From the IMG/VR virus record IMGVR_UViG_3300006919_012026, positions 1 to 41,760 of that record: a stretch of 41,760 nt of DNA; one strand, written 5' to 3'. The notes below the pieces were generated by a model, which was given only the letters and a program-made list of their open reading frames with translations, was not told the DNA's origin and ran no database searches. Positions 1 to 41,760 of the stretch are shown here, one piece after another. The translations under genes and the position numbers were made by a program. Position 1 is the stretch's first letter. Every line of letters starts with the position of its first letter. This stretch comes from a virus.

Positions 1-66
1 CATAACGCTGAAGTCTTTTTGGGTACACCAAGAAGTTTCAACTTAGGACTATCTGTCAATTTCTAA
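1..66 (+). CDS. C-terminal end of a protein, possibly outer-membrane beta-barrel (partial)
   Basis: Frame 1 is open from the window edge to TAA at 64-66, giving 21 residues that end in GLSVNF. The tail LGTPRSFNLGLSVNF has alternating hydrophobic residues and a terminal Phe. This is how many TonB-dependent receptors and other outer-membrane barrels end, and TPR followed by an alternating strand is common in TonB receptors. It is followed at once by a strong terminator, so it closes a transcription unit separate from the DNA polymerase gene. With only 21 residues visible the family call is a guess; a phage structural protein ending in Phe is an alternative. Confidence 0.4.
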   Translation, partial: HNAEVFLGTPRSFNLGLSVNF

Positions 67-76
67 AAGGTAAATT

Positions 77-103
77 TGGGGGGAAAATTTCCCCCCATTT
101 TTT
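77..103 (+). terminator. Rho-independent terminator
   Basis: A run of six G (78-83) and a run of six C (91-96) are separated by AAAATTT, which can extend the stem, and are flanked by a T-A pair (77 and 97). Six T follow (98-103). The hairpin lies 11 bases after the stop of the upstream gene and before the polymerase promoter region, so it should insulate the two units. Confidence 0.85.
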
Positions 104-106
104 CCA

Positions 107-145
107 AAAAAAAGCTTGACTTTAATTGTTATTCTTCTTAACTTA
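107..145 (+). promoter_or_regulatory. Candidate sigma70-like promoter of the DNA polymerase gene
   Basis: An A-tract followed by GCTTGACT gives a consensus-like -35 (TTGACT, 116-121). The 15-base string AAAAAAAGCTTGACT at 107-121 recurs exactly at 7201-7215, in front of a better promoter. The -10 is weak here: TAACTT at 139-144 (17-bp spacer) or AACTTA at 140-145 (18-bp spacer). The shared -35 block is clear; its use as a promoter is inferred. Confidence 0.45.
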
Positions 146-176
146 CAGTGTTGAAAATGGGGATTTTATAATCTAA

Positions 177-2672
177 ATGTATCAAAATGTTTACTTCGAT
201 AATAAAAAGCAGTTGTTTCATATATGGGATGATGAGAATGGTTACTACACACTTCCCTATAAAAGATACGCTTATGTAAAAGACAGAGCTGGAACACATA
301 TATCTTTGTATGGAGATAAACTAAGAAAGGTTTATCGATTTGAGCCAGACTCTCCTAATTTATTTGAATCAGATGTTCCTCCCGAAACTCGTATATTAGT
401 AGACCAATACAAAGATTCAGAAGAAATGTCAACTGGTCATCGTATAATGACAATTGATATTGAGGTAGAGGTTACAGATGGATTCCCATATCCAGAAGAT
501 GCTAACGATAAGGTAACTGCTATAGCAATTCATAACTCTGAAGAAGATGAATACTATTGTTTAGTTTTAGATGAGAAAAACAAACTCAGTTTGAAATCAA
601 AAGATAATGTGATTATCGAATCTTTTGAAAATGAGTTTGATTTACTACAAAGATTTTTTCTATTATATTTGGATTGGAAACCAACAATTATAACTGGTTG
701 GAACTCTGATACATTTGATATGCCATACCTTTACAACAGAGCTTGTAAGATAGTTGGTTCTAATGTAGCTAACTTAATTTCACCAATAAGAGAAGTAAAG
801 TGGAATAAACATCGTAAAAGGTTTATGTTCGCTGGAGTCAGTTGTTTGGATTACTTAGCTCTATACAAACTATTCACATACACTCAGCTATCATCTTACA
901 GATTAGATGCTGTGGCTGAACACGAACTTAGTGAAAAGAAAGTGGAGTACACTGGAACTCTAAATGATTTGTATGAAAACAACATAGATAAATTTGTTGA
1001 GTATAACATACACGATGTTAGATTGGTTAAGAGATTACACGATAAGTTAGATTTAATTGATATGGCTCGTGGTGTATGTCACGTAGGTCACGTTCCTTAT
1101 GAGGATGTTTATTTTTCTTCTCGATATTTAGAGGGTGCTATCTTAGTTTACCTAAAAAACTTAGGTATTGTCGCACCAAACAAACCAACTAAGCCTGATA
1201 TGAGTAGTGATGAGAAGTTCGCTGGTGCTTATGTACAACCACCACAAAGAGGAAAGCACGATTGGGTATTTGATTTGGATATTACTTCTATGTATCCATC
1301 GGTTATTATGTCTTTGAATGTATCGCCTGAAACTAAAATGGGTAAGATAATAGGATGGGATTCAGAGGAGTTTATTAGAGGAGACAAAAAGACTTATACT
1401 TTGATGGCAGGCGAAAAAGAGATGGGTAAGCTTAGTGAAACAGAACTAAAAGATTTCTTTGATAACAATAAAGTTTCAGTATCTTCTAATGGTGTTCTAT
1501 ATCGTAGTGATAAGAAAGGATTGATTCCAGCTCTATTAGAAAAGTGGTTTGATACTCGTGTAGAGTATAGAAAGTTGATGAAGAAGTTTGGTGACGCTGG
1601 AGATAATGAGAAGTATACATACTTCAAAAGTCGTCAGTTAATACAAAAGGTTGTACTAAACTCTTTGTATGGTGTATTAGGTTTGCCAGTATTTAGGTTT
1701 TATGATTTAGATAATGCTGAGGCTACCACACTCACAGGTCAAGAATTGATTAAATTTACTAGAAAGATTGGTAATCACTTTTACAATAAAGAGTTAGGAG
1801 ACACTAAAGATTATTGTATATACATCGATACAGATTCAGTATTTTATTCAGCTCTTCCTATAATCCAAAAGAGGTTTCCTAATATGGACTATGACAGTGA
1901 GACTATGATGAGTAAGAGGATATTAGATGTAGCTGATGAAATGCAGGGATTTTTGAATAAGTCTTACGATTACTTTGCTAAGAAGTTCTTAAACTTAGAC
2001 AAACATAGGTTTGAGATAAAGCAGGAGTTGATAGCTAAATCAGGTTTGTTTATTGTTAAGAAGAGATATGGTATGAAGATTATCAACGACAATGGGGTAA
2101 AGGTAAACAAACTACACGTTAAAGGATTGGACTTAGTTCGTAGTAACTTTCCAAAGGCTATGGGTGAGTTACTTAAAAGTGTATTAGAAGATATTCTAGC
2201 TACTGTACCTAAAGAGAAGATTGACGATAGAATAATAAACTTTAAAGAATCTATGAAGTTGGTAGACTTTGATAGAATAGCTATGCCAACAGGTGTAAAG
2301 AATTTAAAGAAGTATAGTGCTGGTAAGAGTGGTAAGTTTACTCGATTCGCTAAAGGTTCTCCAGCGCATGTAAAGGCTGCTATAACTTATAATGATTTAC
2401 TAAGACACTTTGGGGTTGGTAAGAAGTATGAGAAGATAAGTAACTCTGAAAAGATTAAGTGGGTTTACCTAAGACAAAATGAATTAGGATTAGAGTCTTG
2501 TGGTTACAAAGGTTATGAAGACCCACCACAGATTATAGAATTTATTAAAGCTAACATTGACTACAAAAAAATGTATGCTCAGATGTTAGAGAAAAAGATT
2601 ATGATGTTTTACGAAACTCTAAAATGGGATGAGCCGGTAAATAAAAAGACATCAATGGAAAGATTTTTTTGA
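177..2672 (+). CDS. 43: Family B DNA polymerase, T4 gp43-like
   Basis: Replicative DNA polymerase with 3'-5' proofreading. The N-terminal exonuclease has DIE (Asp94, Glu96), an Exo II-like stretch GWNSDTFDMPYLYNR and an Exo III-like YNIHDVRLVKRL. The polymerase domain has motif A DLDITSMYPSVI (about residues 366-377), motif B KVVLNSLYGVLG (about 490-501) and motif C YIDTDSVFY (about 549-557). All catalytic aspartates are present. Length is 831 aa, a little below T4 gp43 (about 900). The ATG at 177 matches the usual MY-type start of marine T4-like polymerases, although its ribosome-binding site is poor. It is followed by the clamp and clamp-loader genes, as expected for a T4-type replisome. 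The gene is continuous, with no intein or intron. Confidence 0.95.
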   Translation: MYQNVYFDNKKQLFHIWDDENGYYTLPYKRYAYVKDRAGTHISLYGDKLRKVYRFEPDSPNLFESDVPPETRILVDQYKDSEEMSTGHRIMTIDIEVEVTDGFPYPEDANDKVTAIAIHNSEEDEYYCLVLDEKNKLSLKSKDNVIIESFENEFDLLQRFFLLYLDWKPTIITGWNSDTFDMPYLYNRACKIVGSNVANLISPIREVKWNKHRKRFMFAGVSCLDYLALYKLFTYTQLSSYRLDAVAEHELSEKKVEYTGTLNDLYENNIDKFVEYNIHDVRLVKRLHDKLDLIDMARGVCHVGHVPYEDVYFSSRYLEGAILVYLKNLGIVAPNKPTKPDMSSDEKFAGAYVQPPQRGKHDWVFDLDITSMYPSVIMSLNVSPETKMGKIIGWDSEEFIRGDKKTYTLMAGEKEMGKLSETELKDFFDNNKVSVSSNGVLYRSDKKGLIPALLEKWFDTRVEYRKLMKKFGDAGDNEKYTYFKSRQLIQKVVLNSLYGVLGLPVFRFYDLDNAEATTLTGQELIKFTRKIGNHFYNKELGDTKDYCIYIDTDSVFYSALPIIQKRFPNMDYDSETMMSKRILDVADEMQGFLNKSYDYFAKKFLNLDKHRFEIKQELIAKSGLFIVKKRYGMKIINDNGVKVNKLHVKGLDLVRSNFPKAMGELLKSVLEDILATVPKEKIDDRIINFKESMKLVDFDRIAMPTGVKNLKKYSAGKSGKFTRFAKGSPAHVKAAITYNDLLRHFGVGKKYEKISNSEKIKWVYLRQNELGLESCGYKGYEDPPQIIEFIKANIDYKKMYAQMLEKKIMMFYETLKWDEPVNKKTSMERFF

Positions 2673-2708
2673 TTTTGAAAATAGAAACTGATATATATTT
2701 ATATATCA
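2669..2708 (+). promoter_or_regulatory. Candidate promoter with 20-bp palindrome before the clamp gene
   Basis: TTGATT at 2669-2674 and TATATA at 2692-2697 are 17 bp apart. The -10 lies inside a perfect inverted repeat, TGATATATA-TT-TATATATCA (2689-2708, 9-bp arms and a 2-base centre). The same arm and centre geometry occurs at 7218-7237. It may be an operator or a phage activator site. The dyad is seen directly; the function is inferred. Confidence 0.5.
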
Positions 2709-2732
2709 CAAATTACATAATAAGGAGTAAAA

Positions 2733-3449
2733 ATGAACAAACACTCATTGAGCCGTTTCATAGATAAATACTATCTTGGCGGAAATTGTTCATCGGTTGT
2801 ATTAAAGAGTGATGGTAAGAATTTATCAACTCGATTCATAACTGGTGATAAGAATCTACTTGGAGAATTGACTATGACAGATTGGAAGTTTGACTCTGCT
2901 GATTTAGGTGTGTATAACACAGAGCAGCTGGTTAAGTTACTTTCAGTTTTATCAGAGAATATCACAATGAATCTTACGAAAGCTGGAGACAAAGCTGTCT
3001 CTCTAAAGATATCAGATGCTAATTCTGATGTGAACTATATGCTTTCAGATTTATCTGTTATCAGTTCGCCACCTAACCTAAAGTCTGTACCTGATTTTGA
3101 AGTAAAGATTAAAGTTGATAAATCTTTTATGTCTAAATTTATCGCAGGTAAAAGTGCTTTGGCTGATACAGATAACTTTACAGTACTTACTACAGATGAT
3201 GGTGTAAAGATTGTTATTGGTTATGCTGAGATTAACACTAATCGTGTTACTCTTCCTGTGGAAACAGAATCTTACGATAAGATTGAAAATGTTTCTTTTA
3301 ACGCTAATCTATTCAAAGATGTATTGGTTGCTAACAAAGAATGTGAGGGCGCTACATTAGAAGTAAGTTCAGATGGTCTTGCTAGAATCAACTTCAAAGT
3401 TGATGAATATGATGCCACATACTACTTAGTTGCTGAACAAGATGTGTAA
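2733..3449 (+). CDS. 45: DNA polymerase sliding clamp, T4 gp45-like
   Basis: This 238-aa protein (T4 gp45 is 228 aa) is the trimeric processivity clamp that tethers the polymerase; in T4 it also supports late transcription. Clamp folds have weak signature motifs. The call rests on length, the opening LSRFIDKYYLGGNCSSVVLKSDG, the alternating beta-strand pattern through both halves (for example VSLKISDANSDVNYML and ATLEVSSDGLARINFKVDEYDATYYLV), and the position just after gp43 and before gp44. TAAGGAG stands 7 bases before the ATG, a strong ribosome-binding site fitting a protein needed in many copies. Its last base overlaps the Mom-like gene that follows. Confidence 0.85.
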   Translation: MNKHSLSRFIDKYYLGGNCSSVVLKSDGKNLSTRFITGDKNLLGELTMTDWKFDSADLGVYNTEQLVKLLSVLSENITMNLTKAGDKAVSLKISDANSDVNYMLSDLSVISSPPNLKSVPDFEVKIKVDKSFMSKFIAGKSALADTDNFTVLTTDDGVKIVIGYAEINTNRVTLPVETESYDKIENVSFNANLFKDVLVANKECEGATLEVSSDGLARINFKVDEYDATYYLVAEQDV

Positions 3450-4216
3450 TGGAAGAAAAGTATGTAGATAAATCTAGAGTATCTGTCAGGCCAATACATA
3501 AACCATTGGCTAAAGATATGATAGAAAAAAACCATTATAGCGGAAGATTATCTTCGTGTCGTTATCCGATTGGTATATTTTATCAAACAGATAATGAACA
3601 TAAGTTTTTTGCTGAACCAGAAGAAAAGCTCATAGGTGTAGCTTGTTATGGTTTTCCAGTTGGAAGAAGAGTTCTCGGTTCTATATTTTCTGAAGAGATA
3701 TTAGAAAACAGAAATATATTAGAACTTACGAGGCTCTTCATTCACGATGGATATGGAAAAAACATTGAGTCTTTGGCATTGGGTTTGACTTTCAAATGGT
3801 TGAAAGAAAACGCCCCAAAAATAAAGGTTTTAATATCTTATGCTGATCCCGAACAATCACACGATGGTGCTATATACCAAGCTACTAATTGGATATATCA
3901 AGGTTGTGGAGATTTTCAACTAGCGCCAACTTACTCTCTTAGATTAGAAGAAGGTGGTGAATGGATACACAGTCGAACTGTTTACTCTCGCTTTGGTTCA
4001 GCCGATCCTAAGAAGATGGTAAAAGCTATTGGACACGATTTTTGGTTGAAGAAGGAAGCTAGTAAACATAGATACATTTACTTTCTTGGTAACAAAAAAG
4101 AGAACAGAAAGTTTCGTAGTGTTATGAAACATCCTGAAATGAAGTATCCTAAGAACTACAAACACGACATAGAAATAAAAAAAATAGAGGTTGATAACGA
4201 AAAATGGAAGAAATAA
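3449..4216 (+). CDS. Mom-like GNAT-fold DNA modification protein (copy 1)
   Basis: This 255-aa protein resembles the phage Mom family, GNAT-fold enzymes that turn adenine in DNA into N6-carbamoylmethyladenine to block host restriction. Visible family features are the early EKNHYSG block (His29, Tyr30), LIGVACYGFPVG, LELTRLFIHDGYGKNIESLA and SYADPEQSHDGAIYQATNW followed by IYQG. It is one of three related genes here (also at 6593 and 40690) and is closest to the third: both begin KYVD and share HRYIYFLG or HRYVYLLG near the end. It is wedged between the clamp and clamp-loader genes, overlapping gp45 by one base and gp44 by 13. The modified base and sequence context cannot be told from sequence. 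Confidence 0.65.
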   Translation: MEEKYVDKSRVSVRPIHKPLAKDMIEKNHYSGRLSSCRYPIGIFYQTDNEHKFFAEPEEKLIGVACYGFPVGRRVLGSIFSEEILENRNILELTRLFIHDGYGKNIESLALGLTFKWLKENAPKIKVLISYADPEQSHDGAIYQATNWIYQGCGDFQLAPTYSLRLEEGGEWIHSRTVYSRFGSADPKKMVKAIGHDFWLKKEASKHRYIYFLGNKKENRKFRSVMKHPEMKYPKNYKHDIEIKKIEVDNEKWKK

Positions 4217-5142
4217 AAAACACCCTTTGGGTTGAAAAGTACCGCCCTAATTCACTTGAATCTTACATTGGAAATGAACATCTGAAAAGTAAGGTTAAAG
4301 TGTATTTGGAGAGTGGAGACTTACCACACCTTTTACTTTATGGAAGGGCTGGTACAGGTAAGACCACTCTCGCTAAACTGCTTGTTAACAATATAGAGTG
4401 TGACTACTTATACATCAATGCTTCAGATGAAAATAGTGTTGATGTTGTTCGTAATAAAGTTAGAGGGTTCGCTTCTACTATTGGATTCAAAGATATGAAA
4501 GTTGTTATATTGGATGAGTGTGATTATATTACACCAAACGCACAAGCAGCTCTTCGTAATCTTATGGAGACTTTCTCTAAACATACTCGATTCATATTGA
4601 CTTGTAATTATGTAGAAAGAATCATAGACCCAATACAAAGTCGTTGTCAACCATTTCAAATAGTTCCGCCATCAAGAAAAGAAGTTGCTGTTCATCTTAG
4701 TGATATTCTTAAAAAAGAGGATGTTGAAGCTGAGGTGGATGATGTAGCTACATTGGTTAATGGTGGTTATCCTGATATTAGAAGAGTAATAAACTTTGCT
4801 CAAAGACAAGTAGTTGATGGTAAATTATCAATAGACCAAAACAACTTAGTGGCAGTTGACTTGAATGTAAATGTATTTTCAACGCAGGTTGTAAATGTTC
4901 TAAAAACTCAGAGTAAGAAAGATACTTTCGTAACTATCAGAAAGATGTTAGGAGACAATCAAATATCAGACTTTGCTGATGTGTTTAGATTATTGTATGA
5001 TGAAGTTGATGATTATGGTAAAGGTCATGTAGCAGATTGTATATTGACTATTGCTAAATATCAGTTATCAGATGCTCAAGTTGTTGATAAGGAAATAAAT
5101 GTTATGGCTATGATGATAGAGTTGTTAGGAATAATAAAGTGA
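4204..5142 (+). CDS. 44: Clamp loader ATPase subunit, T4 gp44-like
   Basis: AAA+ ATPase of the RFC/gp44 type, 312 aa (T4 gp44 is 319 aa), which opens and loads the gp45 clamp at primer-template junctions. The opening LWVEKYRPNSLESYIGN is the classic RFC box. Walker A is GRAGTGKTT (47-55), Walker B VVILDECD (100-107), sensor 1 ILTCNY (131-136) and the arginine-finger SRC motif is at 146-148. It works as a tetramer with one copy of gp62, encoded about 1 kb downstream after two inserted genes. It overlaps the Mom-like gene upstream and the kinase gene downstream (GTGA overlap), so all are probably co-transcribed. Confidence 0.95.
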   Translation: MEEIKNTLWVEKYRPNSLESYIGNEHLKSKVKVYLESGDLPHLLLYGRAGTGKTTLAKLLVNNIECDYLYINASDENSVDVVRNKVRGFASTIGFKDMKVVILDECDYITPNAQAALRNLMETFSKHTRFILTCNYVERIIDPIQSRCQPFQIVPPSRKEVAVHLSDILKKEDVEAEVDDVATLVNGGYPDIRRVINFAQRQVVDGKLSIDQNNLVAVDLNVNVFSTQVVNVLKTQSKKDTFVTIRKMLGDNQISDFADVFRLLYDEVDDYGKGHVADCILTIAKYQLSDAQVVDKEINVMAMMIELLGIIK

Positions 5143-5906
5143 GGGTAGTAGTTGTAGGAGATAGTTGTAGAGATATATTTGTTTATGGTAATGTGAACAG
5201 AATATGTCCTGAAGGACCTGTTCCAGTTCTTAAAAGAGATTGGGAAAAGGGTAATGATGGAATGGCTTTAAATGTAGTGGCTAATCTACAATCTTTGGGA
5301 GCTGATATAAGAAGTATCACTAACGAAAATATCATAACTAAAACTAGATATGTTGATGAACGTTCTAACCAATTACTTTTAAGAGTTGATGACATTGATG
5401 AATGTGATAGAATTGAAAAGGATGTTCTTTACAGCGTAAGAAATAACGAATATGATGGTTTTAAGTTTGATGCTTTAGTTATAGCAGATTACAACAAAGG
5501 GTTTCTAAAAGAAGATGATATCGCATATCTTTGTCAGAATAATGCAAATGTATTTATAGACACTAAGAAACAGATTGAACACTATATGGGAGAATGTTCT
5601 TACATAAAGATAAATGAAGTTGAATGGAAACAATTAAGAAACTTTGGAAACACCAGTTGGTATGATAAAAAAGTGATAGTGACTTTAGGTGGTAGAGGTT
5701 GTAAGTTTGATGGTAAACATTATCCAACAGAGAATGTTACTGGTGGTGATGTATCAGGTGCTGGAGATACTTTTATGTCTGCTTTAGTTGTTAAATATAT
5801 TGAATCAAATGACATAGATAAAGCTATACAATATGCCCTAAAAGCTGCAACAGCAGTTGTTAAAAAAAGTGGAGTTTCAATAATTAATTCGGAGGATATA
5901 AAATGA
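5139..5906 (+). CDS. PfkB-family sugar kinase, HldE/RfaE kinase-domain-like
   Basis: Ribokinase-fold protein of 255 aa matching the kinase half of HldE, which makes heptose 1,7-bisphosphate for ADP-heptose. The N terminus GDSCRDIFVYGNVNRICPEG parallels the HldE opening (GD-x3-D-x-Y-x-G-x3-RI-PE-PVPV). The C terminus has the family's DVSGAGDTF, with catalytic base Asp210. The substrate-site region is shortened relative to the usual ~310-aa domain, and the nucleotidyltransferase domain of bifunctional HldE is absent. GTG start at 5139, overlapping the gp44 stop. Its place inside the clamp-loader operon is odd; it probably serves the glycan island with the HldD-like epimerase at 17145. Exact substrate unproven. 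Confidence 0.75.
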   Translation: MRVVVVGDSCRDIFVYGNVNRICPEGPVPVLKRDWEKGNDGMALNVVANLQSLGADIRSITNENIITKTRYVDERSNQLLLRVDDIDECDRIEKDVLYSVRNNEYDGFKFDALVIADYNKGFLKEDDIAYLCQNNANVFIDTKKQIEHYMGECSYIKINEVEWKQLRNFGNTSWYDKKVIVTLGGRGCKFDGKHYPTENVTGGDVSGAGDTFMSALVVKYIESNDIDKAIQYALKAATAVVKKSGVSIINSEDIK

Positions 5907-6160
5907 GTATGAAACCAGTAAAGCCTATGCCAGGCAAACAACCATCTGCTAATGTAAATGTAAACATAGCTGATACAGAAACAATAACCTGTGAGGATTG
6001 TGGAAATGCTTCTTTCATACAATCTTTTTTTCTCAGAAGATTATCGCCATTGGTTTCACCAAATGGTCAAGAAGGTATAATTCCTATTCAGGTATTTAGT
6101 TGTGGTAATTGTGGTAAAGTTCCTAACAAAATGATGTCAGAGATAGATGGCGAAAGTTAA
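5903..6160 (+). CDS. Small zinc-ribbon protein, conserved T4-like phage type
   Basis: An 85-aa protein with two CxxC knuckles, CEDC and CGNC, about 40 residues apart, predicting a zinc ribbon. Between them lies a hydrophobic strand-rich stretch (FIQSFFLRRLSPLV). A similar small cysteine-pair protein occurs beside the clamp-loader genes of marine T4-like phages, as far as I recall. The ATG at 5903 has GGAGG 7 bases upstream. It overlaps the kinase stop by four bases and gp62 by 14. Role unknown; nucleic-acid or replisome binding is a guess. Confidence 0.6.
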   Translation: MSMKPVKPMPGKQPSANVNVNIADTETITCEDCGNASFIQSFFLRRLSPLVSPNGQEGIIPIQVFSCGNCGKVPNKMMSEIDGES

Positions 6161-6596
6161 AAAGAAGAGTTTATTCGATCACGTAAATGCTGTAACCAGT
6201 CAGCAAAGTCCTGATTATTGGGATAGTATCTCTGATGATGATAAAAAGTCTTGGTCTAATTATATGATAAATAGATTTCTATCTATGAAGCCCGATTGGA
6301 TTGAGTTTGTAAACGAAGTGCAGAAATATCCTTTACAACCAAAAGAACTATATAAAGTTTACATTGACATTTTGCCAAAAAAGAAACAATGGTTAAAATA
6401 TATTAAAGGAGATAAGAAGATGAAATATCCAAAATGGGTTTACGAAATAGTAGCCAGACATTTACAATGTAGTGTTAGGGAAGCTAATGATGCTGTTGAG
6501 ATGTTTGAGATATCAGCTGGTGGACAATCAGAGCTAACAGACATACTAATGAAGTATGGTAAAACAGAGGAAGAATGTCGTAAGATTGGATTATGA
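6147..6596 (+). CDS. 62: Clamp loader small subunit, T4 gp62-like
   Basis: The 149-aa protein opens KSLFDHVNAVT and contains NYMINRFLSMKPDWIEFVNEV, then KKKQWLKYIK and a C-terminal helical segment (VARHLQCSVREANDAVEMF). This is the pattern of marine T4-like gp62 proteins, where MINR-x-LS is the most recognisable part. It forms the fifth, non-ATPase subunit of the gp44/62 clamp loader. T4 gp62 is somewhat longer (about 187 aa). In T4 the 44 and 62 genes are adjacent; here a sugar kinase and a zinc-ribbon gene separate them. The stop overlaps the next start by four bases. Confidence 0.75.
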   Translation: MAKVKKKSLFDHVNAVTSQQSPDYWDSISDDDKKSWSNYMINRFLSMKPDWIEFVNEVQKYPLQPKELYKVYIDILPKKKQWLKYIKGDKKMKYPKWVYEIVARHLQCSVREANDAVEMFEISAGGQSELTDILMKYGKTEEECRKIGL

Positions 6597-7213
6597 GTGT
6601 AAAAGAATTTACAGTAGAAGAAGTAAACAGAAAATCTATTGTAAAGTTTATTGAGAAACATCATTACTCACATAATGTAAATGGTGTACAATCTTTGTAC
6701 CACTATGGTTTGTACAAAGAAGGTAACTTTGGTTTACCTAAAATGATTGGGGCTATGATGTATGCTTATCCATCAATGCCAGCAACAGCTGCTAAATACA
6801 ATCCAATCAATCCAACTAAGTGTTTAGAGCTTAGAAGGTTAGTTTGTATAGATGATACGCCTAAGAATACAGAAAGTTATTTCATAGGACAGACATTCAA
6901 AATGTTGAAAAGAGATACAGATATGGAAGTTGTAGTTTCTTTTGCCGACCAACATCACGGACATACAGGTGTAATATACAAAGCTACTAATTTTGAATAC
7001 TTAGGAGAAACTGCAAGGGGTAGAGTTTTGATGGTGGATGGTAAGGAGATGCACAGTCGCTCTTTAAATCAATTAGATAGACCATATGGTAGAGAACTTA
7101 ATCGTAGATACAAAGCTGGTGACGAAAATATATTTTGGAAGAACACAGAACCAAAGCATATTTATGTTTACTATCTTAATAAAAGAATTAAAAGACAAAT
7201 AAAAAAAGCTTGA
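6593..7213 (+). CDS. Mom-like GNAT-fold DNA modification protein (copy 2)
   Basis: A shorter member (206 aa) of the Mom-like family. It has FIEKHHYSHN (His24, Tyr25), MIGAMMYAYPSMP, CLELRRLVCIDDTPKNTESYF and SFADQHHGHTGVIYKATNFEY, the same block order as copies 1 and 3, but sequence outside the blocks is clearly diverged. The C terminus is short and very basic (KRIKRQIKKA). It overlaps gp62 by four bases and ends the replication block. Its stop codon lies inside the -35 box of the following promoter. A different target base context or acyl group from copies 1 and 3 is possible but cannot be judged. Confidence 0.65.
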   Translation: MSVKEFTVEEVNRKSIVKFIEKHHYSHNVNGVQSLYHYGLYKEGNFGLPKMIGAMMYAYPSMPATAAKYNPINPTKCLELRRLVCIDDTPKNTESYFIGQTFKMLKRDTDMEVVVSFADQHHGHTGVIYKATNFEYLGETARGRVLMVDGKEMHSRSLNQLDRPYGRELNRRYKAGDENIFWKNTEPKHIYVYYLNKRIKRQIKKA

Positions 7214-7239
7214 CTCGTATACATAAAATTATGTATATT
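7201..7239 (+). promoter_or_regulatory. Sigma70-like promoter with overlapping palindrome
   Basis: TTGACT (7210-7215) and TATATT (7234-7239) with an 18-bp spacer make a good promoter, preceded by an A-tract; the 15-mer at 7201-7215 repeats 107-121. A perfect dyad TATACATAA-AA-TTATGTATA (7218-7237) covers the spacer and -10, placed as an operator would be. The next gene starts 22 bases after the -10. The -35 overlaps the stop codon of the gene before. Confidence 0.7.
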
Positions 7240-7261
7240 TAACTGTAAATTGGAGAGTTAT

Positions 7262-7639
7262 ATGAAGGTTATAAAAGACACACCTAAAGGAACACCTAAA
7301 GAAGATGTTGTATCTTATATGGAAGATAAATATCCTGAGATGACAACGGAGTTCCAAAAGATACAAAGAGAACAATACGAACTCTTTTTACACAAACAAC
7401 ACGACTATGGCCCACAGAATATAGCCGTTGGTCAGATGTTGGTAAATGAAGAAGAGAAGAGACTATCTCTTATGGGTATTTGGTTTAGGATAAATGATAA
7501 AGTAGAACGTATCAAAACTATACTGATGAGAGGAGATAATGGTTCTCTCAAAGGAGAAGGTTTGGTAGATAGCTATTCAGACATATCTAACTATGGAGTT
7601 ATGGCTCAAGTCGTAGCTAGAGGAAAGTGGGCAAAGTAA
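7262..7639 (+). CDS. Nmad1-like (DUF1599-type) nucleotide-modification associated protein
   Basis: A 125-aa all-alpha protein with LFLHKQHDYGPQNI (Asp48, Tyr49, Gly50) and a later acidic block ending DSYSDISNYGVMA (Asp103, Asp107). This matches the nucleotide modification associated domain 1 pattern, which is common in phages and often found near DNA base-modification genes. A MazG-like nucleotide-processing role has been proposed for the family but not settled. The ATG at 7262 is chosen over an in-frame TTG at 7250 because GGAGAG at 7252-7257 is its ribosome-binding site. It is the first gene after the 7210 promoter and follows a Mom-like gene, consistent with a modified-nucleotide theme. 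Confidence 0.65.
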   Translation: MKVIKDTPKGTPKEDVVSYMEDKYPEMTTEFQKIQREQYELFLHKQHDYGPQNIAVGQMLVNEEEKRLSLMGIWFRINDKVERIKTILMRGDNGSLKGEGLVDSYSDISNYGVMAQVVARGKWAK

Positions 7640-7776
7640 TGAAAGAATACAAACCTAAATACAAACTTGAAGTAGAAGAGGGTTTTTACGAATCCGATAA
7701 TTTATTCTTCTTGTTTTGTCAAATTATTTTACATAGATTCTGGCATCTATTAAAGCATGGTAAGTGGGCTGATTAA
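7639..7776 (+). CDS. Small hypothetical protein, 45 aa
   Basis: ATG at 7639 overlaps the previous stop (TAATG), and its TAA overlaps the next ATG at 7776, so it fits the translational coupling of the operon exactly. The product begins MKEYKPKYKLEVEEG and has a hydrophobic, His- and Trp-rich middle (LFFLFCQIILHRFWHLLKHG) that could be a short amphipathic or membrane-touching helix. No family recognised. Confidence 0.6.
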   Translation: MKEYKPKYKLEVEEGFYESDNLFFLFCQIILHRFWHLLKHGKWAD

Positions 7777-8642
7777 TGAATAAAATAAGTTATAGTCAAT
7801 ACTCAATGTGGGCACAATGTCCACACAGATGGAAGACAGCGTACATAGATGGACATAGAGAGTTTACAGAATCGATACACACTCTCTTCGGTACTTCAAT
7901 GCACGAAGTTATTCAAACTTTCTTAACTGTTATGTATGAGGATACTGCTAAAGCTGCAGAAGCTCTGCCATTGGAAGAGATGTTAAGAATCAGAATGAAA
8001 AGAAATTACGAAAGCGCTATGGTAAAAAATGGTGGTGTAGAGTTTTGTACTCAAAAAGATATGGTGGAGTTTTATCAGCACGGATTACTTATTTTAGAAT
8101 TTATTAGAAAGAAAAGAGCTCAGTATTTTAGTAAAAAAGGATATGAGTTAGTTGGTATCGAAGTTCCATTAGAGTATGATTTACCAAATGGCGTTAAGTT
8201 TATTGGTTACATAGATGTTGTAATCAGAGATACTGTAAGAGATGTAATTAAGATATATGATATAAAGACATCCACTATGGGTTGGAACAAATGGATGAAG
8301 GCTGATAAGAATAAGACAGACCAGCTACTACTATACAAACAATTCTACTCAAAACAATTCAATCATCCGATGGATAAGATTGAGGTAGAGTATTTCATCG
8401 TAAAGAGAAAGCTGTATGAGAACTTAGATTTCCCTCAGAAGAGAGTTCAAAAATTTACACCAGCAAATGGTACGCCATCAATCAATCAGGTGACAAAGAG
8501 ACTATCAGAATTTATGACAGAATGCTTCACTTCTGATGGAGAATACAACACACAACATATTTATAGAAAAGAAGCATCTAAAAAGAATTGCAAGTATTGT
8601 GATTTCAATCAGACAGAATATTGTGACGCGGGAGTAAAATAA
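7776..8642 (+). CDS. PD-(D/E)XK nuclease, RecB/Cas4-like, probable Fe-S protein
   Basis: The 288-aa protein opens ISYSQYSMWAQCPHRWK, the usual start of RecB-like PDDEXK_1 nucleases. It has GTSMHEVIQ (His43), then GYIDVV (Asp147) and YDIKTS (Asp162, Lys164), the nuclease core. Cys15 together with Cys272, Cys275 and Cys283 near the C terminus form the 1+3 cysteine layout of the 4Fe-4S clamp seen in AddB and Cas4. A single-strand exonuclease role in recombination or DNA processing is likely. There are no cas genes in the window, so it is not a CRISPR adaptation gene here. Confidence 0.85.
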   Translation: MNKISYSQYSMWAQCPHRWKTAYIDGHREFTESIHTLFGTSMHEVIQTFLTVMYEDTAKAAEALPLEEMLRIRMKRNYESAMVKNGGVEFCTQKDMVEFYQHGLLILEFIRKKRAQYFSKKGYELVGIEVPLEYDLPNGVKFIGYIDVVIRDTVRDVIKIYDIKTSTMGWNKWMKADKNKTDQLLLYKQFYSKQFNHPMDKIEVEYFIVKRKLYENLDFPQKRVQKFTPANGTPSINQVTKRLSEFMTECFTSDGEYNTQHIYRKEASKKNCKYCDFNQTEYCDAGVK

Positions 8643-9067
8643 TGAAAGTAAATCTTAGAATGAATTTATCTCATTTTATTAATAAACCTTTTGAAAAAGA
8701 TGTAATAAATAAATTAAATGAAGTTCACAAAGACAGCATTAAATTTTACCTAATACTATGGTATGAAGAAGGTAGTTTAAAACCTAAAGACTTAAAAGAC
8801 TTTATGTTAAAATATGAATCTAATTTACATTTCAAAACAACTATGAAAGTAGGTGATTCTCTAAAACCAAATGAATTTATTTGGTTTGATTTATCAAATA
8901 AGTTCAATTTAGGTGGTAATCAAGTTAGATTTCAATATAATTATATAAAAGAGGAAAGCATTTTAGAAGGACTAAATGAGTTCCATAAGTGTGCTAAATT
9001 TTGTACATCGGAAAAACCTAAAAAACAAAAGAGGAATGATTATGAAAGTAGCGATAGTCGGAAGTAG
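8642..9067 (+). CDS. Hypothetical protein, 141 aa
   Basis: No family recognised. It is lysine-rich with an alpha/beta appearance (KFYLILWYEEGSLKPKDLKDF, then FIWFDLSNKFNLGGNQVRFQYNYI) and an extremely charged tail (EKPKKQKRNDYESSDSRK). The ATG overlaps the nuclease stop (TAATG). Its last 26 bases overlap the SLOG gene in another frame, and that overlap encodes the charged tail. Coding is supported by its place in the overlap chain. Confidence 0.65.
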   Translation: MKVNLRMNLSHFINKPFEKDVINKLNEVHKDSIKFYLILWYEEGSLKPKDLKDFMLKYESNLHFKTTMKVGDSLKPNEFIWFDLSNKFNLGGNQVRFQYNYIKEESILEGLNEFHKCAKFCTSEKPKKQKRNDYESSDSRK

Positions 9068-9443
9068 ACAATACACTAACAAAAGAAAGATACAAGAATT
9101 CGTATTTAAACTCAAACAAAAGTATGGAGAATTATTGGAAATTGTTAGTGGAGGTCAGAAAGAAGGAGCCGATGGATACGCTAAAAAGTATGCTTTAGAG
9201 TTTGATGTAAATTACTCAGAGTTTCCACCAGCGCATTACAGTCATAATATTCATTGTGTAATGCCGAGATACAGATATGGAAAAGCTTTCTACAAAAATA
9301 ATTATCACAAAAGAAACGAACAGATAGCTGAGTATTGTGATGTAATGGTTGCGTTTATGCCAAAGAGTCTTAAATCAAAAGGTACAGAAAGTGCCCTAAA
9401 CGAAGCTAAAAATAAACAAAAAAAATATGTAATAATAACTTAA
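9042..9443 (+). CDS. SLOG-family (DUF2493-like) nucleotide-binding protein
   Basis: A 133-aa Rossmann-like protein with VAIVGSRQY (residues 3-11) and IVSGGQKEGAD (34-44), the two ligand-loop motifs of SLOG/YspA/DUF2493 proteins. It then has DVMVAFMP and a C-terminal ALNEAKNKQKKYVII strand. Such proteins bind nucleotides or nucleotide derivatives; many sit in phage or defence contexts. The start at 9042 is chosen because GAGG (9031-9034) is 7 bases upstream and GSR then falls close to the N terminus, as in the family; the frame is open further upstream. It is the last gene before the 9440 promoter. Confidence 0.75.
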   Translation: MKVAIVGSRQYTNKRKIQEFVFKLKQKYGELLEIVSGGQKEGADGYAKKYALEFDVNYSEFPPAHYSHNIHCVMPRYRYGKAFYKNNYHKRNEQIAEYCDVMVAFMPKSLKSKGTESALNEAKNKQKKYVIIT

Positions 9444-9469
9444 CTCTTATATACTTATATATGTATATA
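9440..9469 (+). promoter_or_regulatory. Sigma70-like promoter, likely start of the glycan transcription unit
   Basis: TTAACT (9440-9445) and TATATA (9464-9469) have an 18-bp spacer. An inverted repeat TATATAC / GTATATA (9448-9454 and 9463-9469) spans the spacer and -10, as at the other promoters here. GGAGG follows directly at 9471-9475 before the ATG at 9483, giving a very short leader. No comparable promoter is seen until 39537. Confidence 0.6.
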
Positions 9470-9482
9470 CGGAGGAAAAGTT

Positions 9483-9671
9483 ATGTTGAAACTTACATCT
9501 GTAAAGTTATTAGACAATCTATATAAAAAATTTAAAATAAGTAATTTAGACGATAGCTTTACTTTACAAAAATTAGTCAATCGTTCAATGGATTTGTATG
9601 TACACAATGAAGAGTACAGAAAACAAATAAACGAATGGCAGAACCTTAAACCAAGTGGGAGTGCATTATGA
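9483..9671 (+). CDS. Small ribbon-helix-helix-like protein
   Basis: A 62-aa protein: a short strand (LKLTSVKLLDNLYKKF) followed by helices in SFTLQKLVNRSMDLYVHNEE. This resembles small phage RHH proteins, where a conserved LVNRS-type helix precedes LYL. It is the first gene after the 9440 promoter and could bind the palindromes at the promoters of this window; that is a guess. GGAGG lies 7 bases upstream of the ATG. Confidence 0.55.
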   Translation: MLKLTSVKLLDNLYKKFKISNLDDSFTLQKLVNRSMDLYVHNEEYRKQINEWQNLKPSGSAL

Positions 9672-9778
9672 ATCAAGATTTAGAAAAAGTGTTAAATTCT
9701 ATAGTAAATCTTTTAAGAACTATAGAGGGCAAACTATCTCAAATTGAATCTAAAATAGAATCAAAAAAGTCAAAGTAA
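9668..9778 (+). CDS. Small coiled-coil peptide, 36 aa
   Basis: ATG at 9668 overlaps the previous stop (ATGA), and TAA overlaps the next ATG (TAATG). The peptide MNQDLEKVLNSIVNLLRTIE continues as a heptad-like helix and ends in lysines. The perfect coupling on both sides is the main support. A short dimeric coiled coil is predicted; function unknown. Confidence 0.55.
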   Translation: MNQDLEKVLNSIVNLLRTIEGKLSQIESKIESKKSK

Positions 9779-10008
9779 TGAGAGAAGATATTATACAGGC
9801 TAGCAAGTTACATTTCAAAGCTCACATTGAAAAACACAAAGTCAATGTGAATAATCTATTAAGAAATGCTGTGGGTGTTGCAGAACATCCTGATGTTATG
9901 GATACTATAGAAAAGGAACTTGCTATTATTGCAGAATACGATGATAAGTTAAGTGTTTTAGAAAAATACTTTGTTAAAGAGAAAAGTAAAGAGGTTTTGA
10001 ATGGCTAA
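9778..10008 (+). CDS. Conserved T4-like phage hypothetical protein, 76 aa
   Basis: An all-helical, charged protein. It starts REDIIQASKLHFKAHIEKHK and contains AEHPDVMDTIEKELAIIAEY and a C-terminal DKLSVLEKYF helix. The same plan (an ED-I-A opening, a middle HP, and EKEL-IAEY-DKL near the end) is familiar from small hypothetical proteins of marine T4-like phages. No function is known to me. It overlaps the glycosyltransferase start by eight bases; the GAGG that serves that gene lies inside it. Confidence 0.6.
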   Translation: MREDIIQASKLHFKAHIEKHKVNVNNLLRNAVGVAEHPDVMDTIEKELAIIAEYDDKLSVLEKYFVKEKSKEVLNG

Positions 10009-11398
10009 GAAGAAGAAGATTCTTCTACTTTCAGATGATTTAAGAATGAACTCTGGCGTAGGTACTATGTCTAGAGAGTTTGTTTTAGGAACTTTAGATA
10101 GATATGAATGGGTTCAAATTGGTGGAGCTATAAAACATCCCGATGAGGGAAAGATTATAGATATGAATGATTCTGTTCGTAAAGAAACTGGAGTAGAGAA
10201 AGCTTATTTAAAAATATATCCTGTTAGTGGATATGGAAATCCTGATATTTTGAAGCAGGTTATGAGGATGGAACAAGATGTTGAAGCTATACTTCACTAC
10301 ACAGACCCAAGATTTTGGGGATGGTTGTATCAGATGGAACACGAACTAAGACAAAACATTCCAATATTCTATTACAATATATGGGATGATTTGCCATATC
10401 CAAGATGGAATGAACCTTTTTATGAAAGTTGTGATTTGATTATGAACATATCTAAACAAACACATAATATTGTTCAGAACGTTTGTCAAAAGAAACCGAG
10501 AACTGATTGGGATTCTACATATGTTCCACACGGAATAAATGAAGGACAATTCTACCCGATTGATAAAGCTCATAAAGAGTGGGGTAATTTATTACAATTC
10601 AGAAGGGTAATGACTAAAAACAAAGACTATAAATACATAGTATTTTGGAACAACAGAAACATCAGAAGAAAGTTGCCTGGTGATGTAATACTATCTTTCA
10701 AACATTTTTGTGATATGTTACCAAAGGAAGAAGCTGAACAATGTGCGCTAATAATGCATACTCAACCTCGTGATGAGAATGGTACAGATTTACCAGCGGT
10801 AGCAAAAGAAATGTGTCCTGATTATGATGTATTGTTTTCTCATAAAAAACTAAATAATATAGAGTTGAATTACCTATACAATATGGTTGATGTAACAATT
10901 AATATGGCGTCTAATGAAGGATTTGGGTTAGGAACTGCTGAGTCTCTGATGTGTGGTACACCGATATCAGTAAATGTTACTGGTGGATTACAAGACCAAT
11001 GTGGTTTTAGATATAAAGGTGAGTTACTAACATACAAAGATTATGGTTGGATAGAATCTTTACACGATGAGAAAAAGTGGAAAGATAATTCTGATTTGAC
11101 TTGGGGTGATTGGTGTAAACCTATCTGGCCATCTAATAGAAGTTTGCAAGGTTCATTACCAACGCCGTATATTTTTGATGATAGACCAAAGTTTGAAGAC
11201 TTCGGTGATGCCCTAAAAGAGTGGTATGATATGGGAGAAGAGGAAAGAAATAGATGTGGTATGGAAGGTCACGAATTTGTTATGAGTGATGATGCTATGA
11301 TGTCTGCTACTGCTATGTGTAATCTGTTTTCTGAACATATGAACACAGCATTTGAAAAGTGGACACCTCGTAAACGATTTGAAATTTTTGAAGGATAG
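10001..11398 (+). CDS. GT-B glycosyltransferase, GT4-like
   Basis: A 465-aa protein with an N-terminal Rossmann half (KKILLLSDDLRMNSGVGTMS) and a C-terminal nucleotide-sugar half containing VTINMASNEGFGLGTAESLMCGTPISVN. That is the E-x7-E region typical of GT4 retaining glycosyltransferases (Glu of NEGFG and Glu of AESL). It presumably transfers a sugar from a nucleotide donor in the cytoplasm. It is the first enzyme of the glycan island and stands directly before a second GT-B gene, so the two may act in sequence. Acceptor unknown. Related enzymes occur singly in some marine T4-like phages. Confidence 0.8.
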   Translation: MAKKKKILLLSDDLRMNSGVGTMSREFVLGTLDRYEWVQIGGAIKHPDEGKIIDMNDSVRKETGVEKAYLKIYPVSGYGNPDILKQVMRMEQDVEAILHYTDPRFWGWLYQMEHELRQNIPIFYYNIWDDLPYPRWNEPFYESCDLIMNISKQTHNIVQNVCQKKPRTDWDSTYVPHGINEGQFYPIDKAHKEWGNLLQFRRVMTKNKDYKYIVFWNNRNIRRKLPGDVILSFKHFCDMLPKEEAEQCALIMHTQPRDENGTDLPAVAKEMCPDYDVLFSHKKLNNIELNYLYNMVDVTINMASNEGFGLGTAESLMCGTPISVNVTGGLQDQCGFRYKGELLTYKDYGWIESLHDEKKWKDNSDLTWGDWCKPIWPSNRSLQGSLPTPYIFDDRPKFEDFGDALKEWYDMGEEERNRCGMEGHEFVMSDDAMMSATAMCNLFSEHMNTAFEKWTPRKRFEIFEG

Positions 11399-11406
11399 GA
11401 GTTAAA

Positions 11407-12747
11407 ATGAAACCTCTAATGATAGTAACAGCACCTGTTGCAACAAGAAGTGGTTATGGTTCTCATAGTAGAGATTTAGTAAGAAGTCTTATAGAGATGG
11501 ATAGATTTGACATAAAGATAAACTCTATGAAGTGGGGTAATTGTCCGATGAATGCTCTAAACGAAAGAGATCCTAACGATAAAGTAATATTAGATAGGAT
11601 ACTAACATCACCAAATGTAGAAAGACAACCTGATGTACATATTCAAATATCAGTTCCAAATGAATTTACACCATTAGCTAAATATAATATTGGTATAACT
11701 GCTGGTATTGAAACAACAATAGCAACGCCAGAGTGGGTTCAAGGTATGAATAAGATGGATATGAATATAGTTCCATCTAATTTTACTAAAGAAACTTTTG
11801 AAAGAACCATCTACGAACAGATTGATGAAAATACAAAACAAAAAGCTGGTGAGCTGAGATTGACAAAACCAGTTGAAGTTTTGTTTGAAGGCGTAGATAC
11901 TAATGTATACAAAAAATTAACTAAGATAGAATCAGAAGATTTGAAAGCTGAGTTTGAAAAAATACCTGAAAAGAATATATTTTTGTACACTGGTCATTGG
12001 TTGCAAGGAAATTTAGGTAATGATAGAAAAGATACTGGTATGTTGATAAAAACATTCTTAGAGACTTTCAAAAACTACAGTAAACCACCTGCATTACTTT
12101 TGAAAACCAGTGGTGCTAACTTTTCTATTATTGATAGAAATGATATAGCTGATAAGATAGCTAGTATAAAAGACTCAGTAAAAGGTAAACTTCCAAATAT
12201 TTACTTTTTACACGGAGACTTAACTGATGAAGAAATGAATGAAATGTATAATCATCCAAAGATAAGAGCACACATTACATTTACACACGGTGAGGGTTTT
12301 GGAAGACCATTGTTAGAAGCTAGTTTATCAGAGAAGCCAGTTGTTGCTCCTAATTGGAGTGGACATATTGACTTCTTAACAAAAACAAATGCTATACTAT
12401 TACCAGGTGCTTTGACAGATGTTTCTCCCGAATCCTTTCCAAAAGAGATGATTGGTGAGAATGCAAAATGGTTTACTATAAACTATCAATACGCTTCTCA
12501 GATTATGAAAAAACTATATAAGAGTAACCGAAAGGAAATTCTTAATGCTAAAAAATTAGCTAACTATAATAGAGGTAAGTTTTCTCTAAAAGCTATGACA
12601 TCTCAGTTTAGTAAGATATTGGATAATTATTTACCTAAGTTTGAACAACAACCTCAACAGGTAAATCTAAACTTACCGAAACTAAAAAAGGTTGGAGAAA
12701 ATTCTGAACCACCTAAACTTAAACTACCAAAATTAAAGAAGGTGTAA
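11407..12747 (+). CDS. GT-B glycosyltransferase, GT4-like, with Lys/Pro-rich tail
   Basis: A 446-aa protein. The N-terminal half starts KPLMIVTAPVATRSGYGSHS, whose SGYG loop is typical of GT-B enzymes. The C-terminal half has THGEGFGRPLLEASLSEKPV followed by VAPNWSGHIDFL, the donor-site E-x7-E block. The last ~35 residues are low complexity: a Gln/Pro stretch, then two copies of LPKLKKV joined by a Lys/Pro-rich linker. Such a basic tail may anchor the enzyme to membrane lipid or to a partner; that is inference. A good ribosome-binding site (AGGAG) precedes the ATG. It follows the first GT gene with an 8-base gap. Confidence 0.8.
   Translation: MKPLMIVTAPVATRSGYGSHSRDLVRSLIEMDRFDIKINSMKWGNCPMNALNERDPNDKVILDRILTSPNVERQPDVHIQISVPNEFTPLAKYNIGITAGIETTIATPEWVQGMNKMDMNIVPSNFTKETFERTIYEQIDENTKQKAGELRLTKPVEVLFEGVDTNVYKKLTKIESEDLKAEFEKIPEKNIFLYTGHWLQGNLGNDRKDTGMLIKTFLETFKNYSKPPALLLKTSGANFSIIDRNDIADKIASIKDSVKGKLPNIYFLHGDLTDEEMNEMYNHPKIRAHITFTHGEGFGRPLLEASLSEKPVVAPNWSGHIDFLTKTNAILLPGALTDVSPESFPKEMIGENAKWFTINYQYASQIMKKLYKSNRKEILNAKKLANYNRGKFSLKAMTSQFSKILDNYLPKFEQQPQQVNLNLPKLKKVGENSEPPKLKLPKLKKV
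12673..12744 (+). repeat. Duplicated LPKLKKV-coding segment
   Basis: LPKLKKV is encoded at 12673-12693 and again at 12724-12744. The two copies use different synonymous codons at several positions, so the repeat is kept at protein level rather than being a fresh DNA duplication. Confidence 0.7.
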
Positions 12748-12748
12748 T

Positions 12749-13204
12749 ATGGAGGAAAGAACAAATTGCCCTATGTGTGGGGATTTACACAATAATTGTG
12801 TCGTAGAAAAAACAGAAGTTGATGGTAAACCATTTGAGTCTTATATTTGTTTTCAATGTGGTATGACATCTAATTCTTACTTAGCTTTCGATAGTGAGAA
12901 GTTAGAAGAGTACACAAAAAGCCACAGTAAATTAATGAATGATTTGAAAGTATTTGATAAAGAAAGAGACATAGTATGGTTTCCATCTGTAATTAATATG
13001 GGCGAAAAGGGAATAATATATCCTGATGGAGACCACGTAAACTGGCATTGGTATTACGCAAAAGTTATAGATATACCTGAAGAAGAAAGAGATAAGTATG
13101 ATGGTCACGAAAGAAGATTGGATGTAGAAAACGCTGAAAAGTTTGGTCAGTTTGAATTTATGGAAGCTTGTAAAGCTATGGGAGTAATAGTAGACAATGG
13201 CTAA
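12749..13204 (+). CDS. Zinc-finger hypothetical protein, conserved phage type
   Basis: A 151-aa protein whose N terminus has two CxxC knuckles, CPMC (residues 8-11) and CFQC (about 35-38), as in a treble-clef or ribbon zinc finger. The rest is soluble, with an aromatic core (DGDHVNWHWYYAKVIDIPEE) and a C-terminal FEFMEACKAMG. It looks like a hypothetical protein of marine T4-like phages rather than a glycan enzyme. Together with the next gene it may be part of the phage core around which glycan genes have accumulated. Overlaps the next gene by eight bases. Confidence 0.6.
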   Translation: MEERTNCPMCGDLHNNCVVEKTEVDGKPFESYICFQCGMTSNSYLAFDSEKLEEYTKSHSKLMNDLKVFDKERDIVWFPSVINMGEKGIIYPDGDHVNWHWYYAKVIDIPEEERDKYDGHERRLDVENAEKFGQFEFMEACKAMGVIVDNG

Positions 13205-13610
13205 ACTTCCATATACTTGGAGCAAAGTAGACAGAGGAGATATCATATCCTTTGTATATGAGACTAAAGAAGGTAGAAGACTTCGTAGAACTATATTAGT
13301 ATTAGAGCCGGATAGAAAAAAGTTACTACACGGAATACAATTAGAGATATCTAATGTAGCTACTAACAGAGAATTAAAAAAGTTATTAGAAATGGCTGGA
13401 AAGACAGAGGTAGTAGACGAAAACAAAAAGATATACAGAGTAGAATTAGATGGTAGCTCTAAACAAATATATCAGAAACTAAAAAGATTGATAAAGAGAC
13501 ACGATATCTATAGAACTTACAGTCTTAAAAAAGCTAAGAAAAGTCAAGTATTTTTGGAAGACTTGCGATTGCCACCAACATTTGTAAAGGAGTTAGTCGG
13601 TGAAGATTAG
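13197..13610 (+). CDS. Conserved phage hypothetical protein, 137 aa
   Basis: A basic protein with a beta-rich N-terminal half: YTWSKVDRGDIISFVY, then GRRLRRTILVLEPDRKK, an SH3-barrel-like pattern. A lysine-rich helical second half follows (KQIYQKLKRLIKRHDIY), ending LPPTFVKELVGED. I do not recognise a named family. The GDIISF and RRTILVL strands recall phage proteins that bind nucleic acid, but that is only a resemblance. It overlaps the preceding zinc-finger gene by eight bases and the GT2 gene by 11. Confidence 0.6.
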   Translation: MAKLPYTWSKVDRGDIISFVYETKEGRRLRRTILVLEPDRKKLLHGIQLEISNVATNRELKKLLEMAGKTEVVDENKKIYRVELDGSSKQIYQKLKRLIKRHDIYRTYSLKKAKKSQVFLEDLRLPPTFVKELVGED

Positions 13611-14247
13611 TTATGGAATTACAGTACATAATGAACACAAAGAGCTTGAAAAATTATTAGGTATACTTCTTATCAGTATAGATGAAGAAGACGAAGTGAT
13701 AATCTGTGTAGATGGAAATGATGAAAATGTAAGAAGCGTAATTGAGTTGTACTCAATAGATAGCAGAGTTAAACATTATGATAGAAAGCTTGATGGTAAC
13801 TTTGCAGAACATAAAAATTCAGTTATAGAAAATAGTAATGGTGATTATATTTTTCACATAGATGCTGATGAATATCCTAATAAAGTATTACTTCAACAAT
13901 TAAAACAAATATTAGAAATGAATGATGGGGTTGATTTAATTTGGATACCGAGAGTTAATACTGTAGAAGGTATGCAAGATGAACACATCAGAAGATGGGG
14001 TTGGAGAGTCAACGAAAAGAGATGGGTAAACTATCCAGACTATCAAGCTCGTGTGTTTCGTAATGATGAGAGTATAAGATGGACAAGACCACTACACGAA
14101 CATATCGTAGGATGTAAAACGTACTCACATTTGCCACCACACGAAGAATTAAGTCTGTATCATCCTAAAACAATTGAAAAGCAAGAAAAACAAAATCTAT
14201 ATTACAATAGTAACTTTAGTCGTGAAATGAATGTGAGGAAGATTTGA
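13600..14247 (+). CDS. GT2-family glycosyltransferase
   Basis: A 215-aa GT-A enzyme. ISYGITVHNEHKELEKLL is the usual GT2 start, VICVDG-type strands follow, and the metal-binding DxD is DAD at 88-90 (FHIDADE). The sequence then has RWGWRVNEKRW and RVFRND with RWTRPLHEHIVG, similar to the LPS-core WaaE/KdtX type of GT2. It uses a GTG start at 13600 with AAAGGAG 8 bases upstream. The DAD motif and core suggest an active inverting transferase; donor and acceptor are unknown. Confidence 0.85.
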   Translation: MKISYGITVHNEHKELEKLLGILLISIDEEDEVIICVDGNDENVRSVIELYSIDSRVKHYDRKLDGNFAEHKNSVIENSNGDYIFHIDADEYPNKVLLQQLKQILEMNDGVDLIWIPRVNTVEGMQDEHIRRWGWRVNEKRWVNYPDYQARVFRNDESIRWTRPLHEHIVGCKTYSHLPPHEELSLYHPKTIEKQEKQNLYYNSNFSREMNVRKI

Positions 14248-15674
14248 TATTTTTTAGAGTGTTGGACAATCAATTGTACAACGCTGGCGAAGTTGAGAAG
14301 TTGGGTTTCAACGAAGGTTACAGAATACCCGATGAATATTTGTCAGAAGAAAAGTTTACTATAATGAGAATGTGTCACGGTATTGGCGATTGGGGCATCA
14401 TATCAGCTATGCCTAGATTATTAAAAAAGAAATATCCTAATTGTAAAGTCTATGTTCCATCAGAAAGTTTACTACATAAGATATGTGGAGAACCATCGAG
14501 TGAGTGGGGTAGTTGGAGTAATCCATATAGTAACGCTGAAAGTGTATTTAAAAACAATCCATATGTAGATGAGTTTGTAGATAGTGTTGATGGAGAGATA
14601 TTTCACGACCACTACAGAATATATGATGATAAGAATCCAGATGTTCCTTTGTTAGAACAGATGTTGAAATTTTGGCAGTTCGATGAAGATGAATGTAAAG
14701 ACTCAGCACCAGAACTATATTTTAGTGATGAAGAAAAAGAGATGGGTGATAAAATTATCACCCAACATACTGATGGAGAGTTTGGTTCTTTGCTTATATC
14801 AGATAGATATGACTACTCTATGGATAAGTTGATAGTAGATAAGCTAGATAATAAATTAAAGTATTTTTATTGGACAGAAAGACCAATCGAACAAACCTCT
14901 TTTGATTTCATAGATAAAGCTTTGGATATGAGAAATATGTCTATAAGAATGCAACTTTACATAAAATCTAAATCTAAGATAAATGTGGGAAATCAATGTG
15001 GAACATCTCAATTAGTGGTTAGATATTCTGATGTATTTTCCGTTCAAAGACAATTTCCTATGGCTGGAAACTTTGTAAGAGGTGAAGTTTATTTAGACCA
15101 AAAGAAAGTCAGAGACTTAGTAAATAGTTTGCCAGATAAATGGGATTCAAAAACAACAACGAGTAAAAAGTTCAAAGCCGATTTGATAAACTTTTTTGAC
15201 AAAGAAGAATATAGAAAAAAGACTTGTTTAGAAGTAGGTTCTTCTTTAGGTCATGGAACTAGAGTTCTTAGTAGTTTATTCAGCAGAGTTACTGCTTTAG
15301 ATAATCTGTATGAAAGGCACGAAGAATCTAAGAAACTAAACTCTGATAGAGATAATATAGAATATGTTACTATGGATGTGTACAATCAAAAGTGGGATTT
15401 TTGGAATATGCAAGTTGTGTTTATTGATTGTGTTCACGACTATGTTCATATTCAAAGTGATATAGAAAACGCTCTGAAGTTTGGAAAAGACACCATAATA
15501 GTATTTGATGATTATGGTTTGTTTCCTGATTTAAAACAATGTATAGATGAGTATGTAGATATGGGTAAATTAAAAGTTCTAAAAAAGATAGGACAGAAAA
15601 AAGGAACTTACTTCCCAACAACACAGAACAAAGTTCTTAAAGACTATGAGGGCATAATATGTCAAAGCGTATAA
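14244..15674 (+). CDS. Fusion: GT9-like N-terminal region + SAM methyltransferase
   Basis: A 476-aa protein with two parts. Residues ~1-290 contain MRMCHGIGDWGIISAMPRLL and KKKYPNCKVYVPSESLL, a GT9/heptosyltransferase-like start (G-x-GD followed by a long helix and a strand), and later INVGNQCGTSQLVVRYSD, like the GT9 donor-site block. Residues ~310-476 form a class I methyltransferase: CLEVGSSLGHGTRVLSSLF (motif I), TALDNLYERHEE, then VVFIDCVHDYVHIQSDIE and IIVFDDYG, as in Methyltransf_24-like enzymes. The TTG start at 14244 overlaps the GT2 stop and has GAGGA upstream. A fused GT and methyltransferase would cap or methylate what it adds; this is inference. Confidence 0.65.
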   Translation: MIFFRVLDNQLYNAGEVEKLGFNEGYRIPDEYLSEEKFTIMRMCHGIGDWGIISAMPRLLKKKYPNCKVYVPSESLLHKICGEPSSEWGSWSNPYSNAESVFKNNPYVDEFVDSVDGEIFHDHYRIYDDKNPDVPLLEQMLKFWQFDEDECKDSAPELYFSDEEKEMGDKIITQHTDGEFGSLLISDRYDYSMDKLIVDKLDNKLKYFYWTERPIEQTSFDFIDKALDMRNMSIRMQLYIKSKSKINVGNQCGTSQLVVRYSDVFSVQRQFPMAGNFVRGEVYLDQKKVRDLVNSLPDKWDSKTTTSKKFKADLINFFDKEEYRKKTCLEVGSSLGHGTRVLSSLFSRVTALDNLYERHEESKKLNSDRDNIEYVTMDVYNQKWDFWNMQVVFIDCVHDYVHIQSDIENALKFGKDTIIVFDDYGLFPDLKQCIDEYVDMGKLKVLKKIGQKKGTYFPTTQNKVLKDYEGIICQSV

Positions 15675-16345
15675 TTTACACTTCTGTTTTTGGTGGGTAT
15701 GATAAAGTTACAGAACAAAGTTCAAATGGTTGGGATTGGAAATGTTTTAGTGAAGAAACTCACACACCAATATATGAAGATAACAATAGGAATGCCAAAA
15801 AGTTCAAAGTTCTACCTCATAGATATTTGAAAGATTATGAATACAGTATATTTATAGATGGTAATATGAGTGTTGTCGGAAACTTAGATGAACTGATAGA
15901 CAAATATTTAAAAGATTCTAACGTAGCTTTCTTTAGTCACAACAACAATCATTTAGATGCTAGAAATTGTCCTTATGATGAAGCTCAAACTATATTTGAT
16001 TTAGGTGAAAGAAATATGAAAGCAACGCCTGAAAGAGGTATACTTAATTATAAAGACAATCCATTTGTAATAGAAAAACAGATGAACAGATATGCCAGTT
16101 TAGGTTTTCCAAAAGATAATGGTTTGATAACTGGTATGGTTATACTCAGAAGACACAATGAAAAAGATTGTGTGGAGACAATGGAAGATTGGTGGACAGA
16201 GATAAAGTATAATAGTAAAAGAGACCAATTAAGTTTTAATTATTGTGCTTGGAAAAACAATTTAAAGTTTAATTATATGGATGGTGATTCGAGAAACAAT
16301 CAGTATTTTAAAAGAAGTGTAAACGCACATATAGGAAAGAAATGA
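15659..16345 (+). CDS. DUF616/TOD1-like glycosyltransferase
   Basis: A 228-aa protein opening IIYTSVFGGYDKVTEQ, followed by WKCFSEE, KFKVLPHRYLKDYEYSIFID and then GNMSV. This is the pattern of the DUF616 (TOD1/MUCI70) family of GT-A-like proteins, in which the DGN (67-69) takes the place of a DxD. Near the C terminus are RYASLGFPKDNGLITGMVILR and a DQLSFNYCAWKNNL block, the usual D-x-S-F region. It overlaps the fusion gene by 16 bases and the next GT by four. Catalysis by this family is only partly documented, so the substrate is open. Confidence 0.75.
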   Translation: MSKRIIYTSVFGGYDKVTEQSSNGWDWKCFSEETHTPIYEDNNRNAKKFKVLPHRYLKDYEYSIFIDGNMSVVGNLDELIDKYLKDSNVAFFSHNNNHLDARNCPYDEAQTIFDLGERNMKATPERGILNYKDNPFVIEKQMNRYASLGFPKDNGLITGMVILRRHNEKDCVETMEDWWTEIKYNSKRDQLSFNYCAWKNNLKFNYMDGDSRNNQYFKRSVNAHIGKK

Positions 16346-17148
16346 AGAATATAATATTTATACCATACATAAAAAGAGAAGAAAACTTAACTGGTAAATC
16401 CAGCATAGGACATTCAAACAGACATCAAGGTTATGAGTATGGAATAAACTCGTGGAAGGCTTGGGCTGAGAAGAATGGACACGAAGTTTACATTATGTCA
16501 GACTTACTATGTCCAGAATCTCAGATGTTAATTACTTGGCAAAGATGGCAGGTTCTGAATATATTAGAACACAATGAAATAGAATATGACCAAGTATTAG
16601 TTGTTGATGCTGACTCAATAGTTCATCCAGATTGTCCTAACTTTTTTGAAATGACTGATAGAAAGTTTACAAGTCCACTTACAGATGGTGACTTTGAATG
16701 GATGAATAGAGCAATAAATGGTTACTCTAAGATGTTTTTTGATAAAGATTATTGTATACCATCTTATGAGTTTTTTCAAACTGGCTTTGTGATTATTAAT
16801 AAAGACCACAAAGAGTTTTTTGATAAAGTGTTTGAATTTTACGAAACGAACAGACAGAAGATTATTGAATCCTATGACATACTTCTTACTGGTAGCGATA
16901 TAACATTAATGAATTGTTTGAGAAAAGAGTTTGGGGTGGAGTTAAATACTTTACCAAGACAGTTTGGTATGATGGATATGGTTAGAAAGAATTTGTTCTA
17001 CTATCATCCACAATGTTGGTGGAAAGATGAGTTGGACTTTCTTTACAACTCAGGTTGGGTTTATCAGTTCAACGCTATACCAAAAAATGATATGGGTAGA
17101 GACAGAACTTATTGGATGAAACGAGTCTATGAGGAGTTGTACAAATGA
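16342..17148 (+). CDS. GT-A-fold glycosyltransferase-like protein
   Basis: A 268-aa protein with YDQVLVVDADSIVHPDCP, giving DAD at 89-91 as the probable metal and nucleotide-sugar site. FFQTGFVIINKDHKEFF is the substrate strand with the typical N- or Q-TG-V turn, and GSDITLMNC a later acidic helix, as in GT8- or GT77-like enzymes. The N-terminal KREENLTGKSSIGHSNRHQG is unusual for GT8. It uses an ATG start with AGGAAAG just upstream and overlaps the HldD-like gene by four bases. Specific family uncertain. Confidence 0.7.
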   Translation: MKNIIFIPYIKREENLTGKSSIGHSNRHQGYEYGINSWKAWAEKNGHEVYIMSDLLCPESQMLITWQRWQVLNILEHNEIEYDQVLVVDADSIVHPDCPNFFEMTDRKFTSPLTDGDFEWMNRAINGYSKMFFDKDYCIPSYEFFQTGFVIINKDHKEFFDKVFEFYETNRQKIIESYDILLTGSDITLMNCLRKEFGVELNTLPRQFGMMDMVRKNLFYYHPQCWWKDELDFLYNSGWVYQFNAIPKNDMGRDRTYWMKRVYEELYK

Positions 17149-17954
17149 GATTATTAGTAACTGGTACAGAGGGTTTTATTGGAAAGAATGTTTATCAAAA
17201 ACTTATGAAAATTGATGATGTCACTAAAGTAACTTGTTTAGAAAAAGATTATATGAATCATATTGGTTGGGAGTCTACACTAGCTAAGTGTGTTGAGGAT
17301 TGTGATGCTATACTTCACATAGGTGCTATATCAGATACTATGCTGAAAGACCCAAATGAAATGTTAAAGTACAATTATCTATTTAGTAAAGAACTATTTG
17401 ACTTAGCACAAATATATGATAAGAAAGTTGTATACTCATCATCAGCAGCTAACACAGGTGAGAGTGGAACACCATCTAATATCTATGGTTGGTCTAAATA
17501 TTTAGCTGAAGAGTATGGTTGTTGTAGAGTTGAAGATTTTTATGCTCTAAGATATTTCAATGTTTACGGGCCTGGTGAAGAACACAAAGGTAAGATGGCT
17601 TCTGTAGCTTACCAAGCTCATCTAAAGGGTGATTTTAAATTGTTCGATGGTAAACCCAAAAGGGATTTTATTTACATAGATGATGTTGTTGACGCCACTT
17701 TGTATCCATTATTTAATGATGTAGAATCAGGTGTTTATGAGGTTGGTAGTGGAAAAGCTCGTTCCTTTGAGGATGTTTTAGAGCTGATGAATATATCATT
17801 TGATTACTGGCACAAAAATAATACACCAAAGGGTTATCAGTTTTACACAAAAGCAAATTCAAAATGTTTTATGGAAGGTTGGAAACCAAAGTATGATTTG
17901 GAAAAGGGGATAAAAAAATACAAAGAATATCTTCTTTTTGATGCTAATACTTAG
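17145..17954 (+). CDS. NAD-dependent epimerase, HldD (ADP-heptose 6-epimerase)-like
   Basis: Extended SDR of 269 aa. The NAD loop is TGTEGFIG (6-13), Ser98-Ser99-Ser100 precede the catalytic Tyr114 and Lys118 (YGWSK). The block RYFNVYGPGEEHKGKMASVA (136-155) followed by RDFIYIDDVV is a close match to HldD, which inverts C6 of ADP-D,D-heptose. The C-terminal FYTKANSKCFMEGWKPKYDLEKGIKKY also fits. At 269 aa it is shorter than typical HldD (about 310). It may pair with the HldE-kinase-like protein at 5139 and the GT9 at 22957. A UDP- or GDP-sugar substrate remains possible. Confidence 0.8.
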   Translation: MRLLVTGTEGFIGKNVYQKLMKIDDVTKVTCLEKDYMNHIGWESTLAKCVEDCDAILHIGAISDTMLKDPNEMLKYNYLFSKELFDLAQIYDKKVVYSSSAANTGESGTPSNIYGWSKYLAEEYGCCRVEDFYALRYFNVYGPGEEHKGKMASVAYQAHLKGDFKLFDGKPKRDFIYIDDVVDATLYPLFNDVESGVYEVGSGKARSFEDVLELMNISFDYWHKNNTPKGYQFYTKANSKCFMEGWKPKYDLEKGIKKYKEYLLFDANT

Positions 17955-17966
17955 AAAGGAAATATA

Positions 17967-19118
17967 GTGAAGATATATTGTATTTTATTTGATACTTTGC
18001 CAAGACATCCTGAAATGGAAGAATTGTTTAAATCAAAAGGTTTACATTTTGGAGATTATCTAACTCAGCCTGATACAGTCAATACATTAATCTCAATGTT
18101 TTCGGGAAATAGACCATCTGAAATGAGAGATAATGGAATAGGACACTCACATACATATGCTAATTTGTCTGAAGAAGATAAAGTTGTGTGGGATAAAAAA
18201 ATATTATTTAAAGATTTGCCAGAAGATTGGAATATACACATTCATTCAATGCCCGAAACGAGAGGTGACAATAACTCAATTCCTGGTTGTTGGCCTATGT
18301 ATAAATCGGCAAAAACATCACCAGGTTTGTACGACTGTAAATTAGTGCCAGATGATATATGTGGTAGATTTAGAGATTTCAAATTTTACGACTATGTACA
18401 ATCATCAGACGAAAAGAACTTTATAAAAGAAATGCAGAAGTTACCATCAGATGAAAATCATATGGTTATTTTAAAATATAATCATTATCACGATGTTGAA
18501 AGAGGGAAACAAAAAGATGTACTTGGTTTGTTTAAAGGCATAGTTGAGACAATAGATTTTGAAGAAGAAAATTCTTTGTTTTGGATATTTGCTGACCACG
18601 GTGAACCAGAAAACATAACTATAACTCATAATCCACCTGATTCATTTTTGTCGTGGATAAGCGTTACTGATAATATAACCAATAAAAAAGTTACTAAAAG
18701 TAAAATAGCATCCATAGACTTTAAAAATAATGTATTAAACAGAGTTCTAAATAAAAACTTACCAAATGATATTTTAGATGAAGTAGATATGGGTAGGATA
18801 TATGTTACAGAAGACAGTCGTTCTGCAGTTAGTGAATATAATTGTACTAGCGTATCTGCTATTAAAGCGTTAGATGAGGATAGGTACATACAATATTGTA
18901 TGCACAATGGAGGAGCTCCACATGGAATCTATGATAACTACAAAGAAGCTGCTAGAATATATAAAAGAGAGTATGGTAGTGATGGTGATTTAGGTGTCGT
19001 AAATAGAAAATGGGAAGACATCGATTTAAATCACAACACGATCGTAGAATTAAAAGATTACTTATCAAACGGAATTTGGAAATGGTATTTTAGATATGTT
19101 CAAGGCCATTCGTACTAA
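17967..19118 (+). CDS. Alkaline-phosphatase-superfamily (sulfatase/EptA-like) protein, possible phosphono-transferase
   Basis: A 383-aa soluble protein without membrane segments. It shows the metal and nucleophile layout of the superfamily: an N-terminal strand ending Asp9 (ILFDT), a nucleophile region PDTVNTLISMFSGNRP with Thr37 placed like the Thr of phosphoethanolamine transferases (T-x8-MFS), a mid-protein MVILKYNHYHD, and FADHGE with Asp210-His211, then His221. A sulfatase, phosphohydrolase or phosphotransferase is expected. It begins just after the HldD-like gene (GTG start, AAAGGA 8 bases upstream) and overlaps the PEP mutase gene by 23 bases. That coupling suggests it handles the phosphonate, for instance attaching or removing it; this is inference. 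Confidence 0.6.
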   Translation: MKIYCILFDTLPRHPEMEELFKSKGLHFGDYLTQPDTVNTLISMFSGNRPSEMRDNGIGHSHTYANLSEEDKVVWDKKILFKDLPEDWNIHIHSMPETRGDNNSIPGCWPMYKSAKTSPGLYDCKLVPDDICGRFRDFKFYDYVQSSDEKNFIKEMQKLPSDENHMVILKYNHYHDVERGKQKDVLGLFKGIVETIDFEEENSLFWIFADHGEPENITITHNPPDSFLSWISVTDNITNKKVTKSKIASIDFKNNVLNRVLNKNLPNDILDEVDMGRIYVTEDSRSAVSEYNCTSVSAIKALDEDRYIQYCMHNGGAPHGIYDNYKEAARIYKREYGSDGDLGVVNRKWEDIDLNHNTIVELKDYLSNGIWKWYFRYVQGHSY

Positions 19119-20397
19119 ATTAGTATATGTTGGGATGTGTGCTGATTTAATTCATCACGGACATCTTAATGTAATAAAAGAAGCACAAAAATATGGTAAG
19201 GTTGTAGTTGGTTTACTTACCGATTCGGCTATAGCCAGTTACAAAAGATTACCTGCGCTTGGTTATGATGAGAGAAAAATAGTTGTGGAGAATATAGTTG
19301 GTGTTCACAAAGTAATACCACAAAGCACATTAGACTACATACCTAATATAGAAAAGTTAAAACCAGACTATGTAGTTCACGGAGATGATTGGAAAGAAGG
19401 GGTTCAAAAGCAAGTTAGGCAGGGAGTAATTGATAAGTTAAAAGAATGGAATGGTAAGGTTATAGATGTTCCATACACAAAAGGAGTTTCGTCTACTAAG
19501 TTACATAATCATCTAAAAGAAATCGGAACTACTCCCGATGTGAGAAGAAGGATGCTGAAAAGGTTGTTAGAATCAAAACCAATAGTTAGAGTTTTAGAAG
19601 CCCATAATGGTTTGACTGGTTTGATTGTAGAGAAAACAAAAGTTGGTAATGATGAATTTGATGCTATGTGGTTAAGCAGTCTTACTCACTCAGCTTCAAA
19701 GGGAAAGCCGGATAATCAATATGTAGACATAACCACAGTTAGTCAGACTTTAAGTGAGATATTTGATGTGACAACAAAACCAATGATTGTAGATTTAGAT
19801 AATGGTGGGATGGTTGAACACTTCAAATTTACAGTGAGGACATTAGAAAGAACTGGTGTATCTGCTGTGATAATTGAAGATAAGATTGGTAATAAGAGAA
19901 ACTCTCTTTTCAAAGATACTTCTAATCAGACGCAAGATAATCCAAATGATTTTGCAGAAAAAATATCAGAGGGTAAAAAGTCTTTGGTAACAAAAGAGTT
20001 TATGATTATAGCTAGAATAGAAAGTTTAATATTAGGAAAAGGTATTGATGATGCCATATACAGAGCTAGTATGTACATCAATAATGGAGCTGATGGTATT
20101 ATGATTCATAGTAAAAGTAAAGATGAGGGAGAGATAATGTCTTTCTCAAAAAGATACAAAAAATTTAAGAAAAAAGTTCCTTTGGTAGTTGTACCATCTA
20201 CTTATAATAAAGTAACAGAAAAAGAATTAATTAAAGCTGGAGTAGATTTGGTTATTTATGCTAATCACTTACTTAGAAGTTCATATCCAGCTATGGTTAA
20301 TACCGCTGAATCAATATTAAAAAACAAAAGAAGTTATGAGGCAAGTGAAGAGTGTTTACCAATAAAGAATGTTTTAGAGTTGATACCAAATGATTAG
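19096..20397 (+). CDS. pepM: Bifunctional nucleotidyltransferase / phosphoenolpyruvate mutase
   Basis: A 433-aa fusion. Residues ~8-140 are a cytidylyltransferase-type domain: YVGMCADLIHHGH with the HxGH motif at 20-23, VVHGDDWK (94-100) and the SST-x-L motif at 132-136. Residues ~150-433 are a PEP mutase: VLEAHNGLTGLIVE, WLSSLTHSASKGKPD, DLDNGG (233-238, usually DGDTGG), the diagnostic EDKIGNKRNS (EDK-x5-NS, 261-270) and IYANHLLRSSYPAM. PEP mutase makes phosphonopyruvate, the first step of nearly all C-P bond biosynthesis. The same two-domain layout is found in Fom1 of fosfomycin biosynthesis, where the N-terminal domain forms CMP-hydroxyethylphosphonate. All key motifs are intact. Decarboxylase genes follow with an 8-base overlap. 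Confidence 0.93.
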   Translation: MFKAIRTKLVYVGMCADLIHHGHLNVIKEAQKYGKVVVGLLTDSAIASYKRLPALGYDERKIVVENIVGVHKVIPQSTLDYIPNIEKLKPDYVVHGDDWKEGVQKQVRQGVIDKLKEWNGKVIDVPYTKGVSSTKLHNHLKEIGTTPDVRRRMLKRLLESKPIVRVLEAHNGLTGLIVEKTKVGNDEFDAMWLSSLTHSASKGKPDNQYVDITTVSQTLSEIFDVTTKPMIVDLDNGGMVEHFKFTVRTLERTGVSAVIIEDKIGNKRNSLFKDTSNQTQDNPNDFAEKISEGKKSLVTKEFMIIARIESLILGKGIDDAIYRASMYINNGADGIMIHSKSKDEGEIMSFSKRYKKFKKKVPLVVVPSTYNKVTEKELIKAGVDLVIYANHLLRSSYPAMVNTAESILKNKRSYEASEECLPIKNVLELIPND

Positions 20398-20755
20398 TTT
20401 AAGTGATGTTTCAGAATCTTATGATTTCTTTACTGGTGTGCCAGATAGTAGATTGAAACCATTCATAAAAGAAATAGAAGATTCACCTTTCAAACACATA
20501 CCAGCTTTGAATGAAGGACAGGCTATTGGTATTGCAGTTGGTGCAGAGTTAGCTGGTATGAAGAGTTGTGTTTACTTACAAAATTCAGGACTTGGTAATT
20601 GTATAAATGCTTTAACAAGTCTTTGTATACCACATAATATACACCCACTTTTGGTGATAGGACATAGAGAAGGATTGCCACAACATAAGGTTATGGGTGA
20701 AGTGGATGAGAAGATGTTAAAATTAATTGGATATATGGATTATATAATAGTATGA
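20390..20755 (+). CDS. ppd: Phosphonopyruvate decarboxylase, alpha (PYR-domain) subunit
   Basis: A 121-aa protein equal to the N-terminal half of Ppd/AepY. FFTGVPDS (13-20) and NEGQAIGIAVG (41-51) with Glu42, the residue expected to activate thiamine diphosphate, are followed by YLQNSGLGN (62-70) and the LLVIGHREG loop. The shortened QHKVMGEVD replaces the fuller DEPQH loop. The other half is encoded by the next gene with a four-base overlap (ATGA), the split seen in sulfopyruvate decarboxylase ComD/ComE. Decarboxylation to phosphonoacetaldehyde makes the PEP mutase reaction irreversible, so its position right after pepM is expected. Confidence 0.9.
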   Translation: MISLSDVSESYDFFTGVPDSRLKPFIKEIEDSPFKHIPALNEGQAIGIAVGAELAGMKSCVYLQNSGLGNCINALTSLCIPHNIHPLLVIGHREGLPQHKVMGEVDEKMLKLIGYMDYIIV

Positions 20756-21210
20756 ATAGTAGAGATTCTGTATTAAGAACCATTTATAGTTACCACGACA
20801 ATGGAACAATATTTATCACTAGCACAGGTTATATTTCTAGAGCTATGTATAATTTGTATCCAGATAATAAAAATATATTCTATATGCAGGGAAGTATGGG
20901 TTTAGCTCCGTGTATTGGATTGGGTATGGCTGCTAATACAGACAAAAAGGTAGTTGTAATAAGTGGTGATGCAGCTTTACTAATGCACTTAGGTATAACA
21001 CACACTATAGCTGAACATAAATTAGATAACCTTTTTGTTTATGTTTTGGATAATGGTTGTCACGAATCAGTTGGTGGGTTTAAGTGTGCTGAATTAGATG
21101 AAAGTTATAAAGGTGTAAATAAAATATTCAAAATCAATAAGGATGGTAAAACAGAAAGAGTTGGTTTAGATTGTTTTCAAAATACGAAACAAATAAAGGA
21201 GTTATTTTGA
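20752..21210 (+). CDS. ppd: Phosphonopyruvate decarboxylase, beta (PP-domain) subunit
   Basis: A 152-aa protein equal to the C-terminal half of Ppd. FYMQGSMGLAPCIGLGMA is followed by the thiamine-diphosphate and metal motif SGDAALLMHLG (71-81, Asp73) with Asn101 at the end of the VYVLDN strand, then the Ppd-specific HESVGGF. With the preceding PYR subunit it should form an alpha2beta2 enzyme. A second, independent proof of the split is that neither gene alone has both cofactor half-sites. The stop overlaps the TTG start of the dehydrogenase gene. Confidence 0.9.
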   Translation: MNSRDSVLRTIYSYHDNGTIFITSTGYISRAMYNLYPDNKNIFYMQGSMGLAPCIGLGMAANTDKKVVVISGDAALLMHLGITHTIAEHKLDNLFVYVLDNGCHESVGGFKCAELDESYKGVNKIFKINKDGKTERVGLDCFQNTKQIKELF

Positions 21211-21983
21211 GAGGATATAGTGGCACACTTTTAGTATGTTCCGAATCCACTAAAGATTTTATGAATGGATTTGATAAAGTCAGAGTTGTAAAAGGAGCGC
21301 CCGATGTTAGTATTTTAGATGAAGTCGGTGCTTACGAAAAAGTTACAGCTATAGGTGGTGGTGCTGTAATAGATACTGCCAAAATATTATCTAAGAATCC
21401 TATAGTAGCTTATCCAACTACAGCATCAGGTGCTACAGAAACTTCTTGGTCTGTGTATTGGGATGGGGATAATAAGATGAGTCTAAAAAGACTTAAACCG
21501 AGAGAGGTTATAATAAACTCAGACTTTTTAAATTTACCAAAAAAAGTTATAAGGAGCACAACTTGTGATGTTGTAAGTCACTTTTTAGACAGTATGTTTT
21601 CAAAGAAGTCAACAGAAGTTAGTGAAGATTATTGTGATAGAGGGTTGAGTCTTCTTAGAAGAAAAGGTAGTATCGTAGATTTAATAAGAGCTGGTAGATT
21701 GGGTGGTAAAGCTATAGAGATAACTGGAACTAACTTACTACACTCACTATCTTATCCACTAACAGGTATTTATGGAACACCACATGGAGAGGCTTTAGGA
21801 TATTTTTTACCAAAAGTATCAAAATTTATGGGAGTGGATGTCAGCGACATAACAGAGGAAGTGAACTTATCAACTTGTAGAGTAGATATGGAACTAATCA
21901 TAGATGAGGCTCTAAAATATAATAAGATTCACGAATGTAATATATTTATTAATAAATCAATTTTAATGGAGGTTTTAATATGA
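21207..21983 (+). CDS. Iron-type alcohol dehydrogenase, probable phosphonoacetaldehyde reductase
   Basis: Group III (iron-dependent) alcohol dehydrogenase of 258 aa. GGGAVIDTAKILS (50-62) is the NAD(P) loop; PTTASGATETSW precedes the metal ligands Asp121 and His125 (DVVSH), His179 (LLHS) and His193 (GTPHGEAL), spaced 14 apart as in FucO. All four ligands are present although the protein is about 100 residues shorter than usual. PhpC and FomC of this family reduce phosphonoacetaldehyde to 2-hydroxyethylphosphonate, and its position after Ppd fits that. The TTG at 21207 is chosen because AAAGGAG ends 5 bases before; an upstream in-frame TTG at 21171 lacks a site. Confidence 0.82.
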   Translation: MRGYSGTLLVCSESTKDFMNGFDKVRVVKGAPDVSILDEVGAYEKVTAIGGGAVIDTAKILSKNPIVAYPTTASGATETSWSVYWDGDNKMSLKRLKPREVIINSDFLNLPKKVIRSTTCDVVSHFLDSMFSKKSTEVSEDYCDRGLSLLRRKGSIVDLIRAGRLGGKAIEITGTNLLHSLSYPLTGIYGTPHGEALGYFLPKVSKFMGVDVSDITEEVNLSTCRVDMELIIDEALKYNKIHECNIFINKSILMEVLI

Positions 21984-22954
21984 AGTATTTAATTACAGGT
22001 ATAACTGGTTTCGCTGGTCCTCATTTAGCAAAGTTATTGTTAGATGAAGGTCACGAAGTGCATGGTGTAGTTAGAACTGCTAATGGTAGAGAAATGGATT
22101 TGGTTGATGTAATGACTGTAAAAGAAATTGAATCTATCAGATTTCATTATGTAGATCTTAAAGATTATATGGGATTACAAAAAGTTCTTTTAGAAAACTT
22201 TGATGGAGTATTTCATCTAGCTGCTCAAAGTCACCCACCCACAAGTTTCTTAGAACCTGTTATGACTTGGAATGACAATGTTTCAGCAACTATGAATTTG
22301 ATTACATTATTAGAGGGTAAAGAAACAAAATTAATGTTTTGTAGTACCTCTGAGGTCTATGGTGATACAGGTAAAGATGTTGGATTGTTAGGCGTTGATA
22401 GTAAACTTTTACCGAGCAATCCTTATGGAGCATCTAAAGCGGCAATAGATTTGTACTTACAAGAAAGGTTTAATAATCAAAAAGTTAGAGGATTTATTAC
22501 TAGAGCATTTAGTCACACAGGTCCAAGAAGAGGTAAGATATTTAGTATTAGTTCTGATGCTTATCAAATAGCTAAAATGGAGTTAGGCTTACAAGAAAAA
22601 GTGCTTAAAATAGGAAACCTACAAACAGAGAGAGTGGTAATTGATGTTAGAGATTGTGTTAATGCATATTATAAACTAATGCAAACAGATAATAGTAATG
22701 GTAATGTCTACAATGTTTGTGGTGAAGAAGTACATAAAATGCAGTATTATACAGATTGTCTAATAGAAGCTTCCTCTTTAAATTATGATGATGTCGAACA
22801 GAGAATCCATAAACCATTTTATAGAGACATAGATATTCAAGTTCAAATAGGTGATGTTAGTGATTTGAAAAGGGATACTGATTGGCAACCTGAAATTCCA
22901 TTATCTCAAACTATGTCTGATTTGTTACATTATTGGATTAGTAAGCTAAAGTAA
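21980..22954 (+). CDS. SDR, GDP-mannose 4,6-dehydratase/RMD-like
   Basis: Extended SDR of 324 aa. NAD loop TGITGFAG (6-13), AAQSHPPTSF (81-90), CSTSEVYG (121-128), catalytic Tyr149 and Lys153 (YGASK) and the AFSHTGPRRG block that marks the Gmd and Rmd group. The missing long C-terminal Gmd extensions and SxTSE-type centre allow either a GDP-mannose 4,6-dehydratase or a GDP-4-keto-6-deoxymannose reductase, giving a GDP-6-deoxyhexose (rhamnose or fucose type). It follows the phosphonate genes with a four-base overlap and GGAGG upstream, so sugar and phosphonate synthesis are coupled in one transcript. Confidence 0.75.
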   Translation: MKYLITGITGFAGPHLAKLLLDEGHEVHGVVRTANGREMDLVDVMTVKEIESIRFHYVDLKDYMGLQKVLLENFDGVFHLAAQSHPPTSFLEPVMTWNDNVSATMNLITLLEGKETKLMFCSTSEVYGDTGKDVGLLGVDSKLLPSNPYGASKAAIDLYLQERFNNQKVRGFITRAFSHTGPRRGKIFSISSDAYQIAKMELGLQEKVLKIGNLQTERVVIDVRDCVNAYYKLMQTDNSNGNVYNVCGEEVHKMQYYTDCLIEASSLNYDDVEQRIHKPFYRDIDIQVQIGDVSDLKRDTDWQPEIPLSQTMSDLLHYWISKLK

Positions 22955-22956
22955 AT

Positions 22957-24066
22957 ATGAGTCATTGTCAACATTTCAAAGGTGATAGGCCTTGTAAATA
23001 CTATTGGATAGATAGGTCGTGGGATTGTAGTAATTGTCAACATTACACAACATATGACAAAAGGATATTATTGATAAAATTAGATGAATTAGGTGATGTG
23101 GTAAGAAGTACAGCTTTAGTTGAGGGTTTGAAAAAAAAATATAAAAAATCACAGATAACTTGGTTGGTTGCTAAAAATGGTAAATACTTTCTGAATAACA
23201 ATCCGTACATAGATAGGATTTTACAATATGATAATGAAAGTGTTAGACAATTACAATGTGAAAAATTTGACTTAATAATAAATTTAGATAAAGATTCTAA
23301 AGCTACTTCTTTAACTATGATGATTGATTCTGATATTAAAAGAGGTTATGGTTTGAGTAAAGATGGTTATGTTGTGCCACTTAACGATGGTGCTAATAAC
23401 TCTTACTACTCTAGCTTAGATAATTGGGGGAGAAAAATTGAAGAAACAAAAAGTTATCAAGAGTTGATATTCGACATATCAGAAATAAGTTACGATGGAG
23501 AAAAGCCAAAGATATTTTTAGATGATGGTGGTTTGTTTAAAAGTAAGTTTTACGAAAAGTATAATATAAAAGAGGATGATAATTTAATTATGTTCAATAC
23601 TGGTGCGAGTTCAAAATACGAACACAGAATTTGGACAAAAGAAGGTTATCGTAAATTAGCTAAAAAGTTATTGTTAGATAATAAAAATAAAGTTATACTA
23701 ACAGGTTCAGATTTAGAATTAGAGAGAAACGATTATATAGGTAAAGATTTAAATGTTATTAATACCACATCTAATTATAACATTGAAGAGTTTGTATATC
23801 TTCTTCAATTATCTGATGTAATAGTTACAGGTGAGACTTCTGCTATGCACATAGGTATTTCTTTGGGTAAAAAAATCATTGGATTTTGGGGTTCTTTGCC
23901 ACCCAATCTTGTAAATCTTTATGGATTAGGTAAAAAACATTACTTAAAAGATTTAGATTGTATTGGATGTTATGGTCAGTTTGAATGTCCTTACGATGCA
24001 AAGTGTATGAAAGATATAAAAGTAGATGAGGTTTATAAAAGTGTAGGAGATGTCTTATGGAATTAG
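22957..24066 (+). CDS. GT9 family, ADP-heptose heptosyltransferase-like
   Basis: A 369-aa protein. After a Cys-rich N terminus (CQHFKGDRPCKYYW, then CSNCQHY) comes ILLIKLDELGDVVRSTALVEG, the hallmark GT9 opening with the catalytic Asp. The C-terminal half has MFNTGASSKYEHRIWTKEGY, VILTGS and VIVTGETSAMHIGISLGKKI, the ADP-heptose donor site (TG-x-TSAMHI). A second cysteine group, CIGCYGQFECPYDAKC, lies near the end; together with the N-terminal cysteines it may bind zinc, which is unusual for GT9. Consistent with the HldE- and HldD-like genes. Heptose as donor sugar is likely but unproven. Confidence 0.85.
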   Translation: MSHCQHFKGDRPCKYYWIDRSWDCSNCQHYTTYDKRILLIKLDELGDVVRSTALVEGLKKKYKKSQITWLVAKNGKYFLNNNPYIDRILQYDNESVRQLQCEKFDLIINLDKDSKATSLTMMIDSDIKRGYGLSKDGYVVPLNDGANNSYYSSLDNWGRKIEETKSYQELIFDISEISYDGEKPKIFLDDGGLFKSKFYEKYNIKEDDNLIMFNTGASSKYEHRIWTKEGYRKLAKKLLLDNKNKVILTGSDLELERNDYIGKDLNVINTTSNYNIEEFVYLLQLSDVIVTGETSAMHIGISLGKKIIGFWGSLPPNLVNLYGLGKKHYLKDLDCIGCYGQFECPYDAKCMKDIKVDEVYKSVGDVLWN

Positions 24067-24800
24067 AAATAATTTTTTCACAATTCAATGTAAATACGAG
24101 GGGTTGGAAAAATTTTGGGATGACACATAGATTAGATCCTACATACTCAAGTGTGAAACAATACTTTCCTAATGCTAAACTAACTTTATTTACAGATGAT
24201 GAGAGAATGGCTGATGGTTATGATGATGTTGAGGTAAAGGTTGTTGACGAAAAAGACTTTATTCAATCCAAACAGCATCATAAATGGGGTTGGAACAACG
24301 CAGACTACTATCAAATATATGGTTTGTTAAACTCTTCTGCAGAGGTTGCTATATCAGTTGATTCTGATATAATGTTCGTAAATGATGAAGTTAAAACATT
24401 AGTTCCTATAATAAAAAAGTTTGGTGTTTGTTGTCCTGTTAATGCTAGAGGTTTAGTAAAAGTAGATGGAATACACACTCGTGGAAATGATGGAGACTAT
24501 CATATTGGAGAAGATGAAAGCCGTGGAAATATAACCACTTATGATTTGTGGTGGAATGGATTTCATACAAAGAATGATAGAGGTAGAAAATTATTAGAAG
24601 AATTTGCTAGATTGATGAAAGAAAATCCAAAGAGAAGCCCATTACAATACAGTAGAGCTGCTTGGAATACTGGCGTACACCCATATGTTTTACCAAAACA
24701 ATGGGGCGTTGGTTGTTACGATGTAGGTTGTGGTGAAGAAATAATATTACATCTCGGACATATTGAAGTGCAAGATTATTATTTAGAGAGTAGAATATAA
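24057..24800 (+). CDS. GT-A-fold glycosyltransferase-like protein
   Basis: A 247-aa protein with FTDDERMADGY, then VAISVDSDIMFVND carrying the probable DxD (Asp102, Asp104) and, later, AAWNTGVHPYVLPKQWGVGC, the substrate-side N-TGV turn. Strongly hydrophilic, no membrane segment. It overlaps the GT9 gene by 10 bases and the DUF5672 gene by one base. Resembles GT8- or DUF-type phage GT-A proteins; no family assigned with confidence. It may be the transferase for one of the sugars made in this locus. Confidence 0.6.
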   Translation: MELEIIFSQFNVNTRGWKNFGMTHRLDPTYSSVKQYFPNAKLTLFTDDERMADGYDDVEVKVVDEKDFIQSKQHHKWGWNNADYYQIYGLLNSSAEVAISVDSDIMFVNDEVKTLVPIIKKFGVCCPVNARGLVKVDGIHTRGNDGDYHIGEDESRGNITTYDLWWNGFHTKNDRGRKLLEEFARLMKENPKRSPLQYSRAAWNTGVHPYVLPKQWGVGCYDVGCGEEIILHLGHIEVQDYYLESRI

Positions 24801-25531
24801 TGAGTAAAGTAGCAGTTATAGTAGAAACGAGAGAACACGATGCTTTACCATTTGTTCTGAATAATGTTATGTCTATTTTGCCAGAAGATTATAGTCTACA
24901 AATATTTCACGGTACATCTAACTATGAATACGTTTATGATTCCGTTGAAAACGATATGATGTTGCTTGACAAAGAAGTTGAGTTTACAAATTTAGGTATA
25001 GATAGTGTAACTCAAGAAGGTTCTAGCTTAGAAATTATGTTGAAAGAAGATTTTTGGAATAAAGTAGTTGGTGAAACTGTATTATATTTTGAGTGTGATT
25101 CTATGTTATGCCCTAACTCAGAATACAAAGTGGAGGATTTTGAACACTTTGACTATATCGGTGGTTATTGGGGTAACGAATTGGGAATGATGAATCAAAA
25201 ATATAATAGAGTTATGAATGGTGGTATATCTATTAGAAAAAAAAGTTTTATGTTAGATATTATAAAAAATAGATTACAGCCATATTTAGATAATGGTGGC
25301 AATCCGTGTGAAGACTATTTTGTGTCTGAAATGGTTGAGGATAAACCTACTTACGAAGAGGTATTATCATTCTCAATAGATTGTGGTTATATGTATCCTA
25401 TAAATGATAAAGCTCCTTTTGGTTTGCATAAACCGTGGGGTGAAGTCAAAAGTAAAGGTCACGGAAAATACTATGATGATATTAAAAAAGTATGTAAAGA
25501 TGTAGAAAAATTGGAGATTTACAATGTATAG
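24800..25531 (+). CDS. DUF5672-family glycosyltransferase-like protein
   Basis: A 243-aa protein with VAVIVETREHDALPFVLNNV, a LPEDYSLQIFHGTSNYEY block, VEFTNLGI, then LKEDFWNKVVGETVLYFECD (the DxD-like ECDS), FDYIGGYWG and VMNGGISIRKKSFM. This ordered set of motifs is the DUF5672 pattern found in polysaccharide loci and in large viruses. Its chemistry is presumably GT-A-type transfer. The ATG overlaps the preceding stop by one base. Its last eight bases overlap the FkbM gene. Confidence 0.85.
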   Translation: MSKVAVIVETREHDALPFVLNNVMSILPEDYSLQIFHGTSNYEYVYDSVENDMMLLDKEVEFTNLGIDSVTQEGSSLEIMLKEDFWNKVVGETVLYFECDSMLCPNSEYKVEDFEHFDYIGGYWGNELGMMNQKYNRVMNGGISIRKKSFMLDIIKNRLQPYLDNGGNPCEDYFVSEMVEDKPTYEEVLSFSIDCGYMYPINDKAPFGLHKPWGEVKSKGHGKYYDDIKKVCKDVEKLEIYNV

Positions 25532-26174
25532 AGCAGGCGAAACAATGAGACTTGAAGAAGTCAGAGATATGGGCATCAATCCAAATGCTATATTAGATAT
25601 AGGAGCTCACACAGGACAATTTCATAGTTGGTCTAAAAGAGTTTGGCCTGATGTTGGTGTATTTATGATAGAGGCTAATCCACTACACGAAAGTCACTTA
25701 GATAAACTAGCTATGATGAATGGTGATAACTATTTAATAGCTGCTTTAGGAGATGAAGAAAGGGAAGTTACTTTTTACACCCGAAGTGACAAACCACACA
25801 CAGAGGGTAACTCATACTACAAAGAAGCTAACTATTGGGATATACCACAGTTAGTGCAAGAAAGCAAAATAAAATTGAAAAAATTAGATAATATTTTTGA
25901 AGATGAGGCTACCTTTGAACTAATTAAAATAGACACACAAGGTTCTGAATTAGATATATTAAAAGGTGGTAAAGAATTAGTCAAAAGAGCTTTAGCAGTT
26001 GTTTTAGAGGTATCTCTCATAGAATATAATGAGGGTGCGCCTTCAGCTGAAGAGACTATAAACTATATGAATAAAATTGGTTTTGAAGAGAGAATGAGTA
26101 TCGGAGAACATTACGATGGTGAAACCATAGTTCAAAAAGATATACTATTTACAAATAAGGAGTTAGTTAAATGA
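25524..26174 (+). CDS. FkbM-family methyltransferase
   Basis: A 216-aa class I SAM methyltransferase. The SAM loop is LDIGAHTGQF (24-33), followed by VFMIEANPLHESHL, ALGDEEREVTFYTRSD, LDNIFEDEATFELIKID and TQGSELDILKGG, all in FkbM order. FkbM enzymes in surface-glycan loci usually O-methylate a sugar hydroxyl. GGAG lies 7 bases before the ATG at 25524; a second in-frame ATG at 25545 is possible. It overlaps the gene on each side and is one of six methyltransferase domains in the island. Confidence 0.88.
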   Translation: MYRAGETMRLEEVRDMGINPNAILDIGAHTGQFHSWSKRVWPDVGVFMIEANPLHESHLDKLAMMNGDNYLIAALGDEEREVTFYTRSDKPHTEGNSYYKEANYWDIPQLVQESKIKLKKLDNIFEDEATFELIKIDTQGSELDILKGGKELVKRALAVVLEVSLIEYNEGAPSAEETINYMNKIGFEERMSIGEHYDGETIVQKDILFTNKELVK

Positions 26175-27358
26175 AGAAAGAGTTTTTAGATTTAGGTAGA
26201 CAACCTATAGCAAATAAGTTTTTAAGAGAAGAAGAAATTAATGATGAGTTCTTCTTTGATTTAAAAGTAGTTTTTGATGAAGAGACTAAATTAGTTTCTA
26301 TGAAGGACTTCGTAAAGCCAGAGTTGATGTTCAATGAAGATTACAAATACAATACATCATTGTCTACACCAATGGTTAATCACTTCAGAGATACTGCACA
26401 AATGTTAGATGAAAGGTTTAAACCTAATAAAGTATTGGAGATAGGTTCTAATGACGGTCCTTTCATAAGTAATTTTGAAAAAGAAAATTCTATTTGTGTA
26501 GAACCTTGTGATAATTTTGCAAAGATTACAGCAGATATGGGATACAGAACAAGAACAGAGTTTTGGACAACAGAACTTTCTGAACAGATAAAATCATCTG
26601 ATGGTGAAATGGACTTAATTTACTCTGCTAATTGTATATGCCACATACAAGACTTAGATGATTGTTTTTCAGCAGTCGCTAACTTACTTAGTGATAAAGG
26701 AGTGTTTGTATTTGAAGACCCATCTTTGCTTAGGATGTTAGAAAGAGGTTCATATGACCAAATATATGACGAACACGCGCATGTATTTTCAGTCACAGCA
26801 CTCGATAATATTTTAAGAAAGAATGGTTTGATTATATTTGATGTTGACAACTTATCAGTTCACGGTGGTTCTAATAGAATCTATGCTAAAAAACCAAATA
26901 TTCCATCTAACAATACTATAAGTGAAAATGTTCACAACAATCTAAAAGAGGAAGAATCTTTTGGAGTTGGTAATTTTGAAACATATGAAATATTTGCTAA
27001 AAGAGTTAAAGACTCAAAAGATGAATTAGTCAGATGTTTGAGCAATCTAAAACATAATGGTAAATCAATAATCAGTATTGGTGCCACATCAAAGTCTACC
27101 ACTGTATTTAATTACTGTGGTATCGATAGTTCTTTGATTGATTGTATCACAGACACAACGCCCGATAAACAGAACTTACTTGCGCCTGGTAGTCACATAC
27201 CTGTTGTAGATAGAGAGTCGGTAAATCTAAATGACTATGACTATGCTTTCTTAGGTGCTTGGAACTTCAAAGAAGTTATCGCTAATAAAGAATCTGATTT
27301 TGTTCAGAATGGTGGACAATTCATAACGCATGTACCAAAAATAATGATGTTTTCGTAA
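26171..27358 (+). CDS. Sugar C-methyltransferase, TylC3/NovU/TcaB9-like
   Basis: A 395-aa protein with the three-part plan of deoxysugar C-methyltransferases: an N-terminal segment containing FLDLGRQPIANKFL, a SAM domain with VLEIGSNDGPF (88-98) and YDEHAHVFS (the conserved EH catalytic region), and a C-terminal Methyltransf_14-like domain with SIGATSKSTTVFNYCGI. The family acts on 4-keto-6-deoxy nucleotide sugars to place a branch methyl at C3 or C5. The usual N-terminal zinc-binding CxxC pair is missing, since the protein starts just before DLG-x-QP, so either zinc is dispensable or the N terminus is trimmed. It precedes a cupin gene, suggesting joint tailoring of one sugar. Confidence 0.85.
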   Translation: MKKEFLDLGRQPIANKFLREEEINDEFFFDLKVVFDEETKLVSMKDFVKPELMFNEDYKYNTSLSTPMVNHFRDTAQMLDERFKPNKVLEIGSNDGPFISNFEKENSICVEPCDNFAKITADMGYRTRTEFWTTELSEQIKSSDGEMDLIYSANCICHIQDLDDCFSAVANLLSDKGVFVFEDPSLLRMLERGSYDQIYDEHAHVFSVTALDNILRKNGLIIFDVDNLSVHGGSNRIYAKKPNIPSNNTISENVHNNLKEEESFGVGNFETYEIFAKRVKDSKDELVRCLSNLKHNGKSIISIGATSKSTTVFNYCGIDSSLIDCITDTTPDKQNLLAPGSHIPVVDRESVNLNDYDYAFLGAWNFKEVIANKESDFVQNGGQFITHVPKIMMFS

Positions 27359-27369
27359 AGGAGAATGAT

Positions 27370-27753
27370 ATGTATTATAATGAAGATGATAGAGCTCAAA
27401 GGTTATTAGATGTCTTTGAAGTTTTAGATGGACAGATAAATGTTTCGTATGTTAATAGTACAGAACATATTGTAGCTTGGCACAAACACGATATACAATC
27501 TGATTACTGGACTTGTATAAAAGGTTCTTTTAAAGTGGGAATGGCTACGGAAGAAGATGGTTGTGAATTTGTATATCTTTCAGATAAGAATCCACAAGTG
27601 ATTGAGATGAAGCCAGGTGTGTATCACGGATACAAAGCACTGGAACCGGGCTCTATATTATTGTATTATTTAACAGAAAAATACAATCCAAATGATGAGT
27701 TTAGAGCACCAGTTGGACATTTTGGAGAAGAGTGGGGAAGAGCAAATAAATGA
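27370..27753 (+). CDS. Cupin, RmlC-like dTDP-sugar epimerase
   Basis: A 127-aa cupin. AWHKHDIQSDYWTCIKGSFK (36-55, His38 and His40) is followed by NPQVIEMKPGVYHGYKAL (His86) and SILLYYLTEKYNPNDEFR. That order (His-x-HxQxDYW, then PGVYHGY) is close to the dTDP-4-keto-6-deoxyglucose 3,5-epimerase RmlC, which epimerises C3 or C5. It is shorter than RmlC (about 180 aa), so it may be a 3- or 5-epimerase of narrower scope. AAAGGAG precedes the ATG. Likely works with the C-methyltransferase before it and the RmlD-like reductase at 30531. Confidence 0.75.
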   Translation: MYYNEDDRAQRLLDVFEVLDGQINVSYVNSTEHIVAWHKHDIQSDYWTCIKGSFKVGMATEEDGCEFVYLSDKNPQVIEMKPGVYHGYKALEPGSILLYYLTEKYNPNDEFRAPVGHFGEEWGRANK

Positions 27754-28631
27754 AAAACTACTTAGAGGAGTATATGGATTTCTATTCTGAAAAGAACAAC
27801 TTAGATAGAGGTTCTGTTGGAAGAGTTTTTTACAAATCTATGGAGGCATTTGATGATGATAAAGGTTGGAATGGTGAGGGTTTGTTAAAGCTTGGAGACA
27901 CTATGGCAGAGGTTATGCAGTGGAAATACATTTCAAAAGAGAGGGAAAGTAGTTTCTATAACGATGACAGAATAGATTTTAGAAAAATGTATATTTATAT
28001 GCAAGATTTAGATTTAATGAGAATGTTATCTTACGGTCCTTCACTAAATGAAGAACATTTGAAAGATATTACAAAATATTTTGTTACTAATTTGTGTGAT
28101 AAATATAATCATAAAGATAATGAAGATTTAAAAGAAATATCAATAGTTGACTATGGTTGTGGTTTAGCTTATTGGACAATATCTATTTGTAAACAATTAA
28201 CCGAAATGGGAATCCCAAATAAATTGACATTGGTAGACATTAACAGAGAATCTTTTGTTGAATTTTTAGATTATCTCTGTAAAAAAAGAAATATTAATTA
28301 TGAATTTATAGAAGTTACGCATAGTAAATTAGTTCCCGAACTACCTAAATTTGATTACGCACATATTATGGCAGTTTTAGAACATACTTCAGAGCCTGAA
28401 GAAATTGTTGAAGAATTAGTTGAAAAAGCAAGACACGGTGCTGTTATATTTGGAACATTTTACGATGATCCTTTTGATGACTTTGAACATATATCATATG
28501 ATTTAAGTGGTTGTAGAGAAATATTGGAGAACAACAAAAACCCCGAATGGGAGATTACAAATGTTGGTTCTTATTGGAATGATGAGACAACTGTTTATCA
28601 GATTTTAAAACCTAATGAGGAATGGAACTAA
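27750..28631 (+). CDS. SAM-dependent methyltransferase
   Basis: A 293-aa protein. The N-terminal ~115 residues are helical and unassigned. The SAM domain has VDYGCGLAYWTISICKQL (motif I), LTLVDINRESFVEFL with the acidic loop-end and a FDYAHIMAVLEHTSEPEEIV segment, like Methyltransf_11 or Methyltransf_23 enzymes. Probable sugar O- or N-methylation or an acyl-type methyl ester. It overlaps the cupin by four bases and abuts the FdtA-like gene, so may act on the amino sugar. Substrate unknown. Confidence 0.75.
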   Translation: MKNYLEEYMDFYSEKNNLDRGSVGRVFYKSMEAFDDDKGWNGEGLLKLGDTMAEVMQWKYISKERESSFYNDDRIDFRKMYIYMQDLDLMRMLSYGPSLNEEHLKDITKYFVTNLCDKYNHKDNEDLKEISIVDYGCGLAYWTISICKQLTEMGIPNKLTLVDINRESFVEFLDYLCKKRNINYEFIEVTHSKLVPELPKFDYAHIMAVLEHTSEPEEIVEELVEKARHGAVIFGTFYDDPFDDFEHISYDLSGCREILENNKNPEWEITNVGSYWNDETTVYQILKPNEEWN

Positions 28632-29045
28632 ATGACAACAATTGATGATGTAAAAAGATTTAACCTAAAGTTCTTTGATGAGCCAGATGGTAGATTAGCA
28701 CCAATTGAATTTGGTAAAGATGTACCATTTGAAGTGAAAAGAATGTTCTATGTGTTTGATGTACATAATCAAAATGACAGAGGAAAGCACAGTCATTACA
28801 AAACCAAACAATTACTGATTTCTATAAAAGGTTCTGTCAATGTTAAATGTTTAGATGGTATGGGTGGAGTCGGAGAGTGGCAACTTAAAACACCTTGGAG
28901 TGCTTTATACATACCCGAAATGATTTGGGATGAACAAATATATGATTCTAAAGATTCTATATTATTAGTGTTGTCAAATACAAATTACGATCCTTCTGAT
29001 TATATAGATGATTGGGAAGAATTTAGGAGAATAAAGAATGGCTGA
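28632..29045 (+). CDS. FdtA/QdtA-type dTDP-sugar 3,4-ketoisomerase
   Basis: A 137-aa cupin that matches FdtA and QdtA. RGKHSHYKTKQLLISIKGSV (50-69; His53, His55), TPWSALYIPEMIWDEQIY and the C-terminal SILLVLSNTNYDPSDYI are all hallmark stretches. The enzyme shifts the keto group of dTDP-4-keto-6-deoxyglucose from C4 to C3, giving the substrate for a C3 aminotransferase. With RmlB at 37491 and the DegT aminotransferase at 32183 this predicts a dTDP-3-amino-3,6-dideoxyhexose (Fuc3N or Qui3N type). GAGG lies 11 bases before the ATG. Which epimer is made cannot be told. Confidence 0.88.
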   Translation: MTTIDDVKRFNLKFFDEPDGRLAPIEFGKDVPFEVKRMFYVFDVHNQNDRGKHSHYKTKQLLISIKGSVNVKCLDGMGGVGEWQLKTPWSALYIPEMIWDEQIYDSKDSILLVLSNTNYDPSDYIDDWEEFRRIKNG

Positions 29046-29724
29046 AACACCTGTTAAAAAAGAAGATGATTGGAGAATGAGAGGAACTATAACTCATTGT
29101 CATACACCATATCCGTGGATGACTATAGAAAATTTCCATCCGTCAGAACCGATGGTAAGAGCAGCTGCAGAGAGCTTTGATGATGTAAAAGATTGGGTTC
29201 ATTATGGTGGTGGAGAAGATGGACAAATTCAATATTGTTCTAAGTTAGGTCGTGAAAATGTACCGCCACCTGCATTACTTTTATTAGATTATATAGCAAC
29301 ACATTTAAACCCTGATTTAATGATGGGGTTCGATACTAAATGTTTTCCCGATATGTCTCACTATGGTGGTGGTATGATGATTACACCTAACAGAAATGAT
29401 GAGGGTGGTTATTTAGGAATGCATGTTGATGCAAGTCATCACGGAATAAACAAAGATTGGAAAAGAGAGTTTAGTGCTATACTTTGTCTGTCAGAAGATT
29501 ATGATTCATCTTTTGATTTGGTTGTTAATGATGGGAAAAGAAAAGGAACTATACCTTATAAATTTAACCAACTGAATGTATTCAAATGTTCTGAAAACTC
29601 GTGGCATGGATTGCCTGAAATATCAAAGGGCAAGGATAGAAAAACTTTAGGTGTTATGTTTTGGTCTAAAGATGAAGAAGGAAAACAAATAAAAGCAAAA
29701 TTCAATAAAAATTTGGAGTGGTAA
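29038..29724 (+). CDS. 2-oxoglutarate/Fe(II)-dependent oxygenase
   Basis: A 228-aa double-stranded beta-helix enzyme. HxD is His129 and Asp131 (GMHVDAS), the distal His is His190 (SWHGLPE) and the 2OG-binding Arg is Arg201 (DRKTLGVMFW). All four catalytic residues are present. Such enzymes hydroxylate sugars, peptides or DNA bases, and in phosphonate pathways related ones hydroxylate phosphonates. Here the neighbours are sugar-modifying genes, so a deoxysugar or glycan hydroxylation is the first guess. A good ribosome-binding site (AGGAG) precedes the ATG. Confidence 0.85.
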   Translation: MAETPVKKEDDWRMRGTITHCHTPYPWMTIENFHPSEPMVRAAAESFDDVKDWVHYGGGEDGQIQYCSKLGRENVPPPALLLLDYIATHLNPDLMMGFDTKCFPDMSHYGGGMMITPNRNDEGGYLGMHVDASHHGINKDWKREFSAILCLSEDYDSSFDLVVNDGKRKGTIPYKFNQLNVFKCSENSWHGLPEISKGKDRKTLGVMFWSKDEEGKQIKAKFNKNLEW

Positions 29725-29725
29725 T

Positions 29726-30538
29726 ATGGCAAAAGTATTAGATTTAGATAAATATAAAGCTGGAATAGGAACTTCTAGTGAACCGTGGTGGAAAGATACT
29801 GATGAATCACCAAAAGAACTTTGGGATAAAGTCTACAAAGACAATTATTTGAATTGGTGGCATCCTGATTCTAAGAGTGGTGAAGGAACTGTAAAACAGG
29901 CTGAAAGAAGAATAGGAATAATAAATGATATTGTAAAAGAATATGATATTAAAACAGTAATGGATATTGGATGTGGAGATTTGTATTGGGCTACTAGATT
30001 AGACTTTAGAAACATAACAAGATATGCTGGGTTAGATGTTTCATCTGAATGTGTTGCTCAAAACTTATACAAAGAAACAAAAATATTAGAGATGTACCAA
30101 TGTGATATTACAAATCCAGAAGACAATAGAAGATTTCACTTTGCTAGAACATTTACACATAGACAAAAAGGTTGGGATTTAGTTCTTTTATTTGATATAT
30201 TAAATCATTGTATTCAATCAGAGATAGAAGAGATAATTAGTTTTCTAAAGAAAGCAGATGTTAAGTATGTTTTAACTAACAACTTTTCTCTAAAAAGAAT
30301 GGAATGGGAGAACAACGAGTTTGAAAACACTCCCGAAGAAACAGGTATTTGGTGGCCAGGCCATTGGGATGGTAAAACAAAAGATGTTAGAAATATGCCA
30401 GTTAATTTAGATTTACATCCAGATTGGAACTACAAAAAAGTATTTTCTGATGAAGAGTTTCACCTAACGACATCAGAAAGTGGAACGCAAATGCCACAAG
30501 GAAATGAATGTATAGAACTTTATAAACTTAATGACTAA
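29726..30538 (+). CDS. SAM-dependent methyltransferase
   Basis: A 270-aa protein. Helical N-terminal part (SSEPWWKDTDESPKELWDKV), then VMDIGCGDLYWATRLDF (motif I), YAGLDVSSECVAQNLY with the acidic residue after strand 2, and DLVLLFDILNHC (motif IV). Further on are VLTNNF and the acidic C-terminal strand. Resembles phage and bacterial glycan-locus methyltransferases; the substrate is unknown. GGAG precedes the ATG at 29726, only two bases after the oxygenase stop, so the two may act on the same product. Confidence 0.8.
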   Translation: MAKVLDLDKYKAGIGTSSEPWWKDTDESPKELWDKVYKDNYLNWWHPDSKSGEGTVKQAERRIGIINDIVKEYDIKTVMDIGCGDLYWATRLDFRNITRYAGLDVSSECVAQNLYKETKILEMYQCDITNPEDNRRFHFARTFTHRQKGWDLVLLFDILNHCIQSEIEEIISFLKKADVKYVLTNNFSLKRMEWENNEFENTPEETGIWWPGHWDGKTKDVRNMPVNLDLHPDWNYKKVFSDEEFHLTTSESGTQMPQGNECIELYKLND

Positions 30539-31268
30539 AATATTAATAACAGGTGGTGATGGTGAGTTTTGTAAACACTTAGTTAGAGAAGGAAAAGATT
30601 TATCATTTCTAACACCATCTAAAAAAGAAGCTGATATAAGAGATTATTGGCAGTTAGACAGATACTTTTATACACATCAATCTGAGTTTGATGTGGTGAT
30701 TCACGCAGGCGCTATAACAAGACCAATGGTTATACACGAAGATAATCCAAAGTTAAGTATAAAAACAAATATAATTGGCACCTCTAATGTTGTTTTGATG
30801 TGTGAGAGATACAATAAAAAAATAGTGTACATATCTACTGATTACGTTTATGAGGGAACAGATGGTAATTACAAAGAGAAAGATGCTTTAAAACCATTCA
30901 CAAAATATGGTTGGTCTAAATTAGGTGGAGAGTGTGCTGTTCAAATGTATGATAATCATTTAATATTAAGAATGGCTATGAATAAAAAACCATTTCCACA
31001 TCCAAAAGCTCTGATAGATATGAAAAAAAGTTTAATGTGGATTAAAGATGCTGCGAGTGTTACTTTGAAATTATTGGATGAAACTGGCACAATTAATGTT
31101 GGTGGTAAATCACAATCCGTTTATGATTTTGTAAAAGAAGAAAACCCTAAAATAAAACCAATTTTATTAGATGATATACCTGATGTAAATATGGCTACAG
31201 ATTGTTCTATGGATACGACAAAAATGAAAATGTTACTAAAAATGAAAAAGGTAATAAGTGAGCATTAA
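30531..31268 (+). CDS. SDR, dTDP-4-dehydrorhamnose reductase (RmlD)-like
   Basis: Extended SDR of 245 aa. NAD(P) loop TGGDGEFC (7-14), VVIHAGAITRP, STDYVYEG (102-109) and catalytic Tyr126 and Lys130 (KYGWSK) in RmlD order. RmlD reduces the C4 keto group to finish dTDP-6-deoxyhexoses. It is shorter than usual RmlD (about 290) with a brief C-terminal substrate domain. Probably the reductase partner of the RmlC-like cupin at 27370 and RmlB at 37491. Overlaps the next gene by 11 bases. Confidence 0.8.
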   Translation: MTKILITGGDGEFCKHLVREGKDLSFLTPSKKEADIRDYWQLDRYFYTHQSEFDVVIHAGAITRPMVIHEDNPKLSIKTNIIGTSNVVLMCERYNKKIVYISTDYVYEGTDGNYKEKDALKPFTKYGWSKLGGECAVQMYDNHLILRMAMNKKPFPHPKALIDMKKSLMWIKDAASVTLKLLDETGTINVGGKSQSVYDFVKEENPKIKPILLDDIPDVNMATDCSMDTTKMKMLLKMKKVISEH

Positions 31269-32208
31269 AAGTTATATAGGAAAAAAGAAAGTATGTGTAG
31301 TTGGACACAATGGTTATGTTGGTTCTACACTTTACAATTCACTGCTTGATAATGGTGTGGTGGTAACAAAAATAGATGATTTGGATATTAGTAATCCAAA
31401 CGATCCTTTATGGGAACTTTTTGAAATATATCGATTTGATGTTATATTTTGGTTAGCCTCAGCTGATTTATCTTCTATACCGAGTAATATGAAAGAGAAG
31501 GATATTGATGGTTTACTCAAAGAAAGAGATGTTAATTGTGATTCTCTTTTATATTTACACAAAGCTCTTAATGGACAGACACCAACAATTGTATTTACCA
31601 GCTCTACAAACATCTATGGAGATGTATCAGAGAAAGTAGTTTCGGAAAATACAAATGAAAATCCACAAACCTTATGGCAATCTCATAAAATACTATCTGA
31701 AAATTACATAAAGATTTTGTTTCCAAACTCTATCTCTTTGAGAATACCGAACATATTTGGAATTATACCAAACTATAGTAATGAAAATACATACTTTAGA
31801 CCTGTAGTAAATAAAGTTATTCGTTGGGGTATTGAAAAAAGAAAGTTAATGTTATACAAAAATAAAAGTTGTTTTAGAGATTACCTACATATTTATGATC
31901 TGATAGAAGCTCTTTTATTAGCTGGTTTACAGAAATCAACTGAAAAAAGATATTATAATTTAGGTTGTGATAATAGCTTAACGATTGAAGACACTTGGAA
32001 TATTATAGCTGAGTGTCTTAACAATATACCTATAGAATATGATGATAGGGAATTAAGTGATATGGAAACTCGTAGTTTTACTTCAGATTATACTGAGTTC
32101 AAAAAGTTAACGGGGTGGAATCCTAAGTATACATTACGTTATGGTATAGAGGAAAGTATAGAACAAATAAAAAAGGTTATAAATGATTCAACTGTTTCAC
32201 ATAAATAA
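31258..32208 (+). CDS. Extended SDR (NAD-dependent epimerase/dehydratase) with altered active site
   Basis: A 316-aa protein with the NAD loop GHNGYVG (16-22), TSSTNIYGD (114-122), DYLHIYDLIEALLLAG and FTSDYTEFKKLTGWNPKYTL, clearly a nucleotide-sugar SDR. The YxxxK catalytic site is changed: the segment reads LWQSHK, with Trp140 where Tyr is expected and Lys144 in place. That loss predicts no normal dehydrogenase chemistry, or a different role for the pocket. The GTG start at 31258 has AAGGT upstream. The next gene overlaps it by 26 bases. Could be a non-redox or binding partner of the aminotransferase encoded next. Confidence 0.72.
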   Translation: MSIKSYIGKKKVCVVGHNGYVGSTLYNSLLDNGVVVTKIDDLDISNPNDPLWELFEIYRFDVIFWLASADLSSIPSNMKEKDIDGLLKERDVNCDSLLYLHKALNGQTPTIVFTSSTNIYGDVSEKVVSENTNENPQTLWQSHKILSENYIKILFPNSISLRIPNIFGIIPNYSNENTYFRPVVNKVIRWGIEKRKLMLYKNKSCFRDYLHIYDLIEALLLAGLQKSTEKRYYNLGCDNSLTIEDTWNIIAECLNNIPIEYDDRELSDMETRSFTSDYTEFKKLTGWNPKYTLRYGIEESIEQIKKVINDSTVSHK

Positions 32209-33115
32209 TCATACAATAGATACTTCAGAGTTTAGTAATTTACTACACGATGAAATAGTAATTGAATACGAAAAAGAGATAGCTAGTTATGTTGGTGCTA
32301 AATATGCTTGTGCGGTAAATAGTGCAACTAACGCTATATATCTGATAATGAAGATGGAAGAGTTTTACAAACCTCGTGTGATAACTATTCCAAGCATAAT
32401 CCCGCCTGTAGTTGCTAACGCCATAATAACAAGTGGTAATACAGTTAGATTTAGTGACGATGTGGATTGGGTTGGTGACTCTTACATTCTACATAAATTC
32501 AGAGAATACAAAGTTGTCGATTCTGCTCAAAAATTAGAACCACAACAATTTACAAAAGAGTGTGAACCAAATGATATTATGTTTTTTAGTCACTATCCAA
32601 CAAAACCTTTAGGTGGAGCTGATGGTGGAGTAATTGTTACAGATGATTACAACAAATATAAGTGGATGAAAGAAGCTGTTCTAAATGGAACAACGTTTGC
32701 TAATAACAATTGGGAAAGAGGTATATCTTTTCCTGGTTATAAGTTTTATATGAGTTCCATTCAAGCAAAAATAGTTATGAATAACTTTGTAAACTTTGAC
32801 AAAAAAATGAGAGGTTTAGGTAGTTTGGTTGATACTTATAATAAAGAATTAGGTTATAATAATACGAGTAAACATTTGTATAGAATAGAAGTTTTAGATA
32901 ATAAGAAATTCGTAGACAATATGAGAAGAGCTGGTATAGTATGTGGTATACATTATTCGGCTCTTCACAATAATTCAATATATCGTAATGAAGAAAAATT
33001 TGATTGTCCTAAATCAGAAAAAGTAGAGAAAAGAACTGTTAGTTTACCTATGAATGAGAGATTGAGTTTTAATCAATTAGAGTACATAATTGACAAAGTA
33101 AAGGAGAATATCTAA
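32183..33115 (+). CDS. DegT/DnrJ/EryC1/StrS PLP-dependent sugar aminotransferase
   Basis: A 310-aa PLP enzyme. ALK-like start, CAVNSATNAIYLIM (43-56), the VVDSAQ motif (111-116; Asp113 and Gln116 contact the PLP pyridine) and the Schiff-base Lys141 in SHYPTKPLGGADGG. That corresponds to the SFHATK-x-L-x-GEGG region of FdtB, DesV and similar. It should transfer an amino group to a 3-keto or 4-keto nucleotide sugar. With the FdtA-type isomerase at 28632 and RmlB at 37491, dTDP-3-keto-6-deoxyhexose is the likely substrate. It is somewhat short (family about 370), the C-terminal domain being trimmed. Confidence 0.82.
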   Translation: MIQLFHINNHTIDTSEFSNLLHDEIVIEYEKEIASYVGAKYACAVNSATNAIYLIMKMEEFYKPRVITIPSIIPPVVANAIITSGNTVRFSDDVDWVGDSYILHKFREYKVVDSAQKLEPQQFTKECEPNDIMFFSHYPTKPLGGADGGVIVTDDYNKYKWMKEAVLNGTTFANNNWERGISFPGYKFYMSSIQAKIVMNNFVNFDKKMRGLGSLVDTYNKELGYNNTSKHLYRIEVLDNKKFVDNMRRAGIVCGIHYSALHNNSIYRNEEKFDCPKSEKVEKRTVSLPMNERLSFNQLEYIIDKVKENI

Positions 33116-33711
33116 TGTCAGACTTTTATCTTAGTGACAGAGAGTTTAACGGTCCTCGTGATAAGGGAAAGTTAGAGCCAGTATACACTAAACTTTATGA
33201 GTTGGTAAAAGATATTAAACCTAATAATATAGTTGAGTTAGGAGTTGGTTCGGGTGCCTGTACTGTTGCTATGACTAGAGGATTGGAACAAGCAAATCCT
33301 AATGGTAGATTGATTGGATTCGATACTTTTACTGCTTGGGGTGGAATCAAAACAGTATATCAGAAATTACTATCACGAAGCCTAAACAATTTCATAGATG
33401 ATATGAGAGAGGGTAGTGTATTTGATTTATGGGTAAGTAATCCAACTGATTTTGATTTTTTGTGGATAGATATCGACAACACTTGGAAAAGTGTATATGA
33501 TGTTGTTTTTGGTAATGAGAAGATACTAAACCAAATAAAAGATGGTAGTCCTGTTTATATAGAAGGTGGTGCTGATGCACATCCTCGAATGAATAAAAAT
33601 ACTCTCAATGATTTTCACAATAGTTTGGGTAAAGAAATTTTCAGTTTTGAAGTTCTTTCAGGTTTAAGAGTTAGTATCTCAAAATTAGAAATAAATTGGG
33701 ATTTAGTATGA
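33115..33711 (+). CDS. Class I SAM methyltransferase, Methyltransf_24-like
   Basis: A 198-aa protein with NNIVELGVGSGACTVAMTRG (motif I), GRLIGFDTFTAWGG (strand 2 and acidic residue) and DFDFLWIDIDNTWKSVYDVV (the metal or catalytic DxD region). Its overall plan is that of cephalosporin-hydroxylase- or Methyltransf_24-like proteins common in polysaccharide loci. AAAGGAG precedes the ATG, one base after the aminotransferase stop overlap. Its TGA overlaps the ATG of the next gene. Confidence 0.72.
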   Translation: MSDFYLSDREFNGPRDKGKLEPVYTKLYELVKDIKPNNIVELGVGSGACTVAMTRGLEQANPNGRLIGFDTFTAWGGIKTVYQKLLSRSLNNFIDDMREGSVFDLWVSNPTDFDFLWIDIDNTWKSVYDVVFGNEKILNQIKDGSPVYIEGGADAHPRMNKNTLNDFHNSLGKEIFSFEVLSGLRVSISKLEINWDLV

Positions 33712-34631
33712 AAAAAATATTAGTATTAGCAACTGGTTGGCATTTTAGTTCTCATTTTTATGAAGAGATGGTTAAACAAAAAGTGCCTGATGGTTGGGAA
33801 GTTGATTACTTTTGTATCGCACATAGAGCGCCTGAAGATGATAATACCATAACTGAAAAACAATACATAAGAGATTCAGAGCCTGAAAACTTCTTAAATG
33901 AGATGGATAAACAAATGTATGAGTATCCAATAACTGAAGAAGATTTAACTAATTTAGGATGGATTTATTTGTTGGAAGATAATACTTGTTGTGATGGTGA
34001 AATATTCAATCAATGGGCAGACAATAAAAATCATAACTATGAGGACTATGATATAATATGTTTAACTCACGATGATAACTACATACTATCAGATAATCTG
34101 TTTATGGATATGTTAGAAAACAACATTAAAATACATAAACCTATAATAGAAAGTAGGTATGGTAGAGCTAAACATCAGTTCCATACTGAAGAAGTTGCTA
34201 TCAATGATATTGATTGGATGTTTATAGAGAATGGTTATAGTGAACACGTTCCAAAAGCTTTTACACCAAGATCTTCTTTCTGTTTCTTCAAAAAAGAATT
34301 GGTTGATTTACTACCTAATAATAGATTTGATATTACAGAAACAGCTACTGGTGGTAAGTTGATGAGTAGAGTTGGAGAAACAAAAAGTTTTGATAATCAT
34401 ATGGATTTAAATGATTGGAATAGTCCTGTTGGAACATTGAGAGAATGGTTGTACAATGTGAAGCCGGATTTAGGAATGTTAAATCATTGTGGTTGGTTTT
34501 CAGTATCAGCTCAAAGAGTTAGTCGTTATTGTATAGAAGGAGAAAGAGGACTTGTCAGTAAACATCAAAGTGATTGTGGTAAATACATACCAATGTTACA
34601 GAAAGAATTAGAAGAAATAGGGATGCTTTAG
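33708..34631 (+). CDS. GT-A-like glycosyltransferase, unassigned family
   Basis: A 307-aa protein. Start at ATG 33708 (overlapping the previous TGA) rather than the in-frame TTG at 33696, which has no ribosome-binding site. KKILVLATGWHFSSHFYEEM opens a Rossmann-like half, and DYDIICLTHDDNYILSDNLF gives a DxD-like HDDN that fits a GT-A metal site. TPRSSFCFFKKELVDLLPNN and a conserved-looking NHCGWFSVSAQRVSRYCIEG follow. The family is not recognised; a transferase function is inferred from motif shape and the run of GT genes around it. Confidence 0.5.
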   Translation: MKKILVLATGWHFSSHFYEEMVKQKVPDGWEVDYFCIAHRAPEDDNTITEKQYIRDSEPENFLNEMDKQMYEYPITEEDLTNLGWIYLLEDNTCCDGEIFNQWADNKNHNYEDYDIICLTHDDNYILSDNLFMDMLENNIKIHKPIIESRYGRAKHQFHTEEVAINDIDWMFIENGYSEHVPKAFTPRSSFCFFKKELVDLLPNNRFDITETATGGKLMSRVGETKSFDNHMDLNDWNSPVGTLREWLYNVKPDLGMLNHCGWFSVSAQRVSRYCIEGERGLVSKHQSDCGKYIPMLQKELEEIGML

Positions 34632-35368
34632 TGGATATAAGAACACCAATAATTCACGATAGACATTTAGTCAAAGAAGCTTTTGAGGTTCTAAAAAGTC
34701 AGACAGAACCTAATATATTTACACATCCGAAAGATTTGACAATATTGACTTGTAGAAATGAAGGTTCATTAGAAGACAGAATTATAGATAGTTTAGTTGG
34801 ATATGATAAGATTTCTATATTAGAGGCTAATACAAAATATTTAGGTTTAGATTTAGTCGTTCTAAAAGATGCTAGATTACCTTGGAGAAACACATTTAAA
34901 TTTGAAATGATTAATGATTATCTCCAATCAGGCAAATGTACTACAGAATATTTTATGTTTTGTGATGCTGTTGATGTTATATTTGTAGACCATCCAAATA
35001 AAGTTATTGATATATTTAAATCTTTTAATTGTCAAGCTTTGTTTATGTCTACCTCTTCATTAGATGGATATAATTGTATGCCAGAGGTATTGAATTGGGT
35101 TCATAATATTAATGGAGGAATACCTCGTTATCTAAATAGTGGTGTTTACATTGGTAAGACATCTTTTGTCAAAGAGCTATTTGAGATGGCTATGGAGTAT
35201 GCTTTACCACACGGAGTTATTATGGATGAATACAGAGAATACTTAGCCAAAGAACCAAAGGACTATCCGCATGGCTCACAAGACCAAGACATAATCAGAT
35301 ATTTAGAACCAAAACTTTATCCAAGATTAAAGGTGGATTACGAAAATAAAATGGCGTTTAGGAGTTAG
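34631..35368 (+). CDS. PLOD-like/GT25-like glycosyltransferase
   Basis: A 245-aa GT-A-fold protein. Key parts are LTILTCRNEGS, ANTKYLGLDLVVL, YFMFCDAVDVIFVDHPN (Asp112 and Asp115 as the metal site), RYLNSGVYIGKTSFVKELF and GSQDQDIIRYL. The order is that of the glycosyltransferase domain of procollagen lysyl hydroxylase-type (PLOD) enzymes and relatives found in large DNA viruses and surface-glycan loci. GTG start at 34631, one base overlapping the previous TAG. Donor (glucose or galactose in known relatives) not predicted with confidence. Confidence 0.75.
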   Translation: MDIRTPIIHDRHLVKEAFEVLKSQTEPNIFTHPKDLTILTCRNEGSLEDRIIDSLVGYDKISILEANTKYLGLDLVVLKDARLPWRNTFKFEMINDYLQSGKCTTEYFMFCDAVDVIFVDHPNKVIDIFKSFNCQALFMSTSSLDGYNCMPEVLNWVHNINGGIPRYLNSGVYIGKTSFVKELFEMAMEYALPHGVIMDEYREYLAKEPKDYPHGSQDQDIIRYLEPKLYPRLKVDYENKMAFRS

Positions 35369-35369
35369 A

Positions 35370-36281
35370 TTGAAAGTAGCTTTCTTTTCAGAAACAGGTA
35401 ATAATCAGAAGTATCCACGAGACTTTCCAAATGCTCGTACAGAGGTGGCTTGGTGTTTAGCTTTAGATGCTCCGATGTGTCACCTACAACATTTACCTAA
35501 TGAAAGGTTTGATTTAGGAATTGTTATTATTCCTAAAAACAATCCTATTGTGGATTTAAATCATATCAGAACTATTTGTGATAATGTTGCTGTGATGCAA
35601 GAAGGCCCACATTGGTTCTTTCAAGATTACACTGTAGAACAACAATTTCATTATTACAATACCTTAGTTGACGCAGATTGGGTTTACTGCCACAATGAAT
35701 CAGATGTGAATTACTTTTTAGGTTTAGGTTGTAAAGATGTGAGAGTTATGAGAAGTCTAATGATTACTGATGGATTCAACAGAAGAGAGTTCGGTTGGAA
35801 TGATAGCGTAATGATTGGTGGTAACTTTGTTAGTTGGTATGGTGGATTTGATTCTTACATAGTAGCTAGTGAAATAGGATACCCTATGTCAGCACCATCG
35901 ATGGGTAGAAAACAAAAGCAAGAAGATGCTATTGAAGACATAGATTATCTACCTTATATGAATTGGAGAGATTGGTTAGATACATTAGGTGGTTTTAGTA
36001 TAGGTGTTCATTTAATGAGAACACACGCAGCTGGCACATTCGCTATGAATTGTGGGTTTCACGGAACACCTTGTATTGGTTACAAAGGATTAGATACGCA
36101 AGAGATACTACACCCACTAACTACAGTTGAAGTTGGTGATTTAGATGGAGCTAAAGAAATTGCTAGAAAACTAAGGTCACAAAAGTTTTGGGATTTGTGT
36201 AGTGATACGATACTCAAAAGATTTGAACAAAACTATACAGAAGAAAAATGGAAAGAAAATTGGAGAGTTACAAATGGATGA
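35370..36281 (+). CDS. GT-B-like glycosyltransferase
   Basis: A 303-aa protein. KVAFFSETGNNQKYPRDFPN resembles GT-B starts, FDLGIVIIPKNNPI follows, and ADWVYCHNESDVNYFLGLG with VRVMRSLMIT marks the end of an N-terminal half. The C-terminal half has THAAGTFAMNCGFHGTPCIG, the donor-side T-x-G-F-x-E-A-type loop without Glu, then a final helix (KFWDLCSDTILKRFEQNYTEEKW) typical of GT4. It has a TTG start at 35370 with GGAG 6 bases upstream. Its two-domain shape supports GT-B; the family is not certain. Confidence 0.65.
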   Translation: MKVAFFSETGNNQKYPRDFPNARTEVAWCLALDAPMCHLQHLPNERFDLGIVIIPKNNPIVDLNHIRTICDNVAVMQEGPHWFFQDYTVEQQFHYYNTLVDADWVYCHNESDVNYFLGLGCKDVRVMRSLMITDGFNRREFGWNDSVMIGGNFVSWYGGFDSYIVASEIGYPMSAPSMGRKQKQEDAIEDIDYLPYMNWRDWLDTLGGFSIGVHLMRTHAAGTFAMNCGFHGTPCIGYKGLDTQEILHPLTTVEVGDLDGAKEIARKLRSQKFWDLCSDTILKRFEQNYTEEKWKENWRVTNG

Positions 36282-37503
36282 TAGAATTATAAGTTTTATA
36301 CAACCGAGTAGAAACAATTTAAAGTACCTTAAATGGTCTTACAATAGTATCCGTAAAAACTTAGGTTATCGTCACGAGATATGTTGGGCTGATGATTTCT
36401 CTGATGATGGAACTTGGGAGTGGATGCAGAAAACTGCTGAAAAAGATATGAATGTAAAAATTATGAGGAATGAAGGACCTGATAGGTTAGGACATACCAT
36501 ACTATATGATAAGTTGGTAGATATGGCTACAAGTGATATAGTAATGATATATCATGCGGATATGTATGCTTGTCCCGAGATGGATACAAACGTTCTAAAA
36601 CACCTACAGCGTGGTAAAGTCGTTTCAGCAACACGAATAGAGCCACCATTACATCCAGATGGACCTGAAAAGATATTGGTAGACTTTGGCATAGAACCAG
36701 AAGAGTTTGAAGAGGAGAAACTGATGGATTGGTTGCTAACTGATATGAAAGTCTCAACAAATGTGGGTAGAACTACTGAGGGAATATTTGCTCCGTGGGC
36801 TATATACAAAGATGATTTCTTGGCAATCGGTGGACACGATCCTCTGTACGCTCCACAATCAAAAGAGGACTCTGATATATTTAATAGGTTTGTATTAGCT
36901 GGATACGAAACAATACAGACTTGGCAAGGGTTTGTATATCATATGACTTGTAGAGGTAGTAGATTCAAAGATGGTGCTATGAGGAATCCAGCTGGACAAG
37001 TATTTATGAAAGGTAGAGAATCATCGGAGTGGTTGGCTCAGAATCTAAGGAGTACTCGTAACTTTATTCGTAAGTGGGGGCATATGGTAAATCACGACCA
37101 ATATCTAAAGCCTGTTATACCACCAAAATATGACATAGGATTTATTGTTAAGAATTGTGATAATAATATGTTGAATGAATTAGAACCTTGGTGTTCTGAT
37201 ATGTATGGTGATTGGGTTGGACACAAAGGATTTGGTGTAAATAAATATATTGAAGAAGAACAACCAAATACTCAATTTGATTTAAGTAAGAAGTTACACT
37301 CAATTCATACTGAAGCTACCAATGATGTGATAGTTAGATTTGACGCTCAAAAACTAACACCACAAAATTTTCAAATTATTGTCAAAATGTCTGAACTTTT
37401 AAAAGATAGTGGTGAGGTTGGTAATATGGAGTATGACATATTTGAGTTTGAAATTAAATCACTTAACACATACGAAAAGGATTTGATTATATGCGAATCT
37501 TAG
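36274..37503 (+). CDS. GT2-family glycosyltransferase
   Basis: A 409-aa protein. IISFIQPSRNNLKYLKWSYN opens a GT2-type GT-A domain; ICWADDFSDDGTWEWM and DIVMIYHADMYACPEMD (HADM as DxD variant) form the nucleotide-sugar site, followed by APWAIYKDDFLAIGGHDPLY and APQSKEDSDIFNRFVLAG with the ED acceptor-base motif. The C-terminal ~130 residues (from about YDIGFIVKNCDNNM) are a separate domain of unknown kind. ATG 36274 is preferred to the earlier in-frame GTG at 36202 because GGAGAG at 36262-36267 is its ribosome-binding site. Confidence 0.82.
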   Translation: MDDRIISFIQPSRNNLKYLKWSYNSIRKNLGYRHEICWADDFSDDGTWEWMQKTAEKDMNVKIMRNEGPDRLGHTILYDKLVDMATSDIVMIYHADMYACPEMDTNVLKHLQRGKVVSATRIEPPLHPDGPEKILVDFGIEPEEFEEEKLMDWLLTDMKVSTNVGRTTEGIFAPWAIYKDDFLAIGGHDPLYAPQSKEDSDIFNRFVLAGYETIQTWQGFVYHMTCRGSRFKDGAMRNPAGQVFMKGRESSEWLAQNLRSTRNFIRKWGHMVNHDQYLKPVIPPKYDIGFIVKNCDNNMLNELEPWCSDMYGDWVGHKGFGVNKYIEEEQPNTQFDLSKKLHSIHTEATNDVIVRFDAQKLTPQNFQIIVKMSELLKDSGEVGNMEYDIFEFEIKSLNTYEKDLIICES

Positions 37504-38414
37504 TTACTGGTGGTGCTGGTTTCATAGGTAGTAATTTCATAAAATATATGGTATCTAAGTATCCCAAATATCATATTTTATGCTATGATAAGTTAACATA
37601 TGCAGGTAACTTAGATAGGTTAGATTCAACTGATGGTTTAATTAGTTACTTTGTCGAAGGAGATATTTGTAACGAAGAATTTTTGGATTGGGTAATAGAT
37701 GAAGCTAAGATAGATACAATTGTTAACTTTGCTGCAGAGACGCACGTTGATAATAGTATAGAAAGTTCTGATGAGTTTATAAAAACAAATATAAATGGAA
37801 CTCATACACTACTAAAAATGCTACACAAATATGAAATCAAAAAGTTTGTACAAATATCCACAGATGAAGTTTATGGGGCATTGTCAGAAAATGATAAGCC
37901 ATTCACAGAGAACACACCATTAGCACCTAACAGTCCATACTCTGCTAGTAAGACATCAGCTGATTTGTTATGTAGAAGTTTTTATGAGACTTACAAATAT
38001 CCGATTGTTATTACGAGGTGTTCTAATAATTATGGTTCTAACCAACACACCGAAAAGCTGATTCCAAAAATGATAGAAAATATAAAAAGTGGTAAGAAGA
38101 TTCCAATTTATGGTGATGGTAGAAACATCAGAGATTGGGTTCACGTTGAAGACCACTGTGAAGCTATTGATTTGGTATTACATAAAGGAAAAAATGGTGA
38201 GGTATATAATATAGGTGGAGAATGTGAGAAAAGAAATATAGACATAGCAAACATTGTTTTGTCACATCTAAACGCTTCTACTGATTTAATAGAATATGTA
38301 AAGGATAGGAAAGGGCACGATTGGAGATATGCTGTAGACATTACCAAAATAAAGAATGAGTTAGGTTGGTATCCCAAAAGAAAATTTAATGAAAGTATAA
38401 AGGAGTTAGTATGA
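37491..38414 (+). CDS. rmlB: dTDP-glucose 4,6-dehydratase
   Basis: A 307-aa RmlB. TGGAGFIGSNF at the start, YDKLTYAGNLDRL (the RmlB-specific loop), FAAETHVDNSI, STDEVYG (123-129; Asp125 and Glu126 in TDE do the dehydration) and the catalytic Tyr150 and Lys154 (YSASK). It converts dTDP-glucose to dTDP-4-keto-6-deoxyglucose, the branch point for the FdtA-type isomerase, the RmlC- and RmlD-like enzymes and the C-methyltransferase. Slightly short at the C terminus. No RmlA thymidylyltransferase is in the window, so dTDP-glucose would come from the host or elsewhere in the genome. Confidence 0.93.
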   Translation: MRILVTGGAGFIGSNFIKYMVSKYPKYHILCYDKLTYAGNLDRLDSTDGLISYFVEGDICNEEFLDWVIDEAKIDTIVNFAAETHVDNSIESSDEFIKTNINGTHTLLKMLHKYEIKKFVQISTDEVYGALSENDKPFTENTPLAPNSPYSASKTSADLLCRSFYETYKYPIVITRCSNNYGSNQHTEKLIPKMIENIKSGKKIPIYGDGRNIRDWVHVEDHCEAIDLVLHKGKNGEVYNIGGECEKRNIDIANIVLSHLNASTDLIEYVKDRKGHDWRYAVDITKIKNELGWYPKRKFNESIKELV

Positions 38415-39307
38415 GAGTATTAGTTACAGGTGGTGCTGGTTTTGTTGGCACTAATTTAATAAAGAGATTGTTAAAAGATGGTCACGAAGTAATTTCAGTT
38501 GATAATTATTCAACGGGTAAAAAAGAGAATGAACAACCTGGTTGTCACTATTATGACAAAGACTTATCCAAATGGTCTTGGTGGATGCTTGGTGTAGAGG
38601 ATGAAATTGAAGGTGTAGATATTATATTTCATTTAGCTGCACTACCAAGAATAGTTCCATCTTTTGAAAAACCATTGGATACATATAAAGCAGGTCCTCA
38701 ATCAACTATAAATGTCTTAGAGTGGGCTAGACACCACGAAACACCTGTTATATATGCTGGCTCTTCTTCTGTAAAGGGAGATGTCTATGCCAATCCATAC
38801 ACTTTCACTAAATGGCAGAACGAACATCTATTAGAGTTGTATAACAAAGTGTTTAATGTTCCTACAGCAATATGTAGATTTTATAATGTGTATGGAGAAC
38901 ATCAAGCTAATGAAGGTAGTTATTGTAATGTTTTAGGTATATTTGAAACTCAATATAAAGAGGGTAAACCACTAACGATTACAGGTGATGGAGAACAGAG
39001 AAGAGATTTCACATATGTTGGTGATATCGTAGATGGGTTAGTCAGATGTGGTACTTCCTTACTGATTCCAAATGCATATCACGCTAAAATAAATGGGAAA
39101 TCATTTGAGTTGGGTAATGGTAATAATTACTCTATAAATGAGTTAGCTGAAGCATTTGGAGACTATCCAAAAGAGTACATCGATGCTAGACCAGGTGAAA
39201 TGAGAGAAACATTGAATACAGATACAAAAGCTCAAGAAAAATTAGGATGGAAACCAAGTGGGGATATAATTAGATTTATAAAAGAAAATTATGTTTTAGA
39301 TAAATGA
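38411..39307 (+). CDS. Extended SDR, UDP-glucose 4-epimerase/UDP-sugar epimerase-like
   Basis: A 298-aa protein with TGGAGFVGTNL, DNYSTGKKEN, FHLAALPRIVPSFEKPLDTY, SSSVKGD, catalytic Tyr130 and Lys134 (YTFTK), RFYNVYGEHQ and GEQRRDFTYVGDIVDGL, as in UDP-GlcNAc or UDP-glucose 4-epimerases (the RIVPSF-x-P stretch is typical of the WbpP/GalE group). It would supply a UDP-hexose or UDP-HexNAc epimer for one of the GTs. AAAGGAG lies 6 bases before the ATG. Last enzyme of the glycan island. Confidence 0.82.
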   Translation: MRVLVTGGAGFVGTNLIKRLLKDGHEVISVDNYSTGKKENEQPGCHYYDKDLSKWSWWMLGVEDEIEGVDIIFHLAALPRIVPSFEKPLDTYKAGPQSTINVLEWARHHETPVIYAGSSSVKGDVYANPYTFTKWQNEHLLELYNKVFNVPTAICRFYNVYGEHQANEGSYCNVLGIFETQYKEGKPLTITGDGEQRRDFTYVGDIVDGLVRCGTSLLIPNAYHAKINGKSFELGNGNNYSINELAEAFGDYPKEYIDARPGEMRETLNTDTKAQEKLGWKPSGDIIRFIKENYVLDK

Positions 39308-39540
39308 CATACTATATATTATTAGAGAGTGATTCCATAGAAGATATATGGGATGAAAATATTTTAGGGGAAGAATCTTTTGGCACATTTTATGCTGGTA
39401 ATGGTTTCAAAGCTTTAAACAATATGGTTATGAGACAACCAAACTTATTAGAAAATGCAAGAATATTAGATGAAAAGAACAAATCATATACAGTGGAAGA
39501 GTTTTTAGATTTGTTAAAGAAATGGAGAATAATGTCTTGA
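39304..39540 (+). CDS. Small hypothetical protein, conserved phage type
   Basis: A 78-aa protein. It begins MTYYILLESDSIEDIWDENI and has LGEESFGTFYAGNGFKALN, with a final helix VEEFLDLLKKW. The opening strand, a central aromatic loop and a C-terminal helix match small hypothetical proteins of marine T4-like phages as I recall them. It marks the return from glycan genes to phage genes. Overlaps the epimerase by four bases. Its last codons run into the -35 box of the next promoter. Function unknown. Confidence 0.6.
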   Translation: MTYYILLESDSIEDIWDENILGEESFGTFYAGNGFKALNNMVMRQPNLLENARILDEKNKSYTVEEFLDLLKKWRIMS

Positions 39541-39566
39541 CTTGTATAGTCAAACATTGTTATATT
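39537..39566 (+). promoter_or_regulatory. Sigma70-like promoter with -35 palindrome
   Basis: TTGACT (39537-39542) and TATATT (39561-39566) with an 18-bp spacer. The -35 is half of an inverted repeat TTGACT-TGTAT-AGTCAA (39537-39553). AGGAGA and an ATG at 39581 follow. The promoter starts a new unit exactly where the glycan island ends. Confidence 0.7.
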
Positions 39567-39580
39567 TAGGAGAAATTAGA

Positions 39581-39763
39581 ATGACAGATTACACTAATTG
39601 GGAAGAGTTAGAAGATGAGGCTTACGAAGAGTCAATCATTTCAAAGAAAAAACCAAAAAGAAAAAAGAAATCTTGGAAGGAAATAAAAGCCAATGAAAGT
39701 AAATCTAATAAAAGGAACAAAAAATCTGGCAAAGTATGGTCTAATCACCCTAATAGGATTTAA
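39581..39763 (+). CDS. Small basic protein, 60 aa
   Basis: ATG at 39581 has AGGAGA 7 bases upstream; an earlier in-frame ATG at 39542 lies inside the promoter and is rejected. The N-terminal third is acidic (TDYTNWEELEDEAYEES), the rest is very rich in lysine (KKKPKRKKKSWKEIKANES), ending KVWSNHPNRI. Probably binds nucleic acid or is disordered. No family recognised. The next gene starts within it and overlaps by 71 bases in another frame. Confidence 0.55.
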   Translation: MTDYTNWEELEDEAYEESIISKKKPKRKKKSWKEIKANESKSNKRNKKSGKVWSNHPNRI

Positions 39764-40247
39764 TCTATTTATTGGTTGTGAAGATAACAACCATATAGAA
39801 CCCATAGAATTTGTATTAGACGCTAGATTAGTTGAAGATAACAACGGATTTTATCATTTAGATTTAGACACTATGAAGTGGCAAACACCTCATAGAATAA
39901 GTGGTAATGTTATCAGAAATGGTGAAGCCGTTGATGTAATAAAATTTGGATGGTACAGTCCACATCATTGGGTTATCGGAGATGACTTCGGTTATGTAAT
40001 AGCCAATCACGGTTTGAACGATGACTTAGTTTATGTCGCTTACGACACTACATATATAACTTGGTTTACTGGTTTTGAAGTTCCTATAGTAAATGGAGCT
40101 TCTTATAGTAATTCAGATGGAGAGGTAAATACAATGCTTGCTCCAGTACAAACTATGATAGGAGATACTGCTGCTATCCATTACTCTTTCTATGACGATT
40201 GGAGAGGGGAACAAACCGATGGGGTATTTTATGTAATTTTTGATTAA
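39693..40247 (+). CDS. Predicted lipoprotein, 184 aa
   Basis: The N terminus is basic, then hydrophobic (YGLITLIGFNLF), with the lipobox FIGC and a probable lipidated Cys29 followed by EDN. The mature part is a beta-rich, Trp- and Tyr-rich domain (KFGWYSPHHWVIGDDFGYVIAN, ending VFYVIFD). Lipobox position -3 is Phe rather than Leu, so the signal is good but not perfect. A phage-encoded envelope lipoprotein can act in superinfection exclusion, as in T5 Llp. AAGGAA lies about 10 bases upstream. No family recognised. Confidence 0.65.
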   Translation: MKVNLIKGTKNLAKYGLITLIGFNLFIGCEDNNHIEPIEFVLDARLVEDNNGFYHLDLDTMKWQTPHRISGNVIRNGEAVDVIKFGWYSPHHWVIGDDFGYVIANHGLNDDLVYVAYDTTYITWFTGFEVPIVNGASYSNSDGEVNTMLAPVQTMIGDTAAIHYSFYDDWRGEQTDGVFYVIFD

Positions 40248-40259
40248 AGGAGATGAAAG

Positions 40260-40523
40260 ATGAAGTTTGTGTTGGTAGAGAATGGCACAGACAATATTGT
40301 TAGTAAAGTAGATCTTAATAGTATTGATGAAGCTGTGAACTATTTTAAGGGTATGAAGAGAATGCCCGAAGATAAGGATTTTAATAGGTTGTGGAGAGTT
40401 ATGTCAGATGAAGATTATGAGTCTCAGAGAGAGACTAGTTATACACAAAAAGAAGGACATACAAGACAATATGAATGGTGGAAAGAAGAACCAAAAGGTC
40501 TTGATGATGGCATAGATTATTAG
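40260..40523 (+). CDS. Hypothetical protein, 87 aa
   Basis: A soluble, highly charged small protein starting MKFVLVENGTDNIVSKVDLN, then IDEAVNYFKGMKRMPEDKDF and a Gly/Asp-rich tail (KGLDDGIDY). Strong ribosome-binding site AAAGGAG 6 to 12 bases upstream. The strand-then-helix plan resembles small phage proteins with no known role. Coupled closely to the next small gene, two bases apart. Confidence 0.6.
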   Translation: MKFVLVENGTDNIVSKVDLNSIDEAVNYFKGMKRMPEDKDFNRLWRVMSDEDYESQRETSYTQKEGHTRQYEWWKEEPKGLDDGIDY

Positions 40524-40525
40524 GT

Positions 40526-40693
40526 ATGAGTGAGTTAACAAAAGAACAAAAAAAAGAATTAGAAAAGATAGCGGCTGAGATAGAGGCTGAGGCTATCCAA
40601 ATGAAATTAGACTATGAACAACACCCATCAGATATGAGTGGTAGCATAGTTGTTGTACACGAAGAATCAGAATACTTTGATGAGGAAGAGTGA
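40526..40693 (+). CDS. Small acidic protein, 55 aa
   Basis: ATG at 40526 is two bases after the previous stop; TGA at 40691-40693 overlaps the GTG start of the Mom-like gene. It reads MSELTKEQKKELEKIAAEIE and on through a Lys/Glu helix to an acidic end (EESEYFDEEE). One helix followed by an acidic tail is predicted. Its tight coupling to the Mom-like gene resembles the com-mom arrangement of phage Mu, but it lacks the zinc-finger cysteines of Com, so a regulatory role is only a thought. Confidence 0.6.
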   Translation: MSELTKEQKKELEKIAAEIEAEAIQMKLDYEQHPSDMSGSIVVVHEESEYFDEEE

Positions 40694-41454
40694 GTAAAAA
40701 ATATGTAGATACATCTAAACTATCTGTTAGAGAAATAGATAGGAAGATTGCTAAAAAGCTGATAGTTGAGAACCATTATTCACATCAATGGACAAAGTGT
40801 ACTCACGCTTTAGGTTTGTTTACCACAACGGGTAGAGAACACTCTTTTTTTGACGAACCTGAAGAGAAATTAATTGGGGCTATATGTTATGGAGACCCAA
40901 TAGGTAGGAACTCAGGCGCTTCGATATCATTAGCAGTACCGAGAACAGCGGTATTTGAATTAGTTAGATTATATGTGCACGATGGTTATGGAAGTAATAT
41001 AGAATCCTATTTGATAGGAGAGAGTTTCAGATGGTTAAAGAAGAATAGGCCGGATATAAAAGCTCTCATATCATATTCAGACCCAATGCAAGGTCATGTT
41101 GGAACTGTCTATCAGGCAACTAACTGGTTATATCAAGGTAATAATATAAGGTGGTCTGATAGTTGGTTATTTAAGTTTGAAGAGGATGGTAAGTGGCAGC
41201 ACGGAAGAACCATATTTCCTTACTATGGTACTAATGATATTAAGAAGATGAAAGGCTTAGTTAAGAATGACTTTTGGATAAAAAAGGAAGTAAAGAAACA
41301 TAGATATGTTTATCTGTTAGGAACTAAGGGAGAGAGAAAGAAAGCTTTAAGAAAAGTAAAACATCCGATTCTACCATATCCCAAAACAGGTGATATAATA
41401 GAATCAGAAGTAATAAAAGTAAAAGTACATAACTTTGGGAGGATAGATGGCTAA
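40690..41454 (+). CDS. Mom-like GNAT-fold DNA modification protein (copy 3)
   Basis: A 254-aa protein sharing with copy 1 (3449) the start KYVDTSKLSVREID, the VENHYSH block (His29, Tyr30), KLIGAICYGDPIGRN, FELVRLYVHDGYGSNIESYL, SYSDPMQGHVGTVYQATNW and LYQG, plus near-end HRYVYLLGTKGERKK. So copies 1 and 3 are recent paralogs, and copy 2 is more distant. Predicted role is adenine acylation of phage DNA to escape restriction. GTG start. It overlaps the next gene by eight bases. The family assignment rests on motifs read by eye. Confidence 0.65.
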   Translation: MSKKYVDTSKLSVREIDRKIAKKLIVENHYSHQWTKCTHALGLFTTTGREHSFFDEPEEKLIGAICYGDPIGRNSGASISLAVPRTAVFELVRLYVHDGYGSNIESYLIGESFRWLKKNRPDIKALISYSDPMQGHVGTVYQATNWLYQGNNIRWSDSWLFKFEEDGKWQHGRTIFPYYGTNDIKKMKGLVKNDFWIKKEVKKHRYVYLLGTKGERKKALRKVKHPILPYPKTGDIIESEVIKVKVHNFGRIDG

Positions 41455-41760
41455 TCACGTGTGGACACGAACATATGTTCGTTCAGACAAAAAAGAAGTT
41501 CATAACAAAATAGAGGAGTGGTATGGTAACTTAGACTGGAACAATGTCAGAGGAGTTGTAGACCCTATATTCGGTAAAGATTGGAAGTATGACATAGACT
41601 TAATCGGCTCTAAATGGATTGTAGTAGAGGATGGTGATATGGGTGGAGATGAAGAAACCTATATAAACTTCTGTTCAGCTTGGTGTGCTCCAATAGCTTT
41701 TATGGAAGAGTTTACATCGGTTATACTAGCTATGGATGAAAATGCCACAATAGAGTTTAC
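41447..41760 (+). CDS. Hypothetical protein, N-terminal part only
   Basis: ATG at 41447 with GGGAGG (41437-41442) upstream; open to the window end, 104 codons visible. It starts MANHVWTRTYVRSDKKEVHN and contains DLIGSKWIVVEDGD and FCSAWCAPIAFMEEF. The SAWCAP-IAF stretch after a beta-alpha pattern loosely recalls the Api92/YubB ferredoxin-like phage family. Weakly assigned; the rest of the gene lies outside the window. Confidence 0.55.
   Translation, partial: MANHVWTRTYVRSDKKEVHNKIEEWYGNLDWNNVRGVVDPIFGKDWKYDIDLIGSKWIVVEDGDMGGDEETYINFCSAWCAPIAFMEEFTSVILAMDENATIEF

Follow-up and report, generated by a model that had tools for sequence, protein, structure and literature searches.

A probable phage-encoded route to a nucleotide-activated 3-amino-3,6-dideoxyhexose around a conserved FdtA-DegT gene pair

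Does a marine phage that carries many sugar genes make an amino sugar of its own, and which of these genes would belong to the route? The question is raised by record IMGVR_UViG_3300006919_012026, a linear virus fragment of 41,760 bases that was read on a single strand and is called the window here. Its source is a marine virus of bacteria, and the fragment is T4-like. The sugar-gene cluster (positions 10001-39307, approximately 29 kb) includes glycosyltransferases and comprises 35 plus-strand ORFs of at least 80 aa. A sequence-only reading had assigned three of the window's genes, for RmlB, an FdtA/QdtA-type isomerase and a DegT-family aminotransferase, to three steps of the dTDP-Fuc3N or dTDP-Qui3N route. 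All three ORFs are intact at the positions where it had placed them. It was silent on the C-methyltransferase, RmlC-like cupin, 2OG oxygenase and RmlD-like genes beside or between these three.

The three enzymes and the isomerase residue near C4

The family assignments of all three proteins were borne out. RmlB, the putative dTDP-glucose 4,6-dehydratase feeding the pathway (37491..38414, plus strand as all genes below), scores 432.7 bits against TIGR01181 (cut-off 365.1) with residues 2-306 aligned, and it alone of six window SDRs tested passes a 4,6-dehydratase equivalog cut-off. The FdtA-family sugar 3,4-ketoisomerase (28632..29045) scores 129.7 bits against PF05523 (cut-off 23), and among solved structures it is closest to WxcM-like and FdtA proteins (E 2e-22 to 5e-22). 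Its catalytic His pair H53/H55 is retained in all 185 phage FdtA rows and corresponds to the residues changed in 2pae (H49N) and 2pak (H51N). These rows and the 166 DegT rows both count some contigs more than once, through overlapping loci. The DegT-family PLP aminotransferase (32183..33115) scores 106.9 bits against PF01041 (cut-off 19.8). Its PLP lysine K141 and D113 are present in all 163 rows covering those columns, in an alignment that left out rows of 40% identity or less and has up to four partial rows gapped. In the ColD/E1-type dehydratase subgroup of DegT proteins the PLP-binding lysine is replaced by histidine, and the retained lysine led us to reject a dehydratase of this type. Both core proteins look to be under purifying selection, with dN/dS of 0.10-0.26 for FdtA and 0.08-0.17 for DegT (four pairs each).

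The window aminotransferase is a compact, phage-type form of 310 residues, compared with about 360 to 440 in the solved DegT-family members among the matches listed. Its predicted fold, from a model of moderate quality (mean pLDDT 73.2), aligns to DegT-family aminotransferases with Z 24.8-22.6 among the 50 VIA-align rows listed. The top five are made up of WlaRG, WlaRF and QdtB, enzymes of 3-amino sugars (Z 24.8-24.6), and ArnB ties at 24.6; Foldseek puts the C4 enzyme ArnB first. Six NCBIfam models of the 4-amino type match far below their cut-offs. Hence, neither sequence nor Foldseek nor VIA-align gave a clear split between C3 and C4 aminotransferases. A search for a bacterial source at E 1e-40 returned 0 of 398 genomes from the phylum of a Pelagibacteraceae genome (L090), while the same search matched 4 of 4 phage records as positive control. 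The isolate-phage collection held no close copy, the best matches having 23.1% and 24.6% identity.

In characterised 3,4-ketoisomerases the residue near the sugar C4 oxygen is His in inverting enzymes (FdtA His95) and Arg in retaining ones (QdtA Arg97), according to PMC2943079. Our attempt to call Fuc3N or Qui3N from this residue failed, because the window protein has Asp100 there, neither His nor Arg. Among the 185 phage rows the position holds Asp in 168 and Gly, Ala or Leu in 17; neither His nor Arg occurs. Gly is also found there in the solved WxcM-like protein 4zu4, so that the His/Arg rule may not be absolute, and with Asp in place of either residue the FdtA reaction itself could differ. 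From the earlier proposal, the 3-amino-6-deoxy product is retained, on the gene linkage described below; the isomerase residue does not decide between its two sugars.

The FdtA-DegT unit, the RmlB insertion and the neighbouring genes

A profile scan with the compact DegT gave 137 confirmed viral loci, of which the best 80 were kept; all DegT-seeded counts cover these 80. Two other locus scans kept the best 80 of 261 and the best 80 of 87 confirmed loci (the latter 79 distinct). Near-duplicates are frequent among the loci, and fragments among the contigs. FdtA lies on the same contig as the compact DegT in 80 of 80 cases and inside the locus in 79; the exception (L031) begins at DegT, and the other part of its contig (L213) carries FdtA. 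When DegT was clustered at 70% identity, FdtA accompanied it in 35 of 35 clusters from the best 80 of 137 loci, 19 of them lacking C-MT/cupin2 and 20 having the pair within 150 bases. In the reverse direction, a DegT-family match was found in 35 of 41 FdtA-seeded loci, three of them with a full-length DegT (L013, L222, L229), and the six loci without one stop 0 to 4 kb downstream of FdtA. Furthermore, 48 C-MT loci have 9 kb of sequence on either side, and in 45 of them FdtA and DegT are either both present (41) or both absent (4; Fisher P 0.0004). The two proteins also co-diverge over 58 representatives (Pearson r 0.54, reached by none of 2000 permutations; Spearman 0.29), a figure to which shared ancestry contributes. 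FdtA and the compact DegT therefore form a conserved unit.

RmlB stands outside this unit as a lineage-specific insertion. Nine related loci contain both of its neighbour genes; in all 9 RmlB is missing between them and the two genes overlap by 7-10 bases (within this comparison, L030 and L031 have nearly the same sequence over most of DegT). Moreover, an RmlB over its cut-off is present in only one of the 25 records in the window's set and in two of the 43 pair-only records defined below. On these grounds we dropped the idea of the three genes as a single conserved operon; the FdtA-DegT partnership within the suggested three-step route is supported.

Several further sugar genes surround the pair. 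The TcaB9-type C-methyltransferase (C-MT, 26171..27358) matches PF08421, PF13489 and PF08484, and its family profile finds the sugar 3-C-methyltransferase TcaB9 (5t64) at E 8e-99. It is followed by a short RmlC/WbuC-like cupin (cupin2, 27370..27753) which scores 21.7 bits against PF00908, below the cut-off of 27; its family profile finds RmlC (1pm7) at E 5e-8, and its predicted fold (mean pLDDT 73.3, again moderate) matches CapF, RmlC and ketoisomerases. A 2OG-Fe(II) oxygenase-like gene (29038..29724; PF13640, 33.2 bits, cut-off 27) and a short RmlD-like reductase (30531..31268; PF04321, 103.8 bits, profile positions 2-149 of 287) complete this module. The NAD-dependent epimerase/dehydratase-family SDR (31258..32208; PF01370, 69.3 bits) is a variable member: in the synteny table of window-type loci, which omits L029 and L032, a copy between the RmlD-like gene and DegT occurs in L015 only. 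Since 43 of the 80 DegT loci (best 80 of 137) have FdtA and lack both C-MT and cupin2, we no longer regard C-MT, cupin2, 2OG and RmlD-like genes as obligate parts; this module is separable.

Proposed pathway and alternative readings

We consider it probable, on comparative evidence, that the phage encodes a route to a nucleotide-activated 3-amino-3,6-dideoxyhexose. As judged from family membership, RmlB would convert dTDP-glucose to dTDP-4-keto-6-deoxyglucose and the FdtA-type cupin with its conserved His pair would move the keto group from C4 to C3. The compact DegT, whose PLP lysine is observed, would then place an amine onto C3, and one glycosyltransferase of the same 29-kb cluster may use the product. 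Relatives without RmlB would draw the 4-keto sugar from the host. We infer the C3 regiochemistry from the gene pairing. That DegT most likely takes the 3-keto product of FdtA is suggested by the linkage in general, by the 43 loci with the pair and without C-MT/cupin2, and by two gene runs. One (L298) reads DegT-FdtA-RmlA-like-RmlB-like, with the RmlA-like (230.1 bits, cut-off 360.65) and RmlB-like proteins (309.3 bits, cut-off 365.1) having these as best family matches under the cut-offs; the other, in L245 and the near-identical L246, reads DegT-FdtA-RmlB with RmlB over the cut-off (416.8 bits). Our confidence is lowered slightly by L186-L189: the L186 and L188 loci contain FdtA and no DegT, the compact DegT lies about 40 kb or more away on the L188 and L189 contigs, and none was found in the L186 and L187 fragments.

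These same loci bear on a very unlikely alternative with two branches, in which the RmlD-like SDR reduces the 3-keto sugar made by FdtA, and DegT aminates a 4-keto sugar to a 4-amino-4,6-dideoxyhexose. An RmlD-like gene does come after FdtA in window-type loci and accompanies it in L186 and L188 with no DegT nearby, and the sub-cut-off 4-amino-type family matches and the Foldseek rank of ArnB point the same way. However, 40 of the 43 pair-only loci also lack an RmlD-like match, FdtA and DegT are usually adjacent, and a C4 aminotransferase would need no FdtA. Rather unlikely, too, is one elaborate sugar, a C-methylated 3-amino-6-deoxyhexose on which C-MT, the RmlC-like cupin, 2OG and RmlD-like enzymes all act. 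Cupin2 and FdtA occur together in 39 of the 48 C-MT loci with long flanks, of 80 bacterial C-MT loci 21 have a match to FdtA and 39 one to DegT, and TcaB9, a solved relative, is named as a sugar 3-C-methyltransferase. Against this, such associations have a high background in glycan clusters, the pair does without C-MT/cupin2 in the 43 loci, L053, L150, L151, L154 and L193 have C-MT and lack the pair, and by chemical logic transamination at C3 leaves no ketone for C-methylation.

The nucleotide carrier deserves separate consideration. The dTDP route originally proposed fits the window, whose RmlB is over its cut-off, and may not be the general one: a Gmd relative (382-404 bits, under the cut-off of 415) occurs in 13 of the 43 pair-only records (from the best 80 of 137) and adjoins the pair in L252 and L244, so that dTDP is probably the carrier for this phage and may not be so across pair-bearing phages. 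A GDP-sugar reading, in which a Gmd-type enzyme gives GDP-4-keto-6-deoxymannose and FdtA and DegT yield the mycosamine-like GDP-3-amino-3,6-dideoxymannose while the window RmlB serves another sugar, draws on these Gmd relatives and on the FdtA residues near the sugar, which differ from those of characterised dTDP enzymes. We hold it to be quite unlikely here, as the best SDR of the window fragment reaches 113.2 bits against the Gmd cut-off, the runs above continue straight from the pair into RmlA-like and RmlB-like genes or into RmlB, and 0 of 12 solved FdtA relatives is named as acting on a GDP-sugar. A tentative idea combines both carriers: FdtA and the compact DegT may be a phage-specific cassette, with Asp giving a C4 configuration or sugar-nucleotide range outside both known classes, which plugs into dTDP or GDP 4-keto-6-deoxy sugars of host or phage and places a phage-defined amino sugar on virion or host.

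For the preferred 3-amino reading, the supply of dTDP-glucose and the fate of the amine were followed as well. As had been noted, neither RmlA nor an N-acetyltransferase was recognised: PF00483 has no match within the 41,760 bases of the window (one of the searches, at E 1e-15, covered the window together with 32 of the 43 pair-only records), and Pfam recognised no N-acetyltransferase in the 35 cluster ORFs, several of which match no family. Since the record is a fragment, this does not mean that the phage lacks these genes. L298 has an RmlA-like gene next to the pair and L026 has one in its module, both under the TIGR01207 cut-off. The suggestion of a free amine stays tentative: the negative comes from a fragment, and in the relative L013 a NeuD/PglD-type acetyltransferase adjoins a full-length DegT.

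Significance and comparison with known systems

If the pathway holds, the occurrence of the pair in 35 DegT clusters (70% identity, best 80 of 137 loci) would imply de novo synthesis of an amino sugar by many uncultured phages in the course of infection, and this sugar could serve to mask the surface of the host or the virion. The linkage across otherwise different phages suggests that they make it themselves. The Asp-bearing isomerases offer a natural series on what sets C4 stereochemistry in 3,4-ketoisomerases, and the pair is small enough for a one-tube test. Phage-borne nucleotide-sugar pathways are already known, and the FdtA-DegT version is a variant among them; no description of the pair in phages was found in the titles and abstract openings of the papers listed. 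The phage dTDP-sugar sets compared here are of rhamnose type, have RmlB/RmlC/epimerase with DegT further on, or run RmlA-RmlB-RmlC-DegT.

The dTDP-Fuc3NAc and dTDP-Qui3NAc pathways of bacterial S-layers and O-antigens comprise five enzymes from glucose-1-phosphate. Like them, the window encodes RmlB, a 3,4-ketoisomerase and a DegT aminotransferase together, with His pair and PLP lysine kept; unlike them, its set is phage-borne, shows no RmlA or acetyltransferase in this fragment, and has a 310-residue aminotransferase and an isomerase with Asp at the His95/Arg97 position. Their enzymes FdtA, QdtB and QdtC are named in PMC2943079. Escherichia phage phAPEC8 likewise encodes dTDP-sugar genes, annotated as a nucleotide-sugar epimerase (RmlB match), glucose-1-phosphate thymidylyltransferase, 3,5-epimerase and second nucleotide-sugar epimerase, which we ourselves read as a rhamnose-type route; unlike in the window, neither FdtA nor an aminotransferase is annotated in the 14.9 kb examined. 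Marine virus AG-345-F15 shares RmlB and DegT in a run RmlA-RmlB-RmlC-DegT (RmlA and RmlC identified by eye from translations), but has the RmlC-like gene in place of FdtA and a full-length DegT that shares 23-25% identity with the compact form. The Campylobacter jejuni ketoisomerases WlaRA/WlaRB and aminotransferases WlaRG/WlaRF are 3-amino-sugar enzymes among the nearest solved structures, whereas they are bacterial and their aminotransferases are full-length, at about 20% identity.

FdtA-DegT linkage and the local gene module

The genes for the FdtA-type isomerase and the compact DegT aminotransferase are linked. Our profile scans yielded 79 C-MT loci (TcaB9-type sugar C-methyltransferase; from the best 80), 41 FdtA loci and 80 DegT loci (best 80 of 137 confirmed). 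FdtA lies within 79 of these best 80 DegT loci; the sole exception starts at DegT, and the other part of the same contig holds FdtA. Moreover, 43 of the same best 80 contain FdtA while lacking C-MT and cupin2 (a short RmlC/WbuC-like cupin), with DegT and FdtA mostly directly adjacent. After clustering of DegT from these loci at 70%, FdtA accompanied all 35 clusters, C-MT 14, and 19 lacked both C-MT and cupin2; FdtA and DegT are at most 150 bases apart in 20 of 35. Among 48 C-MT loci with long flanks, both matches occur in 41, neither in four, FdtA alone in two (L186, L188) and only a distant DegT match in one (L159). The contigs of L188 and L189 carry the compact DegT approximately 40 kb or more from FdtA, it was not found on those of L186 and L187, which may be fragments, and L053 has C-MT without the pair. 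Hence, FdtA and DegT form a recurrent unit, from which the C-methyl module is separable. Their distances correlate across 58 representatives (Pearson 0.54, reached in 0 of 2000 permutations; Spearman 0.29), to which shared phage ancestry contributes, and in the pairs compared both genes appear to be under purifying selection.

A scan of viral contigs for FdtA gave 22 loci with the gene order C-MT, cupin2, FdtA, 2OG-Fe(II) oxygenase-like, RmlD-like short reductase and DegT, with insertions and some losses. Counting the window, 19 of the 25 whole records have a DegT-family gene; the remaining six all end near FdtA. RmlA-type genes (PF00483) were found in two of the 25 and RmlB above cut-off in the window only; the module of L026 includes an RmlA-like gene (212.2 bits) and an RmlB-like gene (313.1 bits), neither of which reaches its cut-off. 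The window RmlB is flanked by a glycosyltransferase and an SDR gene, and in 9/9 related loci the counterparts of these two genes overlap each other (7-10 bases); therefore, RmlB was gained by insertion in the lineage of the window.

In L013 (4183-5973), which has the same C-MT, cupin2, FdtA and RmlD-like genes, a different aminotransferase occupies the slot, namely a LegC/PseC-like DegT of full length (best match 253.7 bits, below cut-off), together with a NeuD/PglD-type acetyltransferase (195.1 bits, cut-off 160.8). L053 is binned in the MAG "bacterium TMED198"; because of its identity to window genes (clamp loader 90%, C-MT 67%, glycosyltransferases 37-76%) it is probably a misplaced phage contig.

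Isomerase residues and aminotransferase fold

The ORF check and profile matches agreed with the sequence-only reading in the positions and families of FdtA (28632-29045), DegT (32183-33115) and RmlB (37491-38414), all on the plus strand, which would have the corresponding enzyme activities. Both catalytic histidines of FdtA are kept in 185/185 rows. According to a passage in a review (PMC2943079), the position of FdtA His95, near the C4 oxygen, is Arg in retaining and His in inverting isomerases. By our count, this corresponds to the His of "WHE" in the 2pa7 alignment, which numbers residues two higher than the publication does. At this position, 168 of the 185 phage rows have Asp, the other 17 have Gly, Ala or Leu, and none has His or Arg, so the residue does not fix the C4 configuration. 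The double mutant of QdtA, 4zu7, was altered at R97 and also by Y17R; at the site of the latter the window has Asp19, and phages vary there. For the proposed product, Fuc3N or Qui3N, the isomerase family and the His pair stand, but the deciding Asp of the window matches neither class.

Bacterial C-MT relatives include L090, L109, L132 and others, among them Pelagibacteraceae and Prochlorococcus. Of the best 80 of 261 confirmed bacterial loci, 21 have an FdtA-family and 39 a DegT match within the locus; these 21 FdtA copies mostly carry Ala, Ser or Gly at the His95 position.

DegT of the window has 310 residues, compared to approximately 360-440 in solved relatives among the matches listed; the rows that cover these sites show no variation at its lysine, at Asp113 or at several further conserved residues. 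Its model (pLDDT 73) superposes on WlaRG, WlaRF and QdtB over 281-285 residues (rmsd 2.9-3.3, Z 24.8-24.6). However, ArnB ties with them (Z 24.6), and the position of the amine can therefore not be read from the fold alone. The profile search against solved chains leans towards amination at C3, since HCAN_0200, Pcryo_0616 and QdtB rank above ArnB and PseC; Pcryo_0616 and QdtB are C3 enzymes per their structure titles, and HCAN_0200 presumably is as well. In contrast, the Foldseek ranking of the model, with ArnB first, leans away from C3. We infer that DegT aminates at C3.

Nucleotide carrier and glycan cluster

The sequence-only reading had placed the three genes on a dTDP route. In L298, DegT, FdtA, an RmlA-like gene (best NCBIfam match TIGR01207, 230.1 bits) and an RmlB-like gene (TIGR01181, 309.3 bits) are consecutive, both matches under cut-off, and L245 and the near-identical L246 have the run DegT, FdtA, RmlB (416.8 bits, above cut-off). 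These runs place the pair on dTDP-4-keto-6-deoxyglucose. Other counts speak against dTDP as a general rule: in the 43 viral records with the pair and without C-MT and cupin2, many being fragments and some near-duplicates, RmlB is above cut-off in two and reaches at least 296 bits in six, whereas a Gmd relative (382-404 bits, under the 415 cut-off) occurs in 13 and adjoins the pair in L252 and L244. RmlA (PF00483, E 1e-15) matched one of 33 records (32 pair-only and the window); the window, a 41,760-base fragment, gave no match, as the earlier reading had stated. In the window phage, dTDP would be the carrier and the sugar would be used in a glycan.

The Gmd relative of L245 (12272-14455) lies within a 727-aa frame and matches in two halves (profile 2-188 and 177-341) either side of a long insert, possibly an intein.

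The window, a linear virus record (G000), carries T4-type genes for DNA polymerase (PHROG 262, E 1e-185; Microcystis phage Mel-JY01 homologue 46% identical), sliding clamp and clamp loader. Its glycan cluster spans approximately 10001-39307, with 35 plus-strand ORFs of at least 80 aa including glycosyltransferases, methyltransferases and SDRs. Four genes at 19096-21983 apparently make up a route to a phosphonate (C-P): a fusion of cytidylyltransferase and PEP mutase (TIGR02320, 368.4 bits, cut-off 319.55), with EDKIGNKRNS at what we take to be its EDKxxxxxNS motif, a phosphonopyruvate decarboxylase split into alpha and beta parts, each under cut-off, and a short PsrA-like Fe-ADH, also under cut-off. 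All four recur in six of 24 related viral loci (L007, L014, L015, L017, L023, L025), of which L014 and L015 resemble each other. For this route, 15 isolate-collection records gave a match, and the only two covering most of it are faecal "Bacteriophage sp." fragments. These genes suggest CMP-activated hydroxyethylphosphonate as a glycan decoration; phosphonoglycoproteins have been proposed, in a passage of PMC8931226, as a means of marine bacteria against phages. Heptose-kinase-like (5139-5906; TIGR02198, 120.1 bits, cut-off 345) and ADP-heptose-epimerase-like (17145-17954; TIGR02197, 174.6 bits, cut-off 274.6) genes hint at heptose use in the glycan. The Mom DNA-modification family is also represented in the fragment, by three paralogues (3449-4216, 6593-7213 and 40690-41454; PF25680, 150-160 bits; PHROG 1384).

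Comparison with known phage pathways

RmlB matched 200 isolate-phage records at E 1e-30, some being weaker epimerase matches. Gene sets compared were the rhamnose-type run of phAPEC8, the RmlB-like, RmlC and epimerase genes of RN05-S with DegT further along, and RmlA-RmlB-RmlC-DegT, read from translations, in the single-cell marine virus AG-345-F15. Relatives of FdtA occur in six of 50,697 isolate-collection records (E 1e-5) and distant relatives of DegT in one or three, depending on the query; judged by titles and abstract starts, no publication among the matches listed describes the FdtA-DegT pair in phages.
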